Shown here: in pieces, positions 1-64,000 of the stretch | Layout of the letters: every line of letters starts with the position of its first letter | Position numbering within the stretch: position 1 is the first letter of the stretch | Source: Sipunculus nudus | Lineage: Eukaryota > Annelida > Sipuncula > Golfingiida > Sipunculidae | Reading direction: 5' to 3' | Assembly (NCBI GenBank): GCA_026874595.1 | Contig: CM049307.1 | Coordinates: forward strand, 81,692,643-81,756,642 | DNA length: 64,000 nucleotides | Position numbers and translations under genes: made by a program | Notes under the pieces: generated by a model | Seen by the model: the letters and a program-made list of their open reading frames with translations, nothing else | Told to the model about the DNA's origin: nothing | Databases searched by the model: none

Positions 1-39
1 ATGAAAACAATTCCAAGCCTGTTAATGAAATACAGCAAC

Positions 40-104
40 CTGGCATTTCAATTAAATTAATTTTAATGTCTTCAGTCATGAGCAGCCTTACTAAAACATC
101 ACTG
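40..104 (-). CDS. CDH23: CDH23-like exon 28 (probable): end of membrane-adjacent domain
   Basis: With the phase-2 entry from exon 27, an open 65-nt segment between ATTAGTTTTAG and GTTGCTGT encodes SDVLVRLLMTEDIKINLIEM. Its spacing fits the vertebrate segment just before the membrane. The donor is weak and identity is low, so this call is tentative. The frame also stays open to the window edge. Confidence 0.5.
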
Positions 105-3100
105 CTAAAACTAATCATATAAGGCTCAACAAGGAAGTGCTGCCACCTGTTAATATGGTCTAAAACTATCTTAGGACTCTTTCAGAACACCTTAGTATAT
201 AACATTTTAGTTCATACATACAATTTATAGTTATGTTTTAATATGATATAACTTGTACTTACTCTATAAGCACCTTAGCTTCCAGGACTTTCCCTGTGTT
301 CTTGTCTATTGCATGAATAAACATGTCTGTGCTGAAAACAAAATTAATGTCAAACATTATTATATCACAGTGAAGTTATTATTTGATAAATTAAATACAT
401 GCTGATTTTTACTATGAAAATTCATATTCACATATAATGAATCTTAATTTCACAGCTGGATCATTCATAATGTCACAGACTAAAAAATAGTCATGACAGA
501 TTTTATACATTATACATCGGTGCTGGGATAAAAATATGTATTAGCAAGCATGCACATTCAAAGGGATGTGGAAAAACAGATAAAAAGGAGACATAAACAT
601 CACCACAAAGAGTTCACTACCTGATATAAACTGTATTGCAAACAGATTCTAAAGTTAATGTAACTTCAGGGTATGAAATTTAATAATTTTAAACTGGTTT
701 CAAATCAGGAAGTACTCACAACTGCTCATCTGGTTTTCCTAGTGAGTCCTGATGAGTCCTAATCATGTCCACATTGATAATAGCACCAGTGATATTGGAC
801 AAGTATCTGAAACACAATCATATGTAAGTACTGTAAAATTTCTAATAGAAGTTGCATCCTTATCAAAAGTTGCATTCTGACAAGCTAGCATGTGTAATTT
901 AGTTTTTTAAAAGCACTAGAGATGCTGGACCAGTACCTGAAAGACACAACCACAGATGAACAATTAAAGTAAAAGAATATGGAATATAAACTGGAATTCT
1001 CATCTCTTAAATGTTGGAGATATTTTAAGATGAGCAATGTTAGAAAAAGAAATTCATGGCCAGAGTTGACCGATTTTCAACCCCTGCTTGGAAAATGGGC
1101 AAAGTAATTCCAAATTTAAATGAATTCATGATGTAACTATATTTATCTTCCTGGCATTAGTCCAATTCAATCACTTCAAATGTATGGTAGTTAAACTGTT
1201 TTTATAACATATAATACAAACATTATATGAAGAACTAGATGAATACTTGAATCACATTTCTTAAAGCTTAGCTTTTCCTTGACCAATTATTACTTTTCTT
1301 GTGAATTTTTCTTGTGAGTGTATATTTTTATTCAACACTGATATGACAGTAATTTTAATTCAATACTGTAAAATTTCAATAAACTCACTCTCTGTGGAAT
1401 TTTTTTTTTTTGTAATTTTACTGTACTGCCTGTGATTTGTGAAATTTTACTCTCTGTAATTTATGAAATCTTACAATACTGTTTGTAACCTGTGTTATTT
1501 TACTCTTACTTTTGTATAATATATTTCATTTTACTTTGCCATCTTTAATGTACTGTAATTATATAATTCTTAACAGCCAGTCTTCCACTTTAGTCAACTT
1601 ACTCTGAAAAGTGGTCTTTGAAAGTATCGACAAATTCTGGAGAATTCCGAATTTTAACTTTCACTCTCTGGTCCTCATTGAGCAAGTATATCTGAAAACA
1701 AACATACATAAAATGAATATTCTTTAACCTTATAATAAAAACTCAATAAGAAAATACAAACCAGTGTAAAAAGTTTACTAGTAGCTGTTTTAAAAGAAAA
1801 TTGATCATGAGCCTATGATCAATTCAGACACTAACACTGAAAATGACCACTATTAAACTGTTTACAAATAAAATATTTCGAGTAAATGTAAAATGTATAA
1901 AATAGGAATTTAAACAGAATTCAAATATGCCAATAGCAAAACTAAAATTTGACCAAGGACCATTTAATAAATTTAATTTTTAAATTGTAAAGTTCGTAGT
2001 TGTCTTAGCCATTGATAATCATATCAACTCTTTCACAGCCATAGATAATCCCACTCATTCTTGTCAGAGCAATCAAAAATCACACTGATTCTTGTCAGAG
2101 CCATAAACAAGGGACCCATGGGTCACGGCGCTCAGCTGAAGTTTGAAATTTTTGCAAAGGCAAAATATGCAAAATATTCTATTGTAATGTTTTTCATTTA
2201 TATAAGCATATAAGAACCTAAGAGGTACCTACTTGGTTATAGTAAAGTTCTAAATATATGATTGCAAACTTATACTCTGACAAGACTGTCATGAAGAAAA
2301 AAAAGTTCTGAGATACTGTGATGCATATGAAAAATTTACAGATGGACAGGCAAGTGGACAGAATGGACTAATACCTATATTTCACTTTCAAGGGAATAAT
2401 GCATTTAAGTTTATATATAAGCCTTTTTTAGCATATCCACTTTTTCCATTAATAGTTTTTATCTGATTCATTTTTTTTATTTACAAGTTTTATAAATTTG
2501 TAATAAAAAAAACTGAAAATATAAGTTAAAAATATTAGAATTCTAAGTAAATCATTATATATCCACAGTGTAGCTCATATTGGGTCATATTATGCATACA
2601 CATATATTTTATTATTTTTAAATCACAAATATTTAAACTGAATTTAAAAGAAAAAAATGCCACAACATGGCATCTACAAGATTATTCCTTGAATCACCAT
2701 TAAAAAGTTTTGCACATTGGAGTTTTTAGTACACTCTTAATTTTGTTCACTGAAAAAAAAAAAAAAGATTCCGTAAATTTGATAAAATAAAAACATCTTT
2801 TCAAATAAAGTATACACACTGTTGGTTGAATGAGGGACAAACAATATCATTGTGCTAATTACTATCTCAACTATAATTTATTACTGGAATTAATAGTCAA
2901 TTTCACACCTGGTGAAATTTTTACTCCTCTGAAGTAAGGAATTACTTATCTGATAAACATCCACACTTTCATAGCAATACACCACTTTGTGGACACAATT
3001 AAATATGCACTTTAATCATTGTAACCCTGGTGGTACAATACAAAATCTAAAATGTAGCATAGCCAAGAATAAAATCAAATACAGAAAATTATAACATTCA

Positions 3101-6100
3101 TCTAGTTAATGCACCATGGGGGGGGGGGAGTGCAGGGCAGAGGGCGAGCCTGCTAGTAGTGGCCAAGCTGAGCCAAGGCAAGCTGCCTGGGGTGGGTTAC
3201 ATAATGCAAGCGAAGGCTGTGTTACTAGGTGGGCTAGATGTAAACAACACTTGACATGGTGTATGAAAACTTGAATAAAAGCTACTCTTTTCAATTAATT
3301 CCCTTGAAATTTCAGATTTTAAAAGATTAAATTCTTATGTATATATGCTGTGAAAATTAAATCAACAGTGTTTACAGGGAAAAAATGTGCCATTGCCAAA
3401 GTTGGACAAAATTTAAGGAATTGATTTTTTATTTATGCTAATAACTTGAAAAATTGGCAAAATTCAGATCTAATTTTGGGTAAACAATTGAATCTTGATT
3501 AAATAAAATTATATTCCTGAAAAAAAGTCTCCAGCTTCAGCAATTCTCATGTTAGGTGAGTAAATATATTTCCTGATTTTTTAAAAATTGCATTATATTT
3601 GGGCCCATAACTTCAAAATAATACCCAATACTGACCTAATTTTTGGTATGTTCATAGAAAATGTATGGAAGAATATGAATACTAAATATGATCAAAAACA
3701 GATCAGTGGTTTTGATATTAAGCAGCCTTGAAGTGTAAAAATGGCTTTTTTATGGAAAACAGAGGTTTTTTCTTAATATCTCGAAGGAACGAAGTCCTAA
3801 TGACCCAATATTCGGTATGGTAGGAGATTTTGGGTACATCTAATGGTATGCAAAATTTTGGATTCTTGGTCCAACTGTTTTAAAACTTGCCCTGTTAAAG
3901 GACGGACAGCCGGATGGCCGGACGGCCGACGTACAAAGGACCACGACTATAGCTCAGATGACTTATAGTCAGCTGAGCTAAAAATCACACTGATTCTTGT
4001 CAGAGCCATCAATAATCACACTGATTTTTGTCAGCGCCATCCATAATTATACTGATTCATGTTAGAGCCATAAAAAAATCACAATGATTTTTTCAGCACC
4101 ATCCATAATTGTATTGATTCTTGTCAGTACCATTGACAATCTCATTGATTCTTGTCAGCGACATGGATGTCTGACCTGGTGTTTTATATTTAATATATCA
4201 ATATTCCAAGCAAACCCTATCATAATATACTTGATTCAAATGAATTTTGTCAAGTGAATCAAAAGACACCTACTGAGACATTAGAAGTATCAAAGTGGTG
4301 AGCGGCACTGTCGTTGATGTAGACGTTGAACGCGATGTATCCTTGCATGTCTTGTTGGAAGTAAATGTTTGTGCGAATTATCCCATCAAGGACACCCAAG
4401 GTGAATGGGTCCTTCTCTCCTCGCTGTTCCAGCTGCTCTCGTAATGGGTCAGAAATAATGAACGGAGGCTGGATGTAGAAGTACATGATGCTGTTGTTAC
4501 CCTCATCAGCATCAAACGCGTAATCCTGAGAGAAAAACAAACAAATAGATTAAAAACAAAGTGATTCCTGCCAATCCTGGTTTCTTCAGGAACTTAAGAG
4601 GCCATATTTTACTGGGTTAGTCATTTTTATTACGTGGTTATCAAAAAAAGTAAAACTTCAGTAATATGCTCACTGCTGCATCAGGTTTTAAAGACACAAT
4701 CCTGGTGATTTTGCTTTTGAAGTGTCTGGAGCCATGGCAAGTGTGACCTAAGGGGGGCATTTTCTACATTTTCCCATAAATCTTGATCATTTGGGAAATT
4801 TCTTGAAGGGTCTATCCCAGTGCCTTATATCAGAATTCTGTCAATGTATAAAGCCAGTGAACTCAGCCCTTGAACTCAGCCCATGGAAACCTCACGAAAC
4901 AACTGGCAGAAGTAGCAGAACTATCCAAACATAAGAACAGCTAGAGAATATGCTAGTACTGAAAAAGGAAAAACGGCATGACTTGAGTTTACAGCCCCAA
5001 TGAAGCCCCACTTTTATGGGTTTATTCTTGCTAGTTTCTTAATTTGCACCATATTAGGAAAAAAAGTCATGCAAGTCATGATGACAATTTATGTGCTATG
5101 GAGTGCTCTCTTTTACTGATTTCCTTAAGAGATCAAGCGTTTTTTGTTCTCAGAAGTAATTGTTCTGATAACCCACTGATTTCGCAGGATGCACCATTTG
5201 TCAAATACTGGACATTATCAGAAACTGACTGACTAAAGTATACATTGACGACAACATTTTAGTGAAAGTTTTCCATTAATTTAATCTATTTATGACATGA
5301 AATAGATTGAAATTATTGCAGTATCTATACATTTACCTGAATTTTTTCAAACCTTCCAAATTTTTGTTCTTTGTTCGGAATACAGAGAAACTATCAATAT
5401 TTCTTTTCAGTTTTCAATATCAGATAAACTATCTTTTGTATAAACATTCTTCATATTTTTTGCAAAGCAGTGGATATTACAAACCTTTAGGTTTAAAACT
5501 GGCTCTGCAAATTGTGTATCCTTTGTCACCCCTGCCGTGAACCATTTCCTTAAGAATCGTGGTGGATTGTCATTGATGTCTTCAACTTTGACCTCCACCA
5601 AGAGCATTGTGGGATTGCTAGCATTCCATGCCTGGTCCTGATTCTCTTCCCGCATCCAGTAATCAGAGTGACAGTCACCGCTGGCCTGCAGCAGTAACTG
5701 AACAGAGGGCACCTGCTCCCGGTCTAGACTGGCACCCAGCCACAAACCTCCAGTAGTCTTGTTAATGTGAAACTGGTCCTTGTAAGGTTTATCACCACCT
5801 ACAACAAGAAACACAAAGGACTAATCAAATCCAGATCCATACAACTGGTGAAGCAATAATTAAATTTAATGATATTTCAATTGCTTTCAAAATGCTTTGA
5901 CATATATTTCCAGATATTGATAAATTTATGAATCATAAGGTGTGCGACTGAATTTTTCATTCTGTTTTTTTTCCCCTCATATTTTCATCATATTTCATTG
6001 TAACACAGTATCCAGAGTCTAATGAAAATTATGTTCATGTGTATTTTTTCTAATCCCAGAGCATTTTGTGTGTACAATCATCAAGAGATATGAAAGCATG

Positions 6101-9100
6101 CACTGCACCTAAGAAAATCTGCCAAGTTAAAAATTTTAAAAGATTTTATTATTTTTTGATTATGTGACACTTTTTTAAAACATATATGCTATAACATAGA
6201 TGATATTGACTAATTTGAAGTGAAAATTACTGCAGATAATAAACATATATTTTCTAGTTAAATCGGTGGATTTAGCAATACAGTGAAATCTCTAAGCGAT
6301 CTCCTGCAAGACTCTGAAAAGTGGTCATGTTAGTGGGGGTGGTTGATTTTTATGATGATTAACATTAGTCCAGGAGCAAAAAAAGGTGGTCATCTTGGTG
6401 GGATGGTCATGATAGCCAGATGGTTGTCAGGTGTGGTTTCACTGTATTATATTTCAAGTTGATCTGATGTAATTTTGTATTTTTAATCCAGATGTATTGT
6501 CTTAGATCACTGCTTGTTGTTTTAAAAGTGTGGTACTGTTAATATACTTTCCTTGCTAATTAAGCAAACAAGGGACCTATGGGTCACGGCGCTCAGCTGA
6601 TATATATGATAAAATAATATGATTTAGAAATGAGGCACATGCTGGTTTTATATGGTAATAAAAATAAGCTGTATTATGAGTTGCTGTGGTTTAGCTTATG
6701 TATGATTTTGATAGTACCTTTGGAGACAGGAAAGAGGATTAATTTCATTTATTTCATTAACAAATGGAGTGGGATTGTCACACAGATTTTGACTTGGCCA
6801 TATAACTTATAAGCAGAACATATAATATAAGAGTTTAACTATTTATTAAAAAAATTACAAATATTGTCCTAAATAATTTTTATTAAAAATAATAAGAGAA
6901 TAGTATGATTTTTTCAAATAAAATATAACTGAAATGATTATTAAAATAATATTAAAGAATATATTCATGAATACATTCATTAAAACATTTGGAAAATATT
7001 TGCACTGGTATTCATATACTTTCATTTTTACCTGAATTCCCATTCTTATGAAAGAAATTTCATAATGGAGTACATATTCATATTCGTGTTTAAATACAAT
7101 TGCAAAGTATTCGCACCATGTCTGGTATTTATTCAGTTTTCACCAAACAATGATGTTGAGAATCCAGAATATACAAAATTCACACATTTAAATAATGATC
7201 ATAAGTACCTGGTTTTACGGCTTTTATTTATATTAAAAAAAAAAAAATGTAATATATTCATTTTGGACTAATTTCACATCAATGTACACACTAGACACAG
7301 TAGGAATCTAGATTAATATTATCAACTGCATCTTTGTCTATAATTTATTTCCTTCATATGATCCCTAATGATTAGTAATGAATAATATGATTTACTTTTT
7401 TATCATTAAAATTGAACTGAAAAATACCATAGGTGACTGCATGGTGATATTTGGAATATGTGACATTCTATCCATCGATACAAGATTCTTATATCATCGG
7501 TAACTGCAAGTTAATTTCCTGTTATTATCAACTATCAAATTCCTTTTCTATTTTTCTTTAATTTGTTATTAAAAACCAATAAAAATTTATTAATTTTTTG
7601 TTTATTGTTATGTTGTTGGTTAAAACTACTAGATGAGTTGGGTTGGACACCTGGATCAACTGTGGCTGGCCATTATATAATAAGCTGCCTGGACACCTCA
7701 GTTTATGCCTCGCCTCAAGCATGCATAATTTGCTGAAAGTTCAACAAGGTCAACATACAGGTGACTCAAGAGGTGCTACAGAGAGCCAAGGTCTGACATG
7801 GTCTCATAAAAACATTAATAAAAGCTACAATTTTTGGCCAATTTCTTTCAGCTTTTCAAACTGAAAAGCTGAAATCTTTATGTGTGCATGATATGAAAAT
7901 TATATCAACAGTACTCACAGGAAACAAACATGCCATGGTCAAAGTTGGGTAAAATTTAAGGTACTAATTTTATATTTATACTAATAACTTATAAAATTTG
8001 AAAAATTCAGAACTAATTTGGGTATTCAATTGAATCTTGATTAAATAATGTTACATCCCTGACAAAAAATCTCTAGCTTCAGCAATCCTCTTGTTAAGGG
8101 AGTAAATATATTTCTTAATTTTTTACAAAGTGCATTATGTTTGGGCCCATAACCTAAAACAATTAAGCAATACTGACATCATTCCTGGCATGTGCATAGA
8201 GAATATATAGAAAAATATGTATATTATATATGATTAAAGGCAGATCAGTGGTTTTGATATTAGGCAGTCTTGAAGTGTAACAATGGGTTTTTAATGGAAA
8301 AATGAAGTTTTTCATTAATATCTCGAAGGTATTAAGTCCTAGTGACCAAATTCTTGGCATGGTAGGGGATTTTGGAGACATCTAATTGTATGCCAAATTT
8401 TAGGAACTAAGAGCTGAAGCTGGGGAGCTGAGCACTTGCAAACTGCATGACACTAGCTTCATGTAAATAATATGTTACATGGTGCTTGAAAACTTGAATA
8501 AAATCTACAGTTTTTGATCAACTGGTTTCAAATTTTTGGTGTTTACAGACAAAATGCTAAAAAAAAACATGCTGTGAAATTTAAATCCACAGTACTTACA
8601 GGAAAAAAACGTGCCATGGTCAAAATTGGGCAAAATTTAAGGTACCAATTTTTTATTTTTGTTAATATTTTAAAAAATTTAAAAGATTTTGATCTAATTT
8701 TGGGTATACAATTTAATTTTGATTAATTAAAGTTATATTACTGGAAAAAAAGTTTATAGCTTAAACATATTTTGTGTTAAGTGATCAAATATCTTTCCTG
8801 ATTTTTTACACAATGCATTATGTTCGGGCCCATAACTTTTTAAATTTATAAAATACAAACAAAATTTCTGGCATGTACATAGGAAATATATAGAGGAATA
8901 ATTATGGTAAATATGAGGAAAAACAGATGAGTGGTTTTGATATTAGGCAGTCCTGAAGTGTAAAAATAGGTTTTTAATAAAAAATTGAGGTTTTTCCTTA
9001 ATTTCTCAAAGGAACGAAGTCATAAAGACCCAGTTTTTGGCTTGGTAGGACATCTTGGGGACATCTAACATTATGCCGAATTTTGGATTCCTAGGTCTTA

Positions 9101-12100
9101 CGGTTTCAAAACGTGCCACATCTACGGACGGACGGACGGACGGACGGACGGACAGACGGACGGACGACGGACAATGGACCACGACTATAGCTCAGATGAC
9201 TTGTAGTCAGCTGAGCTAATAAAAAGGATTAAATTTGTCCTTCTCTATGTTAAAACCTACCTGTAAGATAATAACAGATGATGGAGTTATTTCCAAGGTC
9301 AGGGTCATGGGCTAGGGACAAGTTTGCCACATAGATGTCACTGTGTTCTTCCTTGACTGACACGCGATATGGAGGTGGGTATTTTGTTCGATCAAATGTT
9401 GGTGGGTTGTCATCTTCATCTCCAGCGATGACCTTGAGAGTACGCCTGTCCTCAAACTGAACGGTCCCTCCATCATAAGCACGAACTTCAAGCTATAAAT
9501 ATGACAGAAATATTTTCATCTGCTAATTGTTAAAGAATAAACAGCAACAAATCACAGAGTGGAAGGCTATTTCAAGTAGCTATGGGAAGCAGTTTATACA
9601 AGTACAGTGGAACCCCGCCTTGCGACCATCCCGCAATAGTGACCACCCCCACAATTATGACCACTTTGGTCAGTCCCGAACATGGTCGTTTTTATGGGTT
9701 TCCACTGCATGTATATTTCTTCATACATATGTATAACACTTCATACAATCCAGACTTTTTTATTTCAAGGATTGAGTACTGCTGCAGAACTAAGTGTTTC
9801 ACATGAAATTATAAACAATAAGACATTATCTTTTATCACTGACATAACATCAAACTTTCTGTTTTTTATTATCATTGTTCAATTATACTATAATTTTTAT
9901 AATTTCTTTTCAAACATCATTAAATATATATATAAGAAAAATACATATATAAATAAGATATACTTTTAATGAAGGATCAGCCTGTATAATGAAATTTTAG
10001 GGTCAACAACTTGTATAATCCACAGTATTTACATTCTAATGTCATTTGATTCAAATTATTATGGCCATTTTTGGTAGGAAGACAAAATTTCAACCACATT
10101 AGTTTATTCCCGTCCAATGGTATTCATGTAATTTGGCCATTGATTATTGTTAAACCATTCTTGCATTGGAATGGGTTTGTGCTAATTTTGCTGGTTTTAT
10201 CCGGAACAGTTTTTCCATGGGTTGAGTTTACCAGCCTGATAGACTGGCATAATATCTGAAATATGGCCAAGCAACAGATCCTTTGTACATTTTCAGAAAT
10301 AACTTAAATTCTTTAGGATTTTTTGATAAAATTGAAAATTACCCCCCTTAGGACACACTTGACATCATTACAGACACGTCAAATCCAAAATATTGATAAA
10401 AGTAATTAAATAAAGCTAAGAAAGATCAAATGATTACAATTACCATCACTGCCTTTGGCTTCCTTATCAGATATTATTATAAATCAAAATTTATACTAAC
10501 ATAGTACACTTCTTGGACCTCTCTGTCAATATGTTTAGCAGTTCTGATTGTGCCATTCAGAGGGTTGATGCTGAACTTGGTCCAGTCCTGCTGCCGATTA
10601 GCCTCATTCTCAACAAACTCGTACCGTACTTCACCGTTACGCCCTGCATCCTTATCTTTGGCTATTACTTGGATGACGTATGTGCCTATTGGAACATTCT
10701 GTAATGGAAACATTAATATTTTAAACTGTATGTAATTAAAATTGATTAAATCTAAGCTCTAATGTTTTTGAATTCTAGCTTTAATGTTACTAAACATTTC
10801 CTGTATTTTGATATGTCTAGATACAGGAAATCACAATTATTTGCCTTTACACTTTTTTTCATAATATCACTTTGTACCAACCACAAAGGAGATCATGTTT
10901 TCATCCATATTTGTTTGTTGGTATGTTTGTTTGTTTATCTGTTATGATATTACAGAACAAGGGACCCATGGGTCACGGCGCTCAGCTGATCATGATTGGA
11001 CTATAAATGTATCACCATTGTTATACTATACTGAGTAGAAAAAGCTTATGAATATCATGGTCATGTTGGGCTTTTATAAAGGAATATAATGTAATAGGTA
11101 AGTAAATGATATATGAAATAATCTGACTGATGGATTAATATGGAGTAAAATATAGTGGTTTATTTTTTATTTATTTTGGAGGGGTCGAAAAAACAATTTA
11201 TTTGAGCAAATATGAATGCAATGATAGTATACTAAGCAGTGGTATAATGATGATAAGGCTATTTGTTGAAGGATTATAGTGTATGGAAAAACTGCAAGAT
11301 TTCAATTTGACAGATACAAGGTTATGATTAACTATGCTGATGAGGGGATTTATGAATTTGTGACTGTATGACATGATATCTTGACAAGATCGGTCTTGAC
11401 AAGGTACATTATTTTGATGACCCTCACGTCTACATATTACACAATATTGACATAATTTCTGGTCAACAGTGCTGAACCACCTAGAAGGTTAAAATATTAA
11501 AAATATGATGAAATGTAGATAAAGTTTGAGGGGAAGAGGTAATTTGGGCCATGGTTGGTTTATATGATTGAAGAAAATGTTGCAAATAATATTTGAGATC
11601 TGACCACGCCTTTCCATTGGTTACATTTTTGATAAGCTGTTGACAGTTCAACAGTTTACACATTTGTCTGATGAGATCCAATTTATTTGGTAAACCTTTT
11701 TTATCAATTTTATGATATGTATACAGTTGCCATAACGTCCCCACTCCACAGGTGCAATGACCTTATGGGGGGGGGGGGGGTGTTGTGTTATGATCAGAGT
11801 TACAACGCCTCTGTCTCTCTGTAGATATTTTCTTTATTTATTAAATTTTATGCTATAGCCATAGAACTATTGTTCACAGTGCCAAGGAGCAAAGCCTCAG
11901 TGGGATGAAGAAGGGGATGGTGAGAGTTACAACACCCTTGCATATACATACAGGATATGAAATTTAATTCAACAGTGCTTATAAAAAAAAAGTTTATTCA
12001 TGAACATTAAATATTTAAAACAGGCAGAAAGATGGAGAAACAAAGCAAATCATTTTTTTCCCCATTCTACTGAGCCAATAAAAAATTAACAATATTTGCA

Positions 12101-12351
12101 TTTATTCCTTTTTTTCATTACATAATTTTTATCCAGGTTTACGAATGTTACTATAAATTTACAGTATAACATACATGTGATTGTGAATATTTCAGTTGAT
12201 TCACATTTCTAAATTGCATCAACATTTATAGCTAATGTATCTAGTTTATAGTACCTGTCAAACGAAATGGGATGGAGGGAGGAAGGGAGGCAATAAGGGT
12301 GAGAGAGAGAGAGAGAGAGAGAGAGAAAGATGGAGAGAGAAAGAGAAAAAG

Positions 12352-12401
<50 letters not shown>

Positions 12402-12420
12402 AAGAGAGAGCTGGAGTGCC

Positions 12421-12451
<31 letters not shown>

Positions 12452-15400
12452 GAGGCTCTCTGGTAATTACTACCTGACCCAGACACTCACAGTGGCAGTA
12501 GGTCAGACCTGAAGGTGTTATGTAACTGCCCAGTACACTACATTTATACTGACCAGATGTAAACAATGAAGACTTGGTACCTGGAAACTTGAATAAAATC
12601 TACAGTTTTTGATCAATTAGTTTCAAATTTCAGATTTTAACAGATGAAATGCTAATGGGTACATGCTGTGAAAATTAAATCCACAGCACTAACAGGAAAA
12701 ATTTAAATAATTATATTTTTTTAAATGGTATCAGGAAAAAAGAAAAGTATTCTCAACTATGAAACTAATACATGTGTTAAAATTAATCCAAGGATCAAAA
12801 CACCCAATATATTATACTAGGAGCAAACTGGAGTTGGGAATGTTTAATTTTATGAACTGAAATAAAGGATCAGCAATATAAATTTTGATTATTTAGCCAG
12901 TATCATGTAACAACTGATACAACCATGAGTTATAAGTCAAACAAATTAAAATCTTTAATGAGCACACTGATGAACATCCACACTTTCATAGCAATAAATC
13001 ACTTTGTGGACACTATTAAATGTGCACTTTAATCATTGTAACCCTTGTGGTACAATACAAAATCTAAAATGTAGCATAGCCAAAAATAAAATAAAATACA
13101 GAAAATTATAACATTCATCTAGTTTATGCACCAGCTGGGGGGGGGGGGGGGGAGTGCAGGGCAGAGGGGAAGCCTGCTAGTAGTGGCCAAGCTAAGCCAA
13201 GGCAAGCTGCCTGGGGTGGGTTACATAATGCAAGTGAAGACTGTATTACTAGGTGGGCCAGATGTGAACAACACTTGACATGGTGTATGAAAACTTGAAT
13301 AAAAGCTACTCTTTTCAAACAATTCCTTTGAAATTTCAGATTTTAAAAGATTAAATCCTTATGTATATATGCTGTGAAAATAAATCAACAGTGCTTACAG
13401 GGAAAAAACTTGCCATTGCCAAAGTTAGACAAAATTTAAGGTATTGATTTTTTATTTATGTTAATAACTTGAAAAATTTGCAAAATTCAGATCTAATTTT
13501 GGGTAAACAATTAAATCTTGATCAAATAAAGTTATATTCCTTAAAAAAAGTCTCCAGCTTCAGCAATTCTCATGTTAAGTGAGCAAATATATTTCCTGAT
13601 TTTTAAGAAACTGCATTATATTTGGGCCCATAACTTCAAAATAATACCCAATACTAACCTAATTTTTGGTATGTGCACAGAAAATGTATGGAAAAACAGG
13701 AATACTAACAAGTGACCCATGGGTCATGACGCTCAGCTGACTGGGAAGAGATTCGCAAAAGGAAATTTTATCATTAGAATGGTAGTATATACCCATTCAA
13801 CTGAAGCATCAAACAGATTAACCAACAGGCCAAGATTTAGTCTGTATTTATATATCTCAAAAATAGAGAAAAATGTGTAAACTTTTAAAACTAGAATACG
13901 GGTAACCGACAAGTGACTACATGTATCTGCCAAAATCGGATAGTGAGGCATGAATTGAGTGGCAAGGGGAAATAGAGTGAGGTATGTTGCATATTAGCAT
14001 GGATGTCTGCAGCCTAAATGTGTATGTAGGTTGTGCCACCTACCACAAATCCAGAAAGCTGTCCAAGTTGTATACACCTGCAAAATTTTAGGCAGAAAAG
14101 TCAAACCACTACATGTATATGAGCGATTTTTGCCCATGGCAGACAAACAGGCAAACACTGTGCAAAAATCTTTGCAGGTAACCCCTCCAGTTTTGTGTAT
14201 GATAAAGACCTATGTGAGATCTAAACACATGCACAATTTTGGCCCAATCGGTCAAATGGTTCCTGAGATATGAGCTTGGATGTGTGCAGCGTTAACTAGA
14301 ATGTAGGTGGCGCCACCTGTCATAAAATCAAGAAAGCTGTCCACGATGTATAAACCTGCAAAATTTTAGGCAGTTATGTCCAACCACTACAGAGAAATGA
14401 GTGATTTTAGGCCACGGCAGACTAACAGACAGACGCTGTGCAAACATTGTTACAGGTGGCGCCACCATTTTTTGTGTATGTTACAGAGCTATCAAAGGGC
14501 TACATTTGTATAAATTTTATTTCCTGATAGGTCAAACGGTTCCCAAGATATAAGCTTGGATGTCATCAGCGTGAACGTGAACGTAGGTGGCGCCACCTGT
14601 CATAAAATCAAGAAAGCTATCCTGGATGTATACGCATGACGAATTTCAGGTGAATTAGTCAATTCACTGCAGAGATATGAGTGATTTTAACCCAAGGCAG
14701 ATGAACAGATGGACACTGTGCAAACATGGTTACAGGTGGCGCCACCATTTTTTGTGTATGTTATAAAGCAATCCAAGGGCTACATTTGTATCAATTTTAT
14801 TTCCTGATCGGTCAAACGGTTCCCGAGATATGAGGGTTTATGAGTGGAAACAGACCCACAAATGGACACTGGATAAATAGGAAAGGTCAGAGGTCAACGC
14901 AAATTGGTTAGGCACCAGTTACATGTGACCCGATAATAGGTGTAAGTTTGGGAAAAATCGGTCCATTAGTCTCCAAGGAGCTCTCTGGAAACGAATGCCG
15001 CCGTGGTGGAGGAACTCGGTCAAAAGCATAGTATCCGCAAAACTTCATTTTGGCGGATACAAAAATACAGGTGGCTCCACCAGTCTGCAGAAACTAATAA
15101 AAACACTTAATGGTCAATGTCCATGCAAAAAATCATGGTGATCTCTGCATTAGTTTTTGTATCAAATTGTCCATTATTCTGAGGGATACTTCGGAGTCCT
15201 ATAGATTGAAGGATATGGGTAACAGAGACCTAATTTCAAGTTTCCACAGGCACCTTTCATGGGCCTCCTTGCATGACAAGAATGGAGATTCTAGGTCCAG
15301 TTGTTGCGATTTGTACCCTGTTGACAGATAACCACATCTTTAAAGGTCTCAAAAAAAAGAAAAAAATTCGTAAAAATTTGAAAAAAAATAGAGGTGGCAC

Positions 15401-18400
15401 ACCCAGTCTGCAGAAACTGATGGAACAGCTCATGATCAATATGTATGCCGAAAATCATGACCATCAGTGTTGTAGTTATTGAAATACTGCAGTTTTTGTA
15501 TCAAATTTTCCATTATTCTGGGGGGGGGGGGGTATTTTGGACCCATACAGCTTAAAGAATATGGGTAACAGAGACCTAATTTCAAGTTTCCACGGAGACT
15601 TTTCATGGGTCTCCCTGTGTGTCAAGAATGAAGATTCTGGGTCCAGTTTTTATGATTTGTGCCCTGTTAACAGATGTTCATATCTTTAAAGGTCTCAAAA
15701 ATACAGAAAAATTTCGTAAAAAAAAACGAACAAATACAGGTGGTGCCACCAGTCTGCAGAAACTTATGAAACACTCCATGATCAATATCCATGCAAACAA
15801 TTATGGTTATCTCTGCATTAGTTGTTCAGTTACTTTAGCTTTTGTATCAAATTTTCCATTATTCTGAGCTGTACTTTGGAGTGCCATAGCTCAAAGGATA
15901 TGGGTAACAGAGACCAAATTTCAGGTTTCCATGGAGACTTATCATGGGTCTCCCTGTGTGTCAAGAACGAAGATTCTAGGTCCAGTCGTTACGATTTGTA
16001 CCCTGTTGACAGATAACTACATCCTTAAAGGTCTCAAAAATGGAGAAAACAATTCGTGAACATTGAAAAATACAGGTGGCGCCACCAGTCTGCACAAACT
16101 GATGAAACATCTCATGATCAATATGTATGTCGAAAATCATGACCATCAGTGATGTAGTTAATTAGATATTGAAGTTATTGTATGAAATTTTTTACTATTC
16201 TGGGGGGTAATTTTGGGCCCCATAGCTCGAAGGATATGGGTAACAGAGACCTAATTTCTGGTTTCCATGGAGACTTTTCATAGGTCTCTCAGTGTGTCAA
16301 AAATGAAGATTCTAGGTCCAGTCGTTACGATTTGTGCCACGCTAACAGATGACAGCATCCTCAAAGGTCTCAAAAATAGAGGAAAAAATCGTAAAAAATC
16401 AAACAGTACAGGTGGCGCCACCAGTCTGCAGTAACTGATCGAACATCTCATGATCAATATGTATGCCAAAAATGAAGACCATCAGTGATGTAGTTATTGA
16501 AATATTGAAGTTTTTGTATGAAATTTTTTACTATTCTGGGGGGTACTTTGGGGCCCCATAGCTCGAAGGATATGGGTAACAGAGACCTAATTTCTGGTTT
16601 CCAAGGAGATTTTTCATGGACCTCTCAGTGTGTCAAGAATTAAGATTCTAAGTCCAGTCTTTGTGATTTGTGCCTTGTTAACAGATGTTCACATTTTTAA
16701 AGGTCTCAAAAATAGAGAAAAAAATTCGTAAAAAATCGAAAAATACAGGTGGCGCCACCAGTCTGCAGGAAGTGATGGAACATCTCATGATCAATATGTA
16801 TGCCAAAAATCATGACAATCAGTCAAGTAGTTAATGAGATATTGAAGTTTTTGTATGAAATTTTTGACTTTTCTGGGGGGTACTTTGGGGCCACATAGCT
16901 CGAAGGATATGGGTAACAGAGACCTAATTTCTGGTTTCCAAGGAGATTTTTTATGGACCTCTCAGAATCCCAAGTTACAAGGTTCTAGGTCCAGCGGTTA
17001 CGATTTGTGCCTGGTTAACGGACGGACAGACGGACAGACGGACGACGGACAAAGAGTGATCGCTATAGCTCAGATGACTTTCAGTCAGCTGAGCTAAAAA
17101 AACACTTCATCAAAACCTATATCCACAAACCTTTGTTAAGAGGTGGGATCAACGAGCCAAGGGAGACCCCTGAAAATTTGTGTGTGGATCCAGATAAAAG
17201 ATCAGATCCAATTAAATTGTTTTTTTTCTGAAAAAAAAATACTATTCTGATACAGGAATATGTTTTATTATATTATAATTTATAAATGTGAAGACTTTTT
17301 ATGATATTACAAAAATTGCTGTTCACAAAGTTTGCACTTACCTCCATAATCTCTGCAGTGTAGTTGTCTGGAGGGTAGATAATCTCTGGCTTATGGTCAT
17401 TCACATCCTCAATAAACAAGTACACAGTCGTAGAGTTTGACAGTGGGGGATGACCCTTGTCTGTCGCGATCACTGTAGTGTAATACCATCCAATATGTCC
17501 AGTGAGCGTCTGGTTGACGAAAATATCTCCATCGTTGGGACGGATATCAAAGAGACTAGATGCGTTAGTTTTTTGTTTATTAATAGAATACACAATAGCT
17601 GCATTCTCTCCTTCATCCGCATCTGTAGCCAAGACTCGACCAATCGCTGAGCCCACGTTAGCGTTTTCTTTGATATTATCAAAAGTGTAATATGGCTCTG
17701 TGAACTGAGGAGTCTGGTCGTTCACATCCAGAAGTTTAATTTTCATGTAGTTTGGTGTCTTTAACTGTGGCAGTGAGGGTGGGATGTTGTTATCCCGAGC
17801 TTCTATGGTAAGATCGTATTCTGCTCGTATTTCCCGATCCAAAGCACCACTAACTGTGATCACCCCCTGGAGGATAAAAAAGAACAATTCATCCATAAAA
17901 GTTGAAATTATTTTTATATATGTGGGGATAATGCCCAATCTGTCATCTTTTAGATTAGTTGCACCATGACTCCATTATAGGCCACAATGCTCAAAAGAGT
18001 ACAATTTCTTTGCCATACACTTGGCCCAACATACTAGTACACATGTGCACATAATTTTATGAGAACTTCAGGGCCAAAAGCACTTAAACAACACAGCACA
18101 TATTATCATTTTTTTTTTACAAATCTGGTTTGAAGTTTGAGAAGATTTTGCATAATATGAGAAATCTGGCTTGATGTGTGCCAAAGGTACAAAGCACAGA
18201 AAACGTGTTCAGCAGCATTTCCATGTGCTTGTACATGCATATGTGCGTATATGTGTGAAAAAGCAGTTGTGTTTCCATGTGTGCGTATATGCGTATATGC
18301 ATGAACTGGCAGACATATATTTGTACAGCGGATCAAGCAGGCCATCCACAAAACGATGGTTAAATGACATCCGTCATTTTTACCCAGAAATTCTGAGTTC

Positions 18401-21400
18401 ACCCAGACCCAGAAGCTCCTGTAGCGATTTTCAGGCATATATGCATATACGTTGACAGACACATCGAAACACCCCAGTCAAAAAATCATGAGCGATTTTT
18501 CACGCATATACACACATATGCATAAACGTGCACAATTGAAAACGCTGCTTTAATCCAAACTGAGAGCGGGTAAAATGAAAACTTGATGACTGCATCACAA
18601 CTCAGCTATGCCTACCAGAACAAATGTTTCTCCGATTACATTACTTCTTAAGTAAATTTGTGAAGAGTTAAACAAACCAATAATAGTAAAACATTTCACA
18701 TCCTATCAGAAGTATATTAAGTATTACTTACAGTAACATTGTTAATGGTGAACTTGAACTGGACTTCAGCCTCATTAACCAAGAAGTACATCACTCGCCC
18801 GTATTCCCCGCTGTCTTTATCAGTTGCAGAGACACGAGAAACATATGTCCCAATGGTTGCATTCTCCCATACATGTGATGTCTGGTTAAACAAGACCCAT
18901 TCAGGGCTATTATCATTGACATCTTCAATTTCAATGTGCACCTTTGCCGTGCTGTTAAGAGGAGGCTGTCCTGAATCCATTGCCATGACGGTGATGTTAA
19001 TCCACTTATGCTGCTCATGATCGACCTCCCGATCTAACAAAATCAGTCCTGTAGTACTCTCCACCTTGAACGATCTTGACTCCTCTGTATCGTATAAAAC
19101 CTCATACGTAACAACCCCCTGGTTTTTGTCAGGGTCAACTGCTGACACACGAGTGACCTCTGCCCCTGGACTTGCAGCCTCTGAGATGCGAGAAGTGTAG
19201 ACATTGCTCGGGACGAAAATGGGTTGATTGTCATTGACATCATCCAAGGTAATCTGAAGCTTAGCTGAAAGAAAGATTAACTTTGTTTTTAATGTAAATA
19301 TATATATAGAATCATTATAATAGGATTTTTTAAACGTAGCAGACTAAAAAGTAACCCAATTTGATAAGCCCATGATTCAAAATCTTTTTCTATTAATTTT
19401 GAAAGAAGTGGAGTAACAGTAAAAACTATTTTTTTTATACTTTTACAATCTGTGAGAAAGTAGGTGCTTTTTGGCATAATGAAATTTATAACAAACACAG
19501 TAGCTCACACTTTCTTCGCTCCTGAAAAACATCAATGCAAATGTTGAGACAATGTTTTACAAATTTAATTCTCACAAAAGTATAAAATGAATTTGAAAGA
19601 GCATGGGACAAGTGTTAATAATTGCAGAATTTTTCAAATCTCAGATTAATTCAAAATCACCCTTCTATACATCACATTTTTGCATATTTCCAAAAAATAA
19701 TTGTTAGAATTTATTATATGGGGATACTAATGAGACAACAACCACAAAATGGACAGACAGTAAGCAAATTTAACTACTTTTTTTTTAAATTCTTCTTTTT
19801 CAGCTTTCAATTTTTAAACATAAATATTTACCGGTAGCATTCTGCTGCGGAGGCTGCTCAGCATTTACATCCTCCACAAACACGGTCACGGTCACTCGCT
19901 CCACTGTCTCTCTGTCTAATGGACTCTTCACATACAGCGTCCCGTTCTCCTTCACGATGCCAAATAAACCCTGAAACGCAGGAATAAATCTTACTGATGC
20001 TGCTATATCTACTGTTTTATTATGATAATTAACATATCATCAGGCTTTTATAACATCTTCAAAGGAAAACCATAATTAAGTTAACATTTAATAAATGATT
20101 AATGGGCTATCCACTATCAATAAGTTTCCTGAATTTCAAAAGGCTGATGCAATCATTACTGAGATATTTTATCTCAAGTATGAATTTCATACTTCCACAA
20201 CCAAAAATGTTAAAATGTTGCAATTGTGCCTGCAACAACTGGCTGGGCCAATTTTCATCATTTTTTACATGGATATAATGTTATAAGTGCAAATGATGCA
20301 CAATGGTTCATTTTTGGGTTGCGTTAGGCTTTCAAGATTAGTGATAAAGATGTTGACATAAAGTCTCTAAAATATATGTATATGATTTCATAAATATGTA
20401 CCTGAAGATATGATGTATCCTGGAACTGGGTGCCATTTTCATGGAAACCTTCCACGAGGTCATCAAGAAGGTCATACTGCAGCAAAGCATTTTCATCAAG
20501 GTCTGTTGCTGTGTATGTGAAAAACATATGGCCAACTGGCTCACCTTCTGAAACCATCACAGATCTCTCATCTGGATTAAACACGGGTAATTTATTATTA
20601 ACATCTGTGATATTCACTTTAACTGTAGCAGTTCCTGTCAACGGGGGTGTGCCCCTATCAATTGCGAGAACATATAATGTATAGTCTTTTCCGTAAACAT
20701 CTCGATCCAGATCTGACCCAGATTCAACAGTGATTAATCCCGTATTAGCGTCAATCCGGAACTTATCTTTGGCTCCACTCTCAATTCTGTATATCATCTC
20801 GTTATTAGGTGCTGTTCTGTCATTGTCTTTAGCCTGGACCAAGGTTACATTGGTTCCTGAAAATATAAATTTTGCTGTATCTCTAGAGTTGTTTTTCATG
20901 TGTATACCTTTCAGTTTAATTGTTTATTTTTCAATCTCGTTTATTATTTTACATCAATCACATTCTTGTTGTTTTATTCATTAACATACATCAGTATCTT
21001 AAGTATTTCCACAATTATTAGTGTTCTTTTCCATTTTAACATTTCCACAATTATTATTATACTCTTCGATTTAAAATTTCAAAAAGTATCTTAAGTATTC
21101 ATAGAATTATCATACTGATTTAAGATTTCAAATTTCATGTTATACAATAAAACCCTAAATCATGACATCCTAAATTATTACCTCTGGACATATTCATGAT
21201 AATATAACTCTCAATTTACCCTTATGTAACAAGTTTGGAAAAACTTTCGTTAAACCACAAAATTTGTGTGTAAAGACAAGAAAACTGGGTATTTTTTCTG
21301 TCTATTTAGTTATCTGTGACTGCATGTGACTGAACAAGCCCTACCTCCAGTGCTGTTCTCTGGGATGATGGCCTCGTACATCTGCTGAAGGAAGTATGGG

Positions 21401-23655
21401 GTCTCATCATTCACATCCTGCAAACAAAATACAGTAAGTCCAATTTAATTGAATATATGTCATTAACAAGAAAACTATATTAAATCATCTGATCACACCA
21501 GTTAGGTAGAATTGCCACTATATGCCATATTGATATTCTTCAAAATGTCACCACAAACAAATTTAATGTGTTTTATCCATTTTGATATAAAACATCTTCT
21601 TTATTACCTTTTCAGGTTCTGTGAGAAGTACTTGGAGCTTTCAAGGTTGAGTAAAATTCTGGCTATCAATAAGGACAAGTAATGTACCTTAGTCTAAAGA
21701 CTGGTCTTAAACCCTTTTCATACACAAAACATTTTCAAACCGATTTGGCCAAACTGGTTTTAGTGCATTCATACAGGCTTCTAGCACCAATGTATTTTGT
21801 GTACATTTTACATGTTGAACAATGTAACAACATGCTGACACAAGCATTCATGCTTGTGAGGTATGACCAATTTGCTGCTTAAAAAACTGGTTCGAAACCT
21901 TTTAAGACATTAATCACGTAACAGTAAAGTAAGTTAATAAAACAATTCACATTCAAAATGTTTTAAAACCATCTCCTGAACTTGATCCAAAATGCTTTGG
22001 CCAAAATGGTTGAAAATGCTGTGGATTGCTGTGTGAATGCTCTAAAACATGTTCAAAACCATTTGAAAATGTTTTGCCTTTGCTGTGTGAAAGGTGATTT
22101 TTTGCTGGTCTCTGTGGTCAAGGTCCAAGTATCCAAGCAAAATGTTTAAGGTGTCTATTTTGGGGTTGATTTTGAGACCCAGGCATAAATTAGGGCTTCA
22201 AATCTTATGCACCATGCCATGCTAAGTTCTATCCTATCACAACCTAATCCTAATGTAACCACTGAAATCTGCAAAAGACACAATGCAAATTGAGTGTATT
22301 ATCACCTATCACTTATCACCTATCACTTATCACCTATCACTTATCACCTATTAATTATCACCTATCAAGTAGGATAATGTCTCAGAAATCTTGTTCATCT
22401 GAACAGTCAGGGTGGTGGGGGGGTAAACCAGTGATTGGAATCTGTGATTCTTTTTTTTAAGATTATTTACCTGTACATTTATGGTAACAGGAACTGTGCT
22501 GTTAAGTGGTGGTGTTCCCAGATCAGCTGCTGTTACCGTAAGCTGAAAGATTCCATTAGCAGATGGTGCCATCGCCTCATAATCCAGCGGAGAAACAAGC
22601 AGTACCTCCCCTGATGTTTGGTTGATGGTAAAATTCTTCAGTGGGTCACCGTCAGTAATTGTAAACTGGATGACATTATTTGGGTAGAGGTCGCCATCAG
22701 TGGCCTCCACTATGACAGGGCGATCTAATGTATTACTGTTCTCACTGACATAGCCTTCGTATTGGGATCGAGCAATGGAGGGTGCATTGTCGTTGACATC
22801 TTTTAGTATTACTCGTAATTCCACAGCTGTGCGAAGTCCGCCTCCATCCAATGCTTCGTATGTCAGATAGTGTGTGTCCACTTTCTCTCGATCCAGGAGA
22901 CTGTGATCCTGATCCGCATCTACATTCACTGTCACATCTCCCGTGTCTGGATCCACCACAAACCTGGAATGAAATATTTAAAATGTTCTACATCCAAGTA
23001 TGGCCACATGTGGCTCCCCCCAGGAGTATTTGTGGGGCAAGCAAGAGTTCTTGTGTCAGGATGCAGAATTATTTATCCCAGACTAGAGAAGTGCTTAATG
23101 AGACTACAATGGGACTTTGTGGTAGTGTTATAAAAATAAAGTAAAATAAAGTACGTAAAAGACAGTGTTTTAAAGTATTTTAAGATAATATATATATATG
23201 TCGAGGGAAGAATGAGAATCTAGGAAGATCCAGAATCCTCCCGGGAAAATCAGAATTCTGATTTTTCCCGGGAAAAATGAGAATCCAGAGAAGGTATGAA
23301 GGGATTCCCATTCTTCCCGGGAAGAATGAGAATTCTCATTCTTCCTGGGACAAGTGAGAATTCCAGTCTCTCCCAGGAAAAATGAGAATTCTAATTTTTC
23401 CAGGGAGAGATTGGAATTAAGTTTTGAAATTCAAACCTGGGAAAAATGAGAATTATCATTCTTCCCGGGAAGAATGGAAATTATTGATGCCAACTTAACT
23501 TTTATTATTTTCATACTTATTTCTCTTTTTCAGAAAGAAACTTTGATCATCTTTCTTTCACATTAATTATGAACTGTTCAAGTGTTAAAAAAGAAATAAA
23601 TAGTACACTCACACAAAATAGAAATATGTGAATAAAATATGAAGCTGACAAAAAG

Positions 23656-23723
<68 letters not shown>

Positions 23724-26700
23724 CAAGTTTGTTCATTTTTTGTTATAATATTATAAAAAAACCTAGGCTTGGTTTCTGAGATGAGGTTCACAGAGAATTA
23801 AAAAAAAATAAATTATGTTTAAAGGGCTTAGGAACAACTACACTTGTTGACACAACGTATTATGATGCTGTTTGTGTGTTTGTTGATCTGACCCCTTTGA
23901 TCAATAAACATCAATCAGTATTGACTGTGATGCAGTTTGATCAAAGGTTGTAGTGAAAATGAGTTTTCTACTTTTTTTCATGACAAAAATGTTACTGTTC
24001 TTTTAGCAATGATCAGTTAATAACATTAAAGTTTGGTTATAATACCGTAGTAAAATATGCAAACTTAACCCACCTTAACTATTAAAAGGATATCATTTAA
24101 CAAATTGTAGCTGGCTGGGAAAAATCAGAATTCTCATTATTCCCGGGAAAAATCAGAATCAAATCAAAGTATGAAATGATTCTCCTTTTTTCCCGAGAAG
24201 AATGGGAATTCCCATTATTCCTGGGAAAAATCAGAATTCTCATTTTTCCCAGGAAAAATGAGAATTCTGATTTTTCCCGGGAGGATTCCAGATCTTCCCA
24301 GATTCTCATTCTTCCCTCGACATATAAGTAATATTTTATATTTAGAATAGTTTCATGAATAAAAATTCTGATGCCCTCTACTTATAACTTTCATTTGGGT
24401 GTCTTTTCATGTATGGTTAAACCTCATCCTCTTGCAAACACCAAACTACAGAAATTCTGGCAAGAAGCAAGGGAGATGGAAAATGATTTAGTGAAAGCTT
24501 CACTGTGAACAAATAATACTGGTATGTCTTAATGAATCATTGGTCAAATATAACTGAGCCTCTAATTAAAATTGTCTTTTATTGCTGCCTTTGAACCAGG
24601 GGGGGACCTTAGGCAAAGTTATTTCTTTGGACAAATTGACACAAATTACTTTGATGGTATCAGGTATGGATAATTCAGTTTTCTGTGACTATGAACATAA
24701 TGTAGTTGAGTGTAAGTTTACACAAGTTATTTAAACAGCAACTGTTACTCACAGGTATGAACTTGGTCCCCGTATCTGATATGTGACCTTTCCATATTCA
24801 CCGGAGTCTTTGTCTGTAGCCTACAAAATATGAATACTATAAACCATGTATAGATAGATGGTGCTCTCTGATAAAATCACATAAACAACACTCCTTTCCC
24901 AGTCAAGCTCTCCCTGATGGGGTCTGGAATAACAAACATGAACCAGTTAATGAAATGTTGTTGTTCTATCGAGCACTTGCACACACACATAATAGAATGT
25001 AATATTTGAAAACATAATCTAATTAATATAATATAATGGAACATAATATGAATACGATTATATAACACTGAATTATATATATAAGAATTATATAAATATG
25101 ATATAATATAACATAAAAATATAACATATATTTCATTCTCTACAAGGGAAATGATGTTACCATAATTTGATGTTTTAGAATTTTCAATTAGCTTATTGAA
25201 ATTATATAATAAGAATCTTTGTCCCTGCGAGATTCAGTTTACAAATATAAACATACATAAAATACATATAAAATAATAAATAAAACACAAGGGAATCTTG
25301 GAGTGTAGAGACATCATTTCTTGGATAAATATGACATTACTGTGAGAGTATGATCCAAAACTTGACCTCTGACCTTTGAATAAAATATATAAAGAATATT
25401 TGGATAAATTTGAAGAAATTCGCTTACAGTTATTCTTGTAACAAAGGTTCCTTTTGGTGAGTTTTCATCTATTGATGCATTGTATTCACTCTGACTGAAC
25501 ATCGGCCAATTGTCGTTCACATCTTGAAGATAAATTGTCACGTTGGTTCGTCCCTCAAACTGCTCAGGTGTGCTTTCCTCTCTTGCAACCACCTTTAACG
25601 AGAAAACATTTCACAGGTAGACACATCACATTTGCATGGCTATCAATATTACATTTTCTGAGGCATGCAGAATAAAAATATTTAACAATTTTATTCAGTT
25701 TAAGGTACCTGAGTTTATATCAGTTGTATGTTAGGGAATGAGACTAATAAGGGTTGGTGAATTTACTTCCATGTTAATATTTAGCTCAAGCTTTTTAGGA
25801 GGCCTTTTAATCCCAGGTCCCCTAAGAGGCAAAACCATCAATGATCACATTTCCTTCTTCTTCTGTCTGTGTTTGCATCAAATACAGATGACTTTCCAAA
25901 AATGACATTTGGTCAGAGTAAAATCACAGGTGACTGATTTGTATCTGCAATTATTTCTAACCATGACCTAATTTTCAAGACTGTATGCTTCATAGTCTAT
26001 TTTTGTTCAGGTAGTAGGGGGGTCCCTTTTGATATATCACTTGATGATTGCACACTTCTAGGTTGATTTTGTGGATTCTCAATTAGTGCTAACAACAATA
26101 ATATTGATTCTTGTTAGAGCCATCGATAATCATGTCAATTCTCCCAAAAGGACCATTATATATTGATATATATATATTGTACCTGCCTGCCATCAGAAGT
26201 TTCACAGTTCTACATGTACTTTAAACTGATATCATTGCACACCTCAGGCAACATTATTACAGGAAAAGAATCAACATAAGATGCTAGCTCAGGTACTCAC
26301 CTGGAATGAGTAGCTGTGCACAGTTTCATAATCTAATGCGGATGAATTTTTGACTCGGAGAAGGACAGTGGCTTCATTTAGTGCTTCATCTGGCACAACT
26401 TCAAAAACATCGAAAGGTTGGCCATTCTGTTCCACCATCAACTCAAAGCGACCATTTGGTCCCTGAAAAAAGGCAAGCCGATTAAATGAAAATTTTCATC
26501 AACATTATTCCTGCCAATGAAGTAGAGAGCAGAACAAATTATATATATTTTTTTTCAAATGATTGATGTATGAATTTGGTAACATTTTACTTCTTATGTA
26601 ATGGCAACAAGTCTGGAAAGAAAAACTTTCTTGAAGATACTCATCAGATTCTACTGCAATAGAAATAATTTAATCTATTGGCTGCAATTGGTGCCATTTT

Positions 26701-29700
26701 TATTCAATTAAAATCTATTAACCCAATGAAATAATAAATTCTTTTGTGTGACTGAAACCCAACAGATAATAAATGGCTTTTGTAAATCATATTAATTTTG
26801 TGGAATAAATTTCCCATCCATTGTCTCCAATCTACTAACAATAATCATTACGCAGCAAAAGCCAGACACAAAACATATGGGTCAACATAGGCAAACCCAA
26901 GTGGGCCCCACATGTGTCTGCTATCTCGGTTGCTAGAATTCATAGCCTGAATATTACAGGAATTGCTTTAGTTAATGTTTCTTAAAAACTTAGCCTTTTT
27001 ACCTCGTCCATGTCTCGCACAATAATCTCCCTGGTAAGTGTGACTGGGATTTTGGACTGCGTGTTCTCCTGAACGGTGCCATTGTAGAAACCATGCTCGA
27101 ACGTCGGCACCTGGTCATTCACGTCTAGGATACGAATAGTCGCTGTAGTCTGCGCTGTGGTCTCTCCTTTGGGGTTGTCTGTTACCTCCTGAGTCTGCAG
27201 AAAACAATCCACTTTTTAATGTTAACAGTAATTTTTATATCATTCATGGCCTTGAGAAAATTTCAATTCAGAAGCAAATTTTAAAATCTGCTAAGTTTCT
27301 GTTTTTATAGCATACAAGCAGATCTAGAGTCAATATAATTTTAACATGCAAAATAGCAGCCCTACCATACAGTTTTAAGAAAGTGGATGAGATAAACCTG
27401 CAGTCAGATGAGGACAGAGAATCAATATGCATATGGAGATTGGTGGCAAGGGACATGTATAGGCAAACTTCAATGTGGAATAACACTTTTGATTTACCAC
27501 ACCCAAACCCTCAAATTAAATAAGGATACTGTGGAACCTCTCTATGAGTGACATTGGCAGAAACTGGATTTCTGATCCTAACAGAGATATCCCTGTATAT
27601 ACCAAAATTTTACAGTCTATATAGATTCATAATTATACGATATGCCATTAACTTTCCTATCAGCAAACCTCCAGGAAGAGACATATCCCTGTACTTACCT
27701 TCTTGCGCCTAATCATTTCACTGATTTCATTATTTAAATTTTTTCTAATTGAATATTCCGGAATGTACAAATGAAATACATTACCAGATTACATTTCTAA
27801 AATACTAAGATTTCCATGCTATCTTTTTTTTATCTGACTGATCTTTCATACTTAATAAAAACAGATTTGGCCTTTTCATTATTACACTTTAATAATGAAC
27901 TCTTCGAACCAAGACTTCATAGTTTATATTGCAGCAGCAGGTGCTTCAAGAGAGAGATAGAAAAAGAGAGGGGGAGAACAGGACTTACTTTTTATGAGCT
28001 TTTAAAGGCATGAATAGTATTATTTACCTTAATTCCAATCTGTAAAGCTCCAAATTCTGCCAGGACTCTGGGGTCCTCCCTGTTCATCAGCTTAGCCACT
28101 GTGATGAGGCCAGTGCTGGCGTTTAGTTGAAAGTAATCATGATAACCTGAGAGGAAAGAAAATGTAACCAGTGAAATATGAATACTTATGACAAAGGCTT
28201 TACAGCACAGAAACATATTTACTTTAAGTAAATATACTACTTATACATTAACTTATACCAGCATTACTAACACAGAAATTATGGTGATGAACTAATGATG
28301 CCATGTATAATGTCTCTGTGGTAGTGGATTATGACTTGGAGATTTTATATCAATCCTTTACTCATTTGAGTAAACATTGACTTGTTAGTAACTTCAACAT
28401 TTTACCTTTAAAAAATAAATTTTTCTTTTAGTTCCAATTAATGTGTGAATTAGCTTGAATAAATGCTTGGGGTGGGAGGGGGTGATTCTTTAACATTAGA
28501 ATTGAACATAGGCTATAATTATTACAGCAGTAAAAGATACCAGAATGGCTGCTTTTCTGACAAGAAAATGGACATGTGCTTTATTGGTGAACTTTCAATT
28601 GTAAACCCATATGTATATTCATTTGCCTTAGGGCAGAAGGCTTTATCAGGTGGTGACACTATGAATATTCATCAGGTCTAGGGAATGAATATTCATATAT
28701 GGTAATAACTCTTGTCAAGATGGCCCCTGGCTATAGAGATCTACATGCAGGCTTAATGATGCATTAACAAGCAATAGTCTGATCATGTCTTATCATACAG
28801 AACTTAATGTGGCATCTGCTCTGTTTTGAATAAACTACACACATGACAAGCATTTTGATTATTAACATTTTAATATGCAGAAAATGCCAGGCAGTAAAAC
28901 CATCAAATCAGCATAGATTACTGGTGTAGGCCTTAAAGGGTGTTAAAATTATTACCTTTACACATAAATTATGGCCTCCCCCCCCATTTGAAAATAAAAA
29001 TATGACCTATACATGATGTACTGTTGATAAATTGAAATAAGGGTTAAGTTCACATGATAGTCATAATGATTTGTTTTAACCATCCTGTCTTTCAGAGTGC
29101 TTGTACAATTTCAGGGCTATTAAAGGGGCCTATTCACTTGCCTTTTGAAAAAGAATTTATGTGATTTCTGGCTTCCTCTGTGAATATATTAATGATCTAA
29201 GGATAATTCTGTTTATGAAAAGTTCTTAAAACACCTCCATGAAGGATGTATGAACTTCTTTGTCAACAATGTGTTTGTAAACACAGCAAAGTTGACAAGC
29301 GTGAAAAACATATGACCTGAGGTGGTAGGTTGCATATATGCTGAGGTAGAAAGGTCACTTAATTGTTGCAAAATGCCAATTGCAAAGCTCTGGTATACAT
29401 ATGACTTGCCACCAGATGCCCTTGTTGAATTTGTTCTGATCATTTTAGAAGGCCCCACATATTGTTGATATAAACAAAACAAAAGAAGGGCACCCCAAAA
29501 TGGAGCATCCCCTCGCATGGGAGCATAATGATATGGGGTGTATTACGCAAGTGTTAAAATGAGGTGGGGAGGTGTGCGAGCTTGAGCTTTGATGTGAAAC
29601 TCAATAAGTTGTATGTGTATCGGTGTGTGAGGCATATCTGCGAGATGAAAGGTTTTGGTCAAACGGTTTGGCTTGAAATTGATCCATAAGCTTTTTCAAG

Positions 29701-32002
29701 AAGTGGGTGCTGTGGCCATGACCTTTGACCCTGTGACCTCAAAATCGATAGGTTTCTTCATCTTTGGGTGGTTAAGCCATATGTGCGAGATGAAAGGTTT
29801 ACGTGAAAAGGTTTTGCTTAAAATGTGTCCACAAGCTTTTTCAAGAAGTGGGTGCTGTGGTTGTGACCTTTGACCCTGTGACCTCAAAATCATTAGGTTT
29901 CATCCATGGGTGAGTAAGCCATATATGTGCATGATGAAAGGTTTAGGTCAATCGGTTATGCTTAAAATGGGTCAACAAGCTTTTTCAAGAAGTGGGTGCT
30001 GTGGTTGTGACCTTTGATCCTGTGACCTAAAAATTGATAGGTTTCTCCATCCATGGGTTGGTGACCCATCTGTGCAAGATGAAAGGTTTAGGTCAAATGG
30101 TTTTGCTTAAAAGGGGTCCACAAGCTTTTTCAAGAAGTGCGTGCTGTGGCCGTGACCTCTGACCCTGTGACCACAAAATCGAGAGGTTTTTTTTCATCCA
30201 ATGGCCGGGTGAGCCATATGTCCAAGATGAAAGGTTTAGGTCAAATGGTTTTGCTTGAAATGGGTCCACAAGCTTTTTCAAGAAGTGGGTGCTGTGGCCA
30301 TGACCTTTGACCCCGTGACCTCAAATCAATAGGTTTCTTCATCAATGGGTGGGTAAGCCATATGTGCGAGATGAAAGGTTTAGGTCAAACGGTTTGGCTT
30401 GAAATGGATCCACAAGCTTTTTCAAGAAGGAGGTGCTGTGGCAGTGACCTTTGACCCAGTGACCTCAAAATCAATAGGTTTCTTCATCCATTGGTGGGTG
30501 AGCCATATGTGCGAGATGAAAGGTTTTGAGCAAAGGGTTTGGCTTGAAATTGATCCACAAAGCAATTTCAGACGGACAGATGGACAGAAGGACAGACAGA
30601 CGGATGGACGCAGGAACGGAGGCGTTACTATATATCCCTTTCGCAACTTCGCTGAGAGGTGATAACAAGCAGCCTGTGTGCAGTGATATATTTAACCCTC
30701 CTCCTGCAAGACGCGTATACTGAGATACGGGCGACGCGCTGCATCCCCGCCATGCGGGATACGTATTGATACGGTTTTGGAGGGTGCTTGGTTTATAGGC
30801 CAATAAAAAAATTCTTTTCCAGTCAATCCGTATGAAATTTTATGTGGGATCACTAAAGGGGATTTCCATTCGAATGGTTTCGTTTTCCTGGAAGGTTATT
30901 TGACAAACCGTTTGCAAATAGCGGTGACATTTTTATCATGTGTAGGGGACATGACCGGTCATGACCCGCGAAGTAGGTCAATTATGGCGGCGTCTTTTAT
31001 TGTTGACAATGAGGAAATAGCGCAATTATTTTTGGATTCTGATCGACTAATAGGACAAGTTTTTCTTATTAACTCAATGAAAATGACAGCCAGTTTCATA
31101 ATAGATCTTGAGGAACTGACTGATCTGTTACTGGAGTGGGCAAACGGTGATGTGACGGACCGGACTGCGCGGTGTCGGACTTCAAACTGGCACGCGCATG
31201 TCAGCCATGTTTCAAGACGTGATGAATTGATGAAATATATATTTGACTAGAAAAGAGCATGAAATCAATGTAAACTGTAACAAACAAAAAAAAAAACTCC
31301 TATATGTAAGAGGTAAGACAAGCAAGTTAAAAGTAAAAATGTCACTTGAATAATAACGTGTAGAGAAGTTCTCTCCCATGGGTGAACATTATTGGAATGA
31401 ATTAGCGATTTAATCGTCACGTTCCTTGAATGTCAACTCGTGCCGCAAGTTGCAGTCCTTGCAGTATTATTTTATTATATAAATTATAAATTCTTTAATA
31501 TTGACTGTTTATCATGAAGTTTTTTTACATTTTTAACGAAGATTACACATTTTGACAATGTTCTGTAAGCAAGTATTTTTTTTTTTGGAAAAAATGTAAA
31601 AAATAAAAACCTCATCCAAAACTGTTGTCTCCCATGTGTTCCAAGTAAATTTATTCATATTTATATAGATAAAATAATTTTTCCCACTCTCTTCCACAAA
31701 AAAAGAATATTCAAAGACCTATGTTAAGAGGTTGAAGACTTAAAAAGACAGCACAACACAACTACTGCGAGAAATTGTTTAATTAGAGTGACACAAAGAA
31801 GATTTGTTTTATATCTCACATTTCAATTGGTTACCATGGCAACCATATATATATAAGGATATCTTATCAAAGACATATGTTATGAGATTGTAGACTTAAA
31901 AGACAGATAACAACTTCTGCAAGAAATTGTTTAATTGGAATGACAAAAAAAAAAAAACATTTAAACGTTTTATTTCTCACATTTCAGTTGGTTGCCATGG
32001 CA

Positions 32003-32043
<41 letters not shown>

Positions 32044-35000
32044 ATATCCTAAAATTTCTCACTTAAGCATTCTTGATTCAGTCTGGTATACAATACTACA
32101 GGTATTGACCATTGGGACCAAAAAAAGAGTACACACAGATGCTGCAAATAAAGCATCCATTCAGCACTCCTAAGGCAAAAAAACTGCAAACAATTCAGTA
32201 TACAGCACATATAAGGAAAAATCAATTCAACAGGAGGAGGGTTAAGTTTATCGCCTTTTTTTATAAAAGCTCCAAGGGATTACCTTAAGTTTATAAAGAT
32301 CAGATAGGTGATCGGGCCCCTTTAAGGAAATCACAAAGCAGAGGTAAGCGCTTCACTGAGTAAGATCACTGACCTGTTGTGAATGTATAGTTGACAGCAT
32401 TTGGTATTCCTGTGTCTCCATCTTGAGCCGTTACTTTGAGGATGGAACTCCCCTAAAACACACAGAATAAATACAGAATTGTATGGATAAAGCCATATAA
32501 CTGGCAAGTCTTGTGTAGTTCTAAAGGTGAAATAAAGACAAGTCATTAATACTTCAGGCATTAATTGACATTCAAACATATTTCTTTTCACCAAGGATTA
32601 TTGTAATTTAATTATTTACCTTTTCTTCTTCTCACATTGTTGTTTTCATTATATTGTATTACATATACCACATTTATTCAAAATTTTGAAAATTTACGAA
32701 CTTCCATTCTTTGACATTCATTGGGGACACCAAAACTTTTATGAATTTCCTTGGAATCTTCTGTACTGGCCCTTAGTAATATCATTGGTTATTCAAATGA
32801 TCATGAAAGCATATGATAAAAATTGATCTAAGTAGTGTAAAGGCATGGGGCTATGACACAAAAATCACCTTCAAAGCTATGCACCCTCTTCTGGTAAGGC
32901 CATTTGGAATTACTAAACAATATATTTTAGTGCAGGTTAAGTTCATTCCTTATAAGAGGGTTTTCTGTCCCTATAAATGAAAATCATTACCATAATGGAT
33001 CACAGGACAGAATAGCATGGTTGCACTCAATGACACCATCTGAGATAACTTATTATTAGTTAGTAAAGTCAGTAAATTTAATATAAATAATATATTATGA
33101 ATCAAGGACTTGCAAACATGATGAGATAAATAAGATGTTCTGATGGTCACATGACTTACTACTGTTGCATTCTCATGCACCTGGGCCAGGTAAGGTTCAT
33201 TATTGAAGAACGGTGGCGTATCCTGTACATCTAAGACACTGATGATTAAGTCTGTGGTACTGTTCAGACCTCCGCCATCCTGTAAATAATCATGAATATA
33301 ATCACATAAAATACAAGTGTTATATCTTAATGAAACTGTACAGACATGATTTCTGAACAAATAAGCTGCAAATATTATTTTTTAACTTTATAATTGAATC
33401 ACTATGTTAAAAGCCCCTACTGGCTCTCTGGATTGTACCCAAACATGCGTTTAGTTCTTACCATCAGAAAACTACTTATTTAAACTGCAATCATCCTGTA
33501 GTTTTGATTTATAAATAACACACAGGAGACATGGAATAATATATATTTATGTAAATAATGATATTTTTTAATTTGATCTCACAACCTTTTTCTGGAAATT
33601 GAATTGATAATTAAAGCAAGCACTTTAGCTTGAGGATTTAAGGGAGAAACCTGTTTCAAAGTCAAATTATATTTAATCATAAATATTGCTCATTCAGAAT
33701 GTGTTAAGTGTAGCAAGTTACCAATTTTCAAAACTGTTATACATGTATGAGTAGTTACTCAGGAGTGATCTGTGATATTTTATGAATATTTTAATGGTAT
33801 GGGTGTCATGTGAGTTACACCAGATACAGAATGTGTTGTTGGTCAAAAGGGTAATAAAGTGTAAGTTGGTTGAGAGTTCACTTGTGATATATGTGAATTT
33901 TACAGAAGTGTCTTATGTTCTAAACTGCTCAAAAGTGTCTTGTGTTGTTCAGACATTACTCAGTGGGTTTTATGAGCAGGTACTCATATCTTTACAAAAA
34001 AGTGTCCTTTTTTACTCCAAACTACTAGGAACTGCCTCCTGTTTTAAAAGTTACTCATGTTTTATGAGCAGGTGCTCAACATTGTTTTGTGACCGAGTAA
34101 AAGCCAGGGGCTGTGATTCAATAAATAGCCCTCTTTGTCTCATCATTTCATAATCACTATTGAACAAGATACTTATGTGATCAGGTGACACATGCTAAAT
34201 GTCCCTCTTTAACAGTGGAAGAAAATAAATATATGCTTGGCGCAAAGGAAAAGGCTAAACATCACAGAACATTTTTTTAAGAATATTCTCAGGTTTTTTT
34301 AAAACAAACTGATGAACAACTTTTTTTCCTTTTTACTCTGAATAAAGCAAAAGAAAAGATACCAACAAAAGCAGCCAGTATAAAACATGTGACATGTATG
34401 CTGCAAACTTCAGATTCAATGAAGCAGTTTAGTTTCATATTTAATAAATGACACTAGTGAATATGTTATATTTAACTGAACTTGAGACACAGAGTTCACA
34501 AAGCATTCAGCAATTGGTTATCTATAAAACATGGCCTGACATTTGAGAAAAATATAATAAATATCATCTACCCACACTCTGGAATGAATATAGTATCACC
34601 CACAATCTTTACTGAAACAGAAAAAGAACAGTTTAAAGTTTGTTCAACTGATCCTGTTTACTGATATCTCATACTGACCCTTGTAAGAGCAACTGATTAT
34701 CTTATTAATACTTGTCAGAGCTATTGATAATCTTATTAATACTTGACTGAGCCATTGATAATCTTATTATTTCTTGTCAGAGCCACTGATAATCTTATTA
34801 ATTCTTGTCAGTTGTCATAGCCATTGATAATCTTATTAATACTTGTCAGAGACATTGATAATCTTATTAATACTTGTCAAAGCCATTGATAATATTATTA
34901 ATTCTTGTCAGAGCCATTGATAATCTTATTAATTCTTGTCAGTTGTCAGAGCCATTGATAATCTTATTCATTCTTGTCAGAGCCATTGATAATCTTATTA

Positions 35001-38000
35001 ATACTTGCCAGAGCCATTGATAATCTTATTAATTCTTGTAGGGGTGACTGATTATCTTATTAATTCTTGTCAGAGCCATTGATAATCTTATTATTTCTTG
35101 TCAGAGCCATTGATAATCTTATTAATTCTTGTCAGTTGTCAGAGCCTTTGATAATCTTATTAATACTTTCAGAGCAATAGACAATCTGAATAATTCTTGT
35201 CAGAACCATTGACAATCTTAACAATACTTGACAGAGCCATTGATAACCGTGTTTATACCTGTCAGAGCCATTGATATCCTTATAAATTATACTTGTCAGA
35301 GCCACTGATAACCATATAAATACTTGTCAGAGCCACTGATAACCATATTTATATTTGTCAGAGCCATTGATAACTGAATCTCATAATGGCCATCAAGTTT
35401 TATGTACAGTCCACTTGCATCTATAGATATATCAAGCCAGCTTTCGATTTTTTATTTGCCTTTTTCAAATTTTATTTTTATACTGATGCTACAGGCTCAA
35501 ATTCTTAAAACTATTACTCAATTAGTAAATATGACATAAATGAGCGAGTAAAGAGAGTTTTGTGTTATTATATCAGAACCTTGTTAAACTCTCAGCTACT
35601 GAAGGCTGAAAAAGGTCAATATTAGCAGGAGTCAAGTCAGCCATGTCACACAGGCACAAAAAGGCAAAAAAATTCAGCCAGAAAATGGTTTAAAATAACA
35701 TGAGCACAGTTTAGGTTTGCAGCCAGAACACAAACAGTACAGCATAAACACAGTCAACACAGGGCTGTCAACAATGAGTATAGGATGAAACCCACCTGGA
35801 TAAAAACATAATAAACTTCACTCCTGTTTATTAATTAATCTCATGAATTTTTTCAAACATTTGATTCAAGTCTAGAATCCAGGACATATGCCTGTGTGCA
35901 AAGTATACTGTCACTTAACCATATTAATTTCAAATTACTAGGAAATATCTCTTGTTGAGAACATTTTCATTACATATATAGTATACCATAGATCCTCTAT
36001 TTATGGCCGCACATCTATTTAATGATGCACCATGAGTTTGTGGCTATCAATAGACATGCGGCCTTAAAAGGAGGATCAACGGTATATAGTATTACAGACA
36101 CACGGTAATAGTGAACAGTATAGATTCAGAGGTTTTAGACCTCTCTAATACTGGACACATCTATATTATGAGCAAATGTTCAATGTTCAGTTTACCACCA
36201 AAGTGACAGAAAGGTTCCACTGTATTGTATTTCATTAGCATTTTTCACCAACTTCTGTGGTCTCACAGTAGAACACAAGACTCAAAACCAGGAGATTCTT
36301 AGCCAAATGGAGCTGTACAATTTTTCATGGTCATCTCCCATCCAAGGTAGATGTACAGCAGGTGCTCTGGGAAGGCTGTGCCCCAGAGTTGTGTATATCA
36401 CTAACAAACAAGTGCAACATTAAGGGAGTTTTTTTGGGGTTTTTTTTCATGCTCAGTGATCTAAGGGTAAAATGTTATGCAAAATTAGTTTAACGCCAGT
36501 AATCTGTATTAAGCAAGCTTTCCCAAAAGTGACTTTGTCCAGGTGGATTTAACTTTCCTTTCTCCATGAAAACAGGGACGAACCTTCACACCCTGAAACG
36601 AAGATGGCTACCAGATCTACCTAAAGAGGCTACCAACTGAATTCAATGGCAACATTAGCGAAACAGTTCTCAGATTTGGTTACAGAGTTGTCAGAGGGGT
36701 TACTGGTTACCATGGGGACATGCATTACTTACCGACGACATTACTCCCTGCAGGGGGATAGAAAGAAATGTTCATGTGTAAAAGAAAATATTTCTAAAAA
36801 ATTAACTGAGATTTTGGCCTTATCTTTTAACTCTCTGACGAACAAATGCTTCTTATAATTTATATCTAAACTGAAAATAGAACTGAAAAATTCAAATTAC
36901 TTTCAATATATTCAATTAAAAATCTGAAGTATGTTTGAGATTTAATAATTTCCACATTACTATTACTCACACACAAATTCCTTTATAATTTTTATTTGAT
37001 CAATATGAATATCAATATCTGTTACATTACAATGATTTATACTGTTAACAAATATATGTTTCCAAATCTTCCTTAACACATGGTCATTATAAACTACTGA
37101 CCTATATATTTATCAATACAATGGTACACTCTTCATTCTTATAATTATATTAGAAGGTTGCTAAGAATCTAAAATCAAACGTCAGGACATAATACATGGC
37201 ACAATTTTGATGAAATCAAGTGATGTGTCACTAATTGTGAAAAAAGCAGCCTGTAGTTAAATAGGTTGGTGCCGCATGGTCCCTTTATGAATATCTTAAA
37301 CTGTCTTATTTTACAAAAAAAGGATTACATTTAAACATTTGCCTAATGGAGTATATTAAAACATTTTCTTAATGTTCTTTGCTCAATTTTTTTTATGAAT
37401 TTGAATGGAACAGGTTAACAAGTTAATTTAAATATTTTACTTTTTACAATAACATATTTTTTCATATATTCGAATCTGGTCCCAAAACAATAGTTTCTCA
37501 GTAACTAAAATGAGTCATGGTTGCACAATACAGCAACTCTTTTAAGCCTTAAATAATAACTTTTACTATCAGGAATTAATCATTTCTTCATAATAAAGAA
37601 ATAATTTAATACTCAATACAAAATACTTTTAAACTTGAGGGCATATTGTCAAATCAAGTGTATTGAGTTAAAGTTTAAATGCAATGTTACTGATATCTTA
37701 AAATTCAGTTAAACATAAAGATTAAATGTACTGGTAAGATTTATGATACTTAATGTGGATATATCAGACCATCATGTTACAATATAAATACATTCATGCA
37801 GAGATGAGCATCTTCACTTGATGCCCCACAATATATACACTGTTAAGAGCTTGAGACTAGTGATTAAAATTGCAAGTATAAAATAACAAAAGGGGCAGTG
37901 TTTACATGTTTAGCATTACACTGGCAGAAATATGTAACATTTCAGTACAGGTGGTGGAGCATGCAAAGATGGTGCAATCATGATATTTTGCCATTTAACA

Positions 38001-41000
38001 ATCTTGTTTCCATGGCAACTGGAATACAAACCTTGGCCATAATCTCCAACTGGTAGAATTTTTCCGTCTCATAATCCAAGGTCCCTCTCAACGTCACGTT
38101 TCCAGTTACTTGGCCAATACTGAAGAGGTCGGTGGGTGTCTGAAATATAAACATTTATATGTTAACTGAAACCAACAAATTATTAACTTTCATCTTGCAC
38201 CTTATATAAGCAAATCTTTCACAAAATATTTTTCTTTTTTTCATACACAAGATGAACAAGTCCTTTTAAGCAAACATTTGTGTATAAATTAGTTATGGGT
38301 TTTATTTATAAACATTTTTTCTTATATACTATTTGGGAAAAACATATACTAGGCAATGTTCTGCAACCATGATTTGTCTCATGTTATGGAAATGTAATAA
38401 CTAGCAAATTAAAAGTATCTTATTTTTAGCCAGAGTAAAAATGGTCCAGGTCACATGATCATATAGGGTGATAGCCTCACACTGTGATAAAAACGCTGGG
38501 GGTTAAAGGTTATGATTGAATCTCAATTCCCTATATCAATTTTGTATTCTTTGGTAAATTCTCTTATAAAATTGTAAATGATGGCTAAAATTTAAGCATA
38601 TCAGAAGCAATGATATCAACAGTATTTTTCCTATAAAATGCATGCAACAATATAGCTTTATAACTGATATATGTAAAAAATACTTTCCACTTATTAATTA
38701 CGTAAAAGACATGATATTTATAACTGCCATCATTTTTACATACAGAATATAATGGCCATTATCCTAAGGAATTATGGTATATTATATTTCCTTCCAAATC
38801 AATTAGCACTAACGTAATATATGCACACATTAGTGGTCATGCTGAACTGACTGACTCACTGGAATAATGGCACATCTTACATGGTAAAATCATAAAGAAG
38901 CATGTGATTTTTTAATGTATTTTTTAAACAAAATGATCACAACAGATTTACACTTTAAGCATGTACAGCTAGCTGACAGAAATAAAGTACCACACCCAAT
39001 TAACCAGAATTTTTATTTACACTGACGTTAGCAACAGAAAATGATGATTCCATGGCAACCAAGATAAGAGAAAGACATGCAAGTAAAAGAAAACATAAAC
39101 CTTTACAAATCAGGTTGAAATTAAAAATGGCATCAAACATGGCATATACATACAGCCAACCAAAGCAAATGTTAACATAAAGAAATATTAACAAATTAAT
39201 AACTGCCAAAATGGAGAAGTCTTATAATTGTAGATTTAAATGTGGACTTGGAAATACATTTGATTGAATTTAAAGAAATGCTATTTATAGCATGACAAAG
39301 GGGCACTTGAAAATCACACCCAGAGAGGGTGAGAGCACACTAGAGCATTTCAACAAAATGCGTGACAAGCCAATTAAGCTCCCTCTTGACATGTGCTTCT
39401 TTTGTGCTGTTACTGATGACAGTTACATGAGTCTCCATGGCAACGCATGAATATAGATCTTGCCTGACAAGTCACTTATTTAGTAATAGACCACACCCAG
39501 GCTGAAAGATCTGCATCAGCCACTTTATTTACTTTAATCCTTGGTCACTGGAAAATTCATATATGTCCTATTTTTTCTCTACACAGCTGATATACACTAC
39601 TGTCTGTCAAGATCTTACTTTAACCACTGCTTGTTTAGCCAGTTTTTCAGGGTCTCAACACCAGGGCTGGCAAAATACCAAGAATAAAACCAACCAGAGG
39701 ATGATGTCATGGATTTACAACTTAATTTGGAGTTGGATGCACAATGAAATACCACACTCATCAATCTGATTACACTTCTTTACTCTGTGCGAGCCTTTGT
39801 GGTTAAACCTGGAGAATCTTGCTATACCAATTAAGCAGCAGTTACAACAAAGGAGATATTGAACAGCCGCAGTGTATCACCACTGCGTGAGGAGTGAATT
39901 ACTTTCCTCAAGAAAGTATCTTGAGTATAAACATCTAATAGAAATTAACACAGACTTTGAACAATATAATTATGAGATTCCCCTAGCAATGAATATATCA
40001 CATACAATCTTTATTATTATGAAAAACAAAAGTGACCAAACTTTTTTAGTGGAACTTAATCCTTATTATCTTTGGAAAAAGATAAAATTTCAATACAGTT
40101 AAAGTTTTTATTCACACAGAATAAACTTATTTTATTAAGTTTGAAAAAAATATAAAACTTTAAGAAAGGTATAAAATATTAATAAATCATTGCAACAATT
40201 GTGCCATTTTTTATGAAATATTCTTATTCCCAACACTTATGCAGAACCACTAAGCTTTATTCCACTCCAATGTGTCACAAGGGTTAGCTGGCACAAACAA
40301 TGCTTTGAATCAATAACTGAAACAAAAAGGTAAGAGAAAGGTACAGAAGCACCACAAAAATAACCACAACAGAATACCCAGAAGCAGCCAACAATATTAA
40401 CAGGGATAAAATTACCTTCTGGTTTGGCTGAAGATACAGAGAAAATGATATTACATATACTGATAATAATGTTATATTTGAATTGTCATAATATTTACAC
40501 TTTTTTTTTTAAATCATGGTATACTGAGAAAATTTCTTCTTTTACTTAAAAAAAACATTTCCTGATTTACACTAAAGGTCGAGCACATACAGGGAAACCT
40601 TCACTTATAGGACCTCTCTATTTCAGACACCTCTACATGATATTTGCTTGAGGCATTAATGTGAAAAGTAGAGTCAGAAAGCTGTATTCTCTCTAAAACA
40701 GGCACCTCTCCATAATAATAAGCAAAAATCCAGATCCCACCCTGTAATGTCTGTATAACTATGAGCTTTAACTCAAAATTTATATTCCAACTGAATAGTA
40801 AAGAAATATTGTGACAAGAAGTACCAAACACAAGCACAAATTTATGAATGGTCACAAAAGAATGAATACTGTACAGACTCCTGTAAAAAGGAAAATCTGA
40901 AAATCTGTTATGCTTATAATGAAAGGTCAAAGATTTTCTATCAAATAAATATTCCTACACCCCCTGTGGTAAACAACCATAGTGACAAGTGACCCATGGG

Positions 41001-44000
41001 CCATGCTGCTTAGCAGATGTTCTCAATCTGAAACATTCAGACTTAATACCAACTGTGAACTTCAGCTTTGACAGAAAGGAAACAAAATATGACTATGATA
41101 TTTGCAGTGCTAATATAACTAATTTAAAATTTGTAAATATATTTCATACTTCATGATTTTTTCTAAAACAGTTATGAAAAAGTGACCTGTCTTATGTTTG
41201 CTTTCCAACTCGACATATATTTCCATCTGAACTGTTTAAATACAAGTTTTCACAAACACAGTAACATTTGCTACTTGGTAAAGGATTCATTTAGAAATGA
41301 CATTAGCTATTATATGAAATTTAATGAAAGAAAAAATAACAGAAAGAGATAGTAAATAGACTCACAGAGATGTTGTAGGTGACCAGCCCCCATACTCCTG
41401 TGTCTGGATCAACAGCCGAGACCTCGTGAACAAATGTTCCTGGCAAAGCATCCTGGGAAAAAAATATAAATTTGACTTTATAGTTCCCATTTTTTCAATT
41501 TCACTTTTTTTATACCTGACTTTACCTTCAGGTATTAAAATCCATAAGGTACAAGACCCACAGGTAGAACACCATAAAAACCCTGATAAACTGACCATAT
41601 CTCAGAAATGCTACATTTAACTGAAGTGACTGAAATTAGTTTACCATACTCATAAAATCCTGTTTAGGTACACTTGGGTATATTTTTTTAATAACTTAAT
41701 CCACTCCCTGTGAAATGATGATGCCTTCCACAAATTAGGTCATAAGGACCTAATTTTCAGATTAAAGGAGATTATCAGGGAGAATTCTCTTTGAGATAAA
41801 TAAAAGGATTGTACCGGTAGTTCCAAAAGACTGAAACCTGTGTCAGTTTATGTTTACACTAGGCCTGATTTCATGTCCACTCCAAGATATATCACTGTTT
41901 ATTTTAAGGTGTAAGAACTTAGCTGAAGATGGCAATTTATCTCTCTAAGATTTAGAATAAGATTATATTCTCTTTTGAGCCAAAGTGAGATTGTCTATGA
42001 TAGCATACAAATAAATTATTAACCTTGACCTGTATTGCTCTGTGGCCACAATCTGACCATCTTTCTGAGTGTATAATATATCTATAGGTTTATGTCCATA
42101 TGTAAATAAACACCATCATATGTTAGCCCTAATGCTGGTCCATTAATGGTCAATGTGCTGGTCACCTAATGGCAATGATTATGGTCAAGTGACTGATGAC
42201 CACTGTCCAAAATGATACCATATTTTGAAATTAATCAACTGAATATTTGCCCATTATCCTATTTCTCGGAAAAGTATAAAAGAAATATATTTCAGAATAT
42301 CCTCTAAGTTCACCTGTTAACAAAAATAAGTTTGATGAATTTGAATAAATTGAATTTAAACATATAATTATGTGTTTCATTTTTAAAAACTAAAAATACT
42401 TTAATTTTCATCAAAATTCTACAAACCTTACCTGATTTCATTATTACACAACATTCTTGTTTTGTTCAACTTAATGCGAAGTAAAATTCTCTATGGCAAA
42501 GTGACTAGAGTCTAAGGAAACTTTTACAATAAACGGTTGCAGATGATCTTTCAAGCAACATCTGTGATATACTAAGAAAATTTGTTTTAAAACATGATAA
42601 TAAAATATCTCGGGAACTTAAATCCAGATTCATAACTGACCCATATTAAATTTATAGTGACCACAAATAAAGGTATGTAAAATGTTTGATATCTTTCAGG
42701 AAACCAGTGAAGTATTATTAGGACAAGTGTTATATAGTTATAACAAGGTGTTACCTCAGGGATGTCTGCTCTGTAAGGGAGTCTGGTGAAGGTCGGAGCG
42801 TTGTCATTGACATCATTCAGTATCAGTCTTGTATACCTCTGAATCTGTAAATCAAAGTAAATTAATACGTGGCTGACATTGTCAGGTAAGTAGGATTTTG
42901 CTTTGAAAATGAAGGGTAGAGCAGGAAAGCTTTGTAATTCAAAGACCAAACAGTAGTTTATCTAGGTAATAAATGATCTATATTTTTTTATCTATATAAG
43001 CTGTACACTTTGGCAAAAGAGGACTATATATCTGACTTTATGTGAGTTTGACAAATTTATGTTTTTTTTTGTTTGTATTATGAATAATTAATATAAATAA
43101 TAAATATTCTATTGTTAAACATAAAAAGGTTAAGCCAAGTTGAAAATTCCTTTGCCTAAAATGACACATCAAAAACACCTTATTGAAACTGATCAATAAC
43201 AATTTGAGATACCTGCATGAACATATACTCAGATACAAGAATTTTTATGAATGCCGTTTGGATCTGATTTACCTCAAACCCAAAATTCTTTGAAATCTTT
43301 CATTAAACTAATTTTCCTTTCCTGAACACTGCCCAAAAAACATAATCCTAAATACAGTTGAACAATTGTGGGCACAACTGTAGAATAACTCAAGCACCTC
43401 CTTGAGGCACAACACTTCATCTGTGAACAAAAAATGTTTTTTATGTCCAGCTGCTTGTCTTAATTTTGCCACTTATTTTTATCTGCCGCTTACTTCTCCA
43501 TTACATGAATCCTAAACATCATACCGTCCATCTGTATACTCTCATAACCTCATCAAGACACTAGTGTGTGATCGATCCTCTAGTCGCTCCAAAAAGTGAA
43601 TACATTACCTCCCTCAAATTACAGTGAAAAGAGTTATGATGAATTTGACAAATAAAGATATCATAATGTGGCATAAATAGAATGACTTACATTGTTTTTG
43701 CCATCACTGACTTCAAACAGGATACTATATGACTCAACCAACTATAAAATAGAATGTTGAATATATAACTAGTGATGTAAACTATATATAATGTATATGT
43801 CGATGTGAAGAGACCACAGAAAGTTATTAATTCTTGTTTTCTTCTTCAGATATAAAACTCTTCAGTTTGTTAAATTATGGAAAATGTGTATGGATAGATG
43901 AAATATATAAATTGTTTTATCCAATGACTGCAACTTTGATATGGTATTTCAGTTCAAGAGCTCATCTAGCTTTCATAAGATTTTTACTTTGTGACACAAA

Positions 44001-47000
44001 CTTTTTTGATAAATAATTTGAAGAATTGCAGTAATTAAGGTATAAATGCTGCATATCATCTATCAAACAGTTATGTATAAAACTAGTAAACACACCTGAG
44101 GCAATGCTGTTTCCTCTAGATCTGTTTAAGCAATTTTTAAATCATTTTTTGGTGGAGGTAACCACCTCGATTAATGCTCATTTAAATAATTTTACCCTGT
44201 ATGTGTATCTGCAGAAATCCATTATATTTTGGGACTAAATTGTATGAGAGTAAAAATAAGATTTCTGAAGAACTGGTTTAACCAGTTTTGTTCAAACTAA
44301 TTATAAACAAACTTTTCCAGGAATTTTATGGTAGACATATTTTGATACTTTATGGTATTAACTTTCACTTACTTCTCTGTCTAGTTCAGTCTTGAGGGTG
44401 GCGTTGGCAGAAAATAGACCTGTTGAAACCAGCTCTAAGATCTGGTTGGCTATTTCTCCATTGATCAAAAATGTAACATATGGACTGTCTTCATCTACTG
44501 CTCTTAATGGGATTGCAACAGTTCCTGGAATCACAAACAGGATATTTTAACATATTATTATTAACAGTAGCCATAACAAACAAGCATTCACAAAAATTTT
44601 CATGATTAAGTAATCAAAGAAAATGTCTGATGTTTATCAATACAGTCTGACCTCTTTCGTTTGCCCTTGTCCATCTGCCAACCTCGCCTATTGCCAACAA
44701 ATGACAAAGTCCCAATTTCAGTACTACATATTTACTTCGTTCACTTGCCAGCCTTGCTATCTGCCAGGTGCTTTTTTTACCCAAATATGCCACAAATTTC
44801 CTTGATCATACACCAAGTTCCTGATTCCAGCTTCAGACAAGTCGGAAATATTTTGTCAAACCAGGGTGTTACCGCTTGGGCTCAGCTGACCTGGCCACGT
44901 CTGTGTTTACAACGACACGCCTCACTGCTGATGGATCAAGTACCCAGTGCTACTAATTATTTAATGACTTAATACCCTTGAGTTTGGTGACAGCTGTCAT
45001 CAGCTGAGTGACCAGTGTTGATTTCACACCTAGAGTTGTTTGGATAAAGGTCATTTTATGAGGCAAACCAGATTAGTAGTTTGGAGTAACAAACAGGGGT
45101 ACGAGGTCAAGCGGCTTATATCGTGTACAGACAACAGCGAACCTAAGGGGATTGGCATAGTGACGCAGTTCACTGGACAAAGCCCGTGCCTGGGATTCCG
45201 TCAGCAGCACCGCCACCAGCAATTGTTGGAAACTCACAGGATTTATACCCAGGGGTGACCAGCCAAATGAAACAGGTCAGCACGGCGGTCCAGAAGCAAA
45301 CAGTATCCTTCCGCATCTACAACAAGTGACAGATTGTCTCGGGATCGACCACAGTGTACGCATATTTATCAGGAATTTGTCAATGCCGATCAGAAAACAG
45401 GAACAACACAACCTTTGAACCATCAAGATATCATGGAAACAGTGACAGACTACGATGATACAGCCTGTCCAACCTCTGAACCTGAGGAAATAGTTGACCC
45501 ACTTCCACACACATCTGCCAAAGTCAGGCAGGCCATGAAGACTGTCTCATGATATTTCGAGAGCTCAAACTATAGCAAACACTCGGGTATGTAAGCATTT
45601 TACAGAATGGACCAAAGAATAACAGCTCTTCAGTCAGGAGATGGCAAACAATGCTCGATTACGGAATGCTTATGGGCACACAAAGATGAAAGTGAAAGCG
45701 CACCAGGAGAATTTAATATTTTGACCAGATATATTATACATGTATATCTTTGTAAATAAATTGTACATACTGTATTTTTCTATAGTTATTTGTATTTTTT
45801 TCTTTCTATGTGAATAAATTTATATTTATGAATAATTTTTTTTATCATGACTAGTTAAAGACGAGCCTAAGAAATGCATTGCCCAATTTGAGCTACCCTG
45901 GACATCCCATTTGGACCCCTCGATCAACTGCCACCCTCGCTTACCGCCAAAAATTCCCTCAGTCCCAAGGTTGGCGAATGAAAGAGGTTAGACTGTATAT
46001 TATTATTGAGAAACTTTTCACATTAATTTTTTTTAAAATTTTCCACTTCATTTGACAACCCTCCCAGAGAAACGGACTGTTTGATGTCCATGTTTAATTA
46101 ATTTATAGAGAGAAAAGATTTACAAGCATATACAGGCTATTGTGTTGTAACACTTTTAAGGTCCCAGAACTGTCTAATAAGCACGGGTATAGGTATTGTT
46201 TCAATTTTTTTTAACGTTTTACAAACAGCTGCTCTTGGTCCCCTCTTACTTGTATATTCTGTAAAGTGCGATTACGTCCTCTGTATGATGGCACATGCAA
46301 ACTTTGGGTTTTCAAATACTGGTTGATACTACGTATAGATAATATTTGTGAATTTCATCATTAAATACTATTTTCAAAATCTTTTATTGTTCCAGTATAC
46401 TTTATTTAGATACACTGAGAAGTCTCTAGGCTTACAGATCAAGACAGATTACCTCAAGCTGAAATAAAGGTAACCCCTCCCCCTCCCCCCAACCCTAAGG
46501 TCTTTTGGATGACTGGTCTGTCAACTTTCAAAATTATGGTTAAATTATCATATTCAAAATTGAAATATACATGCGTAAAGTTTGATATTATCATGTATAT
46601 GTACCACATATCATGGTTTTAAAAGTATCTTTTCTAGGACGCCATGTTCGGCTGGTCCTTTGTCCATGACACATCACAAGGAATGCTGTCAAAATTTGAA
46701 TTAAGGAATGAGCTGTCCTGTGTGAGATATCTGTCCATATTAATTGATTCATGTCTGGTTACCATGCAAGCTTAAGACAAACATGGGATATGCTAGGTGC
46801 AGGGATGTCACCCCATACTTGCAATCAGGTTGAGGGTTAATAACAAAGTGGCTCATGAAATTTTGATGCTCCACTGAATCTGATACATTATGAAAAGTCA
46901 TAGTAATAAATACATGTCAGAGTGATGTCATTTATGGTTTCCAATGACATTTTACCAGAATACTTTTAACATATTTGAAATCCCTGGATCTTAGTTATAA

Positions 47001-50000
47001 TTTGTGCCCAGACCTATTTCCAGATGCTTACATTCCTTACACAGCAGTTATACATTGCAGTCATACTATATCTCAAGTTTTTCAGGGTTCCACCACTAGG
47101 CCTGACACAGGGCTAAGATTATATAAATTAATTGTAATCAGACCAATGAGAGTGGCATATTGCATTTTGCATCCAGCTCCTGTTTTGAACTTTTAACCCT
47201 TTAACAACTGGCTCTGATTGGTATCGATCACAGTTCTTGGCCAGGTGCCATCCCTGGTGGCAAAACCCTGAAATACTTGCTATACAAAGCAGCAGTCAAT
47301 GGTAAGGAGGTATATAGAAAGACTGTAAACGTAAAACCACTAGTACACCAGATGTTCAGATGTAACACCAGATGTAACAGTTGCAGTCTTCACAGTAAAA
47401 TTTCTTACCTATGGGAGCATCTTCTCTGATGAAGTAGTTGGAATCAAGAATCAGCTGTGGGGGTTTATTGGACTGAGCTGCATAAAAAGAAGATCATACA
47501 TTACAGTGGTGTCTTGAGTATAAGACTATGTTTTTAGTCAAAATTACTGTAGCATCTTGTGTAAAGCCCTGTTACCACAATACTGTAATACTTTACATTT
47601 ATTTCTGCATTATATGTGGAGTAAGTCTATATAGTGAATCCAACAGTAATGTCTCATATATTTATTGCATATATTGTAACTGAATTACCTTGAATATTTA
47701 TGTCTTCATGGCTTCAAGAACATATATATTTCCATGTGCCATACAATAATTGCTTGCCATACTCTTTCTCAAATGGCCTCGAGCCTTAAAAACATACATA
47801 AATTCCTTTGGTTAAATCTGATTTTTATGATTTCATTCACTGAGGTAGATGGAAATATCAATATCTCTATATATTTTACCTCATCAAATATATTCTTTTA
47901 CATCTATGGCATGGCATACAACAAACCACTATATGTGTATATAAATACTGCTGTGCAAATACTTTTTTTAACTTAACTAGCTTGTCTTTAATAACATTTC
48001 ATGTACAGGCACTATTGCATTATTTATATCAATGATTTGTAATTAATAGTCGTTGATGATGGTGATAGCCAAGCACTGTTCTGCCATGGCAGAAGTATGA
48101 GCTTTAGTCAGTCTTCTCACTCAGATCCAGAGGGGTAGGGGAGGGGAGGGGGGTTAGCGAGTCTGGAAACAATTTTTTATGGGTTTTAAATCAAGTTTAC
48201 AGCCAAGGACCCTTCCTCCTTTTTCTGGACTTGAGGACCTTAATTATTACTGTTATTCTGTAAATCTACCTGGAATGGACAGCCCCCCTCAAAAATCATA
48301 GATCGGCCCCTAAATTGGGGCAGATTACAGTTCATCATTAGTGTCTTATGACTTTGACTGATCTTTATACAATCAATAGTTCTGTGGACAGTTCTGTTCT
48401 GAAAACGAGATCTTTGATAGGAGTGTGCTTAATACAAATACATGTCTCCTAAAGTCGTATACAGGTTGGGTATATTTCATTAGACCACCACTCCAAAGTG
48501 ACGAACTGGCCTGGCCGGATGTTGGTTTCATTATTTGATCAGCCATTGACTGTGTTTAGACAGCAATCTGCAAATTCCATGCAGTGATCTATAATGACTG
48601 TCTGATGTTCCTGATGGCTCTAACAGCCTAGTCCTCCCCTTAACACACTAACGCTGTTTAAGTCAATAAGAAGCACAATTAAGCCTTTATTATACACATA
48701 GTTGTGAAATTTTGCAAATCTTGGAGGCAAACATGTTTTGATTTTTTAAATATCCCCTTTTACATGGATTTTAATAAAATATCTGCCAGAAGGTACCAAA
48801 TTCTTTTAAAGAATTTGTAAAAAGTATCATAACAATTGTTTCTTTATCTCCACAAGGGGTAGATATTGTTATCCATGAAACAATATTTACTTAAAACTTA
48901 TTTTTGGATATTTTCAGACAGAAAATTCACTTTAAAATTTCAGATCCATGGGTAACATTTTCAAATTATTGTTTTCCAAAACATTTTTGAAAAGACAATT
49001 TAAATTTAAGATGAACTAAATTTTTAATCTCTCAAGCAAATATTATTTTCATTAATACACCATGATTAAAATATCAGCTGAAGTGAATTTCCAAATCACA
49101 AAGATAACATGATGTCATATTGAACTAGTAATCCTATATCATAGCACAAAATGCCTCATGCTTGACAGGCAGGTGTGGTCAATAATTAAGTGGCCACACC
49201 TTGAGAAGGTAGGGTTTCTATAGACTGCTCAATAAGTAAGCCTCACAATGGTTTCCAGGAACACCTGCACTGGGCCTTTTATTTCTGTTACACATTGTGC
49301 CAAAAGAAAGTTACATTAAGCCTGCTCCAATCCCTTGTTCCTCTGGGGGCATACGTGATACAAAATACTACAGACACCTTAGAACACAATGAATGTTGAT
49401 AATTAACGATAAGAATAATTATGGTTCATTTACCTCTGATATCACTGAAGAGTTCCATTTTACTTGTATAATGGTTAGTTACGGCTAATTTCCCAGGTTC
49501 ATTTATTTATTAAAGGTTAAAACTGAACAATTTTAAAATATTCTTTCAAAAGAGCATTTTTTTATGAAATAATGGAACTGAGTCATCCATAAACACAATG
49601 AATGATAAAACACAAAGCATTTCTAAGTTATGTTAAATTTTTTCGTCTATATGTTGTACCTTGACAGACGTCTTCATAAAACATTCCATTCATATTTGCA
49701 ACAAAGGAAATCTATGGAATTTCACAGACCAAGAAACACATAACATGTTCACAGTGAGAACTCCAATTATTAATAATTAATACAAACCTCATAACATTTC
49801 TAAGTATATGACAAGTCAATCATTACGGTAAGCTGCCTATAAGCCCCATTGCACCAAAACCAAGCAGCCCTAACTACATCATGCTACTTGATAAGAAAAA
49901 TAAATTTTACTAAAAATAATTATCATAATTTATTCAAATGAGTCTTGGTCACATGACTGCATGAAATATGCAAGTCTGCATATTATCATATATTTTTAAG

Positions 50001-53000
50001 GTACACTGAAAGTCATTATAAAGTCGGAGATACCAAGGAACACAAAGTTTTAAATCTGATTTAAATCTAAATCCTATAAAGTGCAAATTGTAAATTTTAA
50101 TGTAATAATTCTTACTCTGATAATCATATTATAAAAGAGTCACTGCTCAGATACAACTATAGTGAAATGACAAGTATAGCTTTTTTTTACATTCAAATTG
50201 ATTTGTGCCAGGAAGTCACATTTTAATATAATTAATTATGGATACCGCTTGGAAGGATTTTAAAAAACAAGGCCTACAGGCCTAATGCGAACCTGTGCAT
50301 TGGGAAATACACCAGGTATAATGCTTCAATGCTGGACCATTACTTCTCATGTATATGAACAATGCAGGTACTAAACATTTTGAATAAGAAACAATTACAC
50401 AAACATCACTGCTGAAATTCTGGCATGGGTGTACACAACACAAAAATGATTGTAGCTGGCACCACCAGTCTTGTATACAACAAAGCTATCAGAGATATAT
50501 ACATATGCCCTATTTCAGACTGATATATCAAACCCCTCCTGAAAATAAGCAGGGACACATACTGTGCAAAAATTATTATAAGTGGCACCACCAGTTTTGT
50601 ATACGACAAAGCTATTCGATATGTATATATATGCTCAATTTAAGGCTGATATATCAGATTCCTCTGTAGAAATAAGCAGGCACACACACTGTGCAAAAGT
50701 CATTGCAGATGGCGACACCTGTCTTGTAAACGAGAAGGCCATCAAAGACACATAGATAGGTCAAAATATCAGGCCAATACATCAAAATTACCTTGACTCT
50801 GATGCACAGGGCTGACCAGGCTTAGGTTACGCTCTTTACACAGCGCTTTACCTATAGGGCTACTTCCTATATCGTAAGGCGCTGTTTGTTATGACCTTGT
50901 ATCCTGAATTGCAACACCAGAGGGGAGCACTGTATTTTTGTCCAATCAGATGAGACCTCGTGCTGGAAGACAAAGCCAAGCGAGGAATATACGGAGCCAA
51001 TCATATTAATTTCTTTTTGAGTGACAGCTCATCCCACAGCCTAACCGTCTGAACAGGCCACAGGCTCAGAGAGAATTGCCCCTGACGTGGTTTGCTTAGG
51101 GCCTTGGGCACATAGGATGCTCGGCCGGTCAGCTGTAATTCAAACGAAACGTAACAACAAAGGCTGCATGCACACCTCCCTGGCTGGTTTCAGTTCTGCA
51201 GACAACAGATACATGGCAACGCTAACACAGTCATAATCGAATCGGTCGATGATGCGAGAATGCAGAGGGAGCAATTTAAATTCGACCGGAAACTCTTCAA
51301 GCAGCGCTTGAAGCGCGGCAATGGGCGGAGCCAGGATGCCTGTCGAGTGTTTGTTTATTGGCATCTGATTGGCTGCTTGTCACATTGTACGCACGTTTAT
51401 TTTAGTGGACAACAAACCGCCATCTGGTGTCTAAATATATCATAAACGGTCAAAGCTGGCAGCCTGAAAATCAGTTGCTTCTTTAGAAGCGCAAGATTTC
51501 CGCTGCCTCAGGAGCGTAGGCTTAGGTGAGAAAGGCAGTTGCCCCAAGTGAACTGTAACAAATTTACTGGCTCAGGCTACTGCACTGAGTGAACTCATGA
51601 CTTGCACCTGGCTAGACTGAGTGAACTCTTGACCTGTTGCATAATCTGACACAGTTGGCAGTCTGCCAAAGCTATAAATAGATCAAGGCTGAACTTTGGT
51701 GCCAAATCTGATGCAGTGGGCAGTCTGCAAACACTATAAATAGAATGCAGCTTCTGCATTGAGTGAACTCCTGACCCATAACTGGCTGCACTGAGTGAAC
51801 TCTTGACCTGTTGCCTAATCTGATACAGTTGCATGGCAGTCTGTCAAAGCTATAAATAGATCGAGACTGACCTCTAGCCTGTTGCCAAGTCTGAAATAGT
51901 AGCCACACCATTGCATAAGTTCATGCAGGGGCCCTGCCCTGAGGGGCATGACACACATGAGGTGATCACATGGTGCCCATGAGGTGTTCACATGTCTCCC
52001 ATGAGGTGATCACATGTCACCCATGAGGTGATCACATGCTTGTGCTTGGCTGCACTGATTGAACTCTTGACCTAAATCTGGTTGCACTGAATGAACTCTT
52101 GATCTGTTGCCAAATCTGAAACAGTTGGCAGTTTCTCAACCTATTTAAAGATACAGACACAATCTTGGAATGTTGGTGAATCTGTTTACACATACTGAAA
52201 GACTGACTAAAATGCCTTTTTTTCAAGCTGACTTATTCATAAACTTTTTATCAAAATATCTAGAATAATAAAAGATGCAGTTCTTTCTTGTATAAAGGGC
52301 CAAAAATTCTGCCAAAAATCATTCAAGTAAACTTGAACAAGGCTTAGGTGAGTAAGGCAGTTGCCCCCGAGTGACCTGTGACAAATTGCTGCCTCAAGCT
52401 ACTGCACTAAGTGAACCCTTGACCTGCACCTGGCTAGACTGAGTGAACTTTTGACCTGTACCTAGCTGCACTGAGTGACCTGTTGCATAATAGACACAGT
52501 TGGCAGTCTGCCAAAGCTATAAATAGAATGCAGCTATGGCACTGAGTGAACTCTTGACCTATACTTGGCTGCACTTCTTCCAATCCTGGCACTGTGCCAA
52601 AACTATTTATAGAGCTGACATCATCTTGGCTAATGGCCAACATCAAGGCACTGGCAATCTGCCAATGGTAAACCAAGTGCTGCCATCTGTACACAAAAGT
52701 GGTCCCTACTTGTAATAACTTTGAAATTTTTTCAGCCGACTTTTTATAAGAAAGAAATCAGGAATATATGTAAAATTATTATGGATACATACTGAATGCA
52801 AAATTAAAATACAGATATATCTCATTGATGGCAAATTTTTGAATTAAGTTGAGTAGGGATATCAATAATTTATAATCCACGTACAGTTGTCTTTATATAG
52901 CCACAGAGAGCTGAATATCCATGATTGTAACATTGCCTGGTATGATGAATAACTTAAATCATAAATCTAAATTTTTTAAAAGCTTTTAAAAAAATTTTCT

Positions 53001-56000
53001 TGTCAATATTAACCAAAGATAACCTGAAATCTAAATGCCTAGTGGCATGATGTAATAGATGCTGATAAACTGGTGTCAGGCTAGATGTAACAGCATCACA
53101 CAGCTAACATATATGGTAAAATGACTCAATTCAAGCTCCATAATTCAGCCAAAAATCATTCATGTGGAACCATTAATGACATTTATTATAAGAATAATTG
53201 TAGGGATTATTTTTGTAAAATATTTAACAAACTAGCTTCAGTGGCATCAGTCGAAAAACGTTTTGCAGGTTTATAACTCATATAGGAAGATACAGCAAAC
53301 TGGCTAAGTTCAGCTTCCCGTAACTCAGCCAAAAAGCACTAAACCAAAACCATTTGAACAAACTTGAATTATCAACATCTGAGGATAATTAATGTGTGAG
53401 ATTTAAGAATTTGGCCCAGTGGTTTTTGAGAAGAAGATCTTTGTAGCCACTAAGCTAATATGGGCTGTTATGGCATATGACTAAATTCAGCTTCCCATAA
53501 CTTAGCCAAAAGTCAATGAAAAGTGACCATTTGAACAAACTTCAGAAAACACTACCCTAGGATCATTTCTGTGCGATATTAAACATTTTGGCCATATGGT
53601 TTCAGAGAAGAAGTTTTTTGTAGCCCTCAGTGTGATACAGGCACTGATGACCCCGTACAAAAAAGGCCGATGCAGGTGGCGCCACCAATACCTCAATTCA
53701 GATATGACTTATGTGACCAACATTGGCATAAAATTTGGTGATGACAGCTCCAGCCAGTTCTGAGATTTAAATTTTAATATGCTTTTTTGCACAGATTACA
53801 AAGTTCAACCTCCTGTAACTCGGCGAAAAATCTCTGAACTGGAACCATTCGAACAAACTTGAGAAAGATTGTTCCAAGGATCATTTCTGTGAAATATTGA
53901 ACAATTTGGCTGGACAGTTTCGGAGAAGAAGATTTTAAAGCTTTTATAGCTTTTACCCTATAAAATCTAAGAAAATGTAGTTAGAAAAAAAATAAACAAA
54001 ATCCGATATAGTTTTTTGGATGACTGATTATTTGCAAAATATTTGGTGATGCTAGCTCCTGCCATTTTTGAGATAGCTATGGTTAACGTACAGACGAAGC
54101 ACAACGCATGACACACGATGGACGTCGCCTCACCATCGCATAAGCTCACAGGTTCGCTAAAAATTGGCTAATAGAAAGGAAGCACAATCTTAGTGGTATC
54201 ATCTGCCAGCCAATGAAATTCTTTCTGTGGAAATGCAAATACTGCATCATGGATAGATCACTACAAGTTTCATGCATAATTAATTTCATAATCTGAGGCT
54301 TAAATTTAAACAAGACAAATCTGTAAGATTCCTCAATAAAAATTACCTTTATCACATGAATATATCATTGTAATCATTTATATACTACATGTTAATTGCA
54401 TTATATATTTTGCTGGTGCATTAAATTATAATAAATTATCATATTATCAAATATGTGCACTTAAATATCTAGACTTCCCAATCAACAATGTGCAGCTATG
54501 CTGATCAATTACTGATCAGTTCTTGTCTGTGCAATACCTACCTTGAGTTAATTCTAATGAAGATAAAAACATGTATGCAGGAATAAGATACAAATAAAAC
54601 CTTAACAAATAATTCACAATATTAAACAATCAGTAGATACCGTAATGCAGTGTATCTGGATATCAATGTTTTCGAGACGTATGATAATATTAGTTGTGCA
54701 TAAAAGATAAATAACTGTAGAATTTCAATTTCATACAAGTGAAAGAACCCAATTTTATGTTCATACAATTCAAAATTTAAGAATTTCCTAGAATGTGAAT
54801 ATTTTGACAGAATTTTCTAACAGTCAAGCTTTAAATGCATGACCTTTATCAGCTTTCTTATTATATCTAAAATTTCATGATGTTTTAAGTACTAAATTTT
54901 TTTATTTCAAATTTCAAAATCTTTTTAATAATTTCATGTATAAAATTCTCATGGGGAAATTTAAATTCTCCAGGAATTGAGTTTTCACTTCATATTCACT
55001 TATAACATGTCAAGAAAATGGTGAATTTGAGATCAATTATCTTCCCAGGATTATGTTCAATCAGGAAAAATTGTAAATATTTGTCTAAGAGTTCATGTGT
55101 TTATGGAAATACTCTCCATACAGTGGCACTTAATTAGCTATGTACCCTCCATGCAGTCACTCTACTATATTGTACTGGAACTTTATTTGACCCATCAGTG
55201 ACTTGTATTGCTTATATATATCTTTAATCTAGTAGCAATTAGCTCCTTTTGTGGGCTTGATAAAACTCACCCGCAGTTAATCTAGAGATTACATACAAGG
55301 TGGTGGGAATTTATATATTTACACAGAGTCTGTATATTTGCAATTAACAGCATATTTCTAACACCTCTATTCACATGAGCGTGTATTCGTTGGTATATCC
55401 GTGTTTGTGCTTTCGGTTAATTTCACATACTTCTCACCAGGCATGCCCTTACGTGAGATATGACGAGATACAAGAGTATGGGAGGCTAAGGGTGTGTATC
55501 TACTTGTCTGTGATATTGTTGCTGGCATACCGTAAAGTTGTTATTACAAGAGGTTAGTATTGCTTACACCTGTAGTGTAAACACCATAAACACACCAAGT
55601 GTATGTAATATCATGTAGGAATAATACCGTATGAACAAGGTGCTAAATTCACTGACCTTATAGATACCACAAGGTCATATATATTATTTATGATGTATAC
55701 AATATTATAATTTATGTAATATAATATCTATAATGTACCTGATAATTATTGTATCTTTGTCAGGTGCATAGTGAGGTATTGTATTTTCCCCCCAAGACAG
55801 GGGTGTCTGTTAGCAACTTCATGCAATATAAGTTCTAAACAGATATGGAGGGATAGGGTAATACCAAGAGAGCAACCTTTTGGTGTAACTTTTTGAGGTA
55901 ATCTAAATCATCATAATATACCGGTATTTCTAAACTAAATTATTCTTTTCCATCTGGCCACTCATTGATGTTAGGGCTAGCTTTGATCTAGATCACTGTG

Positions 56001-59000
56001 TACGCCTGAACACAGGGAATTTTAGTTAAGATTCTGGTGGAGGTAAATGAAGGCTCTGACTACAGATCTAATATGAAATGAAATTAGTTTAACATATTAA
56101 ATACCAGGTACCAATTGAAAAGTAAGCTAAATTAACCTGCCTTGATCATAACAAATTAAAAAAAAAAAACTCAAACTTGAAATTAGTCTTATGACAATTG
56201 CTTAATTTTAAATACATTAAACTGATACTCAGTCTAAAATGTATCCAATTTGCTGTAACAACCTAAAATTTAATCTTAATATAATATGCCTCTGCTGATC
56301 TCAGTGTACTTTTAAATTTCATGGTAAACATGTTAATAATTATATGTGTATTATGCAAGCTATAAAACCAATTTAGGTTTATCTTGTATTTAAAACCAGT
56401 TTATGAGTAAATCTCAGTTGCATATGGCTCACCTAACTTAAATTAATTTTGTCATTAAGTAAAATTTAAAAATTTAGTCTCACATATGGCAAATTTAATC
56501 CTATAGCCAAACTTATTACTGTTCTCATATGAACTCGCATGTAATTACATTAATTGAAAATGTAATCAATAAGTCAAGAATTTATAATTTTATCAGAAAT
56601 AAGCCATAACACATAATATGTACCAAATTTAAAGTAAATCTAGATATCCTACTTTTTTTGATTTATTTAGTTCCAATTTATTATATTTTACTCAACATAA
56701 TATGAGGATTGACAATTTAAAGTTTAAAACAAACTAATATACATATTTCAGCTCTGTGTATATCATTTCTTCATAATGTAAAATCACAAAAATTCATTAC
56801 TGGCAGCAATTAACTTCATCAGCAAGCAGCTTATTAAAGAGTTGTGTTTTATAAAGAACAAGATAAAAAACAAACACATCTATATCAGGTTAAAAATAGA
56901 TATTTTACTAAATGGGCTTTAATGGAGTTTTGTTTGCTACAGTTGTTCACCTAAAACACAGTTGTAATTACATTTACAAATAGCTACAAAATGTTCCATT
57001 TAAAGCATCCACAGCATGAAATTTGTCATAAACGACGAGAGTTGGGTCAAAATTCATAATTCTATATGATCAATATAACAGGTGACTGGGGCATACAGGC
57101 ACGCAATGTGTCATGGGATATGTCACTCAGAATGCATCATGGGAAATGTAACACAGACCCCTTTCTTAAACTTAATAAGTTATTGAACTGTTAATGGTTT
57201 ACCTGTAATGGGCATGAAGGTGTGAAATGAGTCATAAATAGCCTTCTGTATTAATGCTGGGTGTGTCTTTGGTCTGTGTGTACCTATAATTGTAAATCTG
57301 CATATTTTCAGGTGATTGATAGCTAGACTAGAGGTATATAGTTCAACACAATATATACCGGAGTAATTTATTTGATAATTACATACCCAAAATATAATAA
57401 CACCTGTCTGTAAGTAAGTTTACCAACTACTTGGACTGATCAATAGTTCATTTTAATAGTTGGTGATTCAAGTTTCTTTTTCAATGCCATTTGCAGTCTT
57501 CACTCTTATTACAGGCTTATGGATTCTTTGTAAATGAACCTCTTGTAACTGAAGGGCTTTACCTGTTATTATATGATGTGAACCAACAGATAATAATCAC
57601 GGTTTTCACTGAAAAGCTATTTGCATATACCACCTGGCTCTGACTGAAATTATCAATTTGTTTAGTGTAGTTTATTTATGTAATGATCTTCTAATTTTCT
57701 TTAACAAAACCATTTTCTGCCCTCATATTATTAGAGGCCTTTTATTGCTGTGCTAACAACTAGTTTGATCATAAATGACCATCAGGCCACAGGTAAACAT
57801 ACCAGCTCATTTTATATCATTAAACAATTCAGTTACAGATATAGTTTCTTCTGTTGTGCAATCTTCCAGTTTATGAAAGGCCTTTACATCTCTGTTATTT
57901 CAACTGCTCTAGCTAATATATGGTTTTATTATTTATGTCAACAGGGGGTAATATTTGAGAACCTTTTTGCTATTGGAAACACACCTGGTCCTAAGGTAAA
58001 CTGGCTATCCATATCACATTATTAAATATACTTTTTCCTATTAATCCCAGTTCCTTTTATTATACCATTTTGCAACATTCAGATTATTATAGGCCTTTGG
58101 TCATGTGTGTATGAGCATCTTTCTGAAACTGCATTATTTATATGACTGACAATAATATTAGGTATCAGGATTTTCTTTTTATTCTCAAAAAATATCAATC
58201 TAACATCTGTCCCATTCATGTATTAACAAAGAGTGAATAACAGTTCATTTATTGGTAATCTATGTTCCCTTTGCTATACTATGTGCTACTTTCACATTAT
58301 TAAATGTGTTTGGACCATCCTGTAAATGAACCTCCTGTAATTTGAGTCCATTTCATATGATCATATCACTTAATATCATGCCAGAAAATTTGGTAATATT
58401 ATAGCAGATAATGATGGTGTTCTTTCAAAATCTGTTCACAACCTCGCCACTACAATAGGTCTATAATCTAGACTTAGGAAGAGGAATGGTTCATAAATCT
58501 CTGACCTGGTTTGAATGATATGACTATATTTTTTAATAATAGAGAAAAAGTTAGTTTCTTTTCAAGACTTCTATTGACTACCAGGTAGGTATTATTACCT
58601 CTAGCCATCTGTTGGGCTTGTAATTTACTTATAATCATTAATATGATTGCTTGTATTCAAGTCAGTTTCTTTGTATTATGGCAAATTTTTTTCTCTACAT
58701 CAATTTTATAACATCATGTTATTACAGTGCAATTTCCAGGAACATCTATTAAATTGCTTATCATACAATTGGGCGGGTGTTTCTTATTACCAAGGTAATT
58801 TATCATCCATTTAAAGCTCTCCCACCACATGTTATTACTATTACATGCCTTATGCGTAAGCCATGTTCAATTATCCGTTAACCATAAACTCTGTAATATT
58901 TTCTGCATAAGGCTGATACTGTAGGGCAACTATGTGCTAGATATCTAGATTACATATATTTACTATAACAGTTTCAACACCACCATATATAAAATGTCCT

Positions 59001-59389
59001 GCCATTGAACTACATGTATGTGTCTATATATATATATCTGTAACATGTACATTATCCATGTTGTCAATTCTTACATGTACAATATTTCTGAAAAAATATA
59101 TATATGTAAACTTAATAAAAGTAACTTATTGTTAAAAAGAACACTATAACAGAAGCAGTATTACACAAATAAATATACACATAGATATATATACATATAT
59201 ACAAAAAAATATACACAAGTGAACCCACTTTACTGATCACCTATGCAATACACACACATCTATATACAATATATGGGGTCTAAAAAAAGCCTATTGAGTA
59301 TATGCATATACTGATATAATTTTTAACTTACCGAACTGTACCAGAGCTAGGCTAACCAGGAGACCCACTGTAGCTCTGGACCAGGTCAT
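40..59389 (-). CDS. CDH23: cadherin-23-like gene, 5' and ectodomain part (29 coding segments, 3' end off the window)
   Basis: Joining the exons listed below gives one open frame of about 1,685 residues: signal peptide (about 1-21), 14 cadherin repeats with DxNDN-type calcium linkers and LDRE/LDYE motifs, then a membrane-adjacent domain. In vertebrates CDH23 is a single-pass calcium-dependent adhesion protein that forms the upper part of hair-cell tip links and binds protocadherin-15. Orthology is supported by shared oddities recalled from the human protein: DVQD instead of DVND after EC2, DDN after the third-last EC, no DRE motif in the fourth-last and last EC, and a membrane-adjacent segment containing NEDQRVKVKI and LSNITGAIIN. 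Only 14 EC repeats are present against 27 in vertebrates. The transmembrane and cytoplasmic exons are missing because the window ends. A Cad87A-type name would be the alternative for an invertebrate member. Confidence 0.9.
263..331 (-). CDS. CDH23: CDH23-like exon 27: membrane-adjacent domain
   Basis: The 69-nt exon (residues 1641-1664) encodes TDMFIHAIDKNTGKVLEAKV, which parallels the vertebrate strand with IHVVNRDTNRIL. Flanks are TTGTTTTCAG and GTAAGTAC. It leaves in phase 2. Confidence 0.9.
720..806 (-). CDS. CDH23: CDH23-like exon 26: membrane-adjacent domain
   Basis: The 87-nt exon (residues 1612-1641) contains LSNITGAIINVDMIRTHQD, almost the same as the vertebrate LSNITGAI segment. 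Flanks are TGTTTCAG and GTGAGTACT. It is entered and left in phase 2. Confidence 0.92.
1603..1691 (-). CDS. CDH23: CDH23-like exon 25: start of membrane-adjacent domain
   Basis: The 89-nt exon (residues 1583-1612) encodes IYLLNEDQRVKVKIRNSPEF and continues to FKDHFSE. In vertebrate CDH23 the equivalent DDQRVKI segment opens the domain between the last EC and the membrane. Flanks are TGTTTTCAG and GTAAGTTG. It leaves in phase 2. Confidence 0.92.
2030..2106. repeat. 31-bp minisatellite remnant, left of Helitron-like copy A
   Basis: Two to three degenerate units of CTTGTCAGAGCC with AATCACACTGATT spacing lie directly before the mobile element. They resume on its other side at 3985-4165. The same unit forms the large array at 34.7 kb. 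Confidence 0.7.
2107..3981 (+). mobile_element. Helitron/Helentron-like non-autonomous element, copy A
   Basis: The 5' end ACAAGGGACCCATGGGTC...GCTCAGCTGA begins at 2107. The 3' end at 3951-3981 is a near-perfect hairpin (AGCTCAG-TGACT / AGTCA-CTGAGCT) that finishes in CTAA, preceded by GGAC-type microsatellite. The element interrupts a minisatellite that continues on both sides, which fixes both boundaries and shows no clear target duplication. No transposase is encoded; the 62-codon reverse frame at 3106-3294 is spurious. Naming it Helentron-like is inference from the CTRR-type end, hairpin and subterminal inverted repeats. Confidence 0.75.
3985..4165. repeat. 31-bp minisatellite, continuation right of copy A
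   Basis: Five to six units of TGATTCTTGTCAGAGCCAT with AATCACAC spacers. The array is in phase with the units before 2107, split by element A. Confidence 0.75.
4274..4525 (-). CDS. CDH23: CDH23-like exon 24: EC14
   Basis: The 252-nt, phase 0/0 exon (residues 1499-1582) encodes DADEGNNSIMYFYI, GVLDGIIRT and the strand GYIAFNVYIND. The last EC lacks LDRE, as in vertebrate EC27. The donor GTAGGT is taken just after NVS because this joins directly to IYLLNEDQ in exon 25. Confidence 0.92.
4526..5484. other. intron 23, nothing recognised
   Basis: Unique-looking AT-rich intron. The small plus-strand ORFs have no family features. Confidence 0.55.
5485..5798 (-). CDS. CDH23: CDH23-like exon 23: EC13 second half and start of EC14
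   Basis: The 314-nt exon (residues 1394-1498) contains SLDRE, the second cysteine (ASGDCHSDYW), an acidic/Gln-rich insert before the last EC13 strand, and the linker EDINDNPPRF. The EC14 start FTAGVTKDT resembles vertebrate EC27. The acceptor is CTTGTTGTAG and the donor GTTTGTAA. Confidence 0.94.
6281..6444. mobile_element. palindromic MITE, 164 bp, TA-flanked
   Basis: Inverted ends CAGTGAAATC / GGTTTCACTG are flanked by TA on both sides. The interior carries GGTGGTCAT-type repeats. The TA duplication and CAGTG ends suggest a mariner/Tigger-type MITE. Confidence 0.7.
6568..9219 (+). mobile_element. Helitron/Helentron-like non-autonomous element, copy B
   Basis: The same 5' terminus as copy A starts at 6568 and the same hairpin 3' terminus ends at 9219 in CTAA. 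The interior holds two diverged units of roughly 690 bp, recognisable by AACTTGAATAAAA near 7800 and 8480. Each unit continues through a GTGCCATGG(T) block and a GGGCCCATAAC block. GGAC microsatellite precedes the 3' hairpin. No protein of its own is evident. Confidence 0.75.
9122..9172. repeat. (GGAC)n microsatellite inside copy B
   Basis: About ten GGAC units plus variants lie directly upstream of the 3' hairpin. The same position in copies A and D has shorter GGAC runs, so the microsatellite is part of the element's structure. Confidence 0.85.
9261..9492 (-). CDS. CDH23: CDH23-like exon 22: EC12-EC13 linker and first half of EC13
   Basis: The 232-nt exon (residues 1317-1394) has the non-canonical linker GDEDDNPPTF, comparable to a DDN linker in vertebrate EC25-26, and HDPDLGNNSIICYY of EC13 with one of only two cysteines. 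Flanks are TATTTATAG and GTAGGTTT. It leaves in phase 1. Confidence 0.94.
9493..10500. other. intron 21, nothing firm
   Basis: Near 9605 there is one CAGTGGAACCCCG-type terminus like that of small DNA transposons, without a visible partner end. The rest is unique AT-rich DNA. Confidence 0.45.
10501..10698 (-). CDS. CDH23: CDH23-like exon 21: EC12
   Basis: The 198-nt, phase 0/0 exon (residues 1251-1316) includes AKDKDAGRNGEVRYEF and HIDREVQEVYY. It matches vertebrate EC25, including the longer loop before FSINPLNG. Flanks are CCATTACAG and GTTAGTAT. The 6.6-kb intron before it contains Helitron-like elements. Confidence 0.94.
10957..13707 (+). mobile_element. Helitron/Helentron-like element, copy C (3' truncated)
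   Basis: The canonical 5' terminus lies at 10957-10989. The interior from about 12960 to 13707 is nearly the same as copy A from about 2945 to 3690. At 13708 the sequence switches abruptly to the 5' terminus of copy D, and the expected C remainder does not reappear after D. It contains a long GA microsatellite at 12301-12456. Confidence 0.65.
12301..12456. repeat. (GA)n microsatellite
   Basis: Purine-only GAGAGA tract with a few AAAG and CTGGAGTGCC interruptions. Arg/Glu-rich and Leu/Ser-rich frames across it are artefacts. Confidence 0.95.
14025..14850. repeat. ~280-bp tandem repeat, 3 units
   Basis: Units begin near 14031, 14306 and 14586. Each contains GCCACCTGTCATAAAATC, AGAAAGCTRTCC and a second half with GGTCAAACGGTTCC. 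Two perfect GGTGGCGCCACC palindromes occur in each of the last two units. Confidence 0.85.
15066..17010. repeat. ~337-bp tandem repeat, about 6 units
   Basis: Unit starts at about 15067, 15393, 15738, 16074, 16411 and 16748 carry GGTGGCGCCACCAGTCTGCA. Each unit continues with CATGATCAATATGTATGCC, AAGGATATGGGTAACAGAG and GGTCTCAAAAAT blocks. The last three units are the most alike, which suggests recent expansion at that end. Confidence 0.88.
17342..17866 (-). CDS. CDH23: CDH23-like exon 20: rest of EC10, EC11, start of EC12
   Basis: The 525-nt, phase 0/0 exon (residues 1076-1250) contains ALDREIRAEYDL, the linker DVNDQTPQF, EC11 with ATDADEGEN, and the linker DVNDHKPEI. EC11 lacks an LDRE motif (TLTGHIGWYY), as does the corresponding vertebrate EC24. 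Flanks are TTATCCTCCAG and GTAAGTGC. Confidence 0.96.
17867..18731. other. intron 19
   Basis: Contains a CATATG/GCATATA-rich purine-pyrimidine stretch around 18230-18530 with weak inverted symmetry. The 118-codon reverse frame there is not supported as a gene. Confidence 0.5.
18732..19264 (-). CDS. CDH23: CDH23-like exon 19: EC8-EC9 linker, EC9, start of EC10
   Basis: This is the longest exon, 533 nt (residues 898-1075). It has the linkers DVNDNQPIF and DVNDNSPEW, the EC9 motif SAVDPDKNQG, VDHE in place of LDRE, and SATDKDSGEYG of EC10. EC9 matches vertebrate EC22 best. Flanks are CTTTCTTTCAG and GTAAGTAA. Confidence 0.96.
19832..19970 (-). CDS. CDH23: CDH23-like exon 18: EC8 second half
   Basis: The 139-nt exon (residues 852-898) runs from GLFGIVKENGTLYV through SPLDRE to VNAEQPPQQNAT. 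It aligns by eye with vertebrate EC21. Flanks are TGCGTTTCAG and GTAAATATT. It leaves in phase 1. Confidence 0.92.
20402..20856 (-). CDS. CDH23: CDH23-like exon 17: EC7 and first half of EC8
   Basis: The 455-nt exon (residues 700-851) contains YRIESGAKDKFRIDANTG and AIDRGTPPLTGTATV, close to vertebrate EC20. It then has the altered linker DVNNKLP (Asn for the second Asp) and the EC8 element TDLDENALLQY. The acceptor is ATATTTTCAG and the donor GTACATA. Confidence 0.95.
21345..21417 (-). CDS. CDH23: CDH23-like exon 16: EC6-EC7 linker
   Basis: The 73-nt exon (residues 676-700) encodes DVNDETPYF and the first strand of EC7 (MYEAIIPENSTG). Flanks are TTGTTTGCAG and GTAGGGC. It leaves in phase 1. 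It sits at the point where the protein passes from EC6-like to EC20-like sequence. Confidence 0.92.
21708..22098. repeat. imperfect inverted-repeat element, ~390 bp
   Basis: The left arm with CAAAACATTTTCAAACCGATTTGG and the right arm with the reverse complement of CAAAACATTTTCAAATGGTTT face each other, with diverged arms inside. Probably an old foldback or MITE in intron 15. Confidence 0.5.
22301..22370. repeat. 14-bp tandem repeat ATCACCTATCACTT
   Basis: About five consecutive units, with the last one or two diverged to ATCACCTATTAATT. It lies 100 bp downstream of exon 15 on the minus strand. Confidence 0.9.
22471..22963 (-). CDS. CDH23: CDH23-like exon 15: most of EC5 and EC6
   Basis: The 493-nt exon (residues 511-675) holds the end of EC5 with LDRE, the linker DVNDNAPSI and nearly all of EC6, including LDYE and TPPLNSTVPVTI. 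The last motif is shared with vertebrate EC6 (from memory). It ends at VQ, and the next exon supplies DVNDE. This is the last exon that resembles the N-terminal half of vertebrate CDH23. Confidence 0.95.
23195..24326. mobile_element. foldback element with TTCCCGGGAA palindromes
   Basis: The ends TATATGTCGAGGGAAG and CTTCCCTCGACATATA are perfect inverted copies. Both arms continue for some 200 bp as alternating AGAATTCTCATTTTTCC and CCCGGGAA blocks. The centre holds a long TA run and unrelated AT-rich DNA. No ORF. It resembles a foldback-type MITE. Confidence 0.8.
23660..23722. repeat. (TA)n microsatellite
   Basis: About 31 uninterrupted TA units inside the foldback element. Confidence 0.95.
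24753..24820 (-). CDS. CDH23: CDH23-like exon 14: EC5 DxD element
   Basis: The 68-nt exon (residues 489-511) encodes ATDKDSGEYGKVTYQ, the EC5 calcium motif. Flanks are CATTTTGTAG and GTGAGTAAC. It leaves in phase 2. Confidence 0.9.
25428..25592 (-). CDS. CDH23: CDH23-like exon 13: EC4-EC5 linker
   Basis: The 165-nt, phase 0/0 exon (residues 434-488) contains the linker QDVNDNWPMF and the EC5 start SEYNASIDENSPKGTF. Flanks are CGTTAAAG and GTAAGCG. Confidence 0.92.
26301..26462 (-). CDS. CDH23: CDH23-like exon 12: EC4 middle
   Basis: The 162-nt, phase 0/0 exon (residues 380-433) begins GPNGRFEL and contains ALDYETVHSYSFQ. It follows vertebrate EC4, which also has the extended EVVPDE...ATVLLRV type segment before LDYE. 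Flanks are TTTTTTCAG and GTGAGTAC. Confidence 0.92.
27003..27194 (-). CDS. CDH23: CDH23-like exon 11: EC3-EC4 linker and start of EC4
   Basis: The 192-nt, phase 0/0 exon (residues 316-379) encodes the last EC3 strand, the linker DVNDQVPTF and an unusually long first part of EC4 ending RDMDE. Vertebrate EC4 has a similarly irregular start. Flanks are TTTTCTGCAG and GTAAAAA. Confidence 0.92.
28028..28146 (-). CDS. CDH23: CDH23-like exon 10: EC3 middle
   Basis: The 119-nt exon (residues 276-315) holds YFQLNASTGLITVAK and a diverged NRED in place of LDRE. Flanks are TTCCTCTCAG and GTAAATAA. It is entered in phase 1 and left in phase 0. The preceding 4.2-kb intron contains the nested TTAA-type elements. 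Confidence 0.9.
29640..30660 (+). repeat. ~147-bp tandem array ending in a GGAC-rich terminus
   Basis: Six to seven units, recognisable by GAGATGAAAGGTTT, AAGCTTTTTCAAGAAG and GACCTTTGACCC, run from 29640 to about 30560. A GACAGACGGAC tract and GGCGTTACTATATATCCC, typical of the 3' ends of array-bearing molluscan repeats, follow. Small ORFs inside are artefacts of the repeat. Confidence 0.8.
30984..31250 (+). pseudogene. short ORF in the piggyBac-type element, possible transposase N-terminus
   Basis: From the ATG at 30984 the frame reads MAASFIVDNEEIAQLFLDSD and 18 residues later a similar MTASFIIDLEELTDLLLE. An acidic N-terminus with an LDSD-like motif is common in piggyBac transposases, but no catalytic domain follows and the frame stops at 31250. 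An in-frame ATG at 30900 gives a 116-codon version. The link to a transposase is inference. Confidence 0.35.
31988..32041. repeat. (TA)n tract near the right end of the piggyBac-type element
   Basis: About 15-17 TA units inside a larger direct duplication (GGTTNCCATGGCAANCATATA, about 31830 and 31988). Confidence 0.8.
32374..32452 (-). CDS. CDH23: CDH23-like exon 9: EC3 first half
   Basis: The 79-nt exon (residues 250-276) includes TAQDGDTGIPNAVNYTF, the DxD element of EC3. Splice flanks are GTGTTTTAG and GTCAGTG. It leaves in phase 1. Confidence 0.88.
32453..34684. other. introns 7-8, nothing recognised
   Basis: AT-rich intronic DNA around exon 8. The 123-codon plus-strand frame at 33782-34153 has no recognisable domain and lies antisense to the gene. 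Confidence 0.5.
33160..33279 (-). CDS. CDH23: CDH23-like exon 8: EC2-EC3 linker
   Basis: The 120-nt, phase 0/0 exon (residues 210-249) carries DGGGLNSTT and the atypical linker LDVQDTPPFF in place of DVNDNxP. Vertebrate CDH23 also has DVQD at this linker, which makes this one of the best orthology markers. Flanks are ATTTACAG and GTAAGTC. Confidence 0.92.
34685..35385. repeat. 31-bp minisatellite, about 21 units
   Basis: The core TTGTCAGAGCCATTGATAAT is repeated with TTATTAATTC spacers, and some units carry an extra GTTGTCA. It differs from a CRISPR array because no unique spacers are present. Shorter tracts of the same unit occur at 2.0, 4.0 and 26.1 kb. Confidence 0.92.
35983..36085. mobile_element. 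compact palindromic MITE, ~100 bp
   Basis: ATACCATAGATCCTCTATTT and GGCCGCA on the left pair with TGCGGCC and AAGGAGGATCAACGGTAT on the right, leaving a short loop. A transcript of either strand would fold into a long hairpin. TA flanks the ends. Confidence 0.7.
36086..38031. other. intron 7, remaining part
   Basis: Near 36209 there is a single GGTTCCACTGTA-type transposon end. The rest is plain AT-rich DNA with no recognised gene. Confidence 0.45.
38032..38139 (-). CDS. CDH23: CDH23-like exon 7: EC2 second half
   Basis: The 108-nt, phase 0/0 exon (residues 174-209) runs from TPTDLFSIG through LDYETEKFYQLEIMAK. The LDYE motif is the third calcium-binding element of EC2. The acceptor is TATATTTCAG and the donor GTTTGTAT is weaker than its neighbours. 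Confidence 0.9.
39624..39842. mobile_element. MITE with AGTTTTTCAGGG ends, copy 1
   Basis: The left end GCCAGTTTTTCAGGGTCTCAAC and the right end, the inverse of TATAGCAAGATTCTCCAGG, are imperfect inverted repeats. A relative lies at 47057-47297. Confidence 0.5.
40416..40427 (-). CDS. CDH23: 12-nt microexon 6a in EC2 (Pro-Asn-Gln-Lys)
   Basis: A four-codon exon is bounded by a strong acceptor (TGTATCTTCAG) and a GTAATTTT donor. It encodes PNQK and preserves phase 0. It would lengthen the EC2 loop from NIS-TPTDLF to NIS-PNQK-TPTDLF. Its use, and whether it is always included, needs transcript data. Confidence 0.55.
40985..41018 (+). repeat. isolated 5' terminus of the Helitron-like family (copy E)
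   Basis: ACAAGTGACCCATGGGCC followed by a diverged GCTTAGCAGA matches the 5' ends of copies A-D. No hairpin 3' end is found nearby, so this is a truncated or decayed copy. Confidence 0.6.
41366..41452 (-). CDS. CDH23: CDH23-like exon 6: EC2 first half
   Basis: The 87-nt, phase 0/0 exon (residues 141-169) includes AVDPDTGVWG, the DxD calcium motif of EC2, and stops at VTYNIS. Flanks are TTTTCCCAG and GTGAGTC. The next downstream exon is either the 12-nt microexon or exon 7; both keep the frame. Confidence 0.9.
42755..42844 (-). CDS. CDH23: CDH23-like exon 5: EC1-EC2 linker
   Basis: The 90-nt, phase 0/0 exon (residues 111-140) contains the canonical DVNDNAPTF linker and the start of EC2. The acceptor is GATTTACAG and the donor GTAACAC. 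Confidence 0.9.
43691..43741 (-). CDS. CDH23: CDH23-like exon 4: EC1 strands F-G
   Basis: A 51-nt, phase 0/0 exon encodes LVESYSILFEVSDGKNN (residues 94-110), flanked by TTTTATAG and GTAAGTCA. It holds the EC1 strand with the conserved SD pair that corresponds to a calcium ligand in vertebrate CDH23. Confidence 0.88.
44373..44524 (-). CDS. CDH23: CDH23-like exon 3: EC1 core
   Basis: The 152-nt exon (about residues 43-93) carries the DED calcium motif of EC1 (AVDEDSPYVTF) and the LDRE motif at its end. The acceptor is GTGATTCCAG and the donor GTAAGTG. The third acidic residue seen in the vertebrate EC1 tip loop is a Ser here. Phase is 1 in and 0 out. Confidence 0.9.
44643..45995 (+). mobile_element. 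Tigger/pogo-like DNA transposon relic
   Basis: Ends CAGTCTGACCTCTTTCGTTTGCC and the inverse of GGCGAATGAAAGAGGTTAGACTG are flanked by TA (44641-44642 and 45996-45997). At 1.35 kb it is shorter than an autonomous element. The frame at 45334-45552 (DYDDTACPTSEPEE followed by KVRQAMK), and the out-of-frame stretch after it, look like the C-terminal tail of a Tigger-type transposase with the catalytic part deleted. Confidence 0.6.
45334..45552 (+). pseudogene. transposase C-terminal fragment
   Basis: A 72-codon frame rich in Asp/Glu and Thr lies inside the Tigger-like relic. The downstream sequence still reads like a helical tail (SNYSKHSGM, YRMDQRITALQSG) across stops. No DDE domain is left. 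Assignment rests on context and general resemblance. Confidence 0.35.
47057..47297. mobile_element. MITE with CAAGTTTTTCAGGG ends, copy 2
   Basis: TATCTCAAGTTTTTCAGGG on the left faces the inverse of TATAGCAAGTATTTCAGGG on the right, and both continue into a CCACCA block. Same family as 39624-39842. It ends 110 bp from exon 2. Confidence 0.6.
47409..47477 (-). CDS. CDH23: CDH23-like exon 2: N-terminus of EC1
   Basis: This 69-nt exon lies between TTTTTATGCAG and GTAAGAAA. It encodes the mature N-terminus and the first strand of EC1 (about residues 20-42), including NKPPQ and NYFIREDAPI. The pattern follows the vertebrate CDH23 tip, where an Asn near residue 3 joins an extra calcium site. It enters in phase 1 and leaves in phase 1. 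An 11.85-kb intron separates it from exon 1. Confidence 0.88.
47478..50430. other. intron 1, part nearest exon 2
   Basis: AT-rich, no recognisable repeat family. An inverted pair CAGGTGTGGTC / GGCCACACCTTG lies at 49170-49205. No credible ORF. Confidence 0.5.
50440..50765. repeat. ~130-bp tandem repeat, about 2.5 units
   Basis: Units start near 50450, 50577 and 50707 with GGCACCACCAGTYTTGTA, then AAAGCTAT and CAAAAATTATTRTA blocks. The third is diverged. The motif order resembles the array units of copy D. Confidence 0.7.
50840..50885. other. stem-loop with ACAGCGC arms
   Basis: ACAGCGCTTTAC and GTAAGGCGCTGT pair over 12 bases with one mismatch around a 22-base loop. Function unknown. It opens a GC-richer patch inside intron 1. 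Confidence 0.5.
51540..52700. repeat. degenerate tandem repeat with CTGCACTGAGTGAACTC
   Basis: Units combine GAGTGAACTCTTGACCTG, TTGGCAGTCTGCCAAAGC and TATAAATAGA in variable order. They lie in three blocks (51540-51920, 52040-52150, 52335-52630). Short reverse frames across it are repeat artefacts. Confidence 0.8.
51956..52038. repeat. ~25-bp repeat CATGAGGTGATCACATG, 4 units
   Basis: Four consecutive units each contain TGATCA or TGTTCA within a near-palindromic CATGAGGTGATCACATG. It is embedded in the larger array. Confidence 0.88.
53060..54165 (+). mobile_element. array-bearing repeat ending in CATAAGCTCAC terminus
   Basis: Copies of CTCAGCCAAAA and ACCATTTGAACAAACTT occur around 53135, 53312, 53492 and 53815 (period about 180). 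One perfect GGTGGCGCCACC lies at 53675-53686. The 3' side has GATGGACGTCGCC, CATCGCATAAGCTCAC and GCTAAAAA, a terminus style like that of the Helitron-like family but of a different subfamily. The 5' boundary is uncertain. Confidence 0.55.
54166..59331. other. intron 1, part nearest exon 1
   Basis: Five kilobases of AT-rich DNA without recognisable transposon ends, arrays or credible ORFs. Regulatory sequence could be present but cannot be read from one sequence. Confidence 0.5.
59332..59389 (-). CDS. CDH23: CDH23-like exon 1: start codon and signal peptide
   Basis: The ATG at 59389 opens MTWSRATVGLLVSLALVQF, a short basic start followed by a hydrophobic core, and cleavage is predicted near AQS at the exon 1/2 join. 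The exon ends at a GTAAGT donor with one base of the next codon (phase 1). This start is chosen because it gives a textbook signal peptide and splices in frame to exon 2. Transcribed leader probably continues to 59434. Confidence 0.88.
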
Positions 59390-59434
59390 GTTGCCGCCTG
59401 GATCGTAAAAGCTCAGCTGTTTAACCTGATCAAT
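59390..59434 (-). other. CDH23: 5' untranslated part of exon 1
   Basis: On the minus strand an acceptor-like GTTTACAG lies directly upstream of position 59434, so the leader is probably spliced from a further non-coding exon to the right. The transcription start cannot be placed from sequence. Confidence 0.45.
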
Positions 59435-59758
59435 CTGTAAACAATCACATATCACTGTTAAAATAAAGTTTTCAGAAAAAAATATTTAAACAGTACTTAC
59501 TTATTCACCTGCCATCCATTCCCTGAACTACAACTGGAAACAAACCCAAGTCCAAGAGTTTCATTGAAATATATTGCCATCCAAAATTATTCTGCTGTTT
59601 TATTTTTTTTTGCAGGATAGGTCCTTTGTCTGTTAATGGCATTGTCTACTGAATGAAAAAGGAGGTAACTATATGATAAGGATGATACATGTCAAAGTAT
59701 TATTAACTAGATGTAATTGGACGATGGCCCTCAGAGGGCCCAACAGAGTGAATTGGTG

Positions 59759-62412
59759 TATATGTCAGAGACGAGATTGAAATCCAGGCAGATTTTTAAT
59801 TCGCCTAGACGAGATTGCGATTGTGATCTCGCCTAGGCGAGATTGCAATTGTGATCTCGGCTAGACGGATTTTAAAGGGACATAATCAGGAGCAATATTA
59901 TATCTAATCTTTCACACTATCAGTTCAATTTTGCTTAATACAAAAGTTTCCCACCAATACCATCACAGCACCCCGTCTCAGTATCCCGCATACGGCTGTT
60001 TAACACCTTGTTATGGATCTGTGTGTTGGTAAACACAGTCCACGTGTGTCTGTTAACCATGACAAAGCCGCGTGACCGGAGGTCCCATTGTGCGTTGCAA
60101 CATGCTTTGTTTCAGCCAGCGGGAACATGTATTAAATGTTTGGGCTAAGTCAGTCAGTGCATCTTCTGATTGACACGTGTTATGGCCCCGCGATGCACAC
60201 CGTCCACGCGCTGTGTTTATGTTTACACCTGTGATCGTGCCCAGTCCACTGTTTTTAACACTCATTTTACAGGAGTAAGCAAACGGTTTCAAAGCAATAT
60301 TTTGGCAGGTACAGATTTATTTTAAAGGGAAGAAGCTAATTTTCGTGTTTATTCAACATGCTTTATAGGTGATTGGGTCCCTTTAAACTCCCCTAGCAAG
60401 ATCACAATCGCAATCTCGCCTAGGCGAGTTTAAAATCCGTCTTGTGTCATCCAGGCGAGTCTAAAATCTGTCTGATATTACTTAGTCGAGTTTAAAATCT
60501 GCCTAGGCGAGATTAAAATAGTGATCTGATCTAATTTCTAAAATATATTAAGCATTGTAATTGACATATGAAAGATGTTTTCAGTCGGATTTTCAATATT
60601 TTAACACTGAATGGTTATATATAGTTAAAAGGTAATATATTTATTAATATTTACAGAATATTATAGTATTAATGTAATAATTAATTTTTTTACAGTAATG
60701 TAATAATTATTCATGTGATAATTAGCATTAATTTTGGAAACAGAATTATGAAATAGATATTTGATTATTATTTGAACCTTTGATGTGTTTCATGTGGTCT
60801 ACAGCATCCTTATCATACCAATTATTTGCTAAACATTAATTAATCTTTATTTTTTTTCTCCAGTTTTCTTTACAACCTTGGGATTGTAAATATCACTAAT
60901 AATTTTTACAAAAAAAATAATTTGTAATTGTATTTAAATATATGGCAATTAGAGAGTAACAAGAGGTATATTGAAGCACACTTATGAGATATTATGAAGA
61001 GCAAATCTGGGGGAAAAAGTCATCCACTTGCATATTGAATCAATCATAGATAGATAGATAGACAGATAGATAGATTAGTTTAGATAGCTATTACTTCACT
61101 ATTTAATGAGTATATTACACATTAACATAAACAATCATCCTATTTGATAATTCTTACAGGACAAACAGAACAAATTAGTTGGTTGATCTAGTTCAAATGT
61201 TTCTTTTCACCCAGGTATTCAACACTCCAGAGTCAAAACATGTACACTTATGGTACAAAATATGCAGGGTATCAGTATTTATGATGGACTTTGATACACC
61301 ATCCATTTTTTAGGTAATTAAACTTCATATGAGAAAAGGTAAAAGTTGATACACAGATGTATGCAAGTGAATATTTCTTTGTCTTATTCAGTCTTTTCTT
61401 ATAATGTATATAATATTCTTCTGATCTTTTTTTTTAATGTTTTGTGAGGCATTTTGTGAAGCTTCAATATTTATGTAGACTATGTTACAAGATAACTGCC
61501 TTTTTTTGGACAGTATTATATCATATCAGAAAAAATATGATTTCTAGATTCATAGAGTAATAGATCATTTATGCATGTGAACATGCATTGAATTATATTG
61601 ATAAAAAATAAATGAGCTATGTTCCTTTTGTCTTTTTAAAATACTACATTACTAATATTACTAATACCAGTTTCCCTTCAAATTAATATTGACAACAAAA
61701 TTATTATGTAAATAATCAGCAGCAGCCCACATCATATATCATTTGAATATGCCATATACAATACCAATGTAAGTTTCTTATAACATAGTTTATAAATAAA
61801 AATATAAAATAAAAAATTAATGTTAATTATTACATAAATATTATAATATTCTGTAAATAATATTAAATATATATTACTTGTGAACTATACATAACCATAT
61901 TAATTAAAAAATATATAATATAAAATATTCCATTTCCAAAATTAATGTTAATTATTTAATTAATACTATAATATTCTGTAAATATTAATAAATATATTAC
62001 TTGTGAACTATACGTAACAATTCAGTGTTAAAATATTGAAAATCTGACTGAAAACACCTTGCATAAGTCAATTACAATGCATAATTTATTGGGAAATTTG
62101 ATCAGATCACTATTTTAATCTCGCCTAGGCAGATTTTAAACTCGCCCAAGGGATATCAGGCAGATTTTAAACTCGCCTGGATGACACCAGACAGATTTTA
62201 AACTCGCCTAGGCGAGATTAAAATCATGGCCTGCTCCATGATGGATTTTAATCTCGGCTAGGCCAGATTGCGATTGTGATTTCGTCTAGGTGAGTTTAAA
62301 ATCCGTCCAGCCGAGATCACAATTGCAATCTCGCCTAGGCGAGATCACAATTGCAATCTCGTCTAGGCGAATTTAAAATCCGCCTGGATTTCAATCTCGT
62401 CTCTGACATATA
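59759..62412. mobile_element. large foldback element with CTCGCCTAGGCGAG palindromes
   Basis: The ends TATATGTCAGAGACGAG and its inverse CTCGTCTCTGACATATA are perfect. The arms continue as nearly exact inverted copies of AATCCAGGC, GCCTAGACGAGATTGC and CTCGCCTAGGCGAGATT blocks. After a 507-bp insertion in the left arm, inverted homology resumes (60390-60700 against 61850-62160). The right arm has a duplicated AT-rich unit of about 155 bp. No ORF. Confidence 0.85.
59876..60382. mobile_element. TTAA-flanked MITE nested in the foldback
   Basis: Ends AGGGACATAATCA and the inverse of AGGGACCCAATCA sit between TTAA tetranucleotides. It breaks the left arm of the foldback only, so it inserted later. 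Same end type as the 29124-32321 element. The reverse frame at 60053-60292 has no family features. Confidence 0.65.
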
Positions 62413-62480
62413 GATAAACTTTTCCAGCCATCCCTGTGAATTGCAGAAAGATGAAACATATTCTCATAGGGATGTGACAT

Positions 62481-62783
62481 GTGAAAGAAAATTACCAATT
62501 GTGCTGTAGCAATGATATTGAATTTTTTGCGGGTCTGAAATTCGATAGGGATGGAGTCATCCTAGACACCAATCATCCCTGTGGATTTGAGAATGATCCA
62601 TTGTATTCTCTTTGGGATATCGCGCTTTTTCAAAGCGGACCCCTTATTACAAGCCTTCTGGATTTCAAGTTTTATAGGCAAGGGGTAAGGAATAATCCAA
62701 ATATGGTAGCCTATCACTATGCCATGGGCATTTTCAGCCGACCATCAAAAAGTAATCAAACAGCTCAACAAACAGAATATTAA
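62481..62783 (+). CDS. unassigned 100-codon ORF
   Basis: An ATG-to-stop frame of balanced composition (e.g. FFAGLKFDRDGVILDTN and FYRQGVRNNPNMVAYHY) stands out from the surrounding AT-rich DNA. It could be an isolated exon of a plus-strand gene, a transposon fragment or chance. I do not recognise a family. It lies 3 kb upstream of the cadherin start and on the opposite strand. Confidence 0.2.
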   Translation: MKENYQLCCSNDIEFFAGLKFDRDGVILDTNHPCGFENDPLYSLWDIALFQSGPLITSLLDFKFYRQGVRNNPNMVAYHYAMGIFSRPSKSNQTAQQTEY

Positions 62784-64000
62784 TTTACCCAGAAACTGTT
62801 CATGTCACTCTACCTGTTTATTACTTTAAGAATTATCATACTGTACATCTCCTTACATTCTGTTTATCATTTTAAACACCATCTCACTTTATATCAAGCA
62901 CTTTTATTACCATCACAACCTGCTCATGTGGCTCCAGATTTTTTAGGATTTCTTTAAACACAACGGTAGTACTCAATTGAATATGTCATGGTTATTAACA
63001 CATTGGTGTTATCACATTGAATTATTGAGGTGACTGAGTGGTTTTACGCATGTTGTCTCTTTACAATAATAAATGTTACCAATACACAAAGAGTTTCTTG
63101 AATATTGCATGCGCTTCTGCTGACTGTTATTGTAGCCTCCAATACATACAGTTAGGTGTGATATTGTGTGGGTTCCTAGGGTGATATCCATACAGGCACT
63201 AAACAATTGTTTGATGTACTCCCTTGAACAGATCTGCATGTTAATGCACTTGCCATAATTTCTCATTTTTTTGCTTTTCTTCCAGATTACCACTTATCCA
63301 AACTTCTGTGGGGAACTAACCATAGAAATTAAGCTAAAACAAAATTTTCTTTTTTTTTTTTTATTTATACATTCAACTCACCTTGCATTAATTTCACCCT
63401 TCCTCAAAATTTCACTGAAATTTTTAAACATTTTTTTCCCAGATATATAGTATGCAAACACACAGACAGACAGAGAAAAAAGTGTGTATAATCAGACTGA
63501 ATACATTCTTGGCCCATGTCAGCCAGTTGGTAGTGAAACCCAGCAAAGTCTGCTAATTCTAGCAGTTGTTAAGCAAAAGCAGAATGCACCATATATACCC
63601 ATTGTGTAAAGTGTGCACTGGTTCACTAACTGATAAGTAATTCTTAAATCTTAACTCACCCAGTGAAAAGATGATTATCTCCAAAACTAAATGGATACCC
63701 ATTGAAGGAACAGGCTATCATTAATTTAATAGTTTATCCCTACTGGTTAGTACTGACTTCAGGTAACCCCTGACTGTGGCACAGAACAATGATATAAGGA
63801 AGGTTTTCAGTTACTTTTTCCTGCATGATACAAATAGACATAATTTGTTTGTACTAAACATTGAATGACCAGCTGTTACAAAAGAGGATCATTAAACACT
63901 ACAGAGTATGAAATACTGCTGAATACAAGGAAGGATCTGTTAGTCCTATTTTTATGTGTTGGTCCTACAGTAAAACCTCACCCAATGACCATCTCTGTTT
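62784..64000. other. upstream flank, nothing firm
   Basis: AT-rich sequence without recognisable genes. The last bases (CTACAGTAAAACCTCACCCA, 63966-63985) resemble one end of a small TA-type DNA transposon cut by the window edge. Confidence 0.4.

Follow-up and report, generated by a model that had tools for sequence, protein, structure and literature searches.

The window, a stretch of 64,000 nucleotides from Sipunculus nudus, carries on its minus strand a gene that is very probably an orthologue of cadherin-23 (CDH23) with a half-length ectodomain, in which a block corresponding to the extracellular cadherin repeats EC1-6 is joined directly to a block corresponding to EC20-27, followed by a membrane-adjacent domain (MAD), a transmembrane helix (TM) and a PDZ-binding-type tail, the 13 middle repeats being absent. 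Window and flanking genome DNA together yielded a model of 29 exons and 1,818 residues with GT/AG ends, consistent phases, no internal stops and a stop codon at its end; the ends of the last six exons were read by eye. The encoded protein consists of 14 ECs and a CDH23-type MAD, followed by a single transmembrane helix and a tail with TEI as its last three residues. The count of 14 repeats in the spliced gene, put forward in an earlier note on this DNA, holds in the splice-consistent model, and the span 20402-22963 singled out there corresponds exactly to three minus-strand exons (22963-22471, 21417-21345 and 20856-20402), which have GT/AG ends and matching phases (0, then 1) and are free of stops. 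An exon for a signal peptide was not found upstream of exon 1. In the following list, exons 26-29 lie outside the window, and their negative coordinates continue the window numbering below base 1.

Exon 1, 47409..47477, minus strand: EC1 start (GT/AG, phase, similarity to the CDH23 N-terminus)
Exon 2, 44373..44524, minus strand: EC1
Exon 3, 42755..42844, minus strand: EC1/EC2
Exon 4, 41366..41452, minus strand: EC2
Exon 5, 38032..38139, minus strand: EC2
Exon 6, 33160..33279, minus strand: EC2/EC3
Exon 7, 32374..32452, minus strand: EC3
Exon 8, 28028..28146, minus strand: EC3
Exon 9, 27003..27194, minus strand: EC3/EC4
Exon 10, 26301..26462, minus strand: EC4
Exon 11, 25428..25592, minus strand: EC4/EC5 (weak acceptor; missed by the codon/splice scan)
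Exon 12, 24753..24820, minus strand: EC5
Exon 13 (exon 15 of the earlier note), 22471..22963, minus strand: remainder of EC5 and whole EC6 (tblastn match with human EC5-6, E 1e-23)
Junction intron, 21418..22470, minus strand: 1053 bp, between exons 13 and 14
Exon 14, 21345..21417, minus strand: EC6/EC7 linker DVNDE and EC7 first strand
Exon 15, 20402..20856, minus strand: remainder of EC7, EC20-like, and the larger part of EC8, EC21-like (tblastn match with human EC20-21, E 1e-17)
Exon 16, 19832..19970, minus strand: EC8
Exon 17, 18732..19264, minus strand: EC9-EC10 (EC22-23-like) (tblastn to human EC21 end-EC23, E 2e-30)
Exon 18, 17342..17866, minus strand: EC10-EC12 (EC23-25-like) (tblastn E 2e-20)
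Exon 19, 10501..10698, minus strand: EC12 (EC25-like) (tblastn E 4e-12)
Exon 20, 9261..9492, minus strand: EC12/EC13
Exon 21, 5485..5798, minus strand: EC13/EC14 (EC26/27-like)
Exon 22, 4274..4525, minus strand: EC14 (EC27-like)
Exon 23, 1603..1691, minus strand: MAD start
Exon 24, 720..806, minus strand: MAD (YLSNITGAIINVD)
Exon 25, 263..331, minus strand: MAD
Exons 26-29, -288..-354, -1210..-1337, -9021..-9083 and -14206..-14536, minus strand: remainder of MAD, TM, tail, stop

The repeats were compared with a human CDH23 reference sequence, of which EC7-19 were checked against the PDB and the MAD agrees with 8tri, while the remainder was checked via its length and its window matches only. 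Taken as blocks, repeats 1-6 align best with EC1-6 (868, next best 580) and repeats 7-14 with EC20-27 (1236, next best 748), just as had been proposed, and the best single break falls after repeat 6 (2104 versus 2052 for the runner-up). At the level of single repeats, the expected human repeat ranks first in pairwise scores for 12 of the 14, the exceptions being window EC4, which scores best with human EC17, and window EC5, which prefers EC23 by one point; under column bootstrapping, 9 of the 14 have the expected repeat in the lead. For repeat 1, EC1 is the best partner at a low score of 71, and EC18 leads in the column bootstraps. The N-terminus of the window protein begins QSNKPP, similar to the QVNRLP of human CDH23. 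In a PDB search, window EC1-3 matched CDH23 5w4t, EC9-11 matched CDH23 5uz8, and EC12-14 with the MAD start matched CDH23 8tri over residues 1187-1569 with 207.7 bits.

It is most improbable that the gene encodes another large cadherin of the Fat, Dachsous, CELSR or protocadherin type. Such an identity would agree with CELSR1 being the top PDB match of the ectodomain, across several repeats, and with the FAT4- and CELSR2-like EC models among the Pfam families listed. Against it stand the block placement, the CDH23 chains that match the C-terminal half in order, the lack of any EGF or laminin domain among the eight Pfam families listed for the 1,570-residue part, and the MAD. Searched against the PDB, this domain matched the CDH23 chain 8tri over 106 of 113 residues (E 5.7e-21), the sole other match up to E 0.01 being short and chance-like (5e-4), and its score of 213 with the human reference MAD lies 30.7 SD above 300 shuffles. 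A cadherin other than CDH23 is thereby refuted unless another cadherin family has the same MAD. A single TM was recognized by inspection, and the last residues, FEATEI, form a predicted motif of the class I PDZ-binding type; human CDH23 ends in TEL. The cytoplasmic tail measures 133 residues here as opposed to 266 in the human CDH23 reference, and the two tails show no significant similarity (score 51, z 3.5; the highest score among 300 shuffles was 59). The cytoplasmic exons were missed by tblastn with the human CDH23 reference and found by the codon/splice scan. Rfam and tRNA searches gave no match, and no relatives were found among viral contigs.

The vertebrate-type count of 27 ECs is not reached, as the gene has 14 repeats and no extra one was detected in the window. 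A profile of 41 ECs (14 from the model and 27 human ones, EC7-19 among them) was run against 2,951 six-frame window peptides and returned 34 matching stretches, 33 of which lie in model exons and one of which lies elsewhere at E = 7.7; since 14 of the 41 profile sequences are the model's own, the model exons match by construction. In line with the earlier description of the roughly 1-kb junction intron as free of further exons, neither junction intron (1053 and 488 bp) gave an EC match. The first of them, 21418..22470, contains a TIR/MITE-like stretch. The codon/splice scan, which covered the minus strand and took its training set from the exons of the model, placed 22 window candidates ahead of the first non-model one. 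Each of these is an exon of the gene, with one end shifted in two cases; two MAD exons ranked lower. Exon 13 ends in phase 0 immediately ahead of the EC6/EC7 linker, and the calcium-site residues at the junction are kept (SEN, DGD and LDYE in EC6, DVNDE in the linker, DND in EC7), whereas the EC7/EC8 linker, DVNNK, is non-canonical. That the missing repeats reflect an artefact, with middle exons dropped from the assembly or gene model or located elsewhere, is very unlikely: the junction keeps the reading frame and the right phases and has a canonical linker, the introns are short and without N, and a random deletion would rarely yield such a junction.

The earlier note had the missing repeats as exactly 13, EC7-19. 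The number stands, as there are 13 fewer than in vertebrates; the exact edge is uncertain, with the best EC7/EC20 crossover lying about 37 residues inside window EC7 (499 versus 472 near the repeat boundary). The motifs named there are present, namely TPPLNSTVPVTI in EC6 and both YRIE-GA-D-F and DRGT-PL-GTA, shared with human EC20, in EC7; window EC7 also has FRI-A-G-IT and DxDR in common with human EC7. Pairwise scores favor EC20 (172) over EC7 (120), and EC20 outscores EC7 in 81% of column bootstraps, but it is the best of all 27 in only 34% of them. Against the PDB chains, repeats 7-8 score 146.5 bits with that of EC19-21 and 83.2 with that of EC6-8; their best CDH23 chain is 5tfk (EC19-21), which gives 98.8 bits when aligned in the EC20-21 register and 56.1 in the alternative one. 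Window EC6-EC7 aligns with the EC6-8 chain 5tfm in the EC6-EC7 register, at 132.5 bits. An EC-level tree, which had been suggested as a check, did not tell EC20 and EC7 apart: window EC7 with human EC7 was likelier than with human EC20, and neither was rejected. With 41 repeats and 107 columns the signal is too small; the maximum likelihood tree recovered 6 of the 14 expected pairs, marks a join of window repeats 1 and 10 with a star and leaves the placement of EC7 unsettled, and five clade tests rejected nothing. On its own, the assignment of window EC7 to EC20 thus appears partly supported and not firm.

Either the short or the long version may have come first. The bilaterian ancestor may have had the 14-EC form, with 13 repeats inserted towards vertebrates by tandem growth of the EC6/EC20 neighborhood, a course of events with slightly less than an even chance. 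The excess affinity of the absent human repeats peaks at window repeats 7 (+25.8) and 6 (+20.4), the other 12 ranging from -9.1 to +11.8, and among human repeats at EC20 (+23.5) and EC6 (+20.5), followed by EC23 (+18.7); chance alone would rank a flanking pair first and second among 14 once in 91 cases, for a pattern noticed post hoc. Scores are 105.6 among the absent repeats, 96.6 between them and the rest, and 88.3 among the rest. Insect Cad87A, at just under 2,000 residues, is about the size that 14 ECs require. On the other hand, the flank excess is equal in human and window (difference 0.2, 95% -9.4 to 10.8; -2.4, -24.6 to 18.3), and in closeness to human paralogues the absent repeats do not exceed the core repeats (best-match differences 40.8 versus 45.6, p 0.68); there is therefore no sign of a duplication long after the split. 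By the same paralogue scores, one soon after the split would look like none at all, and the two cannot be told apart. The report of a CDH23-like protein of 44 repeats in the sea anemone (PMC3899209) also speaks against insertion.

The opposite course, in which the long form is ancestral and 13 repeats were lost in this lineage or in all protostomes, perhaps by unequal recombination in a tandem array that left a hybrid EC7/EC20 repeat, is about equally plausible. A crossover within the repeat, the combination of human-EC7 and EC20 motifs in window EC7, and an equal flank excess in both species, which suits an old array, all agree with loss, although the crossover gain may be no larger than what comes from placing the break freely and saving one gap. 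The earlier leaning towards 14-EC ancestry, from the length of Cad87A, was not borne out: there is no sign of a vertebrate-line duplication well after the split, and the change is not polarized. Only tentatively do we suggest that the bilaterian ancestor had a 14-EC CDH23 and that the tip-link half-filament doubled in length on the vertebrate line through growth of a tandem array at the EC6/EC20 join, with the functional ends untouched.

Vertebrate CDH23, the hearing protein of the tip link (PDB 5w4t, 5tfk, 5uz8, 8tri), shares with the Sipunculus protein the repeat order within both blocks, the MAD, one TM and a C-terminus of the class I PDZ-binding type (TEI here, TEL in human CDH23); it differs in having 27 ECs instead of 14, EC6 here adjoining an EC20-like repeat. 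Drosophila Cad87A is alike in total length. A table in PMC10898740 has four fly CDH23 candidates, Cad87A among them, with scores out of 15 of 3 for ds and 2 each for Cad87A, CadN and Cad88C. The Nematostella CDH23-like protein, reported from stereocilia, is likewise a non-vertebrate homologue but is set apart by the 44 repeats and three membrane-spanning segments described for it (PMC3899209). Another lophotrochozoan homologue, planarian cdh-23, is reported from photoreceptors, epidermis and ciliated stripes (PMC12626421). In a comparison of 13 species, CDH23 was found to be better conserved at its ends than in its middle repeats (PMC8691648), in keeping with a middle part that varies. No description of an EC1-6 plus EC20-27 form was found in the literature searched, mostly the main text of papers outside subscription.

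We propose that the protein would serve as an adhesive filament stiffened by calcium and, with 14 versus 27 repeats, roughly half as long as in vertebrates; its N-terminal tip may bind a partner cadherin across the gap separating apical protrusions, and its tail may anchor to a harmonin-like PDZ scaffold. Because the junction calcium-site residues are kept, the EC6-EC7 join should match an ordinary EC-EC link in stiffness. The middle repeats would then be a length module, gained by one lineage or lost by the other, with both functional ends untouched. Searches of the genome for PCDH15 (PF18432, PCDH15 MAD, PCDH15 EC1-3) were empty or generic; they carry no weight, because a comparable query, human CDH23 from MAD to tail, was equally empty although its target is present. 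A 2023 paper concluded that CDH23 is deuterostome-specific (PMC10734073); with an orthologue in a genome whose Hox genes mark it as lophotrochozoan, this needs revision. A natural half-length CDH23 ectodomain thus occurs outside deuterostomes, and 14-EC and 27-EC molecules with the same kind of ends would offer a natural test of the role of the 13 middle repeats, in which filament length, elasticity and calcium dependence could be compared.

On the minus strand of the window (G000:C2:81692643-81756642 in the source genome of 1.43 Gb), translation, placing of splice sites and joining of exons gave a multi-exon cadherin gene. The in-window model has 23 exons from 47477 down to 1603, encoding 1,570 residues with GT/AG ends, consistent phases and 0 stops; the 20402..22963 span, in which the earlier note had seen a half-length cadherin-23, corresponds to its exons 13-15 (numbered 15-17 there). 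The gene extends past the low end of the window, and flanking genome DNA was added to complete it. A codon and splice scan with subsequent phase matching by eye gained six exons, carrying the rest of the membrane-adjacent domain (MAD), the transmembrane (TM) helix and a predicted tail terminating in EFEATEI before a stop codon. The full model comprises 29 exons and 1,818 residues; further small tail exons are possible between the TM exon and -9021 (window numbering carried on below base 1), and no signal peptide exon was found for it in window and flanks.

Judged by its sequence, this gene is CDH23. The MAD alone had a single credible match in the PDB, the CDH23 chain 8tri (E 5.7e-21, 106 of 113 residues), the only other match at E <= 0.01 covering 24 residues of a viral protein that is unrelated (E 5e-4). 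Against a working human CDH23 reference of 3,331 residues it scored 213, 30.7 SD over 300 shuffles (top shuffle 64). The tail alone was not significant against this reference (score 51, top shuffle 59); its SNPMW, YLQAALQ and final TEI resemble the human ANPVW, YLRAAIQ and TEL of the reference. PDB CDH23 chains, whose repeat content was in part placed by alignment, follow the order of the ectodomain (5w4t at residues 9-302, 5uz8 at 868-1193, 8tri at 1187-1569), and the top single PDB match of the ectodomain is CELSR1, spanning several repeats. The working reference is sound for EC7-19 and the MAD, because PDB CDH23 chains agree there: EC7-19 with matches of about 2 bits per residue that cover the top chains almost completely, and the MAD closely with 8tri.

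When the 14 window repeats were aligned locally with the 27 human ones, the expected partner came top in 12 of 14 cases, repeat 4 favouring EC17 and repeat 5 favouring EC23 by one point; after correction for genericness it was again first in 12, the exceptions being repeats 5 and 11. As contiguous blocks, repeats 1-6 fall on human EC1-6 (868 vs 580 for the next placement) and repeats 7-14 on EC20-27 (1236 vs 748), and the top single break lies after repeat 6 (2104 vs 2052).

The equation of window EC7 with EC20, proposed in the earlier note, agrees with these pairwise scores and block placements, and repeats 7-8 alone also fall on EC20-21 (280 vs 214). Their top CDH23 chain in the PDB is the EC19-21 chain 5tfk (E 9.3e-42, 146.5 bits), with 98.8 bits in the EC20-21 register and 56.1 in the other, compared with 83.2 bits for the EC6-8 chain 5tfm. 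A firm assignment, however, is opposed by column bootstraps, which put EC20 first of the 27 human repeats for repeat 7 in 34% of replicates and ahead of EC7 in 81% (the expected partner was first for 9 of all 14 repeats), and by 5tfm, which aligned to window EC6-EC7 in the EC6-EC7 register with 132.5 bits. The EC tree called for earlier was indecisive at the present divergence: by maximum likelihood it recovered six of 14 window-human pairs (3, 4, 6, 9, 12 and 14), featured a hard-to-believe joining of window repeats 1 and 10, and left repeat 7 unplaced. Neither of two constrained trees was rejected: the one pairing repeat 7 with human EC7 scored 1.3 log units better than the unconstrained tree (p 0.53), the one pairing it with EC20 8.5 worse (p 0.33). 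In a one-jump alignment the top crossover lay about 37 residues into repeat 7 (499 vs 472 near the boundary), a gain for which an avoided gap may partly account. On these results 13 repeats are missing, and the edge may lie anywhere from the EC6/EC7 boundary to some 40 residues inside EC7.

In searches of the window no further EC exon was detected, at the junction or elsewhere. A profile of 41 repeats, including the model's own 14, detected 34 stretches among 2,951 six-frame window peptides, 33 within model exons and only one outside them (E 7.7). With tblastn, all 15 places matched by the human CDH23 reference in window and flanks overlap model exons, the top human match being a non-orthologous repeat at six. 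Other features noticed in the window are:

21725-22076, 1-kb junction intron: stretch with terminal inverted repeats (MITE-like), 23-nt arms separated by 306 nt and 87% complementary, more inverted copies inside
22299-22368, junction intron: tandem repeat, 14-bp unit TTATCACCTATCAC
23230-23430 and 24097-24381: palindromic dispersed repeat copies (GAGAATTCTCATTCTTCCCGGGAAGAATGAG-like)
12209-12600: long CT/GA-rich simple repeat, frames serine/leucine-rich and arginine/glutamate-rich

As to which length came first, each absent human repeat (EC7-19) was scored against a human core repeat (EC1-6, EC20-27) and against the window orthologue of the latter, leaving out the short window repeat 1 and its orthologue. 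Differences for absent and core repeats were similar (mean best match 40.8 vs 45.6, p 0.68; all pairs 10.9 vs 8.4, p 0.10), which gives no hint of duplication long after the split; duplication soon after it would look identical. Among window repeats, the excess affinity of the absent repeats is greatest for the two flanking the join, 7 (+25.8) and 6 (+20.4), the other 12 ranging from -9.1 to +11.8, and in human for EC20 (+23.5) and EC6 (+20.5), then EC23 (+18.7). This flank affinity, the same in both species, fits an array that, at about the time of the split or earlier, grew from or belonged to the EC6-EC20 neighbourhood; it is compatible with either gain towards vertebrates or loss in the present lineage. 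The argument from Cad87A for an ancestral short form drew on a presumed length.

The Hox cluster of this genome (G000:C12:56362248-58768118; loci L015-L022 and L024) is stretched over about 2.4 Mb, all ten matches among those listed lying on the minus strand. Two homeodomains are followed by UbdA-type peptides (KKEIQAIKELNEQ, KKEKQQIKELNES), one is followed by IQKLTGPN and one is posterior; we take these signatures to be Lox4, Lox2, Lox5 and Post2, and the animal therefore to be lophotrochozoan. Along another chromosome, C10, dozens of cadherin matches among those listed are spread (loci L001-L008, L027, L028 and L030-L032), with long open frames, many of about 900-980 aa, suggesting a large protocadherin expansion; for clustered protocadherins among invertebrates, a passage of PMC6339937 names cephalopods and Lottia as exceptions. 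A 2023 survey, with C. gigas and D. melanogaster among its protostomes, judged CDH23 to be deuterostome-specific (PMC10734073), which the present lophotrochozoan gene contradicts, and a planarian cdh-23 is already named in a passage of a 2025 paper (PMC12626421).

By inspection of the translation, the usual Ca2+-site residues are kept at the join (EC6 SEN, DGD and LDYE; linker DVNDE; EC7 DND). The following EC7/EC8 linker (20591-20605) is non-canonical, reading DVNNK instead of DxNDN with one Ca2+-site residue missing; its human EC20/EC21 counterpart is presumably DINDS. Genome searches for a PCDH15 partner gave no specific match; they were uninformative, since a comparable query taken from CDH23 itself, which this genome has, likewise found nothing. 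Going by its anatomy, the protein would be a filament of 14 repeats, stiffened by Ca2+ and with ends of the CDH23 type, its tail PDZ-anchored and its N-terminal tip binding a partner. The middle repeats of CDH23 are described in a passage of PMC8691648 as less conserved across 13 species, and such lower conservation suits a length module.
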